A stretch of DNA of 64,000 nt from Natronorubrum tibetense GA33 (GTDB lineage Archaea > Halobacteriota > Halobacteria > Halobacteriales > Natrialbaceae), in contig NZ_KB913018.1 in the NCBI RefSeq assembly GCF_000383975.1, forward strand, positions 124,001 to 188,000. Reading direction: 5' to 3'. Made by a program: the position numbers and the translations under genes. Shown here piece by piece: positions 1-64,000 of this stretch. The stretch's first letter is position 1; each line of letters opens with the position of its first letter. The notes below the pieces were generated by a model. The model made no database searches, had not been told where the DNA came from, and worked only from the letters and a program-made list of their open reading frames with translations.

Positions 1-1
1 C

Positions 2-580
2 AGTCTCGGCTTCATGACAGCACCTCAGGAGTTCGCCGAATCCGAGGACAACGTCGGAATGTACCGGCGGATATTCGAGCCGGTCGCGAACTACGGGCAG
101 CGCAAGGGGACACTGTACGTCGGGTCGGCTGGTAACGACGAGACGGACCTCCAGGGTGGCTGGCTCCGCCTCTGGAATGGGCTATCGGGCGTCATCGGCG
201 TCAGTGCCACCGGACCGAACGACAAACTCTCATTCTACTCGAACTGGGGGCGGAACGATGTCGATGTAGGCGCTCCGGGTGGTGGCTACGAAACCGAGCA
301 AAAGTCGCTTGACCCGGAGGCGAATGTCGAGTGGCCGTACCCGCTTAACCTCGTGTTTTCGACCTATCCCGGCGGGTACAACTGGTTAGCGGGGACATCG
401 ATGGCGGCTCCACAAGTCACCGGCCTCGCCGCCCTCGTGCGCGAACTTGACTCCGGTGCGAACCCACAACAGGTGCTCCAAGCCATCCGGCAGGGCGCGG
501 AGGTTGCGGACAACCGCGGTGATTCCGAGCTCGGAGCAGGACGGGTGAACGCCCTACAGGTGGTCGAGCGCTTCGACTAA
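2..580 (+). CDS. Subtilisin-like serine protease, C-terminal part (gene enters from left)
   Basis: The reading frame is open from the window edge, so the N-terminal part with the catalytic Asp and His lies outside. What is visible is the end of a peptidase S8 domain: a GSAGNDETD segment matching the region of the oxyanion-hole Asn, and the catalytic-serine motif GTSMAAPQVTG at about residue 130 of the visible part, followed by the usual helix (LAALVRELDSGANPQQVL) and a C-terminal GAGRVNALQVVERF. Haloarchaeal members (halolysins) are normally secreted; the signal peptide cannot be checked here. The family call is secure, the substrate is unknown. Confidence 0.9.
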   Translation, partial: SLGFMTAPQEFAESEDNVGMYRRIFEPVANYGQRKGTLYVGSAGNDETDLQGGWLRLWNGLSGVIGVSATGPNDKLSFYSNWGRNDVDVGAPGGGYETEQKSLDPEANVEWPYPLNLVFSTYPGGYNWLAGTSMAAPQVTGLAALVRELDSGANPQQVLQAIRQGAEVADNRGDSELGAGRVNALQVVERFD

Positions 581-644
581 CCGCTAACGCGGCCAGTAGC
601 CGGCAGGAGCGCCCCGTCCCCACCTTTTCTCCTCACCGTCGCAA

Positions 645-968
645 TTGATCGGCGATACCGCGGTCGAAGACCTCGACGCCGAACTGTTCCAACAGTGGTT
701 GGCAAGACTCATCGGGGAGTATGAGCGTGGCGAAACCAGTGCCACCGAGTTCGAACAGGAACTCGCCAGGCATATCGACGATCCGAACGCAGGGATCGAG
801 ATCATCGTGGAGGCGTTCACCGATGTCGATGCCGCAACGGCCACCGCGGTTGCCACCGAGTACCAGTCGCTCAACGATCTCGAGGCCACTGACCGGGCCC
901 GACTCGAGTCCGTCGCGGGCGTCGATCCGTCCACGGCGGACCTGCTTCTCGAGCGGCTGCACCAGTGA
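645..968 (+). CDS. Small acidic protein with helix-hairpin-helix-like C terminus
   Basis: This 107-residue frame begins at a TTG codon; the frame is open a little further upstream but has no ATG there. The composition is typical haloarchaeal (acidic, few Lys). It appears all-helical, and the last 30 residues (LESVAGVDPSTADLLLERL) resemble a helix-hairpin-helix turn. I do not recognise a named family. It follows the protease by 64 bases and could share its transcript. The start codon is uncertain. Confidence 0.45.
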   Translation: MIGDTAVEDLDAELFQQWLARLIGEYERGETSATEFEQELARHIDDPNAGIEIIVEAFTDVDAATATAVATEYQSLNDLEATDRARLESVAGVDPSTADLLLERLHQ

Positions 969-974
969 GTGACT

Positions 975-1095
975 CGTCCCGTCGGTCGAGTCGCATCTAC
1001 ATCACGGGTCGCTCGAGGCCAGCAAGTACAATCAGCAGGTCACAGTCAACAGCCTCGGGGCCAAGCCCCGTGGCATCCGCCTTGTCGATCTGTGA
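975..1095 (+). other. Protein-like remnant with GC-rich hairpin
   Basis: A frame beginning just after a stop reads as a plausible protein C terminus (YNQQVTVNSLGAKPRGIRL, ending in VDL and a TGA) but has no start of its own, so it may be the tail of a lost gene. It contains a perfect hairpin, CGGGGC-CAA-GCCCCG, at 1056-1070, which could be a terminator or the right-end hairpin of a lost IS1341-type element. Both readings are tentative. Confidence 0.25.
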
Positions 1096-1110
1096 ATCGT
1101 CCCTGCCGAA

Positions 1111-1119
1111 CTATTTTAT
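1111..1119 (+). promoter_or_regulatory. TATA-like box before the first toxin-antitoxin pair
   Basis: CTATTTTAT lies about 28 bases before the ATG at 1143. This is the spacing expected for an archaeal promoter giving a leaderless transcript. Confidence 0.5.
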
Positions 1120-1142
1120 CCGTGGCACTCGTTCAGCTAGCT

Positions 1143-1298
1143 ATGGGAGTCTATGCCGATGATGTGGCCGAATTTGCGCGCTCGGATGACGCCGACGATG
1201 CCGATCGGGAACCGTTAGGTGAGCGGCTTCGCGGCATGGCGTCCGAACTCGACGTGGATGCCGTCGATGAAGTCCGGAACCTCCGCGAGCGGACATGA
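1143..1298 (+). CDS. Small VapB-like antitoxin
   Basis: This 51-residue acidic protein (MGVYADDVAEFARSDD at its start, VRNLRERT at its end) overlaps the following PIN-domain gene by four bases (ATGA), the standard arrangement of haloarchaeal VapBC pairs. No DNA-binding fold is evident in so short a protein. The ATG at 1143 is preferred over upstream codons because a TATA-like box lies 28 bases before it. Identity rests mainly on position and size. Confidence 0.6.
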   Translation: MGVYADDVAEFARSDDADDADREPLGERLRGMASELDVDAVDEVRNLRERT

Positions 1299-1687
1299 GG
1301 CTCTTTCTCGATACGAACCTCTTCGTCGCTGCCGTCACCGACGAACCGGAAACGGGAGCAATCGCTGCGGACTTACTGAGCGCCGACCACGAGTTGCTGA
1401 CGTAGACGCTCAACCTCATGGAACTGCGAACCGTATTGACGAAAAAACAGCGCCTCGAACTGTCTCGGGCGAACGCCATTCAGACCGAGATTACACAAGA
1501 CGTCTCCGTGGTCATCCCCGATGCATCCGATATGATGAATGCGAATCGCCTGCAGCAGGAGACGCTGCTGTATCCGCTCGATTGCTTGATTCTCGCGTGT
1601 GCACAGGGACATGACGCTGACCTCGTCTCGTTCGATTCCGAACTGCAGGACGTCGCTGCCCTATCCTCGGACGAGCTCGTCGATTGA
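1295..1687 (+). pseudogene. vapC: VapC-type PIN-domain toxin interrupted by an in-frame TAG
   Basis: Translation from the ATG at 1295 gives MRLFLDTNLFVAAV, the first conserved Asp of a PIN nuclease. It then runs into an amber codon at 1403-1405 (codon 37) and continues in the same frame with LNLMELRTVLTKK (conserved Glu) and LDCLILACAQGHDADLVSFD (the distal acidic residues). Nothing but that codon is wrong with the gene: length (130 codons), acidic residues and overlap with the antitoxin are all intact. Either it is a recently inactivated tRNA/rRNA-cleaving toxin, or the stop is a sequencing error. An internal ATG at 1418 could make an N-truncated product lacking the first Asp. Confidence 0.85.
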
Positions 1688-1736
1688 GCCGGTACAGCCG
1701 CCACTTATATGCAGTACCCTCAATTTCAGTGGTTTA

Positions 1737-3116
1737 CTATGAGTCAGTGACATCACTCAAGTTGAATAATTGGAGATCGTCACGCTCGGACACGGTTTCC
1801 TGTACAGATTGGGTCGCGCCACTCCGTGTGAACAACGCGTATTCCGTGTCAACTCCGCCGGAGTCCGGCGTCCAGCGAATCTCCGACGCGTGGTCTTCAA
1901 GTGAGGACAGCGCACGGTAATCCAGTGGCGAGTTCGTGAACTTGCACTCTCCCACGACCATTGTTCCGTCTGTGGTGAACCCGACAACATCCACTTCATG
2001 TTCCTTGTACCACCAGCGGCCGATATCGAGGAACAGCTTCTCTGAATACAGACGTGGGAGGGCATCCTGGCAAAGCGTTTCGAACTCTTGACTGACGAAA
2101 TCATGGAGTTCTGGTTCGATAACTGCTTCGTAGGCACCCTCACCTAGACGGTCGTATCGATCTTCTTTGCCGTAGACGAAACGGAACCAGAAGCGAAAAA
2201 GTGGATCCAGGAGTCGGTAGCGTCCGCGGCGTGACTTCGCTTTCTCCTCGGTGATCGGAACTTCTCGTTCAATGAGCCGCAACCGCTCTAACTTCTGAGT
2301 ATAGGTCGAGATTTGCTTCCCGTCGATTCCAACCGTTTGGGCGATTTCGTTCGATGTTGTCTTCCCCGCAGCTAGTGCGGTGAGAATCGCGAAGTACCGA
2401 TTCGGGTCTGTGAGTTCGGTCCGGAGGACGTATTCTGGTTCGTTGTGAAGATATCCTTTCTGAGAGAGCACCTCCTTCGTGAGGACTGTTCCAAGATCCT
2501 GATTGAGATCGATACCGTCGAGATAGTATGGTACACCGCCAAAAATTCCCCACGTGAAAACACGCTCTTCGGGGGAGTAATCGTCCGGGACAAACGCTTG
2601 TGCAGCGGCGAAGTCGAGCGGTCGGAGATCAAGTTTCTCGGTGAAGCGCCCGTACAGAGGACTGTTCCCAAGAAGCGTCGCTTCTTCCATCATGCTGATC
2701 GATGAGCCAACCAGAATGAGTGTTCCCGCTGTATTTTGGAACCGCTGGTCCCATAATCGCTGAATGACCGAGGGAAGGCTCTCGTCAGCGTCGATCAGAT
2801 AGGGAAATTCGTCGAGGACGACAATCCCGTCTTGATCGCCGAGATACCCCAGGAGCGCTTCCCAGTTCTGCTTGATATCCGTGATTCCTGGAAACGTGTC
2901 GGCAGCGACGTCGACGAACTCGTCGAGTTGTATCTGTGACGTGGTTTCTGTAGCCTGGTAGACGACGGCATCATCGCGCTCGGCAAGCGAGTGCTGGACG
3001 AGTTGTGTTTTCCCAAGGCGCCGCCGGCCGAAGATGACGACCATCTCAGCGTCGTCGGAATCGTAGCACCTGCGGAGCCGTGAGAGCTCATCTTCCCGGT
3101 TGACGAAGCGCTCCAT
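1737..3116 (-). CDS. Archaeal AAA-type ATPase with C-terminal DUF234 nuclease-like domain
   Basis: This 459-residue protein has a Walker A motif GRRRLGKT at residues 30-37, Walker B (VVLDEF) near residues 99-104 and a sensor strand LILVGSS near 133-139. A winged-helix segment follows (TSNEIAQTVGIDGKQISTY). The C-terminal domain carries EVDVV (374-378) and GECKF (389-393), a PD-(D/E)XK-type signature as known for DUF234. The family (Arch_ATPase plus DUF234) is widespread in archaea, often in mobile or defence-rich DNA; its biological role is not established. The gene is alone on its strand, with no operon partner visible. Confidence 0.88.
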   Translation of the reverse strand: MERFVNREDELSRLRRCYDSDDAEMVVIFGRRRLGKTQLVQHSLAERDDAVVYQATETTSQIQLDEFVDVAADTFPGITDIKQNWEALLGYLGDQDGIVVLDEFPYLIDADESLPSVIQRLWDQRFQNTAGTLILVGSSISMMEEATLLGNSPLYGRFTEKLDLRPLDFAAAQAFVPDDYSPEERVFTWGIFGGVPYYLDGIDLNQDLGTVLTKEVLSQKGYLHNEPEYVLRTELTDPNRYFAILTALAAGKTTSNEIAQTVGIDGKQISTYTQKLERLRLIEREVPITEEKAKSRRGRYRLLDPLFRFWFRFVYGKEDRYDRLGEGAYEAVIEPELHDFVSQEFETLCQDALPRLYSEKLFLDIGRWWYKEHEVDVVGFTTDGTMVVGECKFTNSPLDYRALSSLEDHASEIRWTPDSGGVDTEYALFTRSGATQSVQETVSERDDLQLFNLSDVTDS

Positions 3117-3120
3117 ATCT

Positions 3121-3400
3121 CTATGTTATCCCGCCAGAGGATAATACTTCCGAGTAGCCTATTCTGAAATAGGCTATTCTAAAATTGGTTAGTCGGTTCC
3201 CTGCTGGCAAAAACAATGGGTGGGGGTCACCGACGCCGAGGATAGGAGCAACGGCGGTTTGGCGCAGCCAGCAGTCCGCTTGCTCGACAAACACACCGGC
3301 GTAGTAGCCGGCCGAGAACAGGTCGCCGACTGCAAACCGTGATATCCCAACGCCCGGGAATCCTACCACTTCAGCCGTAGGAGGACGTCAATATTCGTAG
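3121..3400 (-). pseudogene. Decayed fragment resembling a medium-chain alcohol dehydrogenase
   Basis: On the minus strand a frame reads AEVVGFPGVGISRFAVGDLF, close to the GEVV-VG-GVSRFAVGDRV pattern of zinc-dependent medium-chain dehydrogenases, then loses similarity. Just upstream in the same frame is another protein-like end (VQHYGRFRDAPWYYEY then stop). Neither piece has a start or a complete domain. I read this 370-base gap as scar sequence. Confidence 0.3.
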
Positions 3401-3484
3401 TACCACGGCGCATCTCGGAATCGCCCGTAGTGCTGGACGGTCGCGGATCGTTCGGGTCGACGCCGTTGTTTTCGTCAGTCGTCG

Positions 3485-3850
3485 TCAATACGTTTCTACG
3501 TCGATTGCGTCGACGCGTTCGAACTCGTCGACGTTTCGGGTGAGGACAGTCGCGTCCGAACGGGTTGCAGCGGTCCCCGCAATCAGAACGTCGATTGCAC
3601 CGATCGGTTCGCCACGGTCGAGAAGGTCGTGTTGGATGTCGAGCGCACGCTGTGCGGCTCGAGAATCAAACGGAACTTCATCAATCTGGTCGGTCACACG
3701 GTCAAACGTCGGCTTGTGCCGTTGGCTGTCGCCTCGGAGTCCGACGCCGACCTCGAAGACCGTGAGTGACGAAATTGCGACTGGATCTTCCCCGTCGACT
3801 AGTGCCTCAAGCTTGTCGACGGCGTCGGAGTCGCTACGAACGAGGTCATT
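3485..3850 (-). pseudogene. vapC: VapC-type PIN domain, 3' part, separated from its start by a TnpB element
   Basis: The frame NDLVRSDSDAVDKLEALVDG...SLTVFEVGVGL...GAIDVLIAGTAA is a PIN domain missing its first strand and first Asp. The missing start is found 1.4 kb away at 5282-5259, beyond an IS200/IS605-type element: MLLDSTFV joins directly to NDLVRSDSDAV. The second and third acidic residues (Glu in VFEV, Asp in AIDVL) are present. The present frame could start from a TTG inside the element but would lack the first catalytic Asp. Confidence 0.85.
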
Positions 3851-3980
3851 CAACTGATACGGTAGCGCGGAGTCCCCTTCCTTAAGGAACGAGCAAAGCG
3901 AGTGAGTAGGGAGGGGAGGAGTGCGTTCGTATAAATCACAAACACTAATCTTTAACTAGCCACACGATCACATTGAAACT

Positions 3981-5237
3981 GTGGCAGACGGCTATGTGCG
4001 TCGGACGGCAATCACTCGTCTCGAAGTCACTGACGAGCAACGCGACCTTCTCGAAGATACCATCTCCGAGTGGAAGCGTGGTTGCCAAATCGCCACTGAC
4101 ATGGCGTGGAAAAAATGCAACGCTAAAAGCGACGTGCAACCCCTCGCCTACGCTGACGTACGCGAACAAACCGACCTCGGTAGTCAGCACGCGATTCTCG
4201 CCACCCACCAAGCGGCCCAAGCTATCACCGGCTGTATCGAACGCCGGTCCAAAGGCAAGAAGGTAAGCAAGCCAACTTTCACTGCACCCACAGTGAAGTA
4301 CGATACCCGGACCATGACGTTGTTCGAGGACGATACCGTGTCGCTCTCCACAACGGAGAGCAGAGTCCGATGTCAGCTTGCTCTCCCCGACGCCGACGAT
4401 GGCTACCAACGGCAGTATCTCAATTCAGACACATGGAGCATCACGGAAAGTACGCTCACCGCCCGTGCCGGCGACTACTTCTTGCATATCGGCTTCCGCC
4501 GACACAAGAACGATGCTGAGAGGAACACCGCCGAGGACGGAACGGTCCTCGGGGTTGACCTTGGTATCGAAAACCTCGCTGTCACCAGCACCGCCTACTT
4601 CTTCAGCGGACGGGAGCTAACCCATAACCTCCGTGAGTTTGAGAAAGTGCGTGGTGGACTCCAACAGACCGGAACGCGAAGCGCCCACCGGACGCTCGAA
4701 CAATCGAGTGGCCGGGAACTCCGGTACGTCCGGGACGTGCTACACCGGGCGTCGAATGCAATTGTGGACGAAGCACTTCGGTATGAGTGCGACGTGATCG
4801 CATTCGAGGACCTGACAGACATCCGTGATCGCATAGGCGCATCGTGGGGACACAAATGGGCGTTCAGAACGCTGTACGAACAGGTGGAGTACAAGGCCAA
4901 AGCGATGGGCGTTTTGGTGAAGCAAGTTGGTTCAGCCTACACATCGAAACGGTGCGCCGAGTGTGGGTTCACGGCAGACGAGAATCGTCCGGCACGCAAT
5001 GACTTCCACTGTGTGAAGTGCGAGTCGGGGGCGAACGCAGATTACAACGCAGCGAAGAACATCGGAATGCGGTATGTCCGTCGAGGCCAACAGTCGTCTC
5101 GGCGGACGGGCAACAGTCAGCTTGCCCTGAAGTCTGGAACGGTGACGCCAAGTGGCGGATTCACCGCCCACCCGGAAGGGTCTGAGGCCGAGTTCATGGA
5201 CAAACCCCACCCTCCACGAGCGAACCCGTCAGGGTGA
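3981..5237 (+). CDS. tnpB: TnpB, RNA-guided nuclease of an IS1341-type element
   Basis: This 418-residue protein starts at GTG 3981. The RuvC-like catalytic residues are all present: Asp193 in VLGVDLGIENLAV, Glu276 in VIAFEDL and Asp354 in ANADYNAAKNIG. The target nucleic-acid-binding zinc ribbon is CAECG/CVKCE (Cys325, 328, 344, 347). TnpB proteins are known to be omega-RNA-guided DNA nucleases related to Cas12. The final 40 or so codons overlap the predicted omega RNA and right end, which explains the Pro/Gly-rich C terminus. The protein looks catalytically intact. Confidence 0.92.
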   Translation: MADGYVRRTAITRLEVTDEQRDLLEDTISEWKRGCQIATDMAWKKCNAKSDVQPLAYADVREQTDLGSQHAILATHQAAQAITGCIERRSKGKKVSKPTFTAPTVKYDTRTMTLFEDDTVSLSTTESRVRCQLALPDADDGYQRQYLNSDTWSITESTLTARAGDYFLHIGFRRHKNDAERNTAEDGTVLGVDLGIENLAVTSTAYFFSGRELTHNLREFEKVRGGLQQTGTRSAHRTLEQSSGRELRYVRDVLHRASNAIVDEALRYECDVIAFEDLTDIRDRIGASWGHKWAFRTLYEQVEYKAKAMGVLVKQVGSAYTSKRCAECGFTADENRPARNDFHCVKCESGANADYNAAKNIGMRYVRRGQQSSRRTGNSQLALKSGTVTPSGGFTAHPEGSEAEFMDKPHPPRANPSG

Positions 5238-5258
5238 GCGAAGTAGGGTGGAGTAGTT
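5100..5258 (+). ncRNA. Predicted omega RNA (reRNA) scaffold overlapping the tnpB 3' end
   Basis: In characterised TnpB elements the guide RNA is made from the 3' end of tnpB through the right end, and the guide is the flanking DNA immediately beyond. Here the right-end stem (5207-5213 with 5245-5251) and an inner hairpin (5224-5227 with 5232-5235) fit that layout. The guide would then be the vapC start region beginning at 5259. The 5' limit is arbitrary. The call is by analogy; no transcript can be seen from sequence. Confidence 0.5.
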
Positions 5259-5282
5259 GACAAATGTCGAATCGAGAAGCAT
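5259..5282 (-). pseudogene. vapC: 5' end of the interrupted vapC (first eight codons)
   Basis: The ATG at 5282-5280 lies six bases after the stop of the antitoxin gene and encodes MLLDSTFV, the first strand and first Asp of a PIN domain. The TnpB element follows directly. Joined to the fragment at 3850-3485 it gives a normal PIN toxin of about 130 residues. Confidence 0.82.
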
Positions 5283-5288
5283 CCGTCG

Positions 5289-5660
5289 TTACGCCCCGCT
5301 CGTGTTCGATGCGTCCATTTCCTGATTGAACGACTCACGCCACTCCTGCGAGCGCTCACGGGCGGCTGCCGCCTCGTCCTCGTCGAGCATCCCGACGAGG
5401 TCACGCAACGGCTCGGCGGGCGCAGAACTCTCGTCGCCCTGATCAGTAGCTGCCCACCACACTTTCGCCTTCGCACCGACATCCATGCTCTCGAGGCGGC
5501 CCTCTTCGCGAAGGGCTTTCAGGCGGGTGAGGGCGGTTCGACGGCTGATCGGTAGCTGTTCTGCGACGCCACTGGTCGTAAGAACGGGCGTCTCTGCAGT
5601 ATCGAACACTGCCACGATCTCGTCATCGTCGACGCGTGGCTTCCTACCAAATTGTGACAT
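5289..5660 (-). CDS. Winged-helix antitoxin/repressor of the interrupted vapC
   Basis: This 123-residue protein has an N-terminal winged-helix fold (DDEIVAVFDTAETPVLTTSG, then VAEQLPISRRTALTRLKALR and a GRLES wing). It ends in an acidic helical tail (LVGMLDEDEAAAARERSQEW) of the sort that wraps a toxin. It ends seven bases before the vapC start, so the pair formed a two-gene toxin-antitoxin operon before insertion. A GAATATTC box about 30 bases upstream of the ATG could be its TATA element. The antitoxin role is inferred from position and layout. Confidence 0.7.
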   Translation of the reverse strand: MSQFGRKPRVDDDEIVAVFDTAETPVLTTSGVAEQLPISRRTALTRLKALREEGRLESMDVGAKAKVWWAATDQGDESSAPAEPLRDLVGMLDEDEAAAARERSQEWRESFNQEMDASNTSGA

Positions 5661-6021
5661 AGATAGGAGTTCGGGCCGTAGGATGTTGAATATTCCCGCT
5701 AAAGGAAGTAATAGTCAGATACGGGCGTTTCATACGCTGAAGATAGTAGATATATATTTCGTATCGTGAGAACCCTGCCTTCACGATTCTATCCACACAA
5801 CAGTAGGGAGTCCCAGCCCTATAGGGCGGGCGTGAATCTGTGGACACCCGTCGTCGTCGGACACAGCTGCAACTCCGTCCTCTGACTACACTGTCGAGAG
5901 ACTGTTCGAGAGGTGTACCAAAAGCTATCCACTCCACCAACCAACCGCTTCGCGTCCATTCTCAGGTATTGCTGTGAGAGCTATGGCCTCTCTCGAGGGA
6001 TCTGTTAGGGGCTGTCCATGG
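5661..6021. other. Intergenic region with an orphan right-end-like hairpin
   Basis: No gene is supportable here. The first 35 bases hold the antitoxin promoter. At about 5800-5845 a segment with GCCCT-ATA-GGGC in a GTAGGGAGTCCCA context resembles the right-end hairpin of haloarchaeal IS1341-type elements, but no tnpB is attached. The rest is featureless to my reading. Confidence 0.3.
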
Positions 6022-6900
6022 TTAGCCGAGGACGCCAGCTGTCTCCGGAGTGTCCGCTGCAGTCGATGTTTCACCCGGAATCTCAGCATCCACAGGGAGG
6101 ATCAACCGGCGCTCTGTATACTCAAGGCCATTCTTGCGCTCGTTTTGTTTCCGGATCGCAACTCGGTGTTTGGAGAGATCGAGCATGGCATCGATCGTCC
6201 GCGAGACGAGTTTCTTTGCGTAGGTCTCACTCGTCCCGGGCTCTTGGCGACGGATCCAGTGTTTCAGATCGCTCGCTTTGATGTAGTCCTTGATCCCCTT
6301 GCCGCCCGTCTCCCACGGATTATCTCCGATGCTCGAGTCAGTTCGTGCTTTCCAGAGCGTTGCAGCCAACCGAGTTGGCAGTGCGTTGGTCGTCGACTGC
6401 AACATATCGTCATCCATCCGTGCGAGTTGCTGGATCGGCAGGAGATCACCATACGCCAGCGAAACGGTACCGTTATCGAGTGGATCTGCACTCTCGGGAA
6501 GTCGGAAGTACGTCTGTCCATCGTCTTTCGTGAATTTCTCGAGGTGATCACCTGAGACCTCGATTTCGTGTTCGTCAACGGTCTCCGTCTGGAGATGGGC
6601 GCCCTTCTCGAGTTCGCGTGACTGGAGCTCCTCGATTCGGTCTTTGTTCGTACCGGCTTTGTTCAACGCTGCGTCGACGGCCTTCTCACAGCGCGTGCGT
6701 TCGCGTTCACACTCCTCGAGTTTCTCTCTGAGCGTGGTCGTTGTCTCTTCGAGTCGGTCACGGTCGCGCTCGAGATCGTCGATACGGTCATCTTTGGCAT
6801 CGAGTTCCGTCTCGAGGTGGTCGATACGGTCGCGAAGGCAGGCGAGTTCGTCAGCGAACTGTTCGTGTGTCGGTGTGGTGTCTGTGTTCTCAGTGGTCAT
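6022..6900 (-). CDS. Coiled-coil protein of unknown function (last gene of accessory operon)
   Basis: This 292-residue protein has three parts. Residues 1-15 are Thr-rich. Residues 15-100 form a long charged coiled coil (DRIDHLETELDAKDDRIDDL and onward). The C-terminal part of about 180 residues includes SLAYGDLLPIQQLARMDDDM and a basic helical region (YAKKLVSRTIDAML). The C-terminal layout could bind DNA, but no named domain is recognised. It is the last of a series of same-strand genes starting at 10113, after a 197-base gap, so it may have its own promoter. Homologous arrangements occur on haloarchaeal plasmids and integrated elements (general knowledge, not checked here). Confidence 0.7.
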   Translation of the reverse strand: MTTENTDTTPTHEQFADELACLRDRIDHLETELDAKDDRIDDLERDRDRLEETTTTLREKLEECERERTRCEKAVDAALNKAGTNKDRIEELQSRELEKGAHLQTETVDEHEIEVSGDHLEKFTKDDGQTYFRLPESADPLDNGTVSLAYGDLLPIQQLARMDDDMLQSTTNALPTRLAATLWKARTDSSIGDNPWETGGKGIKDYIKASDLKHWIRRQEPGTSETYAKKLVSRTIDAMLDLSKHRVAIRKQNERKNGLEYTERRLILPVDAEIPGETSTAADTPETAGVLG

Positions 6901-7097
6901 CGGATTGGAATGGGAGTGCTGGTGCTCAGTGAATCGATCAACGGGCGTACAACGGCGGTTATAGACGGGGTCGTGGCCTCGAAAGCGGGCCCTTCAGCGA
7001 TTACAGGACAACACGTCTGTCTGAACCCCTAGCTCTCGCTGGAAGCGGGGCGGACCAGCTACGGCCGTGTTGTGGTTACCGTCTCAGAACAGCCGAC

Positions 7098-7709
7098 TTA
7101 TTCATCCCCTCCATCGACAGGCCCGTCTTCAGCCTCGTCCTCGATTGGCTGATACCGATGCATTCGATCCTTAGGCTCGAAGCCCGGAACATAGCTGAAA
7201 GGGTTCTCGGTGTTGAAGTGGAACATCAATGGAAGTGTGCCACGACCTTCCCGCGCGGTGTGTTGTGCTGGGTAGTCGAAGAGATCGTGTGTTGGCGCGC
7301 TAACGCTTGGTGCTGGAAGCGCACCACGGTGAAGATCCGAGAGGGTGAGAACCCTGACTTCCCAGTTCCGAGCGATACGGCGAGCCTCTTCAGTCAGGGT
7401 TGTCGTATGACACAGAACGGGCATCGCACGACAGGTGAACGCGAGCATACACAGTCTGTAGACGACATCTGCCGTGACGGGACGACTCTCCCAGTCTTTG
7501 CATTCGGCAAGCAGCCAATCAGACGGCTTTCGGGGCTTCTTGTTTCGTCTGGCGACGACGTCAACCTCGAGATTGTAGACCGTCTCGCGCATTTCTGCAC
7601 GGTAGCCCCACCGCTGGAAGGCACGCTGGAGTTGATACTCGAGCCAGCGTCCATCACCATTCCCGCGGCCTTCGATCTCCTCGCGGGGGAACTTCTCTTT
7701 GTTAGTCAT
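7098..7709 (-). CDS. Mrr-like restriction-endonuclease-fold protein
   Basis: From the ATG at 7709 the protein is 203 residues. The nuclease core is visible: Glu24 in RWLEYQLQRAFQRWGY, Asp50 in YNLEVDVVARR and the E-x-K pair in LLAECKDWE (Glu69, Lys71), followed by ADVVYRLCMLAFTC. This is the PD-(D/E)XK pattern of Mrr/RecB-like enzymes. The C-terminal 90 residues are less ordered. The start overlaps the preceding gene by eight bases; an ATG at 7721 is also possible. It is the only gene of this operon with a recognisable catalytic domain, and the call of nuclease is by motif only. Confidence 0.72.
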   Translation of the reverse strand: MTNKEKFPREEIEGRGNGDGRWLEYQLQRAFQRWGYRAEMRETVYNLEVDVVARRNKKPRKPSDWLLAECKDWESRPVTADVVYRLCMLAFTCRAMPVLCHTTTLTEEARRIARNWEVRVLTLSDLHRGALPAPSVSAPTHDLFDYPAQHTAREGRGTLPLMFHFNTENPFSYVPGFEPKDRMHRYQPIEDEAEDGPVDGGDE

Positions 7710-8247
7710 CGGACTCACCATCCTCGGGGTCGGTAGCCATCGCGTGCAGTTGGATGGTAGCGTCTGCGAGGGCGATCCGTTCGGTTCCGTCCGTCGTTGG
7801 CGTCTCTTTCTCGAGCGTCTTCGAGTCGGGACCCACTGTTAGTTCGAGACGGTGGGTCTCGTTGGCCGTCGTTTCGTACTCGAGACAGCAGTTGTATGTG
7901 GCTCCATTGGGGTCGTTTACCGCGGACAGATCCGGGATTCGTGTCTTGAGTTGGCCTGTCTCTGGTGCCGTCGTTGTTGTGTTGTACGGTTCGGAGATGT
8001 CGTACAGTGCCGTGAGATCGTTGAGCCGTCTGTTGAGCTGGTGCAGTTGGTGGCGCGCCTCCCGAATGTCGCTTTCGTCCGGGCGGTGGTCATCTATCAG
8101 CGCGGCTCTGATCGATGTTGCAGTCCTGATAAAGCGGGCAAGCTCACTGTGCTCGGTTGTGGTGTGATGCGTCTCGAACGCTTTACTCAGGTGGCTTCGA
8201 GCGATCGAGTCGGCGACGTCGGGATCAGTGGTGGTGTCTTCAGTCAT
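7702..8247 (-). CDS. Uncharacterised acidic protein of the accessory operon
   Basis: This 181-residue protein has a helical N-terminal half (ARSHLSKAFETHHTTTEHSE; EARHQLHQLNRRLNDLTALY) and a beta-rich C-terminal half (YNCCLEYETTANETHRLELT). There is no signal peptide or membrane segment. It overlaps the upstream gene by four bases (ATGA) and the downstream nuclease gene by eight, so it is translationally coupled to both. I do not recognise a family. Confidence 0.65.
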   Translation of the reverse strand: MTEDTTTDPDVADSIARSHLSKAFETHHTTTEHSELARFIRTATSIRAALIDDHRPDESDIREARHQLHQLNRRLNDLTALYDISEPYNTTTTAPETGQLKTRIPDLSAVNDPNGATYNCCLEYETTANETHRLELTVGPDSKTLEKETPTTDGTERIALADATIQLHAMATDPEDGESDD

Positions 8248-9233
8248 TGGTTTTCAACGGTTTTAGCAGTCGATAGGCTACACTCGGCTGGCGGCTGGTC
8301 GGGGTATTCGTCAAGGGTTTGCTGGATCTCTTCGAGAGATATGAACACAGTGGGGCCAAGGGGAGTGGATCTGAGTCGCTCTCTCGCAAACGTGTTGTCG
8401 GCCTCGATGCGGTTGCGAACTTCCTCGAGTTGCGTCTCAAGCCACTCGATAGCATCCGTATAGCTTGTCCACGAGTACGTGTCCGCGTCGTCGGCTTCAA
8501 GCGGATGCTCCGATGGAGCAGGCTCGAACAGTGCTTGGTGGATATCCAGAAGCTGTGATTGGAGTGCGAACAGTTTTCGCTCGATTCGCGTGGACGTGCG
8601 AGTGTCGAGGCGAGTATCAGCGTAGACCGCCTCTGAGAGTTCTCGGACGGTGACGATGACCGTCTCGAGGATAGTGTATTGTTGTTGTTCGGGGGTGTAC
8701 TCGTCGACCCGTCGGTCGTCAATGAGTTCGTATTTGCGTCTTGGACCGCCCAACGGCCGTATTACGAGCGTTGTTTCGTGCCAGTTAGACGGCAAGACCG
8801 CGTCGAGTTCTGCAAAGAGTCTAGCATCGTACCGCTCGAGTGGTGGCTCTGCGATGTGACACAGTTCCTGCCTCTTGCCGCTGCTGACCAGTAGTTGGCC
8901 CGTATAGCCGACGAGATACGAGGGGACGTCGATACCGGCATTGGTGACTCGCAGTGGTTCGGTCGGTCGGTTGTTGTATGTGATCGAGTTCAGCGCCCCG
9001 AGACGGGTTGGTCCGGTCGCTGTGATCTCCGAGACGGTGGTCTCGTCAGCTGTCGGGCTAAGCAGGAGGGTCCGATCGTCCGTTTCGATATGCCGAAACA
9101 TGGTCGTTGGATCATAGTTGCAGATCGTCCCCTGCTCATAGACGGTCTCGTCTGCATTTTTCCAGCTCACATAGACCTCCGTATCTGGAACCAGTGCTCG
9201 GAGTTGCGTTCTGAGTGTGTGTTGGTCACTCAT
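8244..9233 (-). CDS. Uncharacterised 329-residue protein of the accessory operon
   Basis: The ATG at 9233 is preferred over a GTG at 9242. The N-terminal 110 residues are beta-rich (TEVYVSWKNADETVYEQGTI) and are followed by a segment TTLVIRPLGGPRRKYELIDD. A helical region with long amphipathic stretches comes next (TILETVIVTVRELSEAVYAD; IERKLFALQSQLLDIHQALF). The GPRRK turn after a beta strand recurs in the next gene upstream (9226-9681), suggesting related domains. No enzyme motif is visible. The gene overlaps its neighbours at both ends. Confidence 0.65.
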   Translation of the reverse strand: MSDQHTLRTQLRALVPDTEVYVSWKNADETVYEQGTICNYDPTTMFRHIETDDRTLLLSPTADETTVSEITATGPTRLGALNSITYNNRPTEPLRVTNAGIDVPSYLVGYTGQLLVSSGKRQELCHIAEPPLERYDARLFAELDAVLPSNWHETTLVIRPLGGPRRKYELIDDRRVDEYTPEQQQYTILETVIVTVRELSEAVYADTRLDTRTSTRIERKLFALQSQLLDIHQALFEPAPSEHPLEADDADTYSWTSYTDAIEWLETQLEEVRNRIEADNTFARERLRSTPLGPTVFISLEEIQQTLDEYPDQPPAECSLSTAKTVENQ

Positions 9234-9681
9234 CGAGGCCACCCTGCTCGAGTTGGTTGCGGCTGTATGGGGTGTCGGCGAGTGATGTGACCGCTGGAAC
9301 TCCGTGTTTGCGGATGAGTCGTTGGAGTGTGGCGTCGTCGATCGACTTCCAGTGGGTGGATCGTTGGCTATAGTATCGGAGTGTCGTGTTTTTAGCTGCG
9401 ATGACGATCGGCTGTTCAGTGTTGAACTGGAGTACTTCTGGGTTCTCGGTTTGCCACGTGTGGTGGATTCTGGAACAGAGGGTTTCTATTGTCGGCGGGG
9501 TTGGATTCGTGTTTGGGAGGTTGGTGTGGACGGTCGGGTCCTCGATCTGTTCGTATCCCGTTTCGCGCCACTGCTGGCCGTCCCAGACGGTTTCGATGCG
9601 GACCCAGCTGTCGTCGGTTTGTTTGATCGTGAGTTTTCGGCGCGGGCCGTTTGTCGGTGACCACTGGAGGGTAACGGTCAT
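9226..9681 (-). CDS. Uncharacterised 151-residue protein of the accessory operon
   Basis: The protein begins MTVTLQWSPTNGPRRKLTIK, a beta-strand and GPRRK turn shared with the adjacent 329-residue protein. It then reads WVRIETVWDGQQWRETGYEQ and ends in an Arg/Leu-rich helix (DDATLQRLIRKHGVPAV). No catalytic residues stand out. It overlaps the 34-codon gene upstream by four bases and the downstream start by eight. Function unknown. Confidence 0.65.
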   Translation of the reverse strand: MTVTLQWSPTNGPRRKLTIKQTDDSWVRIETVWDGQQWRETGYEQIEDPTVHTNLPNTNPTPPTIETLCSRIHHTWQTENPEVLQFNTEQPIVIAAKNTTLRYYSQRSTHWKSIDDATLQRLIRKHGVPAVTSLADTPYSRNQLEQGGLDE

Positions 9682-9782
9682 TCGAGGGTTTCCTCCAGTT
9701 TGCAGTAGGCGTGCTCGAGGTCGCCTGGGGTGATTGGGCGCTCGAGGGTGATGGTAACTGTGAGGTGGTCACTATCGGACAT
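9678..9782 (-). CDS. Very small conserved-looking protein (34 residues) of the accessory operon
   Basis: ATG at 9782 and TGA at 9678 enclose 34 codons reading MSDSDHLTVTITLERPITPG and onward to LEETLE: one amphipathic beta strand and one helix. The start lies inside the end of the gene before it (11-base overlap) and the stop overlaps the next start by four bases (ATGA). The operon spacing therefore argues that it is translated. Function unknown; it could fold onto a partner protein. Confidence 0.5.
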   Translation of the reverse strand: MSDSDHLTVTITLERPITPGDLEHAYCKLEETLE

Positions 9783-10113
9783 CAGCAGTCACCTCGTCTG
9801 AGTACTTCTCCAGAGGGAGTGGGCGCTTCGTTCTGTTTTTGGCCGAATATGCGGGCCACTGATTGACGTTGCGGTTGTCGGTTTCCTCGAGTGCTTCGGT
9901 GTGGACGATCTTAGCCGGCCGTGAGACTAGTCCTGAATTCTCGGGGAGTAATTGCTCGACACAGCTCTGTGTTACGTGATTAATGACCTCGGGGGCATGA
10001 TGGTGGAAGCCTTCTTGTCCACAGTAGCTGTGGGACCTTCCCAAACGCTCGAGTATGATGTTAGCTTGCTGTACATCCGAAATCGTTTCGTGTGTGGTAG
10101 TCGTAGATGACAT
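9772..10113 (-). CDS. First gene of the accessory operon, unknown function
   Basis: This 113-residue protein has a Thr-rich start (MSSTTTTHETISDVQQANI), a His/Cys-containing stretch (HSYCGQEGFHHHAPEVINH) and a basic C-terminal half (AYSAKNRTKRPLPLEKYSDE). The HSYC...HHH cluster might bind metal. No family is recognised. It opens a series of overlapping genes down to 7098 and is divergent from the winged-helix gene at 10283. Confidence 0.55.
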   Translation of the reverse strand: MSSTTTTHETISDVQQANIILERLGRSHSYCGQEGFHHHAPEVINHVTQSCVEQLLPENSGLVSRPAKIVHTEALEETDNRNVNQWPAYSAKNRTKRPLPLEKYSDEVTADVR

Positions 10114-10135
10114 CGCCTTCTCATCAAGGCATGGT

Positions 10136-10157
10136 CGGCGGCGGTGGTGCGCCGCCG
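10136..10157 (-). repeat. Perfect GC-rich hairpin in the operon leader
   Basis: CGGCGGCG-GTGGTG-CGCCGCCG forms an eight-base-pair stem with a six-base loop. It lies 23-44 bases before the first start codon of the operon, in the transcribed leader if the TATA-like sequence at 10190-10205 is used. It could act on translation or termination. Confidence 0.5.
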
Positions 10158-10190
10158 GCTCAGAGGTTTCGTCTGGCCGTGTCCCGTGCC

Positions 10191-10236
10191 TTAGTATATT
10201 TTAGTATCTTGTCCCACATAGTTCTTACGGAGTAAG
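10191..10236. promoter_or_regulatory. Divergent control region: tandem TTAGTAT repeats and a CTTAC palindrome
   Basis: TTAGTAT occurs at 10191-10197 and again at 10201-10207, exactly one helical turn apart. On the minus strand the same DNA gives a TATA-like AAATATACTAA for the leftward operon. At 10224-10236, CTTAC-GGA-GTAAG is a perfect inverted repeat between the two divergent genes. These look like binding sites for the winged-helix protein encoded next door. That link is inference. Confidence 0.5.
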
Positions 10237-10282
10237 TTTACAGGAAGTCCGGTGTAGCCGTTAAACGATTACGCTGATAGTC

Positions 10283-10522
10283 ATGGCAACATCAGTATTG
10301 AATATGGTTGAGCTGGACGACCGTGATCAAGCCGTACTCAAAGTGATGGCTGACGGTCGAGCGAATCCATATCTGATCCGAGAGGAAACAGAATTGGAGA
10401 AGGGAGACGTGAATACAGTACTTGTTAGACTGGCCCGATTGGGGTACGTCGAGCAAGTAACCCGTGGTCTATATGAAATTACTGACAAAGGTAGTAACGC
10501 TATGGGTGAAATTGATGAGTGA
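10283..10522 (+). CDS. Small winged-helix regulator (PhiH1-repressor-like)
   Basis: This 79-residue protein is essentially one winged helix: LDDRDQAVLKVMADGRANPY, LIREETELEKGDVNTVLVRL as the recognition region, then a wing (GYVEQVTRGLYEITDKGSNA). This is the fold of the halophage PhiH1 repressor and related haloarchaeal regulators. It is divergent from the seven-gene operon and separated from it by a palindrome, so it probably controls that operon and itself. Confidence 0.75.
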   Translation: MATSVLNMVELDDRDQAVLKVMADGRANPYLIREETELEKGDVNTVLVRLARLGYVEQVTRGLYEITDKGSNAMGEIDE

Positions 10523-10889
10523 ATAGAATCACACCTATCACTACTAGTGGAGATGCAAACAACATTAGTGAAAATCTCACAAGGAGTCTGCTTGACACTA
10601 CAATGCTCCTTGAATCCTCAAGTTATGGGCTATTCTGTCTCTAAATATTCGTCTGCATGGTGACCCCGCGTTCTTGGGAAGTTCAATTACGGGGACCACT
10701 CGTAAGTTCATGATATCGTCTGTCTATGGCTTGAACGACAGTCAATTTGCACACCCTCGAGGCCGGTGTGTTCTTCGAGCAGGCTATCTCGAGTGTTTTT
10801 GCTCTGTGTGACGGGCAAGGGGTTTTGTCACCCCACACTCTTTCAGTCAGTAACGGTGGTCCAGAGCCGTGTCGAGAACACGTGAATGA
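10523..10889. other. Gene-free region, moderately AT-rich
   Basis: I see no gene with haloarchaeal codon use here. The stretch separates the accessory operon region from the MFS pseudogene and could contain the border of an integrated element, but no repeat or att-like duplication was found by eye. Confidence 0.3.
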
Positions 10890-12067
10890 TCAATACCCAA
10901 GTCCGAAAATGCGATTAACCATGACGAGGGCAAACGAGGCGGCGAACAACACGGCGAGGATCCACAGCGTCTGGGACCAGCCAAGAGCGTCCGCGAACGC
11001 ACCGACACCGATGGAGCCGGTCGACCCGACGACAATATATACCGTGCGAAAGACGCCAAAGCCAGCGTTGCGTTCAGCTTCGGACAGTCCGTCGAGGACT
11101 TTGGGCTCGAGGGCGGCGAAGAAGCTTGTCGCGGTCCCGAACAGGATGGTCGCTAGGATGATCATCGGCAGACCGGGATCGACGAGGAACACGAGCATCG
11201 ACGCGATCCCAAGCAGCAGACAACCGGCAACGACGGTATCCCGATTGAATCGGTCCGAGAGCTCTCCGACACCGATCTGGGCGCCGCCGCGAACGACGAA
11301 GTACGCCGAGAAGACGACGCCGGCCAGGGTGGGCGTATAGTCGTGGAACTCGACTAGAAACGTCGGGAGGAACGAGATCAGGCCGTTGATCCCGAACATC
11401 GCGAGGATCGCGACGATGGTCGCGTACGCGATCGGTGGGCGGGCAAGCAAGGACAGGAATGCTTCGTCAGTTCCACGGTCGTCCGCTTGCTCTTCAGACT
11501 CGTCTTGTTGGGGCTCGGTCGGCTCGACGCGCCACAGGAACAGGATGAAGACCGGGACCGCACAGAGGACGACCAGTGCGATGGCGGGCCGCCAGCCGTA
11601 CCGCGCGCCGATCCAAGCGGCGGCGATCGGCGCGAGCAAGCCAGCGGCCGGCGACCCGAGCGAATGGATGCCGATCGCTCGGCCGATGTCGTCGTACGTC
11701 TTTGAGAGCAACGTCGACGCGACGGTGTAGTGGAGGCCGGCGGCCGCGCCCATACCGACGACGCCCAGGAAAAAAGAGCGAAGACGGGGGCGATGGCGGC
11801 GAGGGCACTCAGGACGCCGGTCCCGCCGACGGAGAGCAAAATAACGCGTTTCTCGCCGAACTTATCGGCGAGGACGCCACTGGGATACTGCGAGAGCCCG
11901 TAGGCGATCCACATCCCCGACAGGGCGAATCCGATCTGGGTGTTCGAGACGGCGAAGTCGTCCGTGATAAACGGGACGACCGGGCTGATCGCGACCCGCG
12001 CGAAGTACGTGACGAAGAACGCCAGCGTACAGAGGAGGAGGACGGTGTCGCGATACTGCCAGTTCAT
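10890..12067 (-). pseudogene. MFS transporter with a single-base frameshift
   Basis: The N-terminal frame from ATG 12067 (MNWQYRDTVLLLCTLAFFVT; GLSQYPSGVLADKFGEKRVI) and the C-terminal frame ending at 10890 (YDDIGRAIGIHSLGSPAAGL; FGVFRTVYIVVG) together make a 12-helix major facilitator protein. They are joined at a run of six A (plus strand 11770-11775). Adding one base restores ALFFLGVVGMGAAAGLHYT and gives 392 residues, the normal family length. The loop DRF-x-R motif (GELSDRFNRD) is present. It is either a recent pseudogene or a homopolymer sequencing error. Substrate unknown. Confidence 0.85.
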
Positions 12068-12290
12068 TGTGGGCTCGACTGGTCGGTGGGTTTCCCGCCG
12101 GGGTATTTGGATATAGTGGAACTCTCGCGAGAAGACCACGCATCGCGGCCCAATCACGGTCGTACCCCGGACCGGAACGGTGCCGTCCTCGACTCGAGTC
12201 TGTCCCGTCGGATCACCCAGTCGGCAGAGCAGCAGCGAGCGTTCATCGGGACCCAGTCATTGATGGCGATCCGGGCCACCAATCTGTATT

Positions 12291-12584
12291 ATGAGTCGCT
12301 ACGATGCGCTGGCCGCAGGCCTATTCGTAAGTGTCGGGGTGTTCGCATGGCTTGCTGGCCCCATAGTGGAAGCCCAGTTCGGGACCGAGGCGCTCATCGC
12401 CACCTACGCGGGGGTCGCGTGTGCGGCCGGCGCCATGACGTACGCCGTCTGGCGCCGGGTCGACGCGTATCTGGCCGCGGCCTCAGATTCGAGCGACGGA
12501 GACGGCGATGCTGACTCGGAACCGGCAGAACGAATCGAGGTGGTCGACGTCGATCAGGAGTTAGACCAGCTCCGCGAGGAGTGA
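12291..12584 (+). CDS. Small two-helix membrane protein with acidic tail
   Basis: In this 97-residue protein, two hydrophobic segments (ALAAGLFVSVGVFAWLAGPI; IATYAGVACAAGAMTYAVW) are followed by an Asp/Ser-rich linker and an acidic amphipathic tail (VVDVDQELDQLREE). This pattern is common among uncharacterised haloarchaeal membrane proteins. It stands alone between a divergent transporter pseudogene and a 337-base gap. Confidence 0.65.
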   Translation: MSRYDALAAGLFVSVGVFAWLAGPIVEAQFGTEALIATYAGVACAAGAMTYAVWRRVDAYLAAASDSSDGDGDADSEPAERIEVVDVDQELDQLREE

Positions 12585-12921
12585 GTCCGGCGCTGTCTTC
12601 GGTCGGGTACGCGGAGTCGAACCGGCGGAACCGGCCACCCGTCGGCGAGACTCGCCGCTGGGGCAATGCCGGGTGCTGTCTCCAACCCATTGGCTACGCG
12701 AGTCGGGACCCGCAGTGACGGTCTCTCCAGACCGGTGGTGGGTGTCGGCAGGCGTGCCATCTGGGACAACTCTGGGGGTTGTTTTGAGTGTGATGAGTGA
12801 GCGTTCCAGTGGGTGGCTCGCTATCGGGCCACACAGCTCCCCGTGGGCAGCCACCTCGAGACGGTAACATGGGCAGATCCGTTGCAAAGCCTCCATATAC
12901 AACTGCCGTGAACGCCTGCGT
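12585..12921. other. Intergenic region with promoter for the YdjM-like gene
   Basis: No gene is supported; the overlapping frames have atypical composition. A TATA-like CATATACAA at about 12894-12902 lies some 25 bases before the ATG at 12922 and would give a leaderless transcript. Confidence 0.4.
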
Positions 12922-13527
12922 ATGTTGCCGTGGGAACACGCGGCGGTCGCGTATCTCTGTTACACGGGGTATGCCCGTCGGGCTGAGGGTGGACCGGCGG
13001 CGGGGTGGGCCGTCCTCGTCGTCCTCTTGGCCTCCCAGCTACCGGATCTGATCGACAAGCCGCTGGCGTGGCAGGTCGGCCTCGTCCCGAGCGGCCGGTC
13101 GGTCGCCCACTCGGTGTTCGTCGGCGGACCGCTCGCGATCGGTGCGGTCGTGGTCGCCCGGCGGTACGGACGGCCCGCGCTGGGGGCAGCGTTCGCGATC
13201 GGCTATCTCTCGCATCTGCTCACCGACGTTATTCCGACGTATCCGGCCGCCGGGTGGAGCCTCGAGAGTGTGCTATGGCCAGTAGCGACAAACGAATCGG
13301 CACCCGAAGTAATGGGGACGGACACCGGCGCGATCGAACACACCGGACAGATCCTGTTCGGTGCCTATCCATCGCTGCTCGCACCCGAGGCGCTAATCGG
13401 GCTCGGCCTTGTCGGGCTGGCGGGGCTCGTCTGGTTCGCCGATGGCCGGCCGGGCGTCCGCGAGTGCTGGGCAGTGGTTCGATGGCCGATCGACACGCTC
13501 CAACCCGTCGTCCGGCGAGAACAGTGA
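12922..13527 (+). CDS. YdjM-like membrane-bound metal-dependent hydrolase family protein
   Basis: This 201-residue protein has the features of the YdjM/DUF457 family: a start MLPWEHAAVAYLCYTGY with His6, then LLASQLPDLIDKPLAW, a histidine in GRSVAHSVFVGG and GYLSHLLTDV. These His/Asp residues sit at membrane faces and are thought to bind metal. Four to five hydrophobic segments are visible. In bacteria YdjM is SOS-induced; in archaea the role is not known. A TATA-like box lies 20-28 bases upstream. Confidence 0.75.
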   Translation: MLPWEHAAVAYLCYTGYARRAEGGPAAGWAVLVVLLASQLPDLIDKPLAWQVGLVPSGRSVAHSVFVGGPLAIGAVVVARRYGRPALGAAFAIGYLSHLLTDVIPTYPAAGWSLESVLWPVATNESAPEVMGTDTGAIEHTGQILFGAYPSLLAPEALIGLGLVGLAGLVWFADGRPGVRECWAVVRWPIDTLQPVVRREQ

Positions 13528-13561
13528 AGGAAATTTATGCGACGGCTGTGACGTGGTGGAC

Positions 13562-14083
13562 ATGATGGACTCCGGACCGGACGAGTTGCAGTCGGCGATC
13601 GAAAACCCGTTCGACGAGGGCTCCATCGAGGCACGGTTGTACAACGAGATCCTCCGTAGGCAGTCACCGTTCACGATCGCTGACCTCGCTGCTCGTACCG
13701 AGTGTGATCCGGCCGGCGCTCGCGAGTACATCCAGTCCTTCGTCAGCCTCGGCGTTGTCATCAAACACAGCGGCGACCCACCCACATACGAGCGCAACGA
13801 CGCATACTTCGAGTGGGACACTGTCAAAGCCCTCGCACAGGACCACTCGCTCGCCGAACTCGAGAGTCGCATCGAAAGCCTACTTGAGCGAATCCAGACG
13901 TATCAGGAACGATATGACGCCGATACGCCCGAGACCGTCGATCAGGTGACCGTGGACGCAAAGATGTCCAGGGCGTCTGTCGATGCGGACCTGAACGATT
14001 GGACGAACACTCGAGCGAAATTACGGCGCTATAAGCGGGCTCGACAGATTCGGTTGGGCCGGTCCGAATCGACTTGCATCTGA
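13562..14083 (+). CDS. Winged-helix transcriptional regulator with C-terminal coiled coil
   Basis: The start is taken at ATG 13562 because AATTTATG at 13532-13539 is a well-placed TATA box. From there the protein is 173 residues. Residues 22-70 form a winged helix (SPFTIADLAARTECDPAGA; VSLGVVIKHSGD). The rest is helical, with a coiled coil (LAELESRIESLLERIQTYQE) and a basic C terminus (AKLRRYKRARQIRLGRS). This resembles small haloarchaeal HTH families with a dimerising helix. The target is unknown; it is the last gene before the glycan region. Confidence 0.7.
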   Translation: MMDSGPDELQSAIENPFDEGSIEARLYNEILRRQSPFTIADLAARTECDPAGAREYIQSFVSLGVVIKHSGDPPTYERNDAYFEWDTVKALAQDHSLAELESRIESLLERIQTYQERYDADTPETVDQVTVDAKMSRASVDADLNDWTNTRAKLRRYKRARQIRLGRSESTCI

Positions 14084-14195
14084 CTCTGACGCGCATCTCC
14101 ATTAGAGACGACAGTTACTAGGTAACTCCATCATAGATGATCCCACTACGGCGCTCGATACACCGTAGGATGTCGATCACGATCGGCGTTGCGAT

Positions 14196-14512
14196 CTAAT
14201 CAAATTCGTCGTGGAGTTCACTGAACTCGTCCCAATCGGTGACATCGAGGGCCCGTAGCCGATCAGTCGTCCACTTGGAGTTCGTGCCGATAACGAGCTT
14301 GTTAGGGTGCAGGAAGTCCGTGACTGCACTCCCTTCGCGGAGGAACTCAGGATTCATCTCGACCTCGATTTATTCGTTTCCGATGGCACCTTTTTTGACT
14401 GCTGGCTCAAGTACGTTCTCGATGCTTGTCGGGACGACCGTGCTCTTGATAATAACGAGGTGGCGATCCGTTTTGTCGGAAAGTGTGTTGCCGGTCGCTT
14501 CGGCCTGCGGTC
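14196..14512 (-). pseudogene. Remnant of a UDP-glucose/UDP-mannose dehydrogenase with internal deletion
   Basis: The minus strand reads EATGNTLSDKTDRHLVIIKS, then GAIGNE followed by a TAA, then IEVEMNPEFLREGSAVTDFL up to KWTTDRL. It then jumps directly to DVTDWDEFSELHDEFD and a stop. Compared with the intact copy at 47738-49021, about 200 residues including the catalytic Cys are missing, so the gene is dead. It lies directly beyond the nucleotidyltransferase gene at 14674, the partner such dehydrogenases usually have. Confidence 0.85.
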
Positions 14513-14673
14513 CTTACTCTTCGAGACGTGGCGTGTCTTGCTGATCCCTCGCAAACAAAGTGGTTGAGGGCGTTGCCCACCTTTTCCGAACCCACCAACC
14601 TGTTTTATTCCATCCGGGGTGGAAAGTGAGGACGCTATCGTCGGTGGATGGTTGATCAGTCCATCGCTCGCAG

Positions 14674-15678
14674 CTACACGATCTCAAGCGATTGTTCGAT
14701 TCGCTCCCGTGACCGCTGGTTTCGGAGCTTCGTGTGGGAGCCGATTACGCTACCGTCGAGATCGATCCCCTCGACGACACTTGCCCCGTCAAGGATGCTG
14801 TTCTGGACGGACGCGTCCGTGATAGTCGTCTCCGGAAAGACGACGGCCCGCTCAAGCTCCGCATCGACGACTTCCGCGCCACCCATCACGTGGACATTCT
14901 CCCCGATCTGACTGTTCTCGATTCGTGCAGTGGAAGCAATCGAAGAGTCACCCTCGAGGTAGTGGCAGACTGCGTCGAGGTACGACCCCGGCGTCCCGAT
15001 GTCGAACCACGCACCATCGAATGAAAAGGCGTACACCGATTCGCGATCCTGGAGCCACTGGAGGAACCAGCCGGGTTCGTCCGGGTTATTGCCGTTCTCG
15101 AGGTACGTCTCGAGGAGCTCGAGTGCCTCGGCGGGGAAGCCGTAGCAGGCAATCGAGATCAGCGAACTCTGCGGGTTGTCGGGTTTCTCCTCGAAGTCGA
15201 CGACACGGCCGTGTTCAACGTCGACGACTCCGTACTGAGTGGCGTTCTCCGGCGTGCCGACATCGTAGGCGGCGATTGTTGGCGTACCGTGAGACTCGAA
15301 GTGGTCGATGAAATCGCCGACGTCGAAACTGATGTAGTTGTCACCCGCAATGACCAGCGTGTCCTCGGAGAGTTCCTCGCGCTCGACCAGTTGTGCGAGC
15401 GCACCGACAACGCCGAGTTTCTCGTTTTCGTGAGTTGTCTCTTCGACTGAGAGCGTAGGCTTTTCGTATGGGCAATCGGCCAGGTGGGAGTTGAACTCCT
15501 CTGCGAAAGCCGCGTTCGTCGAGACGTAGACGTCCTGTATTCGGACATCTGCCTCGAGTTCCTCGAAGATCCGGTCGATCACCGTGGTGTCGCCGATCGG
15601 GAGAAACATCTTCGGCCGGCGTTTCGTGATCGGCCAGAGTCGCGTCGCGTACCCCCCTGCGAGGACGATGGCGTCCAT
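14674..15678 (-). CDS. Sugar-1-phosphate nucleotidyltransferase (NDP-sugar synthase)
   Basis: This 334-residue protein has the nucleotide-binding signature LAGGYATRLWPIT with RRPKMFLPIG near the N terminus, the metal-binding aspartate in VIAGDNYISF and the sugar-binding segment FEEKPDNPQS. The C-terminal quarter is a left-handed beta-helix-like stretch (IENSQIGENVHVMGGAEVVD). It would join a sugar-1-phosphate to a nucleotide for glycan synthesis. A TTTATTTG box (plus strand 15700-15710 region) sits about 27 bases before the ATG. The exact sugar cannot be told. Confidence 0.85.
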   Translation of the reverse strand: MDAIVLAGGYATRLWPITKRRPKMFLPIGDTTVIDRIFEELEADVRIQDVYVSTNAAFAEEFNSHLADCPYEKPTLSVEETTHENEKLGVVGALAQLVEREELSEDTLVIAGDNYISFDVGDFIDHFESHGTPTIAAYDVGTPENATQYGVVDVEHGRVVDFEEKPDNPQSSLISIACYGFPAEALELLETYLENGNNPDEPGWFLQWLQDRESVYAFSFDGAWFDIGTPGSYLDAVCHYLEGDSSIASTARIENSQIGENVHVMGGAEVVDAELERAVVFPETTITDASVQNSILDGASVVEGIDLDGSVIGSHTKLRNQRSRERIEQSLEIV

Positions 15679-15824
15679 GGTCTGGATATGTTATTACCCT
15701 CAAATAAACCTTCTTGAAAGTCGATTGGCCGAGGTCCAAGGAACACTGGAAAAACGGTACTGTCTAATCAGCGCGGGTTAAGAAACGGGCCGGTTGCAGA
15801 GACCGTTTGGCTATGCCGCTCACT

Positions 15825-16262
15825 CAGGTTGTACGGCCACGGATTCGACCCACCATGGTGATCTCGAACTTCGTCTCACAGGATCTGAATGGCAAGCCAC
15901 CGGAGATCTGCCGCTCGGGCGAGCAGATCCGCGGTTTCACCTACGTCAACGACGCGGTCCCGGTGAACCGGACGCTGATGAGAATGGGGACAGGCGAAGA
16001 GGAGGTGATGAACGTCGACTCGACGGGGACCAGTGATATCCGGACTCTCACAGAGGAGATCCGAGAGGCGATCGATCCCGAACTGGAGATCGAGTACACC
16101 GAGGCGCGAACCGGCGACGCCAAGGCGGCCCAAGCCGACGCCTCAAGGGCCACCGAGCTGGTCTGCTACGAGCCACGACGATCCAGGAGGGGGATCGAGC
16201 GGTTCATCGAATGGTACGAGGCGAACCGAGAGTGGTACGAACCGCTGGTGTTGCGGTCGTGA
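15825..16262 (+). pseudogene. C-terminal remnant of an NAD-dependent sugar epimerase
   Basis: The frame reads GPRIRP-like RPRIRPTMVISNFVSQ, RGFTYVNDAV, TLTEEIREAIDPELEIEYTE and ends FIEWYEANREWYEPLV. This is the C-terminal half of the epimerase found intact at 36355-37341 (FIDWYRENQEWYDPLVRNS). The Rossmann half with GGAGFIG and the YxxxK pair is absent. With the dehydrogenase remnant at 14.2 kb it indicates that an older nucleotide-sugar operon has decayed here. Confidence 0.8.
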
Positions 16263-16424
16263 GTGGGTCGGGGGACGTCGTTCGGTTCTTGTCATCGTGA
16301 TAGATAACGACCGCGTCTGGTATACGGAAACCGCGGTGAACATTCTGCATAGACCGCGGGACGTGCCTGTATGTCGAAGCAATTATCCCGTTCGGTTGCA
16401 CACATTAGTTCGATTGCCAACCAT

Positions 16425-18224
16425 ATGTCATCGGATGCTACCGAAGAGGTTTCTCGCCGCGAAAAAATCGACGCGCTCCTTGACGTCGCCCGGTTCGATC
16501 CCAAGTTCTCGGTCATAATCGTCGCACTCGGACTGCTGGCTGCGGTACTGGAGGGGGTCGGGCTGAGCTTCATTATGCCGATTATCGAGATCGTTCAACT
16601 TGACGACCCCGTCGCGGAGGCCGACGGCATGATGGCGTATTTCGTGCTGGCCTATCAGACGCTCGGGATTCCGTTCACGCTCGGGTACGTGGTCGTGGGG
16701 GTTGCAACGGTGATGACGGTTCGATACACTACGAGCTTTTTCGTCGCGTGGTTCCGGGCCGCGCTGACAAACTACTACATCCAGAATCTACAGAATCGGG
16801 CATACGGGAAGGCACTAGACGCCCGTGTTGGGTATTTCGACGAGGAGGGATCGGACGACATTCTGAACGCGATTATCACGGAAACCAAATACGGAGCGCG
16901 GGTGATCAAAAATTCCGTGCGGTTCCTCGAGAAGCTGTTCTTGTCGGCGGTGTACATGTTGATCGCACTTATCATCTCGCCGCTGTTGACCGCGATCGCG
17001 ATCGGTATTCTGGGATTCTTGACGGTGTTTCTCCGGCGAGTTATTGAACCGGGATACGAACTCGGTGACATCGTCGCGGATGCTAACGAACGGCGACACG
17101 GGGCAGCACAGGCAGGGACACAGGGGATCCGTGAAGTCAGGATCTACAACCTCGCTCAGGAAATGTACGCGGACTTCACCAATGCGGTGGGTCGCTACAC
17201 CACAAACAAAATCAAGCTCAGGCGGAATGAGGCCGCGCTGAAGAACTTCTACAACCTCGGCGTCGCGGTGTCAGTATTCGTGTTGATCTTCTTCGCACTC
17301 ACGCTGGCGAATCTATCAGTCGGGGCACTGGGTGTGTTCCTGTTCGCGATGTACCAGCTCGGTCCGAAAGTGAGTGCGCTGAACGAGATTTTTTACAAAA
17401 TCGAAAACGAGCTCGCTCATCTGGTCCGGACCCAAAGATTCATTCAGGAACTGGAGCGGCTGGAAGAGTCGAACGAGGCGACGAGAAAAGTCCCAAGCGA
17501 GATCCGTCACGTCGAATTCGACGACGTCCAGTTCTCCTACAACGAGGACGAGCAGGTGTTGAAGGGAGTCGACTTCGAGGTTGAGAAGGGAGAGTTCGTC
17601 GCGTTCGTCGGGCAGTCAGGAGCCGGCAAATCGACGATCGTCTCGCTGTTGGCCAGGTTGTATCCGATCGACCGGGGTGAGATTCGAGGGAATCAGATTC
17701 CGGTCTCGGAGATGGATATTGAGGAATGGCGCGATCGGATCGCAGTCGTACGGCAGAATCCCTTTATTTTCAACGATACGTTGCGGTACAACCTGACGGT
17801 CGGGAACCGGGACGCCACGCGGGCCGAGATCGATCGGGCGTGTCAGATCGCGAAAGTTGACGAATTTATCGACGAGTTGCCAAAGGGCTACGACACGCAA
17901 CTCGGCGATGAGGGCGTTCGACTGTCCGGCGGGCAGAAACAACGAGTGTCTCTGGCGCGGGCGCTGTTGACGGATGCGGATCTATTGGTGCTGGATGAGG
18001 CAACGAGCGACCTGGATTCACATCTGGAACAGGAGGTCCAGCAGGCGATTGAAGCGATGGATCGGGATTACGCGATGATTGCTATTGCGCACCGGTTGTC
18101 AACGGTGGAGAACGCCGATCGGATCTATACGATGGACGAGGGTGAGATTACGGAGGTTGGCTCACACGAGGAACTTATTGACAATGGGGAGCAGTATGCG
18201 AACCTGTATGCAATTCAATCGTAA
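16425..18224 (+). CDS. ABC exporter (half transporter), probable glycan or lipid-linked saccharide flippase
   Basis: From ATG 16425 the protein has 599 residues (an ATG at 16371 would add 18). The first 330 residues hold the transmembrane domain with about six hydrophobic segments. The nucleotide-binding domain follows with Walker A GQSGAGKST (396-404), signature LSGGQ (about 501-505) and Walker B LLVLDEA (about 520-526). Fused TM-NBD halves of this kind include MsbA and the lipid-linked oligosaccharide flippase PglK. The neighbouring pyruvyl transferase and glycosyltransferases make glycan export the likely job. GC content falls sharply right after this gene. Confidence 0.85.
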   Translation: MSSDATEEVSRREKIDALLDVARFDPKFSVIIVALGLLAAVLEGVGLSFIMPIIEIVQLDDPVAEADGMMAYFVLAYQTLGIPFTLGYVVVGVATVMTVRYTTSFFVAWFRAALTNYYIQNLQNRAYGKALDARVGYFDEEGSDDILNAIITETKYGARVIKNSVRFLEKLFLSAVYMLIALIISPLLTAIAIGILGFLTVFLRRVIEPGYELGDIVADANERRHGAAQAGTQGIREVRIYNLAQEMYADFTNAVGRYTTNKIKLRRNEAALKNFYNLGVAVSVFVLIFFALTLANLSVGALGVFLFAMYQLGPKVSALNEIFYKIENELAHLVRTQRFIQELERLEESNEATRKVPSEIRHVEFDDVQFSYNEDEQVLKGVDFEVEKGEFVAFVGQSGAGKSTIVSLLARLYPIDRGEIRGNQIPVSEMDIEEWRDRIAVVRQNPFIFNDTLRYNLTVGNRDATRAEIDRACQIAKVDEFIDELPKGYDTQLGDEGVRLSGGQKQRVSLARALLTDADLLVLDEATSDLDSHLEQEVQQAIEAMDRDYAMIAIAHRLSTVENADRIYTMDEGEITEVGSHEELIDNGEQYANLYAIQS

Positions 18225-18366
18225 TGTGTGTGATATTTGGTGTCAACTATGGAATTAACAAAGCGATCTTCAGGGGAGGAGGTAATGGCAAGACAACAAG
18301 AGTCTGGGCGAAGGGCACCGAATAAGATTAATTTATGTAGCTCTGCTTCAAAAGTGAATAATAGAG

Positions 18367-19407
18367 ATGAAAGATAATATAATTTCTTATCATGGCTGGG
18401 TTGGACATAACAATTTGGGAGATGAAGCAATTTATCGCGCGTGTGAGAAATTATTCCCAAATTACGTTCTCGTCCCAGAGAATCACATTGAAAGAGAAGT
18501 CTCATTAGAACTCTTTGGCGGGGGGACAATATGGCCACCGAAGGAACTCGACTTTGCTGAAGTACCCTCCGCTGGTGTGGGTGTGGGTGTGAAACAACCT
18601 AGTTTCTACAATCGCAAACGTTCTACTCTTGATTTCGGTTACTACCTTGGGAAATCTGGCCTCGCAAGGGTGACTAAAGATACGATCGGTAAGAGAGGCC
18701 GTTATATATTACCCGACGATTTTAAAAAATTAAGGAGTGTGGGCCAAATAGGAGTTAGAGGCCCCTTATCGCACAAGTTACTTCAAGATTATAACATAGA
18801 ATCACAAATAACAGGCGATACTGCGTTAATACTCGAACCAAGTGAATATGAACTGATGAATAACAAAAAGATTGCGGTGACACTCCGTGACGGTGGAAAA
18901 AAATGGGGAGGGTCTAACGAATATATAGACTCGGTCAAAGAAATCTGTAAGTCAAGGTCTGATCAGTACACCTTTGTATTCATTCCACTCAAGCCCGATG
19001 ATATACCTCTCCATATTGCACTGGCGCGAGACATACCTAACGCAAAGTTCAAAAACTACTGTACGGTTCCAGACGTTAGTGGAGTTATTGATGAATACGC
19101 AACCTGTGAACTGGTGATTGCGGAACGACTACACGGTAGTATTCTTGGGGCCTGTTCATACACTCCGTTCATATCAATCGGTTATCGAGGAAAGAACGAA
19201 GACTTTGCTCAATCAATTGATATGGGTGAGTTCAATGTTCGAATTGATCGTGTTACCACCAGACAATTACAGGAGCTTTTTGATATGGCCTCTTCGGATG
19301 ACCTCCAGTCCAAGTTGAAGTCAGAAGTCGACAAAAAAAGAAACACACTTCGTAATTTCACTCGAAAAATAATTAGCCAAATGTCTTGTATGGAATCTCC
19401 CCGATGA
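18367..19407 (+). CDS. Polysaccharide pyruvyl transferase family protein
   Basis: This 346-residue protein starts ISYHGWVGHNNLGDEAIYRA, the GNxGDEA nucleotide-sugar-type motif of the family. It has ELFGGGTIWPP (the GGG loop) and ends with ELVIAERLHGSILGACSYTP, the conserved RLHG motif. These enzymes add a pyruvate ketal to sugars of exopolysaccharides; in archaea they act in glycan or S-layer decoration. Base composition and Lys/Asn/Ile-rich codon use differ strongly from flanking genes, a sign of transfer. Confidence 0.88.
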   Translation: MKDNIISYHGWVGHNNLGDEAIYRACEKLFPNYVLVPENHIEREVSLELFGGGTIWPPKELDFAEVPSAGVGVGVKQPSFYNRKRSTLDFGYYLGKSGLARVTKDTIGKRGRYILPDDFKKLRSVGQIGVRGPLSHKLLQDYNIESQITGDTALILEPSEYELMNNKKIAVTLRDGGKKWGGSNEYIDSVKEICKSRSDQYTFVFIPLKPDDIPLHIALARDIPNAKFKNYCTVPDVSGVIDEYATCELVIAERLHGSILGACSYTPFISIGYRGKNEDFAQSIDMGEFNVRIDRVTTRQLQELFDMASSDDLQSKLKSEVDKKRNTLRNFTRKIISQMSCMESPR

Positions 19408-19871
19408 ACCTTGGATTGATGGGATACAGATTTAGCCGAATGAAATAAGTAATTATAGTGGGTTTCTTCCTGAAGTAGATTGTTAGTTGGGGGAACTATC
19501 GCGATGAATGAGCCGTGAGAAAGAATAAATTGAACGTTTAACCCGATTTGTTCCAATTTGAATTGCTAAGCGCCTCCTCCGCGACTCAATCGAGATCAAG
19601 GCCGTCGTAAGTCTTGGTGTCGACGTTGAAGTAGTCCTCTACTGCATCACGTACCTAGTAATCTAAGTAAAGTTAGCACCCCTACAGGGGATAGATGCGG
19701 TAACATACTTGACTAAAGCTACGCTGTGAGATCAACAAGTGCTGTACAAGATTATGTGTGAAATTGTTCTGATGTGTATGACCCATACGATCAAGCGAAC
19801 CGTCAACTGATCAATTCCACCGTAGTGTAGCGATTCAGCACGCCCATCTACATAGACTAATTATATCAGAG
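19408..19871. other. AT-rich intergenic region with one protein-like remnant
   Basis: No gene is supported. On the minus strand 19586-19650 reads VRDAVEDYFNVDTKTYDGLD then LD and a stop, which looks like the end of a lost haloarchaeal gene embedded in AT-rich sequence. I cannot name it. Confidence 0.3.
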
Positions 19872-21736
19872 TCATTTGTCATCCAGCTCTAATGGAGATT
19901 CCAAAACTCCGATTAAGCCATACAGTTGCTTTGCACGGCTTTCTCCGTTGAGATGGGTTATATAACATTCTTTGGCCGCGTTGTAATCTAAGTATGGAGA
20001 AGAACGAATTTGATTTTCATTTTTTTCCATATATTTCTTAACAGATTTATGTTGGCGGATTAATGTACCATGGTTGGGCCATGATCCACCCCCACCTATT
20101 GAATCGTTGATCTCTTTTGATGATCTCTTACCCATTATTTTTTCCCACAACCCTGTGGCTCTACTAAAGTAGTGCTTTATATAATATGGATAATAAAGAG
20201 GAAGACCATGACCAGAGTGAGGAATTGAAGCAAGAGATGGATTAAGATCTGATAGGGTAGCTTCAACAACATTTCTCTTGTACCGATGTGAGGTTGGCAT
20301 TCGGAGTGCAAGATCAATGATACGGTTGTCTAAAAACGGATATTTTGTTGGCCTCATCTGATTGAGGTTGTTATAGAAAATATGGGTCCTAGTGTTTGAT
20401 ATCGGGTATATCATCCCAAATTGAATGATTGATTCCCATGATGGAAAGGGCACTCCCTGAAAGATTATTGTTTTTCCTGTATCTTCGATATTCGAATCCA
20501 AAACATCGATTGCACTATGACACTTGTCTAAATAGGGGATGGGAATACTATATTCTCCAATTCCCCCTCTTTTATTATGGAAATGTATTCATCAGAATTC
20601 TCAACTTTTTTGGGCCGAGATAGTGGATATAGATGTCTACTAAGGTCTGACATGGGTTCCCTTTTGGGTACATAAGTATCTGATAATATCGCATCGCTAT
20701 AATGTCCGGAAAATATATTTTCAGTTTGGTTTTGTAACTCGTCAGCAAATCCTATAGCATGGGCCTCGTGAAGAAATCCACTCAAAGAGTTAACTTCGTT
20801 TTGTTTATCAAATCCTCTAAAATAATACTCATCATCACGCTTAAGAAAACTGAACCTGGATCCGGCTGTTTGTGCAACCTTCTTGGCTGTTTGAGCTTCA
20901 TTATTTCCTTCCAAATTTTCGTTCATATGGAAAGATGTAGTATCCTCTCCTAAGATTTCCAGAATAAGTCTCGAGTCAGCGCCACCACTTAATAACAAGC
21001 CTTGTTCACGATTTGGATCGGATCTTTCACGAACTGCATTAAGGAATGTGTGCTTGAATTCCTCTCTATATTCTGCAAACGAGGCTTTATTATTTGCTGG
21101 AACTGGCCACCAATATTGGCACTTATTGATAAGGTCACCATTTTTATCAAAAGTCAAAATTGAAGCTGGAGGTACCTTTTTAATCCCTTTTACCGGCGTA
21201 TAGATACCATATACACTGGTGAACGTGAGAAATTCAGAAAGAAAATCTGGATTTGCTTTCAAATCTACCTCCGGGTGTGTAGCAAGCGATTGTAGGATCG
21301 AAGAAAAAACGACAGAACCGTCCGTGGCACGCGTATAATATAATGGGCGGGAACCTAACCTGTCTGTGAATATAGAAACAGTTTTGTGCTCATGATCGTA
21401 AATAATACCTGAAAATTCACTGTTTAACCCTGCAATAAAATTTGACCCATAGTTTTCGTAGAGAGTACCACAATATTCTGCATCAGTTAAATCATCTGGA
21501 TTGCAAGTATATTTGCCTCTATATTCATGTCCAAGTATATCTCCCCAGCACCATATTGAGACGTTTTTTGTGGCTACTGGTTGATCATCAAATTCGGTCG
21601 AATGGTCTACATATCCAATTTCTAGATGGTCATTACAAAATATTGACTGCTGCTGACCATCAAAAGTATTGATTGAATTCGTAAGGTCATTGATAAAATC
21701 ATATTGGGAATCTATGATCCCACAAATACCTGCCAT
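19872..21736 (-). pseudogene. Asparagine-synthase-like amidotransferase with a single-base frameshift
   Basis: The N-terminal frame (MAGICGIIDSQYDFINDL; DRLGSRPLYYTRATDGSVVF; the PPi-loop LLLSGGADSRLIL) ends early at 20528. The second frame picks up at once (PIPYLDKCHSAIDVLDSNIE, then FLDNRIIDLALRMPTSHRYK). One added base near 20540-20550 restores a protein of about 621 residues, the normal asparagine synthase length. The glutaminase nucleophile expected at position 2 is Ala (MAGICGI instead of MCGI), so even the intact ancestor probably could not use glutamine in the usual way. Such proteins are common in surface-glycan clusters, where they may amidate sugar acids. The gene is AT-rich like its neighbour. 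Confidence 0.85.
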
Positions 21737-21839
21737 TATTCCTTTTTAAGTGAGTCCAACTATATAAGCGTAAGGATGTCTAGGTCAGAAAATCGAATTG
21801 TGGAATGTGGCGAAGGTTTGACCCCGCAATCTAGATTTC

Positions 21840-22165
21840 CAGAATCTATGGTGGAAGAACCAGTAGTAAAAGAGGCTGGTTCAGTATTTGTGAAGGGGAA
21901 CCGGGCTTCGACGAGCGACCGTTCGTCTCACGTTTCACAGCGTGACTTGCACAGTTCAAGTTCGTCAAGCGTCCAGTTGTAACAAAGTCACAATCTACAA
22001 GAACGATAGGTTCACCGCGACACCGCTTCAGCACTTCCTTTGCGAACAGCATCGCGTTGAGGTCTGATCGGTCGGGAGAGAGCTCATGTGGACAACTTCG
22101 AGCGTCTCCAAATCAGCTGCGGTCTAGATGTAAACTTCGGTCTCTCGCTCTTCAACTTGGTGGAG
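21840..22165 (-). pseudogene. Decayed DDE transposase of IS6 type
   Basis: Pieces in different minus-strand frames line up with a haloarchaeal DDE transposase: TAADLETLEVVH after a stop codon, then DLNAMLFAKEVLKRCRGEPI with VLVD (second catalytic Asp), then, after further shifts, SLVEARF (the Glu region). There are several stops and frameshifts, and no terminal repeats were found. It marks an old insertion at the edge of the AT-rich island. Confidence 0.65.
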
Positions 22166-22225
22166 ACAAATACGTACAGTTTTATGCGATACAACATAAC
22201 CGTCTCTAATAAGATATCACAAAGT

Positions 22226-23470
22226 ATGGAAATCGCATTTATTCATCCCAGTTCCCCGCAATCCAAAGGATCGGGAGCAACCCACTCCGCGACACAAATT
22301 GTTGAGGGGTTGTGTACTCGTGGCCATGACATCACGGTGTACTGCACCGACACCGAACCGGTTGGAACCAAATTTGAATACGATATCGAACAGTTAGATC
22401 TCTCAAACGGTCGGTTCTCGAACTTTCCTGAGCAACTCAATGCGGCAATAAATCAAAAACGTATGGAGTTCGGCCAGTATGACTTGGTTCACAGCTATTT
22501 GATGCGGTCAATCCCGTCAATGGGTAAAATTGGAGCTACTACCTCCGCATCCACGATGGTGACATTAAACGCATATGGTGGCATCTGCCCTCGTAATGAT
22601 CTACTGTTTATGAACGATACTGACTGTGACCGTGCTGGAATCGGTCGCTGCGTTACCTGTACGGCTCATGAGAGTCTCACCCGGAGCAAGTACGAGGGAA
22701 AGGGTGTAATCGAAACTTCGGTGCGTGCTGCGTATCGCTTCCAGGACCGTATTCGTAACTACCGAAAAGTTCGGGAAGGACGACGCCGTGTCGATCATAT
22801 CTCCCATTTTCACGCTCTCTCGAACCATGTAAAACAAAAATATCGATCGTTCGGCTTCCCTGAAGATCAGATGTCCGTAATTCCGAATATGGTCGATCAA
22901 ACGTTCTGCATGGATCATCGTAGTGACTTCACGGAACCGTATAAGCTGTTATACGTCGGCGCATTACGCCACCGCAAAGGGGCCGACCAACTGGTTGAAT
23001 TTCTTGAACAGTACAATACACAATTCGATCCTCCTGTAGAACTGACCGTCGTCGGTGCTGGTGTTGCGAAGACACACCTCAAGCGTGCGGCGGCTTCTCA
23101 TGGTGTAGAAAATAATATTCGAATAGAAGGTCATGTCCCATACGAAAAACTCCCTGCTCTCTATGCGGAACATGACCTCTTCGTGTATTTAGGCCGCTGG
23201 GACGAACCATTCGGCCGGGTGTTTTTGGAGGCGTTATGCACGGGTACCCCAGTCTTCGCTACGAACGTTGGTGCTGTTGCTGAGATCGTCGGTGAAGCAG
23301 GATATGTGACCGACAAAACGGATATTCGAGAATTGGCTGAAGAATTGCGACTGGTTCTTAATTCGCAAACGCTCGGTCAGATGTCTGATCGGACAACGGA
23401 GAATTTATTTCCGTATGAACCGAATCAAGTGATTGATCAATTCGATTGTCTCTACCGAACGCTTGTATGA
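22226..23470 (+). CDS. Glycosyltransferase family 4
   Basis: The ATG at 22226 is chosen because MEIAFIHPSSPQSKGSGATH is a normal GT-B start; the longer frame upstream runs into transposase remnant. The protein is 414 residues. It has a Cys-rich insert (YGGICPRNDLLFMNDTDCDR, CVTCTAHES) typical of a GT4 subgroup and the C-terminal donor-binding domain (LLYVGALRHRKGADQLVEFL; EPFGRVFLEALCTGTPVFAT with the EX7E-type glutamates). It retains a nucleotide-sugar and adds it to a growing glycan on the cytoplasmic side. Confidence 0.85.
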   Translation: MEIAFIHPSSPQSKGSGATHSATQIVEGLCTRGHDITVYCTDTEPVGTKFEYDIEQLDLSNGRFSNFPEQLNAAINQKRMEFGQYDLVHSYLMRSIPSMGKIGATTSASTMVTLNAYGGICPRNDLLFMNDTDCDRAGIGRCVTCTAHESLTRSKYEGKGVIETSVRAAYRFQDRIRNYRKVREGRRRVDHISHFHALSNHVKQKYRSFGFPEDQMSVIPNMVDQTFCMDHRSDFTEPYKLLYVGALRHRKGADQLVEFLEQYNTQFDPPVELTVVGAGVAKTHLKRAAASHGVENNIRIEGHVPYEKLPALYAEHDLFVYLGRWDEPFGRVFLEALCTGTPVFATNVGAVAEIVGEAGYVTDKTDIRELAEELRLVLNSQTLGQMSDRTTENLFPYEPNQVIDQFDCLYRTLV

Positions 23471-23498
23471 TTAATCCAAAATAGATATTGCTCAAAAG

Positions 23499-24671
23499 AT
23501 GATTCATAAGATACTGGGAAAACAAGGATTGCCAAAGGCGATTGCGAAGAAAGCCACGTCATACAAATATGACGGTCTCGTGATGAGTTCGTACGAACTT
23601 CAGGCCGCTGCCTCTCGCTCGTGGAAATTGGAGGAACGATCGACTGAGCTGAGCTACTCCTATACTTCAGATATTGCGCCTCACTCGGACGATCCGTCCG
23701 TCCATCGACGTCCCCAACCGGATTTCGTGTTCAGGCATCCATTCGTCGCTGAGCTACAGGACGCGGCAGTCGTTGGTCCGCGTGCGGCTGTCCTCACACG
23801 CGATAATAAGGTCATTGCGGACAGTTTGAAACGTCCAGCGAGGCATCACGAGATACACGCACACACCGCTGGGACGGTTCTTTCACGGTCGTACCTTCGC
23901 CACCGATTAAGCCGTCTAATAGGAACTGATGAGCGCACAGTCGAGGTGGCTGCGGTCCTCCATCGGAAAAGTTCAGTTCAGAATTTTTATCATTGGCTGA
24001 TCGAACGTCTACTCACCCTCCGCGGTGTTTCACATTATCAGGAACAGACCGGGACCAGCGTAAGTCTCATTGTTACTCGAGATGCTCCTGGCTTCGTTTA
24101 CGATTTTATTGACCACCTGGGATTCAGTGACAACGAAATCATACGTTGGGATGGAGGGCCGATCCGGGCAGATAAAATCGTCGTTCCCTCGTGGCCAGAA
24201 CTCACTGCAAGCGGCTTAGAGTGGTTGCGCGAACGCATGGTAGCCTCGGTACCCGCTCAACAGAACTCAGTCGAATACGTCTACGTCTCTCGCCAACGAA
24301 CTGCACAACGGAAGGTCACTAATTTCGACGAAATCGAACCTATTCTCTGGTCATACGATGTTGAGCCGATATTCTTGGGAGATATTTCTCTCGAGGAAGA
24401 AATAAACCTCCTGCGGTCTGCTGACGGAATTGTGGGGCCACACGGGGCGGGGCTTACTGGTATGATTTGGCCGGACCATACCAAAGTCCTCGAACTGTTC
24501 AATGGCGTTGTTATCCCTCCATTTTATTTGATGGCTGATCTCCTCGGCCATCAGTACGAATCAATTCTGGGGGAACCGGCGGAGATGGAGCGGTCACGGC
24601 GACACAGGAATACATATATCGCTCCTGAGGAGTTCGAGGAGCGGTTAGCCGGGTTTGTCAATGCCGATTAA
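23499..24671 (+). CDS. Glycosyltransferase family 61
   Basis: This 390-residue protein contains SSVQNFYHWLIERLLTLRGV (the conserved NxxHW/E region) and, near the C terminus, DGIVGPHGAGLTGMIWPDHT, the signature of DUF563/GT61 enzymes. VYVSRQRTAQRKV is also characteristic. GT61 was first described in eukaryotes (xylosyl and O-GlcNAc transferases) and occurs in many bacterial and haloarchaeal glycan loci. It follows the GT4 gene by 28 bases and probably shares its transcript. Confidence 0.85.
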   Translation: MIHKILGKQGLPKAIAKKATSYKYDGLVMSSYELQAAASRSWKLEERSTELSYSYTSDIAPHSDDPSVHRRPQPDFVFRHPFVAELQDAAVVGPRAAVLTRDNKVIADSLKRPARHHEIHAHTAGTVLSRSYLRHRLSRLIGTDERTVEVAAVLHRKSSVQNFYHWLIERLLTLRGVSHYQEQTGTSVSLIVTRDAPGFVYDFIDHLGFSDNEIIRWDGGPIRADKIVVPSWPELTASGLEWLRERMVASVPAQQNSVEYVYVSRQRTAQRKVTNFDEIEPILWSYDVEPIFLGDISLEEEINLLRSADGIVGPHGAGLTGMIWPDHTKVLELFNGVVIPPFYLMADLLGHQYESILGEPAEMERSRRHRNTYIAPEEFEERLAGFVNAD

Positions 24672-26407
24672 TCGTTCGTACTACCCTCATTGGAGCTAGT
24701 GAACAACATCGCTTGGTCGTTGTTGTATACGACATTGTAATCTGTGCGAAGCTCCGTCATGGGTTCCCAGGTTAATGAAAATCGATCAAAACGTCCATGA
24801 TAAGTATCGATGTCCTCCCGCATCATCACTGATGAGTGTTCATCAGGTGTAATTTCAGCGTTGAACAACGCGCTATCTGGTCCCGTACCCAACGATGATA
24901 TACAATTAGACTGGTGATCGATCCCGTTGAAATATCCTAGCTCTTGTTCTCCATAGACATCTCCAGAAGCAAACTCGCAAATCGTCGTTTGGGCGGTCGC
25001 CTCCGGGGCGTCAGCATAGTACCTGGGAGAATTAGCGTAATCTGGAGCTGCCGCCATCGCAAAGACCTGGCTGGCGATGAATAGGACAAAGACGAGGGCG
25101 ACTCCAATCTGCAATATCTTGGCCCTGTCCAGAAGACTGGCTCTCCAGACTGCCAAGACCACGATAATTACTAACAGTGGCTCGGCCAGATGTAGCGTTC
25201 TCGTGGGATTCAATGCGCGGATAGAGATTACTCCAATAACCGTCAGGCCAGCACAGGCTGCAGTCGGGGCGAGTAGCGACAGAACACGCCCTCTGGTTTT
25301 TCGCTCTCGCATCGCGAAAAACAGGTACGCCCACGCCAAACCAGCAAGAAGGAGGATCCAGATACCATGCCCACGTTCGACGAAAAGCGAAAGTCCAGAC
25401 GGGTACTGGTAGAAGTTGGCGATCATTCCGGGGAGTGCTTGTTCTGCAGCGGTTGCTTCGACCCCCGAGCCTGTGGACTGAAGATCCACACTGCCTCCCC
25501 CAAACTGACCTGTGAACCGAAGTATGCGACTGACGAGAGTTCGATACATCCCCTCCATGTAGATCATTTGGGTCCAGGCCAAGACAAATACGAATGTAAA
25601 GAGGGAGACCACTTGTTGAACCGGGGATAGTCCTGCTAGGTTATCCCAGGTTATTCGTTCTGTCAAGTAGAGTAACAGCATCACGAAGAGCACAAACGCG
25701 AAGATAGCCAGGGGAAGTTTGTGGCTGAAAGCCATCGCAGCGGAGAACGCGCCTATCAGGAAGAACATCCTGGCATTCGGATTCTGGACGTACTTCACCA
25801 GCACATATGCCGCCGCAATAAAGAAGAACGCTGCAAGGACCTGCTGTCTGGGCCAGTAGGCACGGCGAAGGCCCTCGGTCGTGACCAACGCCAAGATTAC
25901 GGCCGCTCCGAGGATTCGATGGTCATCGATATCAAATACCTTCAGAATTGCAACAACGAATAGGGGATACAGAACCCCAATCAAAATCGCATACAAAAAG
26001 AGGCTGTAGTATCCATCAACGCCTCCAATGATGGAAAACATCCCGTGTAGGAGTCGATGGAATGGGGCACCTGAAGCACTTCCATAGTACCCACCGACGG
26101 CACCTAGTTCTCCAGCCGCAACGAACGTGTCGATGCGTTCGGGGTAACTATGTGATGATATCCCAACTGGTGTCGGCGAGTGGAAATTAAAGTATAGTCG
26201 ATACGCGACCCCGAGAATGACCCCTCCAGACAGGATTCCGGATAGCGGTGAACCGTTCAGTGCGAGCAGGACCAGCAGAGACATTGAGACGAAGAAGACG
26301 GCGATTATCCACGGATAGAAGCGACCCGTAGAGTGGCCCGCGAGTACCATTCCACTGATCGCTAGAAACGCCACGATGAGTGGAATGCGGGGGTTGTTGG
26401 AAACCAC
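24668..26407 (-). CDS. Large polytopic membrane protein, possible GT-C enzyme or polymerase
   Basis: This 579-residue protein has about 12-13 hydrophobic segments across residues 1-440, then a soluble domain of about 130 residues with a Cys pair (TTICEFASGDVYGEQEL; HQSNCISSL). An early extramembrane loop after the third hydrophobic segment (RLYFNFHSPTPVGISSHSYP) is typical of lipid-linked-sugar glycosyltransferases with GT-C folds. Which reaction it performs is not evident; glycan polymerisation or transfer is likely from context. It converges on the GT61 gene, overlapping it by four bases. Confidence 0.65.
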   Translation of the reverse strand: MVSNNPRIPLIVAFLAISGMVLAGHSTGRFYPWIIAVFFVSMSLLVLLALNGSPLSGILSGGVILGVAYRLYFNFHSPTPVGISSHSYPERIDTFVAAGELGAVGGYYGSASGAPFHRLLHGMFSIIGGVDGYYSLFLYAILIGVLYPLFVVAILKVFDIDDHRILGAAVILALVTTEGLRRAYWPRQQVLAAFFFIAAAYVLVKYVQNPNARMFFLIGAFSAAMAFSHKLPLAIFAFVLFVMLLLYLTERITWDNLAGLSPVQQVVSLFTFVFVLAWTQMIYMEGMYRTLVSRILRFTGQFGGGSVDLQSTGSGVEATAAEQALPGMIANFYQYPSGLSLFVERGHGIWILLLAGLAWAYLFFAMRERKTRGRVLSLLAPTAACAGLTVIGVISIRALNPTRTLHLAEPLLVIIVVLAVWRASLLDRAKILQIGVALVFVLFIASQVFAMAAAPDYANSPRYYADAPEATAQTTICEFASGDVYGEQELGYFNGIDHQSNCISSLGTGPDSALFNAEITPDEHSSVMMREDIDTYHGRFDRFSLTWEPMTELRTDYNVVYNNDQAMLFTSSNEGSTND

Positions 26408-26530
26408 GCTATACCAACTACTTGGTAATACGAGTTTTAATGTTGTCGGTCGGATTCGGGTGGAGGGGTCGGATTCAATTTGGGAAGTACTAAATTAGGA
26501 CCTCCCCAATAACTCTGACAGGTTCATTTC

Positions 26531-27472
26531 ATGGGGAAGGTTGAACGGCTACAAATCTGGTACGAGGACGAGAGAATCGTGGGGATTCTGAAAGCGGTTT
26601 GGGTCACGACAATCTATCTCACCCCCCTATTCTATGTGCTAGAGCGTCTCCTTGGTGAGGAGTTCCACGAGAAGCTGATACGGGCCCCACGCCTTGGCTA
26701 CTGGCCGAACATCTCCTATCCGCAAAGCTTCAACGAAAAGCTCCTTCATCGGAAGCTGTACACCGACGACGAACGGTACGCGATGGTCGCCGACAAGTGG
26801 CGCGTTCGAGAGTACGTCAATGAAAAGGTCGGCGACGAAATCCTCAACGAGGTCTACCATGTGACCGACGATCCCAGGACCATCCCGTTCGACGAACTGC
26901 CCGAGAAGTTCGTGATCAAGGCCAACCACGGCTGCGGTTGGAATATCTTCGTCGAGGACAGAGAAGACGCGAATTTCGACGAGATTATTTCTCAGTGCGA
27001 GGAGTGGCTCGACAGCACGTACGGGGAACGGAGACGCGAGTACTGGTATCCGGAAATCGAACCGAAGATAATTGTCGAAAGCTTCATCGAGAGCGACACA
27101 CAGGAGGTCCCACGGGACTACAAGTTCTTCGTATTCAACGGTCGCGTCGAGTACGTAGAAGTCGACTTCGACCGGTTCAACGACCACACGAGGCGGTTCT
27201 TCAACAGAGACTGGGAACCGCAGGGTTTCACCCTCGAATTCCCGCTCGGTCCGACCGCGGAGGAACCGAGCCAGTTGGACGAGATGATCAAGATCGCCGA
27301 AGCGCTGGGCGAGGACTTCGATGCCATCCGGGTCGACCTCTACCAGCCGACCGAGGACACAATACTCTTCGGCGAAATAACGGTCGCTCACGGGTCCGGT
27401 GGGGAGAAGTTTGTCCCCTTGGAATACGACTTTAAGTTCGGGTCATTCTGGAAGGACCCAAATCAAGGATGA
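26531..27472 (+). CDS. TupA-like ATP-grasp protein
   Basis: This 313-residue protein is recognisable from the N-terminal PRLGYWPNISYPQSFNEKLL, ELPEKFVIKANHGCGWNIFV (the ATP-grasp nucleotide-binding strand), VPRDYKFFVFNGRVEYVEVD and the metal-binding end DAIRVDLYQPTEDTILFGEI. In Bacillus, TupA takes part in teichuronopeptide synthesis; in other glycan clusters these proteins are thought to attach amino acids or similar groups to sugars. The stop overlaps the next start by four bases (ATGA). Confidence 0.85.
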   Translation: MGKVERLQIWYEDERIVGILKAVWVTTIYLTPLFYVLERLLGEEFHEKLIRAPRLGYWPNISYPQSFNEKLLHRKLYTDDERYAMVADKWRVREYVNEKVGDEILNEVYHVTDDPRTIPFDELPEKFVIKANHGCGWNIFVEDREDANFDEIISQCEEWLDSTYGERRREYWYPEIEPKIIVESFIESDTQEVPRDYKFFVFNGRVEYVEVDFDRFNDHTRRFFNRDWEPQGFTLEFPLGPTAEEPSQLDEMIKIAEALGEDFDAIRVDLYQPTEDTILFGEITVAHGSGGEKFVPLEYDFKFGSFWKDPNQG

Positions 27473-28158
27473 AACCCGTTTACGATTCTTTGAAGTGGGT
27501 TCTGAGAGCCAACGCGTGGGTCCGCCATGGGAGGAAATACAGTTCGCCTGTCCGCCCGGATCGAATTGTGTGGATCAGCCCGGACGATATTGTCCACAAA
27601 CCCGTTTCTCCGCCTCCTTCGAAGCGAATCCCACCGGCACTGATAGCAGATGGACACTGGGATCAGGACTTCACGGAAGTCGAAGACGACATCGTCTTCG
27701 AGGCATTCTACGATCGGTTCGTCAAGGACGTTGAGTGGGGGGAAACTGGCTACGTTGATTTCCTGATGACCGACGCTTCTGAACATGGGAATCTGTCAGC
27801 ATCCGATGCACGAGCTAGGTGCGAAAGAATAGACGAGCTTTACGACTACATTCGAAAAGAAGGGTTCAAAACTCAGGCTCAGTTGCTTGATGAAGGGTCG
27901 TTGATAAGAGGTCTGAACGACTCCTTACGACCGCCAGAATATCGGGAGATTCCCGTCGATATCGCTCGAGGCGGGGAGTTTCTCTGGCACGGCGGGATGC
28001 ACCGACTGGCGATAGCGAAGATTCTGGACGTCGACGAGATTCCAGTGCGCATCAATATCCGCCACGAACAGTGGCAAGAGATTAGAGAGAAGGCGTACTG
28101 CGGTGAAAGGCTTGACGCGTACAGTTACCACCCCGATATCAAATATCTTCTTGAATAG
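27469..28158 (+). CDS. ParB-nuclease-fold-like protein of glycan clusters, function unknown
   Basis: This 229-residue protein has the segment VDIARGGEFLWHGGMHRLAI followed by AKILDVDEIPVRINIRH. This resembles the ParB/sulfiredoxin motif (a G-x-HR loop in a helix-strand unit), but here it is not in a partition context. It is translationally coupled to the TupA-like gene. Its 3' end overlaps the convergent glycosyltransferase gene by 20 bases. A role in activating or transferring a glycan substituent is plausible but unproven. Confidence 0.6.
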   Translation: MKPVYDSLKWVLRANAWVRHGRKYSSPVRPDRIVWISPDDIVHKPVSPPPSKRIPPALIADGHWDQDFTEVEDDIVFEAFYDRFVKDVEWGETGYVDFLMTDASEHGNLSASDARARCERIDELYDYIRKEGFKTQAQLLDEGSLIRGLNDSLRPPEYREIPVDIARGGEFLWHGGMHRLAIAKILDVDEIPVRINIRHEQWQEIREKAYCGERLDAYSYHPDIKYLLE

Positions 28159-29182
28159 AGTGCTCGAAAGCTTCCACGAGTGCTGCTTGAGAGTAATGAT
28201 CGTTGACACGCTCTGCTGCTGCACTCCCGAGTTCTGATCGTAATTCCGTATCTTCAGCTAGTTTTCGAAGATATCTAACGTACTCCTCTATATCCCCTTG
28301 CTCAACGAGATATCCAGTTTTCCCCTCTACGACGGACTCTGTGAGCCCTCCAACCCGGCTCGCGATCACTGGAAGACCACAGGCCATACCTTCGATTGCA
28401 GTAATACAGAGCCCTTCGTATCGAGAGGGTTGGAAATAGATATTGAAGGTTCCCCACAGTCGGAACAACTCCTCCTGCTCAACTCGACCGTGATAGACCA
28501 CATTGGCTGGCTTTTGTGTCTTGAACTCGTCTGCGAGAGGACCATCCCCGATTACGTGGAACTCGTACTCAGGGAGGGCTTCCGCACATTTTATAAGTTC
28601 CGGATAACCTTTTTCTGGAACTAACCTCGCAACGGTTCCTATCCTGATTTGACTTCCCTGAGTGTGTTCGACTGGCGGATATTTTTCCATTTCAACCCCG
28701 GATAGGGGTAAAATTGAGAGTTTGCTCTCGCTTACGCCCCACTCTTTCATGTATTCGTATGCAGCATCGGAATCAACGAGAACACCATCAGAAATCCGGT
28801 ATGAAAGTTTGTAGAGCAGTTTTTTCAGCCAGAACTGGTTCTCGCTGTTGTGCCTCCACGTGTATACGTTCGATGATCGACATAATCGGGTGAAGAACGG
28901 GCCGATAATCGCTGAGGGAGTGAGAGAAGAGACAAAGACATCTGACTCAGTTGTGGCTTTTCTGAACTCACGGATGCTTCTAATGCTTGGATTTCTGTTC
29001 AGTCCCAGTTCGATAATTTCGATGTGATTCGGGAGTTCATCGACTAAGTCCTCGTTCGAACCTTTGAGGGTGACAATTGTGATGTCGTACTCGTCTTCGT
29101 CTAATCCGGCAAGAAGTCGCACCATCCCAATCTCCGCCCCGCCATATCTGATGTGATTGATAAAATAGGTCAACTTTTTCAT
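28139..29182 (-). CDS. Glycosyltransferase family 4
   Basis: From ATG 29182 the protein is 347 residues: MKKLTYFINHIRYGGAEIGM (the GGAE acceptor loop), VGTVARLVPEKGYPEL-like IRIGTVARLVPEKGYPELIK and FQPSRYEGLCITAIEGMACG (EX7E). The start codon overlaps the stop of the preceding glycosyltransferase (TAATG), so the two are translationally coupled. It would act in the cytoplasm on a lipid-linked or nucleotide-activated intermediate. Confidence 0.88.
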   Translation of the reverse strand: MKKLTYFINHIRYGGAEIGMVRLLAGLDEDEYDITIVTLKGSNEDLVDELPNHIEIIELGLNRNPSIRSIREFRKATTESDVFVSSLTPSAIIGPFFTRLCRSSNVYTWRHNSENQFWLKKLLYKLSYRISDGVLVDSDAAYEYMKEWGVSESKLSILPLSGVEMEKYPPVEHTQGSQIRIGTVARLVPEKGYPELIKCAEALPEYEFHVIGDGPLADEFKTQKPANVVYHGRVEQEELFRLWGTFNIYFQPSRYEGLCITAIEGMACGLPVIASRVGGLTESVVEGKTGYLVEQGDIEEYVRYLRKLAEDTELRSELGSAAAERVNDHYSQAALVEAFEHSIQEDI

Positions 29183-30303
29183 TATTGAATGACGGAATAG
29201 TACTCCTCGGTCGTTTCCCGCACGGTATCGTCCCACGAGTAGCTCTCGATAACCTTCTTCCGACCAGTCTTCCCGAACCCCTCGCGTCGCTCCTCGGAGC
29301 CGAGCAGGTCGTCAAGGCGCTCCGCCAGCGCCTCCGTCGACTCCGTCGGCACGGTGTAGCCCGCACCTTCGACGACTGGCCCGAGCTGCTCGAGGTCGGA
29401 GGTGATCACAGGCGTCTCGCAGGCCATCGCCTCGAGAACGGTCCGTGGGAGTCCCTCGTTGAGGCTTGGCAGGACGAACAGCTCGCTCTCGTTGTAGTGG
29501 CGTGGAAGTTCGTGGTTCGGAAGTTCCCCAGTGAACGAGACACAATCGCGAACGCCCAGTTCTGCGGCAATGGAGGGCAGTTTCTCGCGCATCGGCCCGT
29601 CACCAACGATTTTGATCGAGTAATCGGAGAACTCGTCGGCCAGCGTCGAGAAGGCTTCGAGGAGGAACTGCGCCCCCTTATTGTACTTCAGCCGGGCAAC
29701 GAACAGGATCTGTTTCTTTCGATCGATCTCAGGATCGGGCGCGAACCGATCGGTGTCGATCCCGTTCGGGATGATTCGAACCTCCGTATTGACGTTCCAA
29801 TTCCGTAGACGGTCGCGGTCGGTCTCCGTATAACAGAACACGCGGTCGGCCGTCCCCCACGTAAATCGGCCGACGGTCGGATTGAACGCATTGAGAAGCC
29901 ACCGGGGGGCTGTGTCGGACCAGACACCGTGGTTCGTCATCACTACCGGAGTGTCCGAAAACCGCGCAATGGCCGCGGCAACGTTTGACATGAAATACAG
30001 ATGTGAGTGGAGATGAACAATATCGTGCTTCGGGACCTCCTTGCGTAATGTTTGTACGATACCCGGTGTGATCGAATTTCCAACCGGTTCGATCATCTGT
30101 CGATGTCGAATCACCCGATACCCATCCCGATGTTCCCCCCGCGGAAGTTTCCGATCGCCGTTATCGGAGGTCAACACGGTTACGTCGTGCCCCATTTCTG
30201 CTTGGAGTTTCGACATACTACTCACGTGGAGACCAATCCCTCCAACGACTTCGGGATACGTACTCTGGACGACTCGCAAGATGCGGAGTGGAGATCGCGT
30301 CAT
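29182..30303 (-). CDS. Glycosyltransferase family 4
   Basis: This 373-residue protein has TYPEVVGGIGLHVSSMSKLQ (N-terminal loop), PNGIDTDRFAPDPEIDRKKQ, FVARLKYNKGAQFLLEAF and LFVLPSLNEGLPRTVLEAMA with the paired glutamates of retaining GT4 enzymes. It lies in the middle of a leftward operon that begins with the UDP-sugar dehydrogenase at 35049. Sugar specificity cannot be told. Confidence 0.88.
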   Translation of the reverse strand: MTRSPLRILRVVQSTYPEVVGGIGLHVSSMSKLQAEMGHDVTVLTSDNGDRKLPRGEHRDGYRVIRHRQMIEPVGNSITPGIVQTLRKEVPKHDIVHLHSHLYFMSNVAAAIARFSDTPVVMTNHGVWSDTAPRWLLNAFNPTVGRFTWGTADRVFCYTETDRDRLRNWNVNTEVRIIPNGIDTDRFAPDPEIDRKKQILFVARLKYNKGAQFLLEAFSTLADEFSDYSIKIVGDGPMREKLPSIAAELGVRDCVSFTGELPNHELPRHYNESELFVLPSLNEGLPRTVLEAMACETPVITSDLEQLGPVVEGAGYTVPTESTEALAERLDDLLGSEERREGFGKTGRKKVIESYSWDDTVRETTEEYYSVIQ

Positions 30304-30373
30304 TGTTTGAGCGTCACCTCGAGTGAATTTGCCAGATTATTATCAATCAACCGGTACCTGCGTGTTGTGCGTG

Positions 30374-31585
30374 TCATAGGGTATCGTACATGCCGAGGTG
30401 TGCCATTCGAATCGCTGGTGCTGCTCCGTTCGTAAACGTTTCCGGATCCCACATGTGGACCTGTCGTTCGACGGTGAGCCACCGGTCGTGCTCGATCGGC
30501 GCGGTTGCAACCAGTGTGTCGTACCCGCGCTGGAGGCCGACGCTTTCGATTGCATCAATCAACAGTGATTCGGATGACTCATCTGTAGCCTGAAACTCGA
30601 GTACGCGCCCTTCGATCGTCAGAGGCTCCGATTTTGGCCCCACAACTGCAAACCCGGTCAGCTGGTCATCTCGATATATGAGTACCGCATCAGCGTCCGG
30701 ATAGCGTAATAAATGCTCAATATCGGCTGCATCTCGTCGGAACGAAGGTTGCTCTGAACGGCAAAGAGCGACAAGTTCGTCAACTGGTGCCTCATCGGAG
30801 TCGGTAAGTAATTCGACCCGATACGCAGTCCCCCGTTGATACTGGATTTCAGCTGTCGATGACCCGAATCTGACCGTATCACGTATCATGTCGACGACCG
30901 CCTCCTCGGGCTTCGGGGTAGATGCTATCTCAACGCACCTATCTAAGAGCCGCGCAGGTACCGGGATCGGTAAACCATACGCAAATCGGTTCCGTGTTGC
31001 TCCGCGTTCAGTCAGAGCAATGGAATCTCCGCTCGGTGTCCGGACGTTCACATACCGATCGATGGCCTCTAAACCCGCGTAGGTCGTGGAGTCGGACGAA
31101 ACAACGTTGGTCGCGTACTGTGCGATGACGGTGGAATAATCGAGGATCCGAAGCCGCAATGGAAGCGTTCGGTATTCCCACCCACGGTCGAGGTTTGCGT
31201 TGTACGTGATGTTACCCACTCTATTGAACGTCGAAATCACACCGGCATCATTGTACTCCCCCGTAGTGACAGCATGCAACCGGGAGTACAGACCCTGGCC
31301 CTGATACGAAGGGTTGACTGCGGTATCCCCGAGGATATAAAGGGGAACCGTTCCATCAGGAGTTACAATGCGCTTCTCAAAGACACGACGGTATGCCGCG
31401 AGATCCCCATCACATTCGATATAGAAGCAATGGGCTTCGGGATCGAATTCTGGATACTCGTCGTATTTCCATTGGAGCAACTCGGTAGTACCCCAGCCGT
31501 CGTACGCCTGGTTAAGCAGCTCCAGCAACGCGTCTCGGTCGGGAACCCCGGTCTGGACCGTGGGACCACTCTTATTGGTTGTCAT
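30374..31585 (-). CDS. GNAT-family acetyltransferase (probably sugar-modifying)
   Basis: This 403-residue protein has a GNAT core at residues 15-130: LLNQAYDGWGTTELLQWKYD, then the acetyl-CoA pyrophosphate loop in LGDTAVNPSYQGQGLYSRL. The C-terminal region contains a second degenerate GNAT-like unit (DDQLTGFAVVGPKSEPLTIE). Two-unit proteins of this size occur in haloarchaeal glycan clusters. It may N-acylate an amino sugar or modify another precursor. The substrate is unknown. Confidence 0.75.
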   Translation of the reverse strand: MTTNKSGPTVQTGVPDRDALLELLNQAYDGWGTTELLQWKYDEYPEFDPEAHCFYIECDGDLAAYRRVFEKRIVTPDGTVPLYILGDTAVNPSYQGQGLYSRLHAVTTGEYNDAGVISTFNRVGNITYNANLDRGWEYRTLPLRLRILDYSTVIAQYATNVVSSDSTTYAGLEAIDRYVNVRTPSGDSIALTERGATRNRFAYGLPIPVPARLLDRCVEIASTPKPEEAVVDMIRDTVRFGSSTAEIQYQRGTAYRVELLTDSDEAPVDELVALCRSEQPSFRRDAADIEHLLRYPDADAVLIYRDDQLTGFAVVGPKSEPLTIEGRVLEFQATDESSESLLIDAIESVGLQRGYDTLVATAPIEHDRWLTVERQVHMWDPETFTNGAAPAIRMAHLGMYDTL

Positions 31586-31719
31586 AGTAGACCTCCGACA
31601 GCATGGTTGATTCGTAACGATGGGGACAATCTGCCGCTACGTACTGTTCAAGAATGGTATTCGGGCTATCGAGATCTCGCCGATATTTTTCTGGAATCAT
31701 CAGTTGCTAGTGAGACGTG

Positions 31720-32655
31720 TCAGCCATCGGTAGTCTCGCGGTCTTCCGGTATCTTCACTTGTTCGGTTTCGGTGTCGGCGTCAGTGCCAGGTTCGTCGAC
31801 GCTAGTGTCCGGTTCCGTCTGCGTTTCGTCGGACTCGTCGTACGTCAACTTCGCGAAATCAATATGGTCGACGACGATATCTGACATTTGAGTGAATTCA
31901 TACCCTCGGCCGCGAAGTTGCTCGACGAACCGCATGAACAGGTCCACGGACCGATCGAGATTGCGTTTCATGATGAACCGTTTCGGCTGATCGAGCCGGT
32001 CGTGGGATGCGGTTCGGTAGAAGTCCTGGAGATGTGTATTTACGACGAGAGGCGCCGGCAGCGCGGCCCGTTTGAGATAGCGGAGGTACGGCCGTCCAAG
32101 CAGCTTGAGGTAGCTTTGACAGGTCGGAATGCGCGTGCGGGTCGTGACGCCGATCGGCACCTCGAGCAACTCGTCCGTCTGGGCGGGCTGGTACGGCTCG
32201 ATCGGTTGGCCGAGATTGTTGTAGACGCCGGGCCGATACGACGGAAAAACGCTCGAGTCGAACCGAAACCCTTCTTCCTCAAGGACCTCGAACTCGTAGG
32301 GCTCGATGTTTCCCTGTGGGGCGCGATACCCTTCGGGTTCGACGCCGAAGTGGTTCTCGAACGCTGCCTTCCCCTGCCGAATTTCCTCACGGAAGTCGTA
32401 CGATTTTGAGGTATCGTGTTGGTAGGAGTGCAGATGGAACTCGCTCTGGAGTTCCGCATCCAACCGATTGATAACCTCTGGAAAACGTTCGATCGTCCGA
32501 CCGACGGCGAAGACCGTCACCGGGACGTCTAGGTCCCGCATCACACCGATGTAGTCGTCAATGTACTCGAGCGTCAAGTGATCATAGCCGTCGGCGTCGA
32601 AATACCAGTCATTCTCGAGATCCAACGTTACGCAGGCAAGATCCCTCTCACTCAC
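31720..32655 (-). CDS. Polysaccharide deacetylase (NodB domain)
   Basis: This 311-residue protein has the carbohydrate esterase 4 motifs: LACVTLDLENDWY with Asp12, EFHLHSYQHDTS with metal-binding histidines (residues 74-80) and the RAPQGNIEPYEF loop. The last 40 residues are an Asp/Thr/Glu-rich tail. There is no signal peptide, so it would act inside the cell, on precursor glycans. The start overlaps the end of the upstream GT2 gene by eight bases. Confidence 0.85.
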   Translation of the reverse strand: MSERDLACVTLDLENDWYFDADGYDHLTLEYIDDYIGVMRDLDVPVTVFAVGRTIERFPEVINRLDAELQSEFHLHSYQHDTSKSYDFREEIRQGKAAFENHFGVEPEGYRAPQGNIEPYEFEVLEEEGFRFDSSVFPSYRPGVYNNLGQPIEPYQPAQTDELLEVPIGVTTRTRIPTCQSYLKLLGRPYLRYLKRAALPAPLVVNTHLQDFYRTASHDRLDQPKRFIMKRNLDRSVDLFMRFVEQLRGRGYEFTQMSDIVVDHIDFAKLTYDESDETQTEPDTSVDEPGTDADTETEQVKIPEDRETTDG

Positions 32656-33730
32656 GGACCTGCACCTCTCGACTCTCGTTGGCCTGCATATCGAACAACA
32701 TCGCGAACATCACGAACATGCACCCGACCGAGAAGAGGAGCAGGCTCGAAGAGGCCCGCATGAACAGCGGATCACCGAGCATGACCTTCGCGTAGAGCGA
32801 CCACAGTCCACCAGCGGTACCCATTCCAGTCATTGCCGCACCAAACAAGTAGAACAATGCTAGCGGATGGAAGTCCAGTACGAGATACTTCACCTTCAGC
32901 CGCCAGAAGAAGTTCCGGAGCAACATCCCCGACACCTTCCGAATATACGTCGTGTAGTTGATCGAGGACTCCTCGTCGCCATACACCGCAGGAATCGCAA
33001 CATCGGCCACCCGCATTCCCTTGGCATTCAGTTTGACCAGGAGATCGTTACAGTAGCCGTAGTACTCGTACATCCCCTCAATGCCCACGTTCGCCAATGC
33101 ATAGTGAGAGATCGCTGTATACCCGTTCTGGGGATCCATCGTCTTCCAGTAGCCCGACGAAATCTTCGTTAAGAACGTTAGAATCGAGTTTCCGAAGAAC
33201 CGGAACGGTGGCATATCCGATCGGAACTCCTTGTACAACAACCGATTCCCTTTCGCGTAGTCCGCTTCGTCCTCCACGATTGGATCTAGCAGCTTGGGCA
33301 GCTGGGACAGATCCATTTGACCATCGCCGTCGACGGTTGGGACGATATCAACTTCATCCTTAAGTGCCGCCAGATAGCCTGTCTTGATTGCCCCACCAGC
33401 ACCCAGATTCTCTCGGTGCTGAATTGGCACGACACGTCCGATGGAATCATTGACGATCGCCCGCTGTTCCAGCATGGATCGGCCACCGTCAGTAACGAGT
33501 TCGGCTTCCTCGGTCGGTTCCGACCCGAGGACACCATCGTACTCGAGTTCGATCCCAGCCGCATCCGTGCGTGCAGCTGTGTGGATCTCTTCCCATGTAC
33601 CATCAGTAGAACAATCATCGATCAGATACATCCGATCAACGTAGTCGGGCATCTCGCGGATGACATCGCCGACAAAGCCTTCCTCGTTGTACGCCGGGAT
33701 GACAACCCCAACAGTGTGGTCCCGATACAT
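32648..33730 (-). CDS. Membrane-anchored GT2 glycosyltransferase (dolichol-phosphate sugar synthase type)
   Basis: This 360-residue protein has an N-terminal GT-A domain: HTVGVVIPAYNEEGFVGDVI, VPTVDGDGQMDLSQLP with the DxD-like aspartates, and TMDPQNGYTAIS. Two or three C-terminal hydrophobic segments follow (LALFYLFGAAMTGMGTAGGL; LLLFSVGCMFVMFAMLF). It resembles dolichol-phosphate mannose/glucose synthases of haloarchaea (AglD/AglJ group). Its ATG overlaps the stop of the dehydrogenase gene (TGATG type). It likely starts or charges the lipid carrier in this operon. Confidence 0.85.
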   Translation of the reverse strand: MYRDHTVGVVIPAYNEEGFVGDVIREMPDYVDRMYLIDDCSTDGTWEEIHTAARTDAAGIELEYDGVLGSEPTEEAELVTDGGRSMLEQRAIVNDSIGRVVPIQHRENLGAGGAIKTGYLAALKDEVDIVPTVDGDGQMDLSQLPKLLDPIVEDEADYAKGNRLLYKEFRSDMPPFRFFGNSILTFLTKISSGYWKTMDPQNGYTAISHYALANVGIEGMYEYYGYCNDLLVKLNAKGMRVADVAIPAVYGDEESSINYTTYIRKVSGMLLRNFFWRLKVKYLVLDFHPLALFYLFGAAMTGMGTAGGLWSLYAKVMLGDPLFMRASSSLLLFSVGCMFVMFAMLFDMQANESREVQVRE

Positions 33731-35049
33731 CAGAGCCTCCGATAGGTAAAGTCGTTCAGTTGTCCTTGCTCTTCGAACGTTCCGTCAACGTCGACTAACA
33801 CCGGATCGTCGGCCATTTCATAGGCCAAATCGCCGAATGGCAACCCGTGGAACTCACTATGAGGCGTGCCGATGACGAGTGCGTCGAACCCCTCGACAGA
33901 GAGTTCCTCCTGCACATCGATTCCAAACTCCTCACGCATGAGGTCGTCATCTGCATGCGGATCGAAGCCGACAACCTCGATACCGTACTCCTGAAGTTCG
34001 TCGATAACGCCGTCGATCGCAGACGTGCGAATATCATCGACGTTCGGTTTGTACGTCAATCCAGCGACGAGCACCCGGCTGTGCTGGAGCACGTTTTCGC
34101 TCTCGTTGAGGGCCTTGATGGTCATCTCAGCAACGTGGGTTGGAACGTACTCGTTGACCTCACGGGCCTTCTGGATCAGTTCGGGTGCGAAGCCCTGCTG
34201 TTCGCTCTCATAGATCAGATAGAACGGATCGACGGGAATGCAGTGACCGCCGACCAGTCCTGGACGATACTCATGAAAGTTCCACTTCGTACCTGCGGCC
34301 TCGAGCACAGCCTCCGTCTCGAGACCCAGATGATCACACGCCACGGCTAACTCATTGACCAGCGCAATGTTCAGGTCACGCTGCGTGTTCTCGACACACT
34401 TCGCCGCTTCGGCGGTCTCGATCGTCGGAGCGCGGTGTACCCCAGCATCGACGACCGTCTCGTACAATGCGGCGAGTTCGGTAAGTGTCTCGTCGGTCAA
34501 CCCACTCACGATTTTGACGACATCTGCGAGACCGTGATCACTATCGCCGGGGACCATCCGTTCGGGCGAATATCCGACACCGAACTCCTCCCCAGCGTCG
34601 AGTCCAGAAGACTGCTCAATCGCGGGCACGAACACCTCACGGGTTGCGCCTGGATACACCGTCGACTCGAGGACGACCGTCGCCCCTGGTTGAAGGTGTG
34701 CACCGATCGTCTCCCCGGCCGCCTCAACCAATCCGAGATCAGGTTTCTCGAGATCATCGACGGGCGTTGGCACCGCCACGATTACGATTTCCGCCTCTGC
34801 CACCAGTCCCGGTTCTGTCGTAAATTCAATCTCGCTGGCAGCGATCGCATCGTTACCGACATCACCCGTCGGATCAACGCCTGCCTCCAGGGTCGCCACT
34901 TTTTCGGCGTCGATATCAACACCCCACACGTCGTGGCCCACGCTGTCGAACGCTTGGGCCAGTGGGAGGCCGACATACCCCAGCCCAACGACACAGAGCT
35001 GTGTCTGTGTACCATCGAGGGCAGACTCCGCGTACGTCTGGTCACGCAT
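33730..35049 (-). CDS. UDP-N-acetylhexosamine dehydrogenase (WecC-like), first gene of glycan operon
   Basis: This 439-residue protein has the NAD-binding VVGLGYVGLPLAQAF (20-34), ESTVYPGAT, GYSPERMVPGD and the catalytic-cysteine motif GLVGGHCIPVDPFYL (Cys270). The GHC(I/V)PVDP form with STV(Y/P)PGTT is typical of UDP-ManNAc/GlcNAc dehydrogenases rather than UDP-glucose dehydrogenases, which read GGSCFPKD as in the copy at 47738. It makes a uronic acid nucleotide sugar by two successive oxidations. It heads a leftward operon of at least six genes down to 28139. Confidence 0.88.
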   Translation of the reverse strand: MRDQTYAESALDGTQTQLCVVGLGYVGLPLAQAFDSVGHDVWGVDIDAEKVATLEAGVDPTGDVGNDAIAASEIEFTTEPGLVAEAEIVIVAVPTPVDDLEKPDLGLVEAAGETIGAHLQPGATVVLESTVYPGATREVFVPAIEQSSGLDAGEEFGVGYSPERMVPGDSDHGLADVVKIVSGLTDETLTELAALYETVVDAGVHRAPTIETAEAAKCVENTQRDLNIALVNELAVACDHLGLETEAVLEAAGTKWNFHEYRPGLVGGHCIPVDPFYLIYESEQQGFAPELIQKAREVNEYVPTHVAEMTIKALNESENVLQHSRVLVAGLTYKPNVDDIRTSAIDGVIDELQEYGIEVVGFDPHADDDLMREEFGIDVQEELSVEGFDALVIGTPHSEFHGLPFGDLAYEMADDPVLVDVDGTFEEQGQLNDFTYRRL

Positions 35050-35473
35050 CGCTGTCGCTCCCGACAGTGTAGTTCTGTCTGTGATTCAGGTTCATCCCGT
35101 GTAACTGATTGTCACTCTGTTCAGAGTGTACTTCTATAAGTGTCTCAATCATTGCAGATTTGATATTGTCATTTTTTCCAGTAATCGTACGACGGCAGTA
35201 TTTCGGCTTCCAATTTATCATTCGTACGCACCACCACCGTTCCCAATATTTCAGTTAAAGAGTACTATAGAGAGAACTGGTAAATATCTATTGGTTATGT
35301 AATTCACGGGTCAGTATTTTTTGATCATCGGCCGTTGTGTATTAGAATTAGGGAGATGGTGCGAGACGGAGCGAAGAACCTACTTGCTCTTTGCAAACGC
35401 GGTAGCTTCCATCTTGAGAACTAGTCACAAGACCGAAACCTTATCTGTCGGATATGAGATGTGGTAATCAGGA
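35050..35473. other. Intergenic control region between the glycan operon and a zinc-finger gene
   Basis: Besides the palindrome, an AT-rich stretch (35140-35340) holds no gene. A TTATCTG box at about 35440 lies some 30 bases before the ATG at 35474 and would give that small gene a leaderless transcript. Confidence 0.4.
35113..35140 (-). promoter_or_regulatory. Promoter and 16-base palindrome of the glycan operon
   Basis: On the minus strand, CTTATAGAAG (35140-35131) is a TATA-like box. Immediately downstream is the perfect palindrome CACTCTG-TT-CAGAGTG (35113-35128, read on the plus strand). A start site about 26 bases after the TATA centre would fall near 35110, so the palindrome lies between TATA box and start, where a bound repressor would block transcription. 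The leader to the ATG at 35049 is then about 60 bases. Confidence 0.55.
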
Positions 35474-35632
35474 ATGCAATACGGCAGGGTTCAGGAAATA
35501 GAGTTGCTCGAGCGATTGAAAGGGAATGACTGTCAGTTTTGTACAGACGGCTCGCTCGTGCCGGGAGAGTACAAGGGAAACAGCGCCGTACTCTGTCAGA
35601 GTTGTCAGACACCCGCCGTCCAACTCTGGTAG
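35474..35632 (+). CDS. Small zinc-ribbon protein (52 residues)
   Basis: ATG 35474 to TAG 35630-35632 encodes 52 residues with two CxxC knuckles: NDCQFCTDGSLVPGEYKGNS and VLCQSCQTPAVQLW. This matches the pattern of the small one-domain zinc-finger proteins that haloarchaea encode in large numbers (the HVO_A0556 type). The TATA-like box 30 bases upstream supports the start. The role of the family members is mostly regulatory or unknown. Confidence 0.7.
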   Translation: MQYGRVQEIELLERLKGNDCQFCTDGSLVPGEYKGNSAVLCQSCQTPAVQLW

Positions 35633-35736
35633 CGAGTTCGGTTGTCTCCTCGAACCGTATCCGAACGCACGATGGCTGCGAAGATTTCTGTCGGTCCGGT
35701 TTTGCCAATACAGTCAGTTCACGACTGTGCAGCACC

Positions 35737-35907
35737 GTGATCTCTGATTTGAGCAAGAGACTCGACGCACTGAGCTGGGCACCCGAATATGAAAGTGATG
35801 AGGGAGTCCGGATAGCCGCCCGCGAACTGTTTATCGGGCTCGAGGATACCCCACGCGTCGTCCCCAAAAAGTTACATCCCCAGTCGGTGATCACCGTTTC
35901 GTCCTGA
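35737..35907 (+). CDS. Possible small protein (56 residues), unrecognised
   Basis: A frame from GTG 35737 reads ISDLSKRLDALSWAPEYESD, then EGVRIAARELFIGLEDTPRV, with haloarchaeal composition. The same frame is open further upstream with atypical composition. It follows the zinc-ribbon gene by about 100 bases. Whether it is translated is uncertain. Confidence 0.3.
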   Translation: MISDLSKRLDALSWAPEYESDEGVRIAARELFIGLEDTPRVVPKKLHPQSVITVSS

Positions 35908-36056
35908 CCACCGATCGAACGCGCTGGGACCGGCTACTCATATACACCGAGATACCTCTTATACAACTCCCGTGACGCGATCAAAAAGCGTAACACTACT
36001 TAAATCAGACACAGCGACACCTGAAGGGGTATCTGTCAGACCACTCGAATAGGAAG

Positions 36057-36182
36057 GTGAATGGACACTCAATTTTTGCATGGGTTGCAGGTATCGTCCT
36101 CACCATCGTGCTCTTCGTTGGCAGTTTCCTCGCTACAGTAACAATCGCTGGCGTCGCAATTGAGAGCTTGAGGCGGAGCTAA
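36057..36182 (+). CDS. Possible 41-residue single-span membrane protein
   Basis: A GTG at 36057 after AGGAAG opens a 41-codon frame. It has one strong membrane segment (IFAWVAGIVLTIVLFVGSFL) and a basic end (IESLRRS). The hydrophobic pattern with a positive-inside tail is suggestive, but no homologue is known to me. Confidence 0.4.
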   Translation: MNGHSIFAWVAGIVLTIVLFVGSFLATVTIAGVAIESLRRS

Positions 36183-36324
36183 CAAACCCGCCAACATCAA
36201 TCAGCGAGCAATCGTCTCGAGAAACTGCACAGTGATGACGCGACCGTTCTCCTAACTCGGCGGCCTGCAGCCAGTGCCAAACGATGTACGAGTGCCCCGT
36301 CGAAGAAGCTTCGAAAACACCTCG

Positions 36325-36331
36325 TTTATAT
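36325..36331 (+). promoter_or_regulatory. TATA box of the epimerase gene
   Basis: TTTATAT lies 24-30 bases before the ATG at 36355, the spacing for a leaderless haloarchaeal transcript. Confidence 0.55.
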
Positions 36332-36354
36332 CAGTGGCGTAACTGCATCCGGGC

Positions 36355-37341
36355 ATGCAAATCCTCGTAACAGGTGGCGCCGGCTTCATCGGCGGCCATA
36401 TCGCTGAAGGCCTCGCCAAGGGCGGACATGACGTTACAGTCATCGACAGCTACGTCCCCTACTACAATCTCGGTATCAAGGATCGCAACGTCGACGCCAC
36501 CAAAGCAGCAGCCGCGGCAACCGACGGCAGCTACACCCTCGTCGAGGGCTCGATCACGAACGAAGACCTTCTCGACGAACTGGTCGCCGATACCGACGTC
36601 ATCTACCACCAGGCCGCCCAGGCGGGCGTCCGCAAGAGCGTCGAAGAACCAGCCAAGGTCAACCGCTTCAACGTCGACGGTACGGTCAACGTCCTCGAGG
36701 CCGCCCGCAGCCACGATATCGACCGGGTCGTAGTCGCCTCCTCCTCCTCAGTGTATGGCAAACCGGAGTACCTGCCATACGATGAGGCCCACCCGACCAC
36801 CCCCGTCTCACCCTACGGCGTCTCCAAACTCGCCACCGAACAGTACACCCGCGTCTACAACGAGGTCTATGGGCTTCCCACGGTTGCCCTCCGCTATTTC
36901 ACCGTCTACGGCCCCCGGATGCGCCCCAATATGGCGATGACAAACTTCGTCTCGCGCTGTCTGCACGGCGAATCACCGGTCATCTACGGCGACGGCACAC
37001 AGACACGGGATTTCACCTACGTTGGCGATATCAAACGCATCAACGAACAGCTCCTCGAGGACGACCGCGCGGACGGCGAAATCCTGAACATCGGGTCGAC
37101 AGACAACATCGATATCACGACGCTCGCCGAAGTCATCCGGGACGAAATTAATCCATCCCTCGAGCTCGAGTACGGCGAGCCTCGAGAGGGCGATGCCGAA
37201 CACACCCATGCGGACATTTCGAAGGCTGCCGAGATTCTGGACTACGAACCGACAACCGATATCCGCGACGGGGTCCAGCAGTTCATCGATTGGTACCGAG
37301 AGAATCAGGAGTGGTATGACCCGCTCGTCCGGAACTCATAG
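36355..37341 (+). CDS. NAD-dependent sugar-nucleotide epimerase (GalE/SDR family)
   Basis: In this 328-residue protein the Rossmann motif GGAGFIGGH is at 7-15. The catalytic set is SSSSVYG (129-135) with Tyr154 and Lys158 in SPYGVSKLATEQY, and the substrate region is YFTVYGPRMRPNMAM. It interconverts hexose (or hexuronic acid) epimers on UDP or a similar carrier for glycan synthesis. It has its own TATA box and is not part of the leftward operon. Two decayed copies of the same family lie at 15.8 kb and 49.1 kb. Confidence 0.9.
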   Translation: MQILVTGGAGFIGGHIAEGLAKGGHDVTVIDSYVPYYNLGIKDRNVDATKAAAAATDGSYTLVEGSITNEDLLDELVADTDVIYHQAAQAGVRKSVEEPAKVNRFNVDGTVNVLEAARSHDIDRVVVASSSSVYGKPEYLPYDEAHPTTPVSPYGVSKLATEQYTRVYNEVYGLPTVALRYFTVYGPRMRPNMAMTNFVSRCLHGESPVIYGDGTQTRDFTYVGDIKRINEQLLEDDRADGEILNIGSTDNIDITTLAEVIRDEINPSLELEYGEPREGDAEHTHADISKAAEILDYEPTTDIRDGVQQFIDWYRENQEWYDPLVRNS

Positions 37342-37443
37342 ACACTCTGCTGCCCGGCATCGAGACAGAGCGTACCGGCTACGGTTGTGCCGCCCACGTC
37401 CTCGTGGATACGTCACACGCAACGAACGCGATATTGTGAGCCA

Positions 37444-37578
37444 TCACTTGTCCCCAGCTGGGATATCCGAGCCACAGACGGTACAGATATCGAGCTGCCA
37501 GGGAACGGTTCGCTTGATCGGCGTCTCTGTCGCACACTGCTGACAGAACGCCGATCCCCGGCCGCGTTCCTCACCCAT
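37444..37578 (-). CDS. Small zinc-ribbon protein (44 residues)
   Basis: From ATG 37578 the protein reads MGEERGRGSAFCQQCATETP and then WQLDICTVCGSDIPAGDK: two CxxC pairs 16 residues apart, a classic minimal zinc ribbon. The longer frame upstream has atypical residues and is not used. It lies just after the 3' end of the DUF1616 gene on the same strand, with 62 bases between them. Confidence 0.6.
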   Translation of the reverse strand: MGEERGRGSAFCQQCATETPIKRTVPWQLDICTVCGSDIPAGDK

Positions 37579-37640
37579 ATATCTCCTGTTGCTATTGCTA
37601 ATTATGAATGTAACGCACAAGAACTGTTGTGCGCACTCAG

Positions 37641-38705
37641 TCATGCTTCGTCGACGTCGATCCAGAGTTGGGCGGCATACGGCGCTGACTCCATTGCGGG
37701 TTCGTCAGGCACGTCATCCGGATAGAGCAGCCAGACCAGGCGGACGTCCTCGCCAGTCATTGTGGGGGCCACATCGTGGGGGTGATGCCACGTCTCATCG
37801 TGGTCGAGTTGTGTCTCGAAACGCTCGAGTTCGCGTTGGTCTTCGACGACCGTTTCGTTGCCCGCCTCGACAACCGATTGTTCGAGGACGACGACGGTGT
37901 AGTCGACAGTGCGGTGTTCGTGATTGTCGACGCCGACGATGATTTCCTGGGGCTCACCCTGAATGAACTCTTCGGGGTAGTTATCCATGACGAGTTCGCC
38001 GTCATCGTCTTCTCCGAGGAGGTAGACCGCAGAGAACCGCTCATGGTCGGGCGGGACGACGACCGCGTAACTGACTGTCCCAACTGCCAACACGACTGAC
38101 GCAACTAGAAGCACGGTCAGTGCAGTGTCGGCGCGACTATCGGTCGAAAGCAGTGCCTCGCGGCTGGTGACGTACCATTCGCGATAGGGCACGTGGAACC
38201 GCTCGTCCGGCGGGAGTTCCCACCGGCGGACGGCAGCGACGGCGACAGCCACGATGGTAACGGCGCTACCGGCGACCATGATCGGCACCAGCCGAATGCC
38301 CCACGGCGTGAAGTTCAAGATGAGTCCGAGCAGCGGCGTGATGGCGATACTGAGCCCGATCGCGAGCGCCGCGCGTTCGATCCCATCGATTCCCTCCGAG
38401 AAACGATTCGAGAAGCCCCCGTTCTCGGCGGCCGGTGGTTCAGCATCGAGGCTTGAGTCGGTTGACTCGCGTGCTGTGACCGATGACGAGCCGTCTTCGG
38501 GGAATAGCGCTGCGATGACGGCATAGCCGGGCACAAATATGACGAACACCAGTCCCAGCGGGATTCGCAGTGGCGTCTCCCGGACAACGGGTGCGAACAC
38601 GGCGATGTTCGTCAGCGCGACCAAGATGAGGATGGCAGCGAGATCGGCCGGTAGGCGGCGTACTGGTCGCGGGAGCATCGCCACCAGTGTTCGCGACGCA
38701 TCCAT
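37641..38705 (-). CDS. DUF1616 membrane protein
   Basis: From ATG 38705 the protein has 354 residues. The N-terminal hydrophobic segments (LPADLAAILILVALTNIAVF; IPLGLVFVIFVPGYAVIAAL) with the FVPGY motif are characteristic of DUF1616. More segments follow at about residues 100-180 and 210-230. The C-terminal 140 residues are an extracellular Ig-like domain (VMDNYPEEFIQGEPQEIIVG; NHEHRTVDYTVVVLEQSVVE). Archaeal DUF1616 proteins often sit beside glycosylation or cell-surface genes; the function is unknown. Confidence 0.82.
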   Translation of the reverse strand: MDASRTLVAMLPRPVRRLPADLAAILILVALTNIAVFAPVVRETPLRIPLGLVFVIFVPGYAVIAALFPEDGSSSVTARESTDSSLDAEPPAAENGGFSNRFSEGIDGIERAALAIGLSIAITPLLGLILNFTPWGIRLVPIMVAGSAVTIVAVAVAAVRRWELPPDERFHVPYREWYVTSREALLSTDSRADTALTVLLVASVVLAVGTVSYAVVVPPDHERFSAVYLLGEDDDGELVMDNYPEEFIQGEPQEIIVGVDNHEHRTVDYTVVVLEQSVVEAGNETVVEDQRELERFETQLDHDETWHHPHDVAPTMTGEDVRLVWLLYPDDVPDEPAMESAPYAAQLWIDVDEA

Positions 38706-38899
38706 TCGGCCGTACGTAGCAACGACGGTGATAAAAACAAACCGGTTACTCGATCCACCGATCACATCTAAACCGTTGCTCGAGTCCCAGCGAATGACGG
38801 GTTCAATGTACGTCTGGATCGCGACGGACCCGCACGACTGTGACCCACTACAGTCGAACCCGAAGCAGGCAAAATTCCCCCGATAAAAGGAGATGGACA

Positions 38900-41116
38900 C
38901 TAATCATCGGCTGCCGTAAACTGGTCCGTATCCGTTGAGGAATCTGCGGGTCCACAGAGTTCGCGGGCGCGCTCAAGGATCGGCTCGGCCGTCTCGTCAG
39001 CGACACCGTCGCGACCGAAGGCGGCCCGTTCATACCCCTCGGTCACCGCCTGAAGGGACTCAGTTCGGTCGGCAGCCGTGTCACAGTACGCGCGATAAAA
39101 CTCCCAATGGGTGAGCGTACCCGTCGCCTCGAGGTGGACGGCGAGTGAGGCGCGAACCGCGTGGTAACTAGTCTGAACGGCGGTGTCAGGGTCGCCGGCA
39201 GCGAGGCGGTCGGCCGCGTGCGCCAGCAGCGGTTGAGCGACCGCTGGATCCGGTTCCGGCGCCGCCGGTGATCTTGGCGTCTGCGCAGCGGTCTCGACCG
39301 CTGCTTCATCCGGCCCCCTCCGGTCACCGGCCACCGACGGTGCATCCGTCGTGCTGGGTCCACGGACGCGCCACCAGTAGCCGGCGGCGCCACTCCCAGC
39401 AAGAACGACAACAGCCACGACGGCCCACGCCCACGTTGGTAGGCCACCCGCACCGCCAGGGGGTGCAACCGTCGCAGCAATCGCCGTCTCTGCCAGGTTC
39501 GTCTCCACGTCGTCGTGGACCGCTATGAGTTCAACGTCTTCGTCGGCCGCGTCCGCGGGCAGCGAGATTGTCCCCTCAAACGTACCCGTCTCGTCAGTCG
39601 ACAGCGTCTCAAGATGAGTGCCGTCGGCCTCGATTCCGACCGCCACATCCGCGACGCCGTCGTCATCGACCATCACCGTCCCCTCGAGCGCTACCGTCTC
39701 GTCGTCGACCCGCGCCGCCTCGAACGCAAGTTCAGGTTCAGTCTCCGTGATAGTGACCGTCGTCGTCGCAGAAGTGGGTGTAAGTGCTCGATCAGTGACC
39801 GCTGGCTCGACGGTCAACGCTTGCTCGCCGGCGGGAACAGTGGCAGGTACGGTGACGTTTGCGGCGGAAGAGGTGTTGGCAGTACCAATCAGCGAGTCGT
39901 ACTCTGCGTCCGGATCCGACGGGAGGGTACCCACGTCAGTACCATCGATCGTGACGGCCATAGGGACGGCCGCATCGACCGGCTCTCCGTCGACCGAGAG
40001 GGTGGTCTCAAGACTCAGTTCGTCGCCGTAGGCCAGTGGGTCGGGTTCGACGCTCGACATCGACAGAGCCGGTTCGACCGGCTCGATCTCAGTTGGAACA
40101 GTCGTCTCGGCACCGAGCTGGCCCGCTTTTGGATCGGGTAGATACGCAACGGTCAGCGTGTCCGTGTCGGCTGGCACGGAAATCGGTCGATACTCGAACT
40201 CGAACGCACCCGTCTCGTCCGTCTCGGTCTGAATTTCCTGGTTGCCAACTGCCAGACGAATATCCTCATTGGCAATCGGTTCGCCGGCAGCAGTCTGCAC
40301 CTCGCCGGTGCCGACCAGTGGATCGGTGTACGAAATCGACGACTGCGACGCATCGACCGTCAGCTCGGTCGCCGCGAACTCCCGTTCACGAATGTCATGT
40401 TGGGTAGTTTGGACGCTTTCGTTCATCGCTTCAACCGAGGCCGCCGCCGCACTCAAGTCAGCGTCGGACCCTGCGCTGATCGCGTCATAGGCCTCAAGCA
40501 GTTGGTCACTGGCGGTCGCGATCTCGATCGCAAGCGCCTCGAGATCACGGGCACGATCGTAAGCGCGCTCGTCATCGCCTGCCTCGCGGGCCGCGTCGTA
40601 CTCTGCTTTCGTCTCGTTGTATTCGGCAACGGTCGCCAGCAATTCGTCGTGTTCTCGTTGGGCGTCCGTGGAGGCACTCGAATCGGACTCATCCCCAACG
40701 GCGACCTCGAGATATTGGGTGAGGCGTTCGCGGTACTCCGCATCAACGTAACCGGACAGCGCCGTCTCGCCATCACCGAGATCGCTCGCACTATCTTCGA
40801 GACGATCAGCAAGCCAACGTTCGACTGTTTCCCCGTCGCCGTCACCGTCGTACTCGTCAGGATTGCGGTGGCGGACAGGTTCCTCATCGTCCTCGTCATC
40901 CTGCAGCGCAAAGGCACCAACTGTCGCGGCGCCCTCGCCAGGTCCGGCTTCAGGCGCTGCAACAACCCCACCCATTGCGGCCACTGGCAAGCAGAGTAAC
41001 AGTGTTGCGAGGACGATCGTCCGACCGACGGGGAGGGTCACGATAAGCGACTTTGCATCAGACAGTAAAAAACTGTTCTCTTGATGGACGATCAGCGACT
41101 GTTGCTCGTTCACCAT
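38900..41116 (-). CDS. Membrane-anchored protein with C-terminal DUF4129 domain, MoxR cluster
   Basis: From ATG 41116 the protein has 738 residues. There is an N-terminal signal-like segment (GRTIVLATLLLCLPVAAMGG), a long acidic helical region (about 60-240) and repeated Ig-like or transthyretin-like beta domains (TDETGAFEFEYRPISVPADT; TDETGTFEGTISLPADAADE). A single membrane span follows (LPTWAWAVVAVVVLAGSGAA) and then a cytoplasmic helical domain (LAHAADRLAAGDPDTAVQTS; THWEFYRAYC) typical of DUF4129. Divergent from the DUF58 gene, it belongs with the MoxR/DUF58 system as its probable membrane partner. Confidence 0.75.
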   Translation of the reverse strand: MVNEQQSLIVHQENSFLLSDAKSLIVTLPVGRTIVLATLLLCLPVAAMGGVVAAPEAGPGEGAATVGAFALQDDEDDEEPVRHRNPDEYDGDGDGETVERWLADRLEDSASDLGDGETALSGYVDAEYRERLTQYLEVAVGDESDSSASTDAQREHDELLATVAEYNETKAEYDAAREAGDDERAYDRARDLEALAIEIATASDQLLEAYDAISAGSDADLSAAAASVEAMNESVQTTQHDIREREFAATELTVDASQSSISYTDPLVGTGEVQTAAGEPIANEDIRLAVGNQEIQTETDETGAFEFEYRPISVPADTDTLTVAYLPDPKAGQLGAETTVPTEIEPVEPALSMSSVEPDPLAYGDELSLETTLSVDGEPVDAAVPMAVTIDGTDVGTLPSDPDAEYDSLIGTANTSSAANVTVPATVPAGEQALTVEPAVTDRALTPTSATTTVTITETEPELAFEAARVDDETVALEGTVMVDDDGVADVAVGIEADGTHLETLSTDETGTFEGTISLPADAADEDVELIAVHDDVETNLAETAIAATVAPPGGAGGLPTWAWAVVAVVVLAGSGAAGYWWRVRGPSTTDAPSVAGDRRGPDEAAVETAAQTPRSPAAPEPDPAVAQPLLAHAADRLAAGDPDTAVQTSYHAVRASLAVHLEATGTLTHWEFYRAYCDTAADRTESLQAVTEGYERAAFGRDGVADETAEPILERARELCGPADSSTDTDQFTAADD

Positions 41117-41172
41117 ATCGTCGGGCACACCAAATCAGTAGTTTCAACACACCGCCCCGGCATCGATCCCGT

Positions 41173-42624
41173 ATGCGACCCACACGCCGACTCTGGGCAG
41201 CGCTTGCGCTCGCGGGCCTGCTCTCGGTGCTGGCGGTTCTCATCGCCAGACCCGTGTTGCTCGCGGGGGCCAGCCTGATCGGAGCGTGGGTCGTCACCCA
41301 ACAGTATCGCTTTCTCCGGGCCCTTGAGGATACCACAGACGGCCTTCAAGTCAGTCAGACCGCCGCCGCCACCGGCGCCCGTACCGGTGAGACGACACCG
41401 GTGACGCTTGTGGCGACCCACGAACCGGCGACCCCGCTCACCCTCGAGATCGACGCCGGCCTGCCACCCGCCGCTACTGCCGACACGCCGCTGTCACTCG
41501 TACTCGAGGCGGGCGACGCGGGCGCCGAACGAACGGTCGCTGTCGACTGGCCGGTCACTGGCGAACACCGCTTCGACGAGCCAACGATCACGGCCGGCGA
41601 TGATTACTTTCGTGAAACGCTTGCAGTCGGCTCAGCCCCGACGGTCACCGTCGAGCCCCGCGGGCCCAGAGCCATCCACGTCGGCGAGGGCGGCGATCGC
41701 ATCGCAACGGCCTACGGCGACCGCGAAGGTGGGCGGATGGGCTTCGGCCTCGAGCCTGCGGAACTACGCGAGTACGTCCCCGGCGACACGGCCGACCGAA
41801 TCGACTGGAAGGCCACCGCACGACTGGGGACGCCGTACGTCCGCGAATATGAGGCTGAGACCAACCGTCGGACGCTGTTGGTCGTCGACCACCGCGCGAC
41901 ACTCGCGACCGGACATGATGACGAGACGAAACTCGACTACCTCCGCGATATTGCGCTCGCACTGACGGCGAGCGTCCGCCGTCTTGGCGATCCCATCGGG
42001 CTGGTCACCGTCGACGACGCCGGCGTCTCGTTTCGCCTTGAGCCAGCAAGGACCCCGGCAACCTACGATCGGATCCGTCGACGACTGCTCGACCTCGAGG
42101 TGACCCCTGCGACGACAGCTGACAGCCGATCAACCACATCACTTCGCCTTGGCACCCGTCCAACGGCTGCTTCCGTCCGACAGAAACTCGGAGCGCTCGA
42201 CGACGCCGATGGAGCGTTCTCAGCGAGACTCCAGCCGTTTTATGCCACCCGCGAGGGCTATCGCGAGCGCATCGATGCAGAGCCCCTTTATGCCGCTGTT
42301 CGAACCAGCCAGCGCCGCGGACACGCCGCCGGCTGGACGGTCATCGTCACTGACGATTCGCGACCGACCGAACTGCGCGAGACGGTCAAGCTTGCGCGCA
42401 CCACCGGTGATGCCGTTCTGGTATTGCTCGCACCGACAGTCCTCTACGAACCGGGCGGCCTCGCCGATGTCGAACGTGCCTACGAACGCTACCTCGAGTT
42501 CGAACGGCTGCGCCGCGACCTCGCCAGGCTGACGGGCGTGACTGCGCTCGAAGTCGGCCCGCAAGACCGTCTCTCGACGGTACTCTCGGCGGGCCGAACA
42601 CGAAGGCGAGGGGAGGCAGCATGA
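41173..42624 (+). CDS. DUF58 protein, MoxR-associated
   Basis: From ATG 41173 (preceding frame discarded) the protein has 483 residues. It has two N-terminal membrane segments (LWAALALAGLLSVLAVLIAR; VLLAGASLIGAWVVTQQYRF), a beta-rich domain and the DUF58 core GFGLEPAELREYVPGDTADR with IDWKATARLG. A von Willebrand-like domain follows with RTLLVVDHRATLATG. DUF58 proteins act with MoxR ATPases in envelope-associated complex assembly or stress responses. The last four bases overlap the next start (ATGA). Confidence 0.88.
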   Translation: MRPTRRLWAALALAGLLSVLAVLIARPVLLAGASLIGAWVVTQQYRFLRALEDTTDGLQVSQTAAATGARTGETTPVTLVATHEPATPLTLEIDAGLPPAATADTPLSLVLEAGDAGAERTVAVDWPVTGEHRFDEPTITAGDDYFRETLAVGSAPTVTVEPRGPRAIHVGEGGDRIATAYGDREGGRMGFGLEPAELREYVPGDTADRIDWKATARLGTPYVREYEAETNRRTLLVVDHRATLATGHDDETKLDYLRDIALALTASVRRLGDPIGLVTVDDAGVSFRLEPARTPATYDRIRRRLLDLEVTPATTADSRSTTSLRLGTRPTAASVRQKLGALDDADGAFSARLQPFYATREGYRERIDAEPLYAAVRTSQRRGHAAGWTVIVTDDSRPTELRETVKLARTTGDAVLVLLAPTVLYEPGGLADVERAYERYLEFERLRRDLARLTGVTALEVGPQDRLSTVLSAGRTRRRGEAA

Positions 42625-43103
42625 GCGCAACGGCCGACCTGGACGGCAACCAGTGGGTGATGGTAAGTACGCTCGTCGCCCTCACTGTGCTCTGGACGAT
42701 CGTACTCGGCCCACTTGGACTCGCCGTAGGCCTCACGACAGCGGTGACTTGGTATGGGCTCGGGACGCCGTACGCGATCGCAGCCGGCCAGGTCATTCTG
42801 GTGGCAGGAACCGAGAGCCTCGCCCTCGAGACCATCCTGATCGTTGGACTCGGCTTCCTCGCCGTGGTGCTCGTCCCAATCGTCACCACCTCCACTCTCA
42901 GGGTCGTTGCCGTCACGCTCGCTAGTTTCGCCAGCTTCATCGGCCTAGCCTGGCTCGTGGCCCGTACCCAGCCGCTCTGGGTCGCTGCGGCCAGTGTCGC
43001 CCTTGCAATCACGCTCACGACATATGCGTGTCATCGCTACGAACGCGTCCGCCTCGGGCTCGTCCCGGAGGCGGCAACCGAGACGACCTCGATAGACCAA
43101 TGA
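42621..43103 (+). CDS. Four-span membrane protein of the MoxR cluster
   Basis: This 160-residue protein has four or five hydrophobic segments (VMVSTLVALTVLWTIVLGPL; LETILIVGLGFLAVVLVPIV; VVAVTLASFASFIGLAWLVA; WVAAASVALAITLTTYACHR). It starts inside the DUF58 stop and is followed 13 bases later by the next gene, so the three form one operon. No named function. Confidence 0.75.
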   Translation: MSATADLDGNQWVMVSTLVALTVLWTIVLGPLGLAVGLTTAVTWYGLGTPYAIAAGQVILVAGTESLALETILIVGLGFLAVVLVPIVTTSTLRVVAVTLASFASFIGLAWLVARTQPLWVAAASVALAITLTTYACHRYERVRLGLVPEAATETTSIDQ

Positions 43104-43116
43104 AGACGGACCACCC

Positions 43117-44109
43117 ATGAGCAGTATCGACCCAGACCGTTCCGAGCCCCGCCCGGCAGACGGTGCCGATTCGACCACCGGCAACGGCACCGCTCCTGAC
43201 CAGTTCGAACTCGCCGCCCAGGTCGAACTCCTGGCCGATGAGAACCGCCGCCTGCGCGAGGAATACGCCCGGGCACGTCAGTCACGGTATCAGGCGACAG
43301 CAATCGGCCTCGCCGCCGTCGGCCTTCTCGCCACCATTGCCGGCCTCCTCTTGCCCGACGCACGCGAGGTCCTCGTCGCCCTCGGCGCGACTGGCCTGTT
43401 CGGCGCCGTCTTGACCTACTATCTAACGCCGACACAGGTCGTCGCCGCCGACGTCGGTGAACGCATCTACACGGCGGGGGCGACGAACTTCGCCGCCATC
43501 ACCGACGACCTCGGCCTTCGGGATGAACGTATCTACGTCCCCGGAGAGGTCGCCCCGGCACGCCTCTACGTCCCTCAACAGGCCGCATACGACATCCCAG
43601 ACCCGGCCGAACGGGCAGGCCCGATCCTCGTCGACGACGAGACACGCGGTCTCCTTCTCACGGCTACCGGCGGTGAACTGTTCCGGGTGTTCCAGCGAAC
43701 ACTGACCGGTGAACTCGCGACTGCGCCGTCAGTGCTTGCCACCCAACTGACCGACGCCCTCGTTGAGCAGTTCGAACTGGCTACGAGCGCCAATGTGGAT
43801 CTCGACCCCGAGGGCGGGCGTATCACGGTCGCGATCACGGACAGTGCGCTCGGCGACGTCGACCGCTTCGATCACCCAATCCCCTCGTTCCTCGCCGTTG
43901 GATTCACCGCCGGATTGGAGCGGCCCGTGGCCCTCGAGGTCACCCCCGGCGACGATCGTGCCGACTGGCTGGTGACCTGTCGGTGGGCACTTGAGGACGA
44001 GGACGCCGGGACCGAAGGCAAATCAGTCACGTTCGACGAAACTGCGGCCGAAGTCGCCGATGACTCCGTATCATCGACAAACAGCCGCAATACAGAAAAT
44101 AACAACTGA
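43117..44109 (+). CDS. Haloarchaeal membrane protein with coiled coil and large soluble domain
   Basis: In this 330-residue protein an N-terminal coiled coil (ELAAQVELLADENRRLREEY) is followed by two membrane segments (QATAIGLAAVGLLATIAGLL; EVLVALGATGLFGAVLTYYL). A cytoplasmic or external domain of about 220 residues comes next (RIYVPGEVAPARLYVPQQAA; GELFRVFQRTLTGELATAPS). It resembles an uncharacterised haloarchaeal family regularly found next to DUF58/MoxR. Last gene of its operon. Confidence 0.7.
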   Translation: MSSIDPDRSEPRPADGADSTTGNGTAPDQFELAAQVELLADENRRLREEYARARQSRYQATAIGLAAVGLLATIAGLLLPDAREVLVALGATGLFGAVLTYYLTPTQVVAADVGERIYTAGATNFAAITDDLGLRDERIYVPGEVAPARLYVPQQAAYDIPDPAERAGPILVDDETRGLLLTATGGELFRVFQRTLTGELATAPSVLATQLTDALVEQFELATSANVDLDPEGGRITVAITDSALGDVDRFDHPIPSFLAVGFTAGLERPVALEVTPGDDRADWLVTCRWALEDEDAGTEGKSVTFDETAAEVADDSVSSTNSRNTENNN

Positions 44110-44249
44110 GTTTTAGTTGTTAAACCCATTATACATCGATCGCCCAGCCGTCATGCGATCGAGTACACCTTACTTTTCGGCGGTGACTCTAGTAGGGCGA
44201 CCGGCCTAGAAACGGACGATACTGAACATCCGCTGACCGGCTGAGGCAG

Positions 44250-45266
44250 CTACCCGTTGTCGCCGCTGGCGACTGGTGGTTCCACAGTGTCGGCCCCCGG
44301 CGGGGTGACTGTCTCGACAACCTCAGTGACTATCTCGTCTCGGCTGACGTCGCTCAGGTCGGCATCTGTGCTTAACACAAGCCGGTGGGCCAAGATCACT
44401 TCGGCCAGCTCTTTGACGTCGTCAGGGATCACGTACTCTCGGCCGTGAATTGCAGCGCGAGCCTTCGTGCTGTGAAGGAAGGCAAGCGTCGCACGCGGCG
44501 ACGCGCCATGGGTAACGTCGGGATGATCGCGCGTCGCCGTGACGAGATCGAGGACGTACTCCTTAATCGCGGGCGCGACATAGACATCCGCGACGGTCTC
44601 GCGGGCCGCCAGCAGCTCCCCGACTTCGACAACCTGCTCAACATCCTCAGGTCCGAGCTCGGGATCATCGTCGAACTGGTCGAGCAACTGCCGTTCAACC
44701 GCTCGCTCAGGGAGGTCAACGGTGAGTTTGAACTGGAAGCGGTCACGCTGGGCCTCGGGCAGTTCGAAGACACCCTCAATTTCGATGGGGTTCTGCGTCG
44801 CGATAACCATAAACGGGGTCGGTAGACTAAGCGTTTCGCCCTCGATTGTCACGTGGCGTTCCTGCATCCCCTCGAGCAGCGCCGACTGCGTCTTCGGCGT
44901 CGCGCGGTTGATCTCGTCAGCGACCACCAAGTTGGCGAAGATAGGGCCACGCTGGAGCGTAAAATCCCCAGTAGATTCGCGGTAGACGTGTGTCCCCGTG
45001 ATGTCGGCCGGCACGATGTCGGGCGTCATCTGGATTCGGTTGTACTCGAGGCCACTGACGCGGGCGAAGAGGTTCGCAAGCGTCGTCTTCGCGATACCGG
45101 GGACACCCTCGAGGAGGACGTGACCGCGGGTCAACAGCGCGATTGTGAGGTGTTCGATCGCCGATTCATTACCGATCAGGACGCGGCCAATCTCGTCCTG
45201 AAGCGCGTCATAAGTCGCCGCGGGATCGCGCGACGGGAGGTCGTTGGTCGAGGACTCACCGCTCAT
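44250..45266 (-). CDS. MoxR-family AAA ATPase
   Basis: This 338-residue protein has Walker A GVPGIAKT (54-61), Walker B LVVADEINRA (113-122), the sensor segment VIATQNPIEIEGVFELPEAQ with the conserved RDRF, and the MoxR-type helix NRIQMTPDIVPADITG. It remodels or activates partners, here the DUF58, DUF4129 and DUF4350 proteins encoded around it. It overlaps the DUF4350 gene by four bases. Confidence 0.92.
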   Translation of the reverse strand: MSGESSTNDLPSRDPAATYDALQDEIGRVLIGNESAIEHLTIALLTRGHVLLEGVPGIAKTTLANLFARVSGLEYNRIQMTPDIVPADITGTHVYRESTGDFTLQRGPIFANLVVADEINRATPKTQSALLEGMQERHVTIEGETLSLPTPFMVIATQNPIEIEGVFELPEAQRDRFQFKLTVDLPERAVERQLLDQFDDDPELGPEDVEQVVEVGELLAARETVADVYVAPAIKEYVLDLVTATRDHPDVTHGASPRATLAFLHSTKARAAIHGREYVIPDDVKELAEVILAHRLVLSTDADLSDVSRDEIVTEVVETVTPPGADTVEPPVASGDNG

Positions 45267-46393
45267 TCGTCTGCCCGTTTCGATCCATCACGGTTAAGCG
45301 CTGCTATCACACGTTGAAGACGTTGCTCGTCCCACTCGGGGTGGCGCCGGCGCAACACCGCTGCACGCTGTTCGTCGTCGAGTTCAAGGATCGGCTTGAC
45401 AGAGGGTTCGTCACCTGACGTGTAGCGGCCCAAGCGACGCATGGTCGTTGTCCGAATCCAGCCGACCATCGCCCCGCAATCACGCCGCGAGCCGACTGCT
45501 ACGGCCCCGATACCGACGGCACCGACGAGCAGTTGTACCAGTGGTATCTCTCGCAGCGTTAACACCGCGGCGACCAGCGGCGGCACCTCTTCGGTGTGTG
45601 AAAGGTCAATCAATACCTGATCGGCGTCCGCGTACAGCCCGTGAAGAAACGCCTTGTTATCTGGTTCGTCGAGCATTGCGTTGACGGCAAGGCTCGGGTC
45701 GCCGACGACGACGACCTGGCCGTCATCGACGTCCTCGACGGTCGCGACGGGATAGGCCGCGAGGTCCTCCCCATCGCTGAGTTCGCCGTCCCGATTCGTA
45801 TCGCGGTAGGCATACGCGCTGGTTCGGACCAACACCGTAGCGTCGCCTGGTTCGACAGCCGACGCGTAGTTCAGCGTCAGTTGTTCGGCATCGCCGGTGA
45901 GCGTGTGGTTTTCGACACCCGTGGCGACCGGCATCGTCGGCCCGCGGAAATACTCCTCTTCGTCGCGGAGCAGTTCGCCGTCGACGCGAGCTTCGGCGTT
46001 GACCTCCGTGAGGAGGTCATTGCCGCTCGGGCCGAAGTTCTCGAGGACAACAAGGGTCCCACCGCTGTCGACAAACTCCTGGACCCGGTCGGCATCGGTG
46101 CCAGTATACGGCTCATCGGGGGCGATAACGAACGCGACCGTCCCGTTTGGGTCGCCGGTGGCGTACCGATCGGTCTCACGGATTAGTTTGCTCTCGACAC
46201 CGGGCTCGGCATCGATCTCATCGCGAAGGTCGGAGGTGCCGTCCCACGATGGGTTGTATGGGCCAAAGGCAGCCGTTGAGGTCGCTCCAACAGCGACGAC
46301 CACGACGAGAACGGACAGTGTCAGCGCGACCAGCAGCGCACGCGGCCAATCGATTCCGCCCCCATCGTGGAGCCACGCAATTGGTTTCACCAC
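45263..46393 (-). CDS. DUF4350 membrane protein of the MoxR cluster
   Basis: The start is set at GTG 46393, inside the end of the previous gene, because it yields VVKPIAWLHDGGGIDWPRAL followed directly by a membrane segment (LLVALTLSVLVVVVAVGATS). From there the protein has 376 residues. The extracellular DUF4350 domain (VAFVIAPDEPYTGTDADRVQ; EFVDSGGTLVVLENFGPSGN) resembles GATase/ThuA folds, and a second membrane span is near residue 285 (LVQLLVGAVGIGAVAVGSRR). The function is unknown but the family co-occurs with MoxR. Confidence 0.82.
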   Translation of the reverse strand: MVKPIAWLHDGGGIDWPRALLVALTLSVLVVVVAVGATSTAAFGPYNPSWDGTSDLRDEIDAEPGVESKLIRETDRYATGDPNGTVAFVIAPDEPYTGTDADRVQEFVDSGGTLVVLENFGPSGNDLLTEVNAEARVDGELLRDEEEYFRGPTMPVATGVENHTLTGDAEQLTLNYASAVEPGDATVLVRTSAYAYRDTNRDGELSDGEDLAAYPVATVEDVDDGQVVVVGDPSLAVNAMLDEPDNKAFLHGLYADADQVLIDLSHTEEVPPLVAAVLTLREIPLVQLLVGAVGIGAVAVGSRRDCGAMVGWIRTTTMRRLGRYTSGDEPSVKPILELDDEQRAAVLRRRHPEWDEQRLQRVIAALNRDGSKRADE

Positions 46394-46668
46394 GGAAGCA
46401 CCTCCGGTGACAGAATCTCGAGAACCCGGCGGCTGATGATGACGGCAAAGCCCGTCAGACCGAGTAGAATAAGCCACCGTAGCCGCCGTCGCCAGTCGGG
46501 TGTGACGGCAACCGGCGCCGTCAACTCGGTCACAATCAGCAATCCAAGCAGCGAGAGGACGAAGAACAGTTCGTAGGAGAACGCACCAACGGCTGCCAGC
46601 GCGAGGATAGCCGCGAGCATCCAGGCGAGCTGCCAGCGAACAAATCGCATCCGTCGGTGCGGTGCCAT
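46387..46668 (-). CDS. Small membrane protein, first gene of the MoxR operon
   Basis: This 93-residue protein has three hydrophobic segments (WQLAWMLAAILALAAVGAFS; LFFVLSLLGLLIVTELTAPV; LRWLILLGLTGFAVIISRRV) and a basic start. It overlaps the DUF4350 start by seven bases and so is coupled to it. No named function. Confidence 0.7.
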   Translation of the reverse strand: MAPHRRMRFVRWQLAWMLAAILALAAVGAFSYELFFVLSLLGLLIVTELTAPVAVTPDWRRRLRWLILLGLTGFAVIISRRVLEILSPEVLPW

Positions 46669-46889
46669 CTACCCCAGTAGGGGAAATCAGACACCGTAAA
46701 TATACGGGGTTTGGATATCAGGCGAAGCTGTGATTCGATCGACTGTTATACCCTCGAACAGTCTACAGGCGGGGCAGGCCGAGTACCCCGGGGATTGACC
46801 CCAAGGCGGTTCACTAAGCCCCTCGAGGAGTACTTCGAGAAAATAAAAGTGTAGCTGAGAACGTAAACTCGTATTGGCAGGAAAGAGAG

Positions 46890-47633
46890 TTAATCGGATG
46901 CCGCTTCGACGGCGGCCTCGGTCTCGTTCTGTAGTCGGCGTTCGGCTTCGTCTCGATCCTCGGGATACCCAATATCGAGCCGCCAGCCGTCCATCCCGAT
47001 TGCGTCGATCGTCCGCCCGCTTTGAATCAACAAGTCAATCGCCTCGCTGATCTCGTACTCTCCGCGACTCGAGGGCTGGACCAACTCACACGCCGGGAAA
47101 ATGGCCGGCGTGAACGTATAGAAGCCAGTCATCACGAGATTCGACGGTGGGTCGTCGGGCTTCTCGACGACATCGGTGATCTCCCCGTAGGCGTTCGTGT
47201 CACAGACCCCATATCGAGAGGCTTCCTCCCACGGGACCTCCTCAACCAAAAATGCCGCATCCGCACGGTCCTCGCGTTGACGACGCACGACGTCCTCGAG
47301 ATTTGCGTTGAAGATGTTGTCCCCAAGCATCAGCATGAAGTCATCGTCGATGTGACTCTCGACACCCAGTAACGCGTGGGCCAAGCCGTTCTGTTCACGC
47401 TGATGAGTGTACGTGATTGGCACACCATTATACTCATCGCCGTAGTGATCGATGATCTTCTCTTTCAGATAGCCAACGACCACAACGAACTCGTCGGCCC
47501 CGAGGTCAACCAACTGATCAAAACAGTGTGTCAGAATCGGTTTGCCGTCTACCTCCACCATTCCTTTCGGTTTGTCGTCTGTGAGTGGTCGAAGTCGCGT
47601 TCCCTTCCCAGCGGCGAGGACAACTGCTTTCAT
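46890..47633 (-). CDS. aglF: UTP/dTTP sugar-1-phosphate nucleotidyltransferase, AglF-like
   Basis: From ATG 47633 the protein is 247 residues, close to Haloferax AglF (about 243). It has LAAGKGTRLRPLTDDKPK at residues 6-23, FMLMLGDNIFNANLED (metal-binding Asp), VVEKPDDPPSNLVMTGFYTF and GWRLDIGYPEDRDEAERRL. It makes UDP-glucose (or a related nucleotide sugar) for N-glycosylation. It is divergent from a UDP-glucose dehydrogenase, the same two functions that lie together in the Haloferax agl cluster. The symbol is by similarity only. Confidence 0.78.
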   Translation of the reverse strand: MKAVVLAAGKGTRLRPLTDDKPKGMVEVDGKPILTHCFDQLVDLGADEFVVVVGYLKEKIIDHYGDEYNGVPITYTHQREQNGLAHALLGVESHIDDDFMLMLGDNIFNANLEDVVRRQREDRADAAFLVEEVPWEEASRYGVCDTNAYGEITDVVEKPDDPPSNLVMTGFYTFTPAIFPACELVQPSSRGEYEISEAIDLLIQSGRTIDAIGMDGWRLDIGYPEDRDEAERRLQNETEAAVEAASD

Positions 47634-47737
47634 TGTCCCCTGAATGATGAGTCCGCTTACAAGAAGATTCTGGTTAGCGGTAATAGCCCATACCAGTATC
47701 ACAAATCTTATCTCTTGTCCGCGACCGCACCTATCCC

Positions 47738-49021
47738 ATGCATATCACGGTTATCGGGAGCGGCTACGTCGGCACGACGATCGCCGCGTGTTTCGCCGAC
47801 CTCGGACACGAAGTGACGGCGATCGACATCGACGAAGCGATCGTCGAAACGATCAACGATGGTCAGGCTCCGATCGACGAACCGGGTCTCGAGGAACTCC
47901 TCGAGACCCACGCAGGCGACCGACTCACGGCAACTACGTCCTATGATCCGATCCCGGAATCGGACATCACGTTCCTGGCCATCGGAACTCCCTCCAACGA
48001 GGACGGCAGCATCGACCTGACAGCCCTCGAAGCAGCCGCCGAAGCCACGGGCGAGGCCCTCGCAGACAAACGGGACCGCCATTTGGTCGTCATCAAGAGC
48101 ACGGTCACGCCGCCAAGTATCACTGACGACCTCGTCCCAGCCATCGAACGCGGTGCGAACAACCCCAACGTTTCGGTCGGCATGAACCCTGAGTTCCTCC
48201 GAGAGGGCAGCGCCGTCGAGGACTTCACCCATCCGGACAAGCTCGTTGTCGGGACCACCGAAGCGTGGGCCACGGACAGACTCAAAGATGTCTTCGAGCC
48301 GCTCCTCGAGGCCCACCCGGCGCCGGTAGTCGAGACCGATCCCGAGACGGCCGCGATGATCAAGTACGCGAACAACGCCTTCCTCGCCTCGAAGATCAGC
48401 TTAGTCAACGATCTCGGGAACATCTGTAAGGAGTTCGGTCTCGACGCCTACGAGGTCATGGACGCGATCGGCCTCGATGATCGCATCTCGGAGCAGTTCC
48501 TTCGCAGTGGCGTCGGCTGGGGTGGCTCCTGTTTCCCGAAGGATGTCAATGCGATTACGGCCGCCGCTAAAGCCGCGGGCTACGATCCTGCGGTGTTCGA
48601 GGCCGCCGTCGAGGTCAATGATCGGCAACCCGAGCGACTCCTCACACTCCTCGAAGCCCATGTCGACCTCGAGGACGCAAGAATTGCAGTCCTCGGCCTC
48701 GCGTTCAAGCCCCGCACTGATGATATCCGAAACTCACGGGCGATTCCAGTGATCAATGGTCTCCAGCGCCGAGGAGCTGAAATTGTTGCGTATGATCCGG
48801 TCGCAAGTGAGTCGATGAGCACAGAGTTTCCGGAGATTGAGTACGCCGAGAGCGCTGATGCAGCCCTCACCAATGCCGATGGCACGGTCGTCGTCACTGA
48901 CTGGGATGAGTTCGCGACCCTGGACGACGAGTTCCAGACCATGGCTAACCCTATTGTTGTCGACGGCCGCCGCATTGTCGAGCCAACAGACGACATCATC
49001 TACGAAGGCCTGACCTGGTAG
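47738..49021 (+). CDS. aglM: UDP-glucose 6-dehydrogenase, AglM-like
   Basis: In this 427-residue protein the NAD-binding GSGYVGTTIAACFADLGH is at 7-24, TPSNEDGSIDLTAL and IKSTVTPP follow, and the catalytic motif GWGGSCFPKD has Cys265. Length and motifs match UDP-glucose dehydrogenases such as Haloferax AglM (about 430). It oxidises UDP-glucose to UDP-glucuronate for N-glycans. CTTATC about 30 bases before the ATG is a possible TATA box. Two broken relatives occur in this window (14.2 and 60.2 kb). Confidence 0.85.
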   Translation: MHITVIGSGYVGTTIAACFADLGHEVTAIDIDEAIVETINDGQAPIDEPGLEELLETHAGDRLTATTSYDPIPESDITFLAIGTPSNEDGSIDLTALEAAAEATGEALADKRDRHLVVIKSTVTPPSITDDLVPAIERGANNPNVSVGMNPEFLREGSAVEDFTHPDKLVVGTTEAWATDRLKDVFEPLLEAHPAPVVETDPETAAMIKYANNAFLASKISLVNDLGNICKEFGLDAYEVMDAIGLDDRISEQFLRSGVGWGGSCFPKDVNAITAAAKAAGYDPAVFEAAVEVNDRQPERLLTLLEAHVDLEDARIAVLGLAFKPRTDDIRNSRAIPVINGLQRRGAEIVAYDPVASESMSTEFPEIEYAESADAALTNADGTVVVTDWDEFATLDDEFQTMANPIVVDGRRIVEPTDDIIYEGLTW

Positions 49022-49048
49022 GCAAAGTGTCTCGAGTGTTCTGGCGAG

Positions 49049-49161
49049 CACTCGAGCGCGGAGATCTCGAAAGCCCAAGACCAGTGAGACTACGAACCGA
49101 CGGTTTCGTCCGTGAGGGCCTCGAGCAAACTATCGATTGGCACCGAAGCCAGCGCGAGTAA
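49049..49161 (+). pseudogene. C-terminal remnant of a sugar epimerase
   Basis: After the dehydrogenase, the plus strand reads AEISKAQDQ, a stop, DYEPTVS, then after a frame change REGLEQTIDWHRSQRE and a stop. The intact epimerase at 36355 ends ADISKAAEILDYEPT...GVQQFIDWYRENQE, so this is the last 40 residues of a lost relative. Dehydrogenase and epimerase genes were evidently neighbours here too. Confidence 0.65.
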
Positions 49162-49252
49162 GAGTCGATACAATCATTGAACCACGGCTTTTGTCCGGAA
49201 AGGGTCGGTTCTGGGACCCCTACCGACAATCGGGACACTTCCTGATGTCCTT

Positions 49253-49855
49253 CTAATAGACGAACTCATAGGCGATGGAGTCACACGCATCACAGACCTT
49301 CGGAACGTCCTGCTTGAGGTGATGTTGCACTGCATTACGAGAGAGATAACACTCGGAACATTTGGCGAATCCGGGAGCTTGCTGGAGTACGTCCATATCG
49401 AACTTGTGATTCCGCTCCGCACAGGCTGTGGCCAGTGGATTCCGTGACTGACCCGATTGTTTCAGCTCAATTCCATCATCGGCTGCAATAGCATGAGCAG
49501 TCTCTTCACCTAACTCGCCGCTGGCCCATTGAAAGAGGGCGATCAGCTCAACTCCACTCTGAGACATCCCTAAATCTTCGACATCGAGAATCAACAGCTC
49601 TTGCTTGGCTTCCCTATGAGAGTATTTCGCGCCAACGAACTGCTCATCGACATACTCCAGCGCATCCTCAAGTGCGTCAGCAAAAAACTCTTGCAGACTC
49701 TCACATTCGTACTCGTTTGCGAGTTCGAGTCCGTTGCTCGCAAACCGAACTTTGGAGCACGCGATCGCCGCGTTGTTCGTCTCGCGTAACTCAATCAATA
49801 GACGGATCGCCTCTATCGTCGGTTCATCGTCTTCGGACAGTTGATAGACGTCCAT
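49253..49855 (-). CDS. Uncharacterised protein with C-terminal zinc finger
   Basis: This 200-residue protein has an N-terminal alpha/beta region (TIEAIRLLIELRETNNAAIA; ECESLQEFFADALEDALEYV) and a long acidic middle. The C-terminal part is a zinc-binding module: CAERNH, KCSECYLSRNAVQHH and VCDACDSIAYEFVY. It is the downstream partner of the DUF4365-like gene at 49941, 85 bases away on the same strand. No named family is recognised. Confidence 0.65.
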   Translation of the reverse strand: MDVYQLSEDDEPTIEAIRLLIELRETNNAAIACSKVRFASNGLELANEYECESLQEFFADALEDALEYVDEQFVGAKYSHREAKQELLILDVEDLGMSQSGVELIALFQWASGELGEETAHAIAADDGIELKQSGQSRNPLATACAERNHKFDMDVLQQAPGFAKCSECYLSRNAVQHHLKQDVPKVCDACDSIAYEFVY

Positions 49856-49940
49856 TGCCTTTCGGAGGGCGTGATCGACTTGGTCTGCCTCGGCGAACCC
49901 CCTCGCCTCTCAGAGGAGATTTTGTTCGTGATTACAGACC

Positions 49941-50507
49941 TTATCGGACGAGGCGAGCGTTGTGCCGCGCGAGTGAGCGATCGTCCACTCTTCGTGCCGT
50001 CGCGATGTACTCTCTCGTGGATATCCGACGCTGAGTCCTCTCGACGGCATTCCGAAGTCGATTACGACCTCCAAAATCAGTAAGCGGATCTCGTTCGGTT
50101 CTGATGCGGACGGTTGATTGGTCTCGCCAACCGGGTCGCTCTTCATCCAACACGCCCCAGCAATGCTCCTGGATAATACACCAGTGTAGGCTGTCACTCT
50201 GTCGCTCATAGATGAACAAGACTACCGGAACGGATGCCTGTAGACAGTCCTCGAATAGATATTCCGTCTCGAAGTCCCACCAGACATCGTCCTGATCGTC
50301 GAACCGTCGAGAGGCTTTCAATTGAGCATAGAACGGTGACGGGGAAACAGTGCCTGCACTTTCGATCTCATCCGCCGGCCGGATCTCGTAATCGAACGCG
50401 TAGTCTTCGTCGGCCAATGAGTTCACGGCCCACTGGGCAAGTAATGTTCGTACTCTTCCCCTCGATTGGTCCTCTAATACATTATTCCGATTTTTTCGTT
50501 TTCCCAC
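49941..50507 (-). CDS. DUF4365-like protein, possible PD-(D/E)XK nuclease fold
   Basis: In this 188-residue protein the segment YAFDYEIRPADEI, then SPFYAQLKASRRFD and VWWDFETEYLFEDCLQASVP plus VVLFIYERQSDSLHWCIIQE, matches the layout of DUF4365 proteins, whose Q-x-K motif belongs to a nuclease-like fold. The C-terminal 50 residues are Arg-rich. It could be an effector of a small two-gene system with the zinc-finger protein downstream; this is inference. Confidence 0.6.
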   Translation of the reverse strand: MGKRKNRNNVLEDQSRGRVRTLLAQWAVNSLADEDYAFDYEIRPADEIESAGTVSPSPFYAQLKASRRFDDQDDVWWDFETEYLFEDCLQASVPVVLFIYERQSDSLHWCIIQEHCWGVLDEERPGWRDQSTVRIRTERDPLTDFGGRNRLRNAVERTQRRISTREYIATARRVDDRSLARHNARLVR

Positions 50508-50695
50508 TATATTGGTTCAAAAACTCGCCCCATCTGAGTACTTCGGAGATGGCGGAACAATAACTAATCTTCTGTCCAACTATTTCGATTACTATTCCTT
50601 TCTGAAACCGTGGATAGGTATCGAAGTGCGAAAATGATGTAGCAGTCCGTCAGTCGGCTCGAGAACGAATCAGAGAGAATAGATCTAAAGAAGAG

Positions 50696-51409
50696 CTACC
50701 GAATACGATCGCCGAAAAGGACGTTCCAGACTGCGTTCTGTGCGTTTCGGAGTTGCTCGCTCAACGTGGACTGGCAAATATCGAGTTCCTGTGCGACATC
50801 CTCAGCCGTTGCCTGCTGTGGAACCTCGAAGTAGCCACACTGATAGGCGGTTTCAATGATGGTCAACTGTTCCGGCGTCAGCTTTCCCTGGAGGTTGTAC
50901 TTGAGGATGCTGCCGCCGAGTGGGAAGCTCATTTCATTGGTTTCAGTGACGCCGACGAGTTCGAACGACCGATGTTGACGTTCGATAGCTTCGGCGAGGG
51001 TCTTCAGTTTTTGCCAGCTGGTCACCGATGCAACGATAGTCATGTCCTGATCTTGGACGATGATACGATGCGGGACGGCATCGTGTGCGAGCAGGATCGC
51101 TGTCGGTCTCGGCTCGTGTCCGTTGATGAAGGTGAGAACGTAGAACGTGTTCGAGATGGAACTCGCTGGTTGAACGAACACTGGCTCAATACGGCCAATC
51201 TCGTCGAGTATGGGAACCAGATTCGACACCTCCGGGGCCGTTATTGTGAAAAACTCGAGCCACTGTCCGTCAGTGGCTCCGGGTAACACGTTGTCGAGTT
51301 CGATCTGGGCAGAGACAGACAGGGCGCTGTTTAGGGCCTCCAACACGCCGATCGGCTCCGTCTGGAACTCGATTCGGAGTCGATTCGAGTCCTGAGTTGT
51401 GAGTTCCAT
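50696..51409 (-). CDS. Bat-type HTH regulator (bacterio-opsin-activator family)
   Basis: This 237-residue protein has an N-terminal sensor-like region of about 170 residues (LRIEFQTEPIGVLEALNSAL; VASVTSWQKLKTLAEAIERQ). The C-terminal HTH_10 domain reads LTPEQLTIIETAYQCGYFEV, AEDVAQELDICQSTLSEQLR and NAQNAVWNVLFGD. The ATG overlaps the stop of the ligase gene before it (TAATG). It is the obvious candidate regulator of the acetone carboxylase locus that starts across the divergent promoter. Confidence 0.88.
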   Translation of the reverse strand: MELTTQDSNRLRIEFQTEPIGVLEALNSALSVSAQIELDNVLPGATDGQWLEFFTITAPEVSNLVPILDEIGRIEPVFVQPASSISNTFYVLTFINGHEPRPTAILLAHDAVPHRIIVQDQDMTIVASVTSWQKLKTLAEAIERQHRSFELVGVTETNEMSFPLGGSILKYNLQGKLTPEQLTIIETAYQCGYFEVPQQATAEDVAQELDICQSTLSEQLRNAQNAVWNVLFGDRIR

Positions 51410-53061
51410 TACCAGTACGGCTCGCGCAATAGTTTCTTGTCGACTTTTCCGTAGGGGGTCTGTGGCAACGTGCCGACAGTATCGACCGAATCCGGGACTG
51501 CCGGTGGATCGAGTCGCTCTCGGCAGAACTCCTGTAGCTCGTCCAGTTCGAGCAGTTCACCGTCAGCAATCGAGAGGACTGCTTTCACATCTTGTTCGGA
51601 TTTGTGGAACGTCGCATCGCTAAGAGAGTCGGCCGAACGCTTCGGCACGCCGATGACTGCTACCTCACGAACAGTCGGATGACTCTGGATAACGCTCTCG
51701 ACTTCGGTCGAGTACACCAACTGGTCGTCCGAAACGATGGCGTTCTGTATCCGATCTAGAACGAAGAGGCGGCCATTGTCGTCAATGCGGCCGATATCAC
51801 CGGTTCGGATCCACTTGCTATCTGATCGAGGAGCAGTCAGGTCATCATCGGTGTATCCGGTCATTGCGTAGGGAGACTGCACACCAACCTCGCCGATATC
51901 ATCGCCCCACTTATCATACTCGTTTCCGAAATCGAGCAACGTGATATTGGCCAACTGGGCTGGAATACCGTTCGACTGAAGCCATTCTGTGTTCTGCGTG
52001 CTGTGTTTCGATTTCGGGAGAACAGCAACGAGATTCGGAACCTCGGTTAGCCCGTAGAACTGGACGAATACGGAGCCAAGTGCGTCAAGCCCTTCTTTGA
52101 GCCGCGAGGTAGGGATCGGTGCTGAGCCGTAAACGAGCGTATCGAGTGCGCCCGTATCAGCGTCAGCAACCGCCGACTGATCGAGGAGTTCAGCAATCAT
52201 CGTCGGCGTAAGATACAGCCATGAAATGCGATCGGTCTCAATGCGCTCGAGCGTGGTTTCGGGGTCGAACTTCTGGTCGAGCACAACGGTCCCACCCTGC
52301 ATGAGGATGGTTTTTGCGAAGTAGCCGGCCGAGTGCGAGAGTGGCGTAACGAGCAATCCAGTCTCACCTTTCCTGACTTCCAACTCATACACGTGTGAGT
52401 AGAGGTTGAGGATAATGCTCTCGTGAGTGTGCAGTGTCCCCTTCTGCTCGCCGGTCGTCCCACCCGTGTAAAAAATCGTCGCGACATCGTCCGCACTCGA
52501 GCGGATTACGGGTAGGCCCGATGGTGCTTTTGCCAGTACCCCCTCAAAACTGTGGAACCCGATGGGAAGGCTGCTATCACTGTCAAGTCCGATGACGTGT
52601 TTGCAGTCCAATGATCGCTGTTGAAGATCCCGAACGGTATCGAAAAATGCCGGTCCGACAACCAAGACATCAGGTGCTGAATCTGTGAGAATATATTCAC
52701 ACTCTTCGTCACTAAGCTGGTTGTTTAGCGGAACAGTCGTGACGTTCGCTCGAGCCGCAGCGATCTCAGTAAGGAGAAACTCAGGGCGGTTCCCCATAAG
52801 GATGGCAACGCGGTCGCTCTCATTGAGACCGAGCGAATGGAACGCGCTCGCCAACTTTGCCGACTGCGCGTCAAGATCAGCGTAGGTCGTAATTTCGCCC
52901 CGGAACCTAATCGCTGGACCGTCGCCGTGCCGCCTAAACAGTTCCTCATAGAACTCGTCCAAGGTACAGAGTTCACGACTCATCTGTACTCGACTCTCTG
53001 GGAACCGTCTGTCTTTATTTGGGCCATGGTACCATCCCTCGTAATAACTCTCAACATCCAT
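51409..53061 (-). CDS. AMP-forming acyl-CoA synthetase
   Basis: The start is taken at ATG 53061 (MDVESYYEGWYHGPNKDRRF), giving 550 residues; ATG 53073 or 52983 are alternatives. The AMP-binding motif is IFYTGGTTGEQKGTLHTH, with QFYGLTEVPNL and WIRTGDIGRIDDNGRLFVLD as further core motifs and PQTPYGKVDKKLLRE at the catalytic-lysine end. It is a paralogue of the ligase at 58262. Placed with acetone carboxylase it may activate acetoacetate or another short acid to its CoA ester; specificity is not shown by the sequence. Confidence 0.85.
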   Translation of the reverse strand: MDVESYYEGWYHGPNKDRRFPESRVQMSRELCTLDEFYEELFRRHGDGPAIRFRGEITTYADLDAQSAKLASAFHSLGLNESDRVAILMGNRPEFLLTEIAAARANVTTVPLNNQLSDEECEYILTDSAPDVLVVGPAFFDTVRDLQQRSLDCKHVIGLDSDSSLPIGFHSFEGVLAKAPSGLPVIRSSADDVATIFYTGGTTGEQKGTLHTHESIILNLYSHVYELEVRKGETGLLVTPLSHSAGYFAKTILMQGGTVVLDQKFDPETTLERIETDRISWLYLTPTMIAELLDQSAVADADTGALDTLVYGSAPIPTSRLKEGLDALGSVFVQFYGLTEVPNLVAVLPKSKHSTQNTEWLQSNGIPAQLANITLLDFGNEYDKWGDDIGEVGVQSPYAMTGYTDDDLTAPRSDSKWIRTGDIGRIDDNGRLFVLDRIQNAIVSDDQLVYSTEVESVIQSHPTVREVAVIGVPKRSADSLSDATFHKSEQDVKAVLSIADGELLELDELQEFCRERLDPPAVPDSVDTVGTLPQTPYGKVDKKLLREPYW

Positions 53062-53142
53062 TCCCTGAAACATTAATCTAACTCCCACTGTGAAAGCCGT
53101 GGGAATAGATTCTAGCCGCACCTCCATTTTCTCCAATAAACA

Positions 53143-53228
53143 GGCCGTTGGTCACTTCTAACGGCCAATTCCGACAAACCAGTGAGAACTCGAACCGCGA
53201 GTCTATAATAAATGACCAATATATATCG
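53143..53228. promoter_or_regulatory. Divergent promoter region of the acetone carboxylase locus
   Basis: GGCCGTT-(10)-AACGGCC is a perfect inverted repeat at 53143-53166. Downstream, CTATAATAAA (about 53202-53211) and ATATATAT (about 53220-53226) are TATA-like boxes. CGAACCGCG and CGTGGTTCG flank them as a near-perfect inverted pair (8 of 9). The arrangement suggests control of both divergent transcripts by one factor, plausibly the Bat-type protein. TATA to ATG (53279) implies a leader of about 30 bases. Confidence 0.45.
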
Positions 53229-53278
53229 ACCGTGGTTCGAAGGAAGGTTATTGATAACATGCAACAAAGACAGACGAG

Positions 53279-55426
53279 ATGTCCGTAGACGAACACCAAC
53301 CAGAAATACTGGCGATTGATGCGGGTGGGACACTGACGGACACGATCGTCATCGACTCCGATGGCGGGTTCACCGTCGGGAAGGCACAGACAACACCGGA
53401 AAACGAGGCAGAGGGATTCCGTGATTCCATCGACGACGGCCTCGGGTACTGGGACGTATCGCCCGACGATACGTTCCCGTCCTTGGCAGCAGGAATCTAT
53501 TCGGGCACGGCAATGCTGAATCGACTGCTCGAACAGGAAGGAGAAGTTGGCGGAATCATCGTTACTGCGGGACAGGAAGATTACCTTCGAACGGAGCGCG
53601 CACGGCAGACATACACGAATTACTCGTACTCTGACCGGCTCCACTCGGTAACACACCAACACACCGAACCGTTCATTCCAAAAGACCTCATTCGGGGGGT
53701 TCGTGAACGGATCGATCCGCTTGGCCGGGAAGCGATTCCGCTCTACGAAGAGGAAGTCCGAACCGCAGTCGATGAACTTCTCGATGAGGATATCAACTAC
53801 CTCATTTTCAACTTCATCTATTCGTATGCCAACGACACACACGAGCAGCGAGCAAAAGAGATCGCACAGGAGGTGATGGACGAGCGAGGCAAAGAAGTGC
53901 CGTTGTACCTCGCAAGCGAGATTCAGCCTGTGAGGGGCGACTTCATGCGTCTCAACACGGTTATCGCCGAGGCGTACGCGGCCGAACCATCCCGGGAACA
54001 ACTCCATGGGGTGATGGATACCTGCGAAGACCTCGGTGCCGAGTTCGAGCTCAGAGTGATGGCCGGACACGGTGGCACCATTAGTTATAGTTCAGAGAGG
54101 CTAGCGAGTACGCTCATTTCCGGGCCGATTGGTGGCGTCATCGGTGCCGACTACGTCGCGAGACATCTCGACATCGACAATCTGGTCTGTACGGATATTG
54201 GTGGGACGAGTTTCGACCTCTCGCTCATCACCGACTCGTCGTACTCAGTGGACCCGGAGCCCACCATCTCACGATATCTCCTCAACCAATCGATGGTCGA
54301 ACTCAACAGTATCGGTGCGGGAACCGGCTCGCACGTAAAGATCGACCCGAACTCCAACCGGATGGAGATCGGCCCGGAGAGTGCCGGCGATCAGATCGGT
54401 GTCTGTAACGTCGAGGGTGATGTCCAGCAGCCGACCATCACCGACTGTGATCTCTTACTCGGAATCCTGAACCCAGATTACTTCCTCGGAGGTGATCTCG
54501 AACTCGACAAAGACGCCGCCAAAGCAGCTATTGAGGACCAAATTGCGTCAAAACTCGGTGTTGACGCCTACGACGCCGCAGAGGGTGCAGTTGATCTCAT
54601 GGAGTCGCGGCTCCAGAACCAAGTGAAAGCTGCAGTACTCGGAAAAGGGTACTCACCGGTCAACTACTCGCTCATCTCCTATGGCGGTGGTGGACCAGTT
54701 CATGCCGCTCAGTACGTTGAGGATCTTCATTTCCAAGACGTGTTGGTTCCAGCGTGGGCAGCCGCCTTCTCCGCGTTCGGTTGTGCCTGTGGGGACTACG
54801 AGTATCGTTACGAGGCGACCATCGATCTCCCGGTTGGCCCCGACCTTGAGGACGAGGAGAAAATGGACGTCGCAGAGACGCTAAACGAACAGTGGGCGAC
54901 ACTCAAAGAGGACATCGTCGAGGAGTTCGAGCGGAGTGGCTACGACGCCGAAGACGTCACGCTCGACCCGGAAGTTCGGATGCAGTATCAAGGCCAACTC
55001 AACACGCTCGAAGTGTCGGCCCCGACCGCGAACATCACCGAACCGGAGGAACTCGACCAACTCGTCGAAAACTTCGAGGAACACTATGCAAAGGTGTACG
55101 CCCGCTCGGCAGCGTCGCCGGAACTTGGTTACACCATTACCCGTGCAGTCGGTGTCGGCCAAGTCCCCATTGAGAAACCACAGATACCGGACGTATCACT
55201 TCAAGATGAGGAGCCACCGGAAGCTGCGGCCAAAGGAACCCGTGAGGTGTACTGGAACGGGGACTGGCAGGACGCGTCGATCTGGGAGATGACCGAGTTA
55301 GCCGCCGGAAACGTCATCGACGGGCTCTCGATTATTGAGTCGCCTGCAACAACGTTCGTCGTCCCACCGAATTTTACGGCTGATCTGGACAGTCACCGGA
55401 TCTTCCACCTGACACAGGAGAACTAA
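53279..55426 (+). CDS. acxA: Acetone carboxylase beta subunit (hydantoinase A family)
   Basis: This 715-residue protein starts EILAIDAGGTLTDTIVIDSD, the phosphate-binding loop of the ASKHA/hydantoinase A fold. It continues with LISGPIGGVIGADYVARHLD, CTDIGGTSFDLSLIT and ISYGGGGPVHAAQYVEDLHF. Size and the tandem order beta, alpha, gamma match acetone carboxylase (beta about 717 residues). The beta subunit phosphorylates acetone and bicarbonate with ATP to yield phosphoenolacetone and carboxyphosphate. The presence of the gamma gene downstream separates this from N-methylhydantoinase and oxoprolinase. Symbol by family only. Confidence 0.85.
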   Translation: MSVDEHQPEILAIDAGGTLTDTIVIDSDGGFTVGKAQTTPENEAEGFRDSIDDGLGYWDVSPDDTFPSLAAGIYSGTAMLNRLLEQEGEVGGIIVTAGQEDYLRTERARQTYTNYSYSDRLHSVTHQHTEPFIPKDLIRGVRERIDPLGREAIPLYEEEVRTAVDELLDEDINYLIFNFIYSYANDTHEQRAKEIAQEVMDERGKEVPLYLASEIQPVRGDFMRLNTVIAEAYAAEPSREQLHGVMDTCEDLGAEFELRVMAGHGGTISYSSERLASTLISGPIGGVIGADYVARHLDIDNLVCTDIGGTSFDLSLITDSSYSVDPEPTISRYLLNQSMVELNSIGAGTGSHVKIDPNSNRMEIGPESAGDQIGVCNVEGDVQQPTITDCDLLLGILNPDYFLGGDLELDKDAAKAAIEDQIASKLGVDAYDAAEGAVDLMESRLQNQVKAAVLGKGYSPVNYSLISYGGGGPVHAAQYVEDLHFQDVLVPAWAAAFSAFGCACGDYEYRYEATIDLPVGPDLEDEEKMDVAETLNEQWATLKEDIVEEFERSGYDAEDVTLDPEVRMQYQGQLNTLEVSAPTANITEPEELDQLVENFEEHYAKVYARSAASPELGYTITRAVGVGQVPIEKPQIPDVSLQDEEPPEAAAKGTREVYWNGDWQDASIWEMTELAAGNVIDGLSIIESPATTFVVPPNFTADLDSHRIFHLTQEN

Positions 55427-55429
55427 CCA

Positions 55430-57703
55430 ATGCCACCACAACAAGACCAACTCAACGACCGCGTACGAACCGAACAGGAACGAATCAACGAGAAAATAGG
55501 AACGAACGAAGGTATCGGTTGGAATGGCGAGTCGGTCAGGGAGATGCTCGAGACTGCAGAAAATCAGTACGAAGAGACTGGCCACTGCTATGGCATCGAA
55601 GAACTACAACTCAAAAACGAGACGCCAATCGAGTACGAGAAGATTTTCTCCCAGCTTCGGGGTGGTCTGGTCAACGCCCGTGAAACGGCACTGAACATCT
55701 CTGCCAGCCCGATCGTGAAAGAGATCGGGGAGCTGAGTTTCATGTTGTATACGCCGGAAGGCGATAGCGTCGCACTCTCGACGGGGATCATCGTCCACGT
55801 TCATACGACCAGTGACGCAATCAAGTGGATGATCCGGCATGATTACGAGGACAATCCCGGTATTGAACCGGGTGATATCTTCTGTAATAACGATCCTCAT
55901 ATCGGGGACGTTCACAACACAGACGTCCAGACAATCGTCCCAGTATTCTGGGAAGGCGAACTCATCGCGTGGGCAGCCGGCGTCACACACGAGGTTGATA
56001 TCGGTGCTTCCTCACCGGGCGGAGATCCGGTTGGCCCGACATCTCGGTACGATGACGGGTTCGATATCCCGGCGATGAAAATCGGAGAAAATGACCGGCT
56101 CAATGCTGACTACGAGAAACGGGCCGAAATGGGCGTTCGAACACCCGAACTGTGGAAACTTGATGAACGATGTCGACTCGCTGGCTGTCATATGGTTCGG
56201 GATGCCGTCCACAGTCTCATCGAGGAGGAAGGCGTCGATACGTACAAACAATTCGTCCGCGAGGTCATCGAAGACGGTCGTCGAGACTTCAAACAGCGAA
56301 TTAAGGAACTCACTGTCCCCGGTCGCTACCAAGCCCCGACGTTCACCGACGTGCCGCTGGAAGGCGAACAGGGACTGCCGAAACGGTCTGCCAACAACGA
56401 TATGATGCACGCACCGTTGGAAGTCGAGATTGAATCCGACGGTTCGTTCGAACTCGACTTTGACGGCTCAGACGCCCAAGGCGAACACGTGTTCAACTGT
56501 ACACCGAGCGCGCTTCAGGGAGCAATCTGGGTGTTGTTGACCCAGACGATTATCCCGAACGATAAGATCAATGACGGCGCCTACTACGCGACAGAGACGT
56601 CGGCCCCCGACGGAGCGTGGTGTAACCCGGATACGGTACGGGCGGCGACGGCCGACGCGTGGCATTTCCTTCGGCCGTCGCTTTCGGGGATGATCCGGTC
56701 ACTATCACGGTCGTTCAACGCGAGAGGCTATGTCGAAGAGATGGCGTCAAGCTACGGTGACACTGCCAACTACTTCCAAGGCGAGGGAACCGATATGTTC
56801 GGCCAGCCGTTCGCGACACTGAACTTCGAATTGTCGAGTCAAGGGTTCGGTGCCCGTGGTTTCACTGACGGGTTCGACGCCGCCTATGCCATGTGGAATC
56901 CCGAAGCCGATCTCGGTGAAGTAGAAGTATGGGAACTGCTGGAACCCGCGCTGTACCTCGGACGGACCCTCAAGCCCAACAGTGCGGGGATGGGCAAGTA
57001 TCGCGGCGGCTCTGCGTTCGAGTCAGTCCGGATGGCTTGGGGTACCGACGAGCTGTACTTGCAGAACAACGGGAACGCCCTCGCATTCAACAGTCCGGGA
57101 ATGTTCGGTGGCTATCCCTCTTCGACAGGCTACATCCACAACGTTCGGGATACCGACATGGAAGAGCGGATCGAGAATCGAGACAAGTACCCGGTCCGGG
57201 ACGGAACGCCAGAGGATTCACAGATGTTCGACCTCGTCGAGGGTGAGGATCGCCAGTTCGAAGAACGGGGGACCTCACTGCTCGAGGAGTACGACGAACG
57301 AGACCTGTACCTCAGCGTTAACCGTGGCGGTGCAGGGCTGGGCGATCCACTCGAGCGAAGTGTCGAACTCATCGAGGAAGACCTCAACGAAGAACACGTC
57401 CAACAGAAGTATGCAGAACGCGTCTACGGAACTCACGTCAAAGAAGTCGGTGACGGTGAATACGAGGTTGATCCCGAAAAGACAGCATCGAAACGAGATC
57501 GCATCCGCGAGCAACGAGGTGAGGAAGCAATACCAGTCGACGAGTGGCTAGAGCAACGTCGAGAAGACGTTGTTGAAGGAAACTTCATTCCAGTGGTCAA
57601 AAAGACCTACAACGAGAGTCTCGAACTGAGCGACGAATGGGACGACCACTTCCGCTCGTTCTGGGACCTGCCTGCTGACTTCACCTTCGAAATGGAGGAC
57701 TGA
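55430..57703 (+). CDS. acxB: Acetone carboxylase alpha subunit (hydantoinase B family)
   Basis: In this 757-residue protein the hydantoinase B core contains IFCNNDPHIGDVHNTDVQTI (about 150-169), with the N-D-P-H and D-V-H residues expected at the metal site, and WAAGVTHEVDIGASSPGG. Length is near that of known alpha subunits (about 775). In acetone carboxylase this subunit carries Mn and joins the activated acetone to CO2, giving acetoacetate. It is separated from the beta gene by three bases after the stop and from gamma by three bases, each start in an identical ACCAATGCCA context. Confidence 0.85.
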   Translation: MPPQQDQLNDRVRTEQERINEKIGTNEGIGWNGESVREMLETAENQYEETGHCYGIEELQLKNETPIEYEKIFSQLRGGLVNARETALNISASPIVKEIGELSFMLYTPEGDSVALSTGIIVHVHTTSDAIKWMIRHDYEDNPGIEPGDIFCNNDPHIGDVHNTDVQTIVPVFWEGELIAWAAGVTHEVDIGASSPGGDPVGPTSRYDDGFDIPAMKIGENDRLNADYEKRAEMGVRTPELWKLDERCRLAGCHMVRDAVHSLIEEEGVDTYKQFVREVIEDGRRDFKQRIKELTVPGRYQAPTFTDVPLEGEQGLPKRSANNDMMHAPLEVEIESDGSFELDFDGSDAQGEHVFNCTPSALQGAIWVLLTQTIIPNDKINDGAYYATETSAPDGAWCNPDTVRAATADAWHFLRPSLSGMIRSLSRSFNARGYVEEMASSYGDTANYFQGEGTDMFGQPFATLNFELSSQGFGARGFTDGFDAAYAMWNPEADLGEVEVWELLEPALYLGRTLKPNSAGMGKYRGGSAFESVRMAWGTDELYLQNNGNALAFNSPGMFGGYPSSTGYIHNVRDTDMEERIENRDKYPVRDGTPEDSQMFDLVEGEDRQFEERGTSLLEEYDERDLYLSVNRGGAGLGDPLERSVELIEEDLNEEHVQQKYAERVYGTHVKEVGDGEYEVDPEKTASKRDRIREQRGEEAIPVDEWLEQRREDVVEGNFIPVVKKTYNESLELSDEWDDHFRSFWDLPADFTFEMED

Positions 57704-57706
57704 CCA

Positions 57707-58204
57707 ATGCCAGAATACTCAAAGGAACGTATTGAATCGCTCATTGACGGCACCATTCCCTTCGACGACGCGAAGGATATGATGAGCGCGTACAAGGATT
57801 CGGATCGCTTCGACAAATACCGAGAGATACTCCAAGAACGGGCAGCGTGGGACGACACGATCCTCCTCCCGTTGACCGACCATCTCTACGTGGTCAACAA
57901 CGGCAATGACCGGGTCACGAAGTGTGACTGTGGTCACGAGTTCGGTGATTACCGAGACAACTGGAAACACGAGGCACTCATCAACGTCAGAGACAGCCGT
58001 CAGGATCTCCAAGAGATCTATCCGAAAGCCATGCACTCAGACCCCGAGTGGATGGTGCTCCGGGAGTACTTCTGTCCAGGCTGTAAGACACAACTTGAAG
58101 TCGAAGCCGTTCCACCGGGCTACCCAATCGTCTTCGACTTCCGGCCATATATCGACGACTTCTACGAGGACTGGCTTGGCAGGAAGGCACCAGACAAACA
58201 GTAA
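57707..58204 (+). CDS. acxC: Acetone carboxylase gamma subunit
   Basis: This 165-residue protein has the expected small-subunit size (about 168) and a four-cysteine zinc site: KCDCGHEFGDYRDNWK (Cys73, Cys75) and YFCPGCKTQLEVEAVPPGYP (Cys123, Cys126). It ends with IVFDFRPYIDDFYEDWLGR. The gamma subunit is specific to acetone (and acetophenone-type) carboxylases and is the strongest argument for the operon's assignment. Confidence 0.85.
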   Translation: MPEYSKERIESLIDGTIPFDDAKDMMSAYKDSDRFDKYREILQERAAWDDTILLPLTDHLYVVNNGNDRVTKCDCGHEFGDYRDNWKHEALINVRDSRQDLQEIYPKAMHSDPEWMVLREYFCPGCKTQLEVEAVPPGYPIVFDFRPYIDDFYEDWLGRKAPDKQ

Positions 58205-58261
58205 ATCGCACCGCAATCCAATTACATAATTCCCCACAATTCACCGGCTTCCAGTTCATCC

Positions 58262-59857
58262 ATGCCATACAGTGACAATCGTGCGTACACCCTGAAGGGC
58301 TGTTTCGAGTCTAGTCTGGCCCGAAACAGTGAGCGTACAGCACTTCACTTCGAAGAGACCGACGAGACACTTACATACGCGGATCTTGACAGCCAGTCGA
58401 ACGCCGTTGCGAACGCCCTCGCTGACCGCGGTGTCACCCCCGGAGACCGTGTCGCACTGATGCTGTCTAATCGAATCGAGTATATCATCGCGGACTTGGC
58501 AATCATCAAAGCAGGTGCTGTCAAAGTTCCACTAAACGATATGCTCACGCCTGACGAGTTCGAGTACATGCTCTCGGATTCCGGGGCATCTACCGCCATC
58601 GCTGGGCCAAAATTCACTGCCACTCTTGATAGCCTCCATCCAGATCTTCCAGAAATAGAACGTCTCATCGCTATCGCGGAGGGCCAGTCGCTCCCGTCAG
58701 CATTCACAGATTTCGAGTTGCTCGTGGCAGAGGGCAGGTCGGAGACGGCACCAACAGTCGACATCGAACCGTCCGAGACGGTCGCCCACTACTATACTGG
58801 GGGAACCACAGGGAAACCAAAAGGTGTCATCCACAGCCATCGGAACATGACGATGAACGTCTACGCCCACGCCATCGAACTGGGTATCACGGGTGACGAT
58901 ACGCTTCTGTTAATGACTCCACTGCCCCACTCTGCGGGACTGTTTCTGTGGGGCGGCTTGTTGACAGGGGCGACGATGGTCGTCCGCGACGGCTTCGAAC
59001 CCGAGCACGCACTGCAAGACATCGAAAACCGGGCTATCTCGTGGACGTTCATGGTCCCAACGATGATCTACCGACTCCTCGACCATGCTGAACTCGACTC
59101 GTTCGATACGTCGACGCTCGAGACGTTGGTTTACGGGGCTGCACCGATGACGGCCAACCGCCTCGAAGCGGGATTAGATGAGTTCGGCCCTGTCTTCCTA
59201 CAGTTCTATGGCCAAACTGAGGTTCCAAACCTCATCACGACATTCGGAAAAAACGAACACCAACAGGCAGTCAATGCAGGCCAGGACGAGCGACTCGAAT
59301 CGGCCGGTCAACCCTGCTTAATGGCTGATGTGAAGGTCGTCGACTACGAGTCCGGCGAGGAACTCCCACAGGGAGAAATCGGAGAGATTCTCGCGACAGC
59401 ACCGTACACAATGGAAAAGTACTTCGAACGTCCTGATAAGACCGCCGAGACGCTCGTCGACGGCTGGGTGAGAACCGGTGATATCGGTCGAATCGACCAA
59501 ACTGGCTACCTCTATCTCCTTGATCGAGATAGTGATGTAATTATCACTGGCGGGATGAACGTCTACAGCACGGAAGTCGAGGATGCACTTGACCGTCATC
59601 CGCATATCCGAGAAGTCGCTGTCATTGGGATTCCTGATCCCGAGTGGGGCGAGGCGATTCACGCTATTGTCGTTTCGAAGACTCCATCACTCACCGAATC
59701 TGATGTTACGGCCTTCGCAGACGAGAATTTGGCTGATTATAAAAAACCGAAGAGCGTCGAGTTTGTCGACGATATTCCAACGACCCCATACGGGAAACAG
59801 GATAAAGTCGCGCTCAGAGACAGATACTGGGAAGGTGAAACGCGAGATATCGCGTAA
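58262..59857 (+). CDS. AMP-forming acyl-CoA synthetase, downstream of acetone carboxylase
   Basis: In this 531-residue protein the AMP-binding P-loop HYYTGGTTGKPKGVIHSH is at 176-193, LQFYGQTEVPNLITTF follows, VRTGDIGRIDQTGYLYLLDR is the hinge region and TTPYGKQDKVALRDRYW holds the C-terminal catalytic Lys. It begins 57 bases after the gamma gene, so it probably belongs to the same transcript. The likely job is activating the carboxylation product (acetoacetate) to acetoacetyl-CoA. This is inferred from position, not from a specificity motif. Confidence 0.85.
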   Translation: MPYSDNRAYTLKGCFESSLARNSERTALHFEETDETLTYADLDSQSNAVANALADRGVTPGDRVALMLSNRIEYIIADLAIIKAGAVKVPLNDMLTPDEFEYMLSDSGASTAIAGPKFTATLDSLHPDLPEIERLIAIAEGQSLPSAFTDFELLVAEGRSETAPTVDIEPSETVAHYYTGGTTGKPKGVIHSHRNMTMNVYAHAIELGITGDDTLLLMTPLPHSAGLFLWGGLLTGATMVVRDGFEPEHALQDIENRAISWTFMVPTMIYRLLDHAELDSFDTSTLETLVYGAAPMTANRLEAGLDEFGPVFLQFYGQTEVPNLITTFGKNEHQQAVNAGQDERLESAGQPCLMADVKVVDYESGEELPQGEIGEILATAPYTMEKYFERPDKTAETLVDGWVRTGDIGRIDQTGYLYLLDRDSDVIITGGMNVYSTEVEDALDRHPHIREVAVIGIPDPEWGEAIHAIVVSKTPSLTESDVTAFADENLADYKKPKSVEFVDDIPTTPYGKQDKVALRDRYWEGETRDIA

Positions 59858-60185
59858 ACTTCCACTGCAACGGCTACCAGACAAAAAGATTTGTATGAAG
59901 CACTCGCAGACAAAGATGACGATCGTGAGCAGTAACACGCACCATATGATATAGGTCGCATTCTGGAATGTCCTCAAGGTGTGCTGAGTTACTGACAAAC
60001 CAGCCACATAGCGATTCTTGATCACGTCTTAAACGGCCGATTGGGCCCATCCTCGACAAGATTCTGAATTGAACGTATTTGTCCACTGTAGGCGTGCTCT
60101 TCGGAGAAACAACTCTGCCACGTAGCGTGGCACCGCCGTGTCAACTGTGAGCGTCTCTGTCTCAGTCATCGAGGCCCGCTAACAG
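59858..60185. other. Gene-free region after the acetone carboxylase operon
   Basis: I see no gene with normal composition and no clear terminator. A fragment near 60040-60075 resembles sequence beside the transposase remnant at 22.2 kb (ACAAATACGT-T/A context) but too briefly to be useful. Confidence 0.3.
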
Positions 60186-60305
60186 AACGGCACCGTCGTC
60201 GTCACCGACTGGGACGAGATCGCCGCCGTAGACCAAGAATTCCGGACGATGAACAAATTGATCGTCGTCGACGGCCGCCGCATCCTCAAGTCCACTGAGG
60301 ACACC
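60186..60305 (+). pseudogene. C-terminal remnant of UDP-glucose dehydrogenase
   Basis: The plus strand reads NGTVVVTDWDEIAAVDQEFR, TMNKLIVVDGRRILKSTEDT. The intact enzyme at 47738 reads DGTVVVTDWDEFATLDDEFQ and TMANPIVVDGRRIVEPTDDI at residues 381-420. Nothing upstream or downstream extends the match, so only about 40 codons remain. Confidence 0.8.
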
Positions 60306-60351
60306 GTCTGCGCCTGTGCAGACTGTCCTCCCTGCGTTCCCGTCAATCGAG

Positions 60352-60420
60352 ACGGGCGGAAGCAAAGGACGTCGTGGAAGCAGGAAGCCCCGCGGCTTGA
60401 CCGCGGGTGTGTTCACAGGC
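60352..60420 (+). repeat. Orphan right end of an IS1341-type (tnpB) element
   Basis: The frame AEAKDVVEAGSPAA then stop is the typical final segment of haloarchaeal TnpB proteins. The hairpin CCCGCGG-CTTGA-CCGCGGG (60389-60407) within GAAGCAGGAAGCCCCGCGG is the characteristic right-end/omega-RNA tail of such elements. The rest of tnpB is gone. It abuts the dehydrogenase remnant, so a deletion involving this element may have removed most of that gene. Confidence 0.65.
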
Positions 60421-60572
60421 GGGGCACCTCGAGGCAGTATACGAAGGGGCGACCTGATGACCCGAGTAGTCGCCGTTCAATTGGATCGGACGTATCGGAG
60501 ACAGACTCGAGAGAGCGTTGCCCTGGAGGCGCAACCGCGAGCGGGACGGGGCAGCCGTGGATCGCGTGAGCG

Positions 60573-60578
60573 TTTATA
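60573..60578 (+). promoter_or_regulatory. TATA box of the MNT/HEPN pair
   Basis: TTTATA lies 26-31 bases before the ATG at 60604, giving a nearly leaderless transcript. Confidence 0.5.
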
Positions 60579-60603
60579 TGCGCCGAGAACGTGATATCAA
60601 ACG

Positions 60604-61086
60604 ATGAAACGCAGCGAGGATGCCACGCTCGATGATGCGGTCCCGCTCGAGACCGCGCAAGCGGTACTTCGAGAGCACGACGTGCGTGTAGGACTCCTAT
60701 TCGGGTCGCATGCGACTGGGGATGCCCACGCACGGAGCGATATCGATATCGCAGTGGTACTCGACGACGTCCGTCCCGGCGACCCGGACTATAACGACGT
60801 GTTTCTAGGACTGAGTGCAGATCTCAGCGATACACTGGGTACCGACGACATCGATCTCGTCGACCTCCGGACGGCCCCGCCGGAACTGGTGGCCGCCGTC
60901 TTCGATCGGGGTGTGGTGCTCGTCGGCGACTCGGAAGACGCGGCGGCGCTCCGAACCGAACTCACGGAAACCGCGTCGGATGACCGCTCACCGCGCGAAC
61001 GGTTCGATGCGGCGATCACGAAAATCGACGCTCATCTCGGCAGTGCCGCCATCACAGCGACCGACGGAGAAACGCGTGATCGATGA
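60604..61086 (+). CDS. MNT-type nucleotidyltransferase antitoxin (MntA-like)
   Basis: In this 160-residue protein the minimal nucleotidyltransferase motif is VGLLFGSHATGDAHARSDID with IAVVLDD, that is GSxAxG and DxD, plus DDIDLVDLRTAPPELVAAVF carrying the third acidic residue. In characterised HEPN/MNT pairs the MNT protein polyadenylylates and silences the HEPN toxin. It overlaps the next gene by four bases (ATGA). Confidence 0.85.
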   Translation: MKRSEDATLDDAVPLETAQAVLREHDVRVGLLFGSHATGDAHARSDIDIAVVLDDVRPGDPDYNDVFLGLSADLSDTLGTDDIDLVDLRTAPPELVAAVFDRGVVLVGDSEDAAALRTELTETASDDRSPRERFDAAITKIDAHLGSAAITATDGETRDR

Positions 61087-61556
61087 CGGACGAACCGTTC
61101 CCCACTGAGAGCCTCGAACGGATCCTCACTGCCGTCGAGACGATCGAAGCGAGCATCGGCACCCTCGCCCGAAAACAATCAGTAGATCTCGAGACGTATT
61201 ACGCCGACACGGACACGCAGGATATCGTCGAGCGCCGGTTCGTCAAGATGACCGAAGCTGCGATCGATATCGGTGAGGTGCTGGTTAAACACGAGCGTGG
61301 TGCTCCGCCAGCGAGTAACCCGAAGTCGATGCGGGCGCTCGAGCAGCTCGGCGTGCTATCGGGTCCGACGGCCGAAGAAATGGCACAGGCCGCCCGATTC
61401 CGGAACGTTCTCGCACACACCTATGGAGATATCATCGACCACGACATGGTCTACGACGCCCTACAAGATCTCGAGCGGTACCGGCGATTCATCCTCGAGG
61501 TTCGTGACTACCTCGAATCGATCGGTGCACTCAAGGAACACGGCAACGATCGGTAG
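61083..61556 (+). CDS. HEPN-type ribonuclease toxin (HepT-like, DUF86)
   Basis: This 157-residue all-helical protein has the HEPN active-site motif in ARFRNVLAHTYGDIIDH (R-x4-H followed by Tyr). The Tyr of this motif is the residue adenylylated in known pairs. RRFVKMTEAAIDIGEVLVKH is the conserved earlier helix. Together with the MNT gene it forms a complete type VII-like toxin-antitoxin module. Confidence 0.87.
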   Translation: MTDEPFPTESLERILTAVETIEASIGTLARKQSVDLETYYADTDTQDIVERRFVKMTEAAIDIGEVLVKHERGAPPASNPKSMRALEQLGVLSGPTAEEMAQAARFRNVLAHTYGDIIDHDMVYDALQDLERYRRFILEVRDYLESIGALKEHGNDR

Positions 61557-61763
61557 TCTCAGAAATGAGGTGGTGTTCCATTGACCTTGCGTGTGAGTTA
61601 CGGCTAACGACGGTCGCAACGCTCAAGCTATCCTGACTCCTGAGGTCCTCTAAAACGAAGAAACAGCGGTATCGCAACGTGTCGACCACCCAGTCCACTC
61701 GCCCCCGAGCCCAGACTTCGATTTGACCGAACCCCTGGTCGAAATTTCAGAAAAATCACGCAA

Positions 61764-61807
61764 AAATATTAACAAGCATGGTCATAGACTAACAAGATGA
61801 CGGGTAC
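61764..61807 (+). promoter_or_regulatory. TATA box and start codon cut off from their gene by the IS6-type element
   Basis: AAATATTAA (61764-61772) lies 25-33 bases before ATG 61797, and the frame reads ATG ACG GGT AC before the insertion. With the element and one target copy removed, the frame continues through TYWISRQVLEAAVGM to a stop at 62763 without interruption (about 70 codons). Its later composition is not typical for a haloarchaeal protein, so the interrupted gene is uncertain. Confidence 0.35.
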
Positions 61808-61815
61808 GTACTGGG

Positions 61816-62561
61816 GGCACTGTCTAGTTGAACCAGTTTGAGGAACGAGCAGGTCGTTGAGTGAATTGGACTAGAACGCTCGCAGACCTGCTCAGCGAGT
61901 GCTATGACACGGATTTAGAAGAATCTTGGGAGAACGAGCGGACGGCGACGCCCGTCAGAGCGTTCGCTGTCCGCCTCCACGAAACCGGTTGTTCACCCCA
62001 CGAGACAACTACAATCTTGGCAGAATTAGGTGTTGAACGCTCTCATGGGGCAGTTTGGAACTGGGTACATCGGCTGGCTGACAGCGGGTGCGACCCGCCT
62101 GAGGCGCAGCCGAAGCGGGTCGCGGTTGACGAGACTGCTGTCAAGATCAATGGCGAGTGGTCTTGGCTGTACGCTGCAATAGACACCGAAACGAAGCTGA
62201 TTCTCGATGTCGCGTTGTTTGGTCGGCATGGCACCGATCCGGCAGCTGCGTTTCTGCATCGACTCGACGAGAAATACGATCTCTCCGACACCGTATTTCT
62301 CGTAGATCAATTCGGCTACCGGACTGCCCTTGCACGATTAGGGTTGAGCGGTCGGGTCAACTCTACCGAGAGAAACCTCATCGAAAAGTGGTTTCATACC
62401 CTCAAAATGCGGATCGACCGCTTCCAAAACTCGTGGGTGGGCAGTCGGGCGAGTGCACGCGAATGATTTGAGCAATTCATGCATTACTACAACCGCCAGA
62501 GACCGCACCAAGCTCTCGACGGCAAGACGCCGATCGAGGAGGTGCAGAACTAGACAGTGCC
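61816..62561 (+). mobile_element. IS6-type insertion sequence, 746 bases
   Basis: The ends are perfect 14-base inverted repeats: GGCACTGTCTAGTT at 61816-61829 and AACTAGACAGTGCC at 62548-62561. The flanks GTACTGGG and GTACTGGA match in seven of eight bases, consistent with the eight-base target duplication usual for IS6 elements, with one later change (or a seven-base duplication). It carries one transposase gene, which has an in-frame stop. Confidence 0.85.
61861..62553 (+). pseudogene. IS6-type DDE transposase with an in-frame TGA
   Basis: From GTG 61861 the protein has the helix-turn-helix region (TTILAELGVERSHGAVWNWV) and a DDE domain: RVAVDETAVKINGEWSWLYA (Asp), TVFLVDQFGYRTALARLGL (Asp) and RNLIEKWFHTLKMRIDRFQN (Glu). 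A TGA at 62464-62466 (after SRASARE) interrupts the frame; a Trp codon (TGG) is expected. The C terminus continues intact as FEQFMHYYNRQRPHQALDGK up to TAG 62553. All catalytic residues precede the stop, so a protein shortened by 29 residues may be made; activity is doubtful. Confidence 0.85.
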
Positions 62562-63013
62562 GTACTGGATCTCCCGTCAAGTACTAGAGGCGGCCGTCGG
62601 AATGGTATCATTCCCACCTGATACAGTCCAGCGATCATACCCTCTCGCAACGCCGGCAGCCCACAGGGGTTGCTGTGAATATAGGACATCCCACCATTAC
62701 TCACCGCTGGGGGGTATCTGGCATTCACCCCCCACCCTACCTGCGTTCGGCGCTGTTGCCTGAGGGCAGGTGAATCCCATCGAATGTCTGTGAGCCATTG
62801 TTATTTTGTGTGAATTGAGAGTCCAATTCTGAGTCGACAGATAAGCAAGGCGAATGTCTGGGGCTTGCTCCCGAGGCGGTTCACAGGGGGCTGACTTGGT
62901 AGCAGATCTAGTACACTCAATACGAATCGGCCAGGAGAGCGAACCAGAGCCAGTGATCCATCGATCGACGGATCGTAGAAACGTTTACCCAGTTACAGAC
63001 GGTACTGACGAGT
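62562..63013. other. Intergenic region beyond the IS element
   Basis: Apart from the possible continuation of the frame interrupted by the IS element (to 62763), no gene is supported. A TTTACC box near 62983 is about 30 bases before the antitoxin ATG at 63014. Confidence 0.35.
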
Positions 63014-63289
63014 ATGGCGACAGCCGTCAAGGTCGACGAGGACGCGAAGTCACGGCTTGAGGAACTCCAGGCGGAGATCCGACTGCAGACCGGACGGAAC
63101 GTCACCCAACAGGAACTCCTCACGCGAATCATTGACGGTGCGTACGAATCACGTGACGAGGTCATCAATTCGTTCCGAGAGTCGACGGTCCCGCTCTCGG
63201 AGAGCGAAAAGGAGACCATGCGTCGCGGTCGCTTCCGATCCGGTGTCGACACCGATGAAACGGATGTCGACGACGTGCTGTACGGATGA
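63014..63289 (+). CDS. vapB: VapB-type antitoxin, ribbon-helix-helix-like
   Basis: This 91-residue protein begins MATAVKVDEDAKSRLEELQA, a beta strand then helix, and continues LQTGRNVTQQELLTRIIDGA: the ribbon-helix-helix layout of VapB antitoxins. The tail (VPLSESEKETMRRGRFRSGV and an acidic end) would bind the toxin. It overlaps the toxin gene by four bases (ATGA). Confidence 0.8.
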   Translation: MATAVKVDEDAKSRLEELQAEIRLQTGRNVTQQELLTRIIDGAYESRDEVINSFRESTVPLSESEKETMRRGRFRSGVDTDETDVDDVLYG

Positions 63290-63735
63290 CGGTACTGATC
63301 GATACGGGTGTACTCTACGCGGAGCAGGACCTCGATGCGTCCAGACACGATGCAGCTACTGACGCTCTCGAGAGCGTTTACGACGGCGAGTTCGGACAGC
63401 CGTACGTGAGTGACTACATCTACGACGAAGCCGTGACGCTGACACTCATGCGAAGCGGATTGTTCACGCCGGCGAAGGAACTCGGCTCGAAGTTGCGCGG
63501 TGTCGATCCGTATCCGTCGACCTACGAAATACTTCGCGTTTCGGCTGCCGTCTTCGCCGATGCCGTCGACGTTTTCGAGCAGTACGACGATCAGGAGTTA
63601 AGTTTCACCGATGCAACGACGGTCGCACTGTGTCGACGCCACGATATTGACGTTGTCCTGAGTTTCGACGACGACTTCGATGGAATCGTGACCCGGATCG
63701 ATCCGATGGAGTTCGCAGAGATCGACGATCGATAG
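63286..63735 (+). CDS. vapC: VapC-type PIN-domain toxin
   Basis: In this 149-residue protein the PIN residues are all present: MTVLIDTGVLYAEQDLD (first Asp), YVSDYIYDEAVTLTLMRSGL (Glu), QELSFTDATTVALCRRHDID (third acidic group) and VVLSFDDDFDGI (fourth). It would cleave RNA, often tRNA, when freed from its antitoxin. It is the only fully intact VapBC pair in the window. Confidence 0.87.
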   Translation: MTVLIDTGVLYAEQDLDASRHDAATDALESVYDGEFGQPYVSDYIYDEAVTLTLMRSGLFTPAKELGSKLRGVDPYPSTYEILRVSAAVFADAVDVFEQYDDQELSFTDATTVALCRRHDIDVVLSFDDDFDGIVTRIDPMEFAEIDDR

Positions 63736-63920
63736 CTTTAATCAGAGGTCTTCGTCTCGAGATCCGGCTGGGACACGGTAACGTTCAGAAGGGGAACTGG
63801 CCGAGCTCAGCGGGAGGTGATCCATCATACCAAACGACCCGACATCATGTTCGACGAGACCGCGAATGGCAGTAGTACTGACCCCGATCCCAGTGCCAAG
63901 GAGATTGCAATAGCACTACA

Positions 63921-64000
63921 ATGAGTAGCACACGCGACCATCTCGATTATCTGTTACAGCCATCTGTAATAGATATCTGTTTTCAACATTCTACAGAGAT
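63921..64000 (+). CDS. Possible gene start running off the right edge
   Basis: An ATG at 63921 overlaps the stop of a 25-codon frame (ATGA; frame 63847-63924, MFDETANGSSTDPDPSAKEI). It stays open to the window end (MSSTRDHLDYLLQPSVIDIC). The coupling hints at translation, but 26 codons are too few to assign anything. Confidence 0.25.
   Translation, partial: MSSTRDHLDYLLQPSVIDICFQHSTE

Follow-up and report, generated by a model that had tools for sequence, protein, structure and literature searches.

A haloarchaeal nuclease operon related to HRAMP loci and headed by a structured leader RNA

Gene order and genomic context of the operon

The window, the 64,000-nt stretch of DNA analyzed here, is part of a 257.5-kb haloarchaeal contig. 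Six genes on its minus strand form a chain in which each overlaps the next, by 11, 4, 8, 4, and 8 nt in order. They encode a 113-aa adapter (gene A, 10113-9772), a 34-aa microprotein (gene B, 9782-9678), a 151-aa protein (gene C, or Cx, 9681-9226), a 329-aa protein (9233-8244) to which domain profiles and a structure model assign two beta-barrel domains, S and S2, and a helical domain, H, a 181-aa protein (8247-7702) with a divergent H domain (profile E value, 1.2e-6), and a 203-aa PD-(D/E)xK (Mrr-like) nuclease (7709-7098). A 197-nt gap separates this chain from gene D (6900-6022, same strand), which encodes a coiled-coil protein of 292 aa whose C-terminal domain is conserved. The divergent gene on the plus strand (10283-10522) lies 169 nt from gene A, and a structured leader RNA (10111-10193, minus strand) occupies the spacer. 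Its 79-aa winged-helix (wHTH) product, which has weak MarR/TrmB/HTH matches and matches a PHROG transcriptional regulator (2.9e-8), is probably the regulator of the operon, and most sister operons also have a divergent wHTH gene beside them. All open reading frames of the initial annotation are present with ATG starts, and its overlapping chain, divergent winged-helix gene, and downstream coiled-coil gene are confirmed; its label of a seven-gene operon is valid if gene D is cotranscribed. The leader RNA and the link to HRAMP loci are additional to it.

Pfam, NCBIfam, PHROGs, and PADLOC searches with the window proteins returned wHTH matches and coiled-coil noise only; no PADLOC profile matched the nuclease, C, or the 329-aa protein, and D gave coiled-coil noise. 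Gene order is kept in relatives, as in L016 (a divergent wHTH gene, then B-C-H-S/S2-S/S2/H-nuclease-D) and also in L019 and L015. The homologs occur as conserved operons and not as scattered, independent genes. Phage records and viral contigs contained no homologs of the operon proteins, and apart from coiled-coil noise and the PHROG regulator match of the wHTH protein, no phage or viral family was matched. The initial annotation had named co-occurrence of all seven genes as support for a functional unit. We found two conserved units, one of C and the nuclease and one of the wHTH gene, adapters, and coiled-coil gene, the latter also nuclease-free in many genomes. The window operon is a standard A-B-C-D unit with the block 329-181-nuclease placed between C and D.

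All genome counts given here come from even draws from the class. Gene D is present in 72 of 234 genomes, and at most D loci one or more adapter genes (H; A-B-C; AbrB-like; C; or F50) stand between a divergent wHTH gene and D. Operons with D are commoner without a nuclease than with one, and for this reason we rejected D as part of the nuclease unit. Since these more numerous nuclease-free D operons have aglB glycosylation genes or arrays of toxin-antitoxin modules as neighbors, the original role may be regulation. The chromosomal A-B-C-D operons of L113, L126, and L016 adjoin a hypervariable surface-glycosylation region with genes for aglB-like oligosaccharyltransferases and for glycosyltransferases. 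Arrays of toxin-antitoxin-like pairs (AbrB/PIN, DUF433/PIN-like, and wHTH pairs, judged by eye) lie between gene D fragments in L115, L116, L117, and L125, a pattern suggestive of cassette insertion at D through recombination. The window itself carries a DUF234-like ATPase (1737-3116), a PIN-domain toxin (3485-3853), and TnpB (3981-5237) downstream of D; L083 and L103 likewise have relatives of the ATPase and TnpB close to D. Elsewhere in the window, a gene for a sugar nucleotidyltransferase (14674-15678) precedes AT-rich DNA (GC, 0.39-0.43 at 18-22 kb), and this region (14674-22000) is probably a surface-glycan island.

The nuclease position is taken in sister operons by HNH, TnpB/Cas12f-like, RecB-like PD-(D/E)xK, and, weakly, HEPN proteins. 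Compact TnpB/Cas12f-like proteins (224-289 aa) occur between leader and D (L158, L160, and L163) or just upstream of cas7 (L213, L224, and L227), and those of L158 and L163 appear by eye to have intact RuvC-type acidic residues. At L014:11920-13865, a 234-aa HEPN-like protein (RLRNNIAH) stands in for the PD-(D/E)xK nuclease after an S+S2-type protein.

Several nuclease loci are in defense islands with Type IIG restriction-modification, tmn, HerA with a Rad50-like protein, or McrB-like AAA genes. An undescribed defense-type module, as initially proposed, is therefore the best-supported reading, given the conserved operons and these islands, although the conserved unit does not comprise all seven genes. 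Many homologs are plasmid-borne, in some cases close to orc1/cdc6, integrases, or MCM, which would suit a module for replication, recombination, or maintenance of plasmids in which the nuclease is resolvase-like. We consider this very unlikely: homologs also lie on large chromosomal contigs, the nuclease type is exchangeable, the neighbors are defense genes and toxin-antitoxin modules, and nothing here beyond the plasmid location of some relatives favors replication or maintenance.

The nuclease, its adapters, and HRAMP loci

An alignment of 26 nuclease sequences shows D50 and K71 to be invariant and E24 and (E/Q)69-x-K71 to be kept. The annotated motif, D50 and E69-x-K71, is thereby upheld, with E or Q at position 69 and E24 in addition. 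Alignment, AlphaFold, and Foldseek together indicate a restriction-endonuclease-like fold that carries the catalytic D and (E/Q)xK, as in Mrr-like PD-(D/E)xK enzymes, and Foldseek matched the domain model to AF1548 (2.4e-4), MspJI, Cdn1, Can2, and AspBHI. Searching PDB sequences with the nuclease profile yielded only coiled-coil noise, which came from the H region. The nuclease family is present in 28 of 234 genomes, homologs of the 329-aa protein in 8 of 242, and full-length homologs of the 151-aa protein in about 20. Plasmid pHLAC01 encodes a 329-type protein and the nuclease as one 498-aa chain, a fusion indicating that the two act together. A minimal operon common on plasmids (e.g., pNRC100) consists of a DUF7344 wHTH gene, a 233-aa H+C protein, and a 348-aa H+nuclease protein, with a MarR-like wHTH gene in most.

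The small proteins are modular. Gene A has homologs in 12 loci, mostly as the first gene of A-B-C-D operons, and A-type genes also come after leader RNAs; we rejected A as a decayed F50, the profile score of 3.8 bits being too weak, and treat it as a separate family. In L016 and L019, the gene at the position of B encodes a PadR-like wHTH protein whose C terminus B matches; B also matches small proteins in L113, L125, and L126. These matches indicate that the 34-aa reading frame is real. The N-domain of C stands alone as a 70- to 80-aa protein in sister operons, and full-length C accompanies the nuclease; the structure model of a C relative (pLDDT, 82) had no confident fold match in a structure search. 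The 181-aa protein has homologs at 13 places; three of these, distant homologs in three genomes, follow a leader RNA at a distance of 168-358 nt, and one of the three belongs to an HRAMP locus. For S and S2, the Foldseek resemblance to PilZ barrels was too weak to use.

HRAMP is an array-less, type III-derived system associated with HNH or PD-(D/E)xK nucleases (PMC8730458 and PMC12669027). Every protein of the minus-strand operon has homologs in HRAMP loci or in operons with a divergent wHTH gene, one or more small adapter genes, and a coiled-coil gene. The initial view that the nuclease alone had a recognizable active site was too low an estimate of modular proteins shared with HRAMP loci. 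The window nuclease family itself is found in the HRAMP loci L019, L103, L122, and L123, and the operons run C-H-S-cas7-F31-cas5-nuclease-D in L019 and F50-F31-cas5-DnaQ-S-C-nuclease-D in L103. In L015, which belongs to the window's genus, a C-terminal cas7 remnant directly precedes C. PADLOC identifies the Cas7-like protein of relatives as Csm3-like (2.7e-6) and the Cas5-like protein as Cmr3-like (5.6e-7). At 5 of 40 places, the nuclease and cas7 are no more than 10 kb apart, versus 0.1 expected.

The CAS7, F55/Cas5, and F31 profiles matched none of the operon proteins, and the only Cas7-like match in the genome is on C1. We found no array-like direct repeats at 5000-11500, so the operon is array-less like HRAMP. 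Because the RAMP genes are absent, we regard it as related to HRAMP and not as a member. The host chromosome has an HRAMP locus of its own (L121:5209-11293), which encodes an HNH protein, F50, and a DnaQ-like exonuclease and has a leader RNA of the same kind (1.6e-16); this locus adjoins genes for a SNF2 helicase and a DUF1156-like methylase.

With regard to function, the strongest rival is a modification-dependent (type IV-like) restriction enzyme, in which S/S2 or C would read a modified base, the Mrr-like nuclease would cut, and the leader would only tune dosage against self-damage. Such an enzyme would fit the proximity of the nuclease to MspJI, AspBHI, and AF1548 in fold comparisons, an operon without a methyltransferase, and the position of L103 beside a McrB-like AAA gene and of L013 and L083 beside Type IIG enzymes. 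Profile and fold searches found no known base-reading domain in C, S, or S2, however, and the RAMP proteins inserted in relatives would be superfluous for such an enzyme. We think this explanation unlikely.

Structure and distribution of the leader RNA

In the window leader, stem P1 (AAGGCA..TGCCTT) encloses P2 and P3 (CGGCGGCGcaccacCGCCGCCG) in a three-way junction, and an alternative hairpin, P4 (GCCTTgatgagAAGGC), stops 1 nt before the ATG. P4 reuses the 3' strand of P1, so that the junction and P4 are mutually exclusive. The two folds are similar in energy (-33.7 kcal/mol for the junction versus -31.9 kcal/mol with P4 forced, a difference of 1.8), and such a leader may respond to a ligand in the manner of a riboswitch. 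Its MFE z score is about -3.5. Spacers between the wHTH gene and the first operon gene have a common architecture (P1-P3, with P4 up to the start codon), not a common sequence, and mean MFE z scores are -3.4 for A-B-C-type leaders and -2.8 for H-type leaders, compared with -0.15 for regions upstream of other genes. The window leader has the characters of HRAMP leaders: the P1-P3 junction and a P4 that overlaps P1 and abuts the first start codon.

Compensatory changes support both folds. Among 25 HRAMP-only leaders, we counted 63 double changes versus 22 in shuffles, with none of 500 shuffles reaching 63, and the covariation score was 0.345 versus 0.203. In the same 25 leaders, P4 has 6 double changes versus 2.3 in shuffles (0/500), and a second HRAMP leader group has 18 versus 6.8. 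MAFFT alignments blurred the stems, and arms were also compared sequence to sequence. Since several stem arms were delimited by hand, we used an objective detector and covariance-model controls.

The detector, with spacers widened so that H-type leaders were included, found a leader before nearly all HRAMP operons and in 26 of 26 A-B-C and H leaders. Its 95th percentile on 250 control gene starts was 53, and the top control matches were family members left in the set. About 42 of 45 distinct HRAMP loci have a leader, 39 by the detector plus L129, L181, and L182 by covariance model. Covariance models R1 and R2 were built from HRAMP leaders only, and R3 was built from A-B-C leaders with the window left out; all of their E values come from a shortened calibration. 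R1 recovers leaders at D loci, at L103 (2e-8), and at L015 (1e-5), and R2 recovers those of L013 (5e-10) and L098 (1.7e-15) as well as A-B-C leaders. The best match in the 64-kb window is 10203-10111 with R2 (E, 0.017), ending at the first ATG, and 10187-10111 with R3 (E, 0.016), so that the window leader reaches an E value of only about 0.017 with each model. R2 matches occur in 96 of 234 genomes and 42 of 72 genera, and the true distribution is probably wider because R1 and R2 cover leader subtypes only. Rfam gave no match for the leader, which is a widespread candidate RNA family in haloarchaea. R1 and R2 gave no leader match at the minimal plasmid nuclease operons. A stretch upstream of plasmid nuclease operons (L102:7986-8461 and equivalents) is conserved across species without a leader-model match; its reading frames are nonacidic and overlap on both strands, suggesting that it is noncoding. 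The upstream frames F4 and F6 are likewise nonacidic and probably not genes.

The most interesting rival takes the RNA as a component of the encoded complex, a scaffold or guide that would be the missing RNA of array-less HRAMP and not just a cis switch. A leader stands at nearly every HRAMP locus checked, the HRAMP proteins are homologs of Cas5 and Cas7, a CRISPR RNA-binding family, and TnpB/Cas12f-like proteins in sister operons adjoin the leader, D, or cas7. Yet the 3' end of the leader always abuts the start codon, the two exclusive folds are as in cis regulators, no variable guide-like stretch was recognized in the leader, and the leader also heads operons without any RAMP. We consider an RNA partner distinctly unlikely and give the same low credence to its broader form, in which HRAMP and the wider nuclease operons would use the bistable leader as scaffold or guide for an array-free, RNA-dependent defense with swappable Mrr, HNH, TnpB-like, RecB-like, and HEPN effectors.

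Proposed function and comparison with known systems

The leader held in common suggests one RNA-controlled, probably defensive system across HRAMP and nuclease operons. Our favored reading, which we hold to be moderately likely, is that the window operon represents the nuclease branch within a haloarchaeal operon family to which HRAMP also belongs, and that it acts as an RNA-switch-controlled module against mobile elements. The parts of such an operon would be a divergent wHTH gene, a bistable leader RNA, small adapters (A, B, C, S, and H domains or zinc-binding F50), and an exchangeable nuclease, in many cases with coiled-coil protein D. The leader would toggle between the three-way junction, with the start codon free, and the hairpin that reaches the start codon. 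An invasion signal, either a ligand or the dissociation of an operon protein from its own leader, could then turn translation on. Adapters and D might form a complex on DNA or RNA and recruit the PD-(D/E)xK nuclease, which would be tethered via its own H domain or an H-domain partner and would cut the invading DNA.

To our knowledge, HRAMP poses a puzzle, combining CRISPR-type RNA-binding proteins and active nucleases with the lack of both an array and a known RNA. The finding that a conserved structured RNA directly precedes almost all HRAMP loci examined, and also occurs in RAMP-free nuclease operons, makes this question of an HRAMP RNA testable. Our results also define a nuclease operon family that is absent from PADLOC-DB 2.0.0.

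Compared with HRAMP, the window operon has the same kind of leader RNA, the same nuclease family, and the adapters C, S, and H seen in L019 and L103, and it is likewise array-less; it differs in having A/B/C, S-S2-H, and D instead of Cas7-like, Cas5-like, and F31 genes. The catalytic core and predicted fold of its nuclease resemble those of Mrr-like PD-(D/E)xK restriction nucleases (AF1548, MspJI, and AspBHI), but the window protein is a bare nuclease domain, and in relatives this domain is linked to an H or S-S2-H region, not to wHTH or SRA. The CRISPR ancillary nucleases Can2 and Cdn1 have a similar PD-(D/E)xK domain fold, whereas the window operon has no recognized CARF domain and no Cas10 gene. 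Like translational riboswitches and autogenous leaders, the window leader combines a conserved aptamer-like junction with an exclusive hairpin at the start codon; in contrast to them, leaders of this type lie outside Rfam and head nuclease and HRAMP operons, not metabolic genes.
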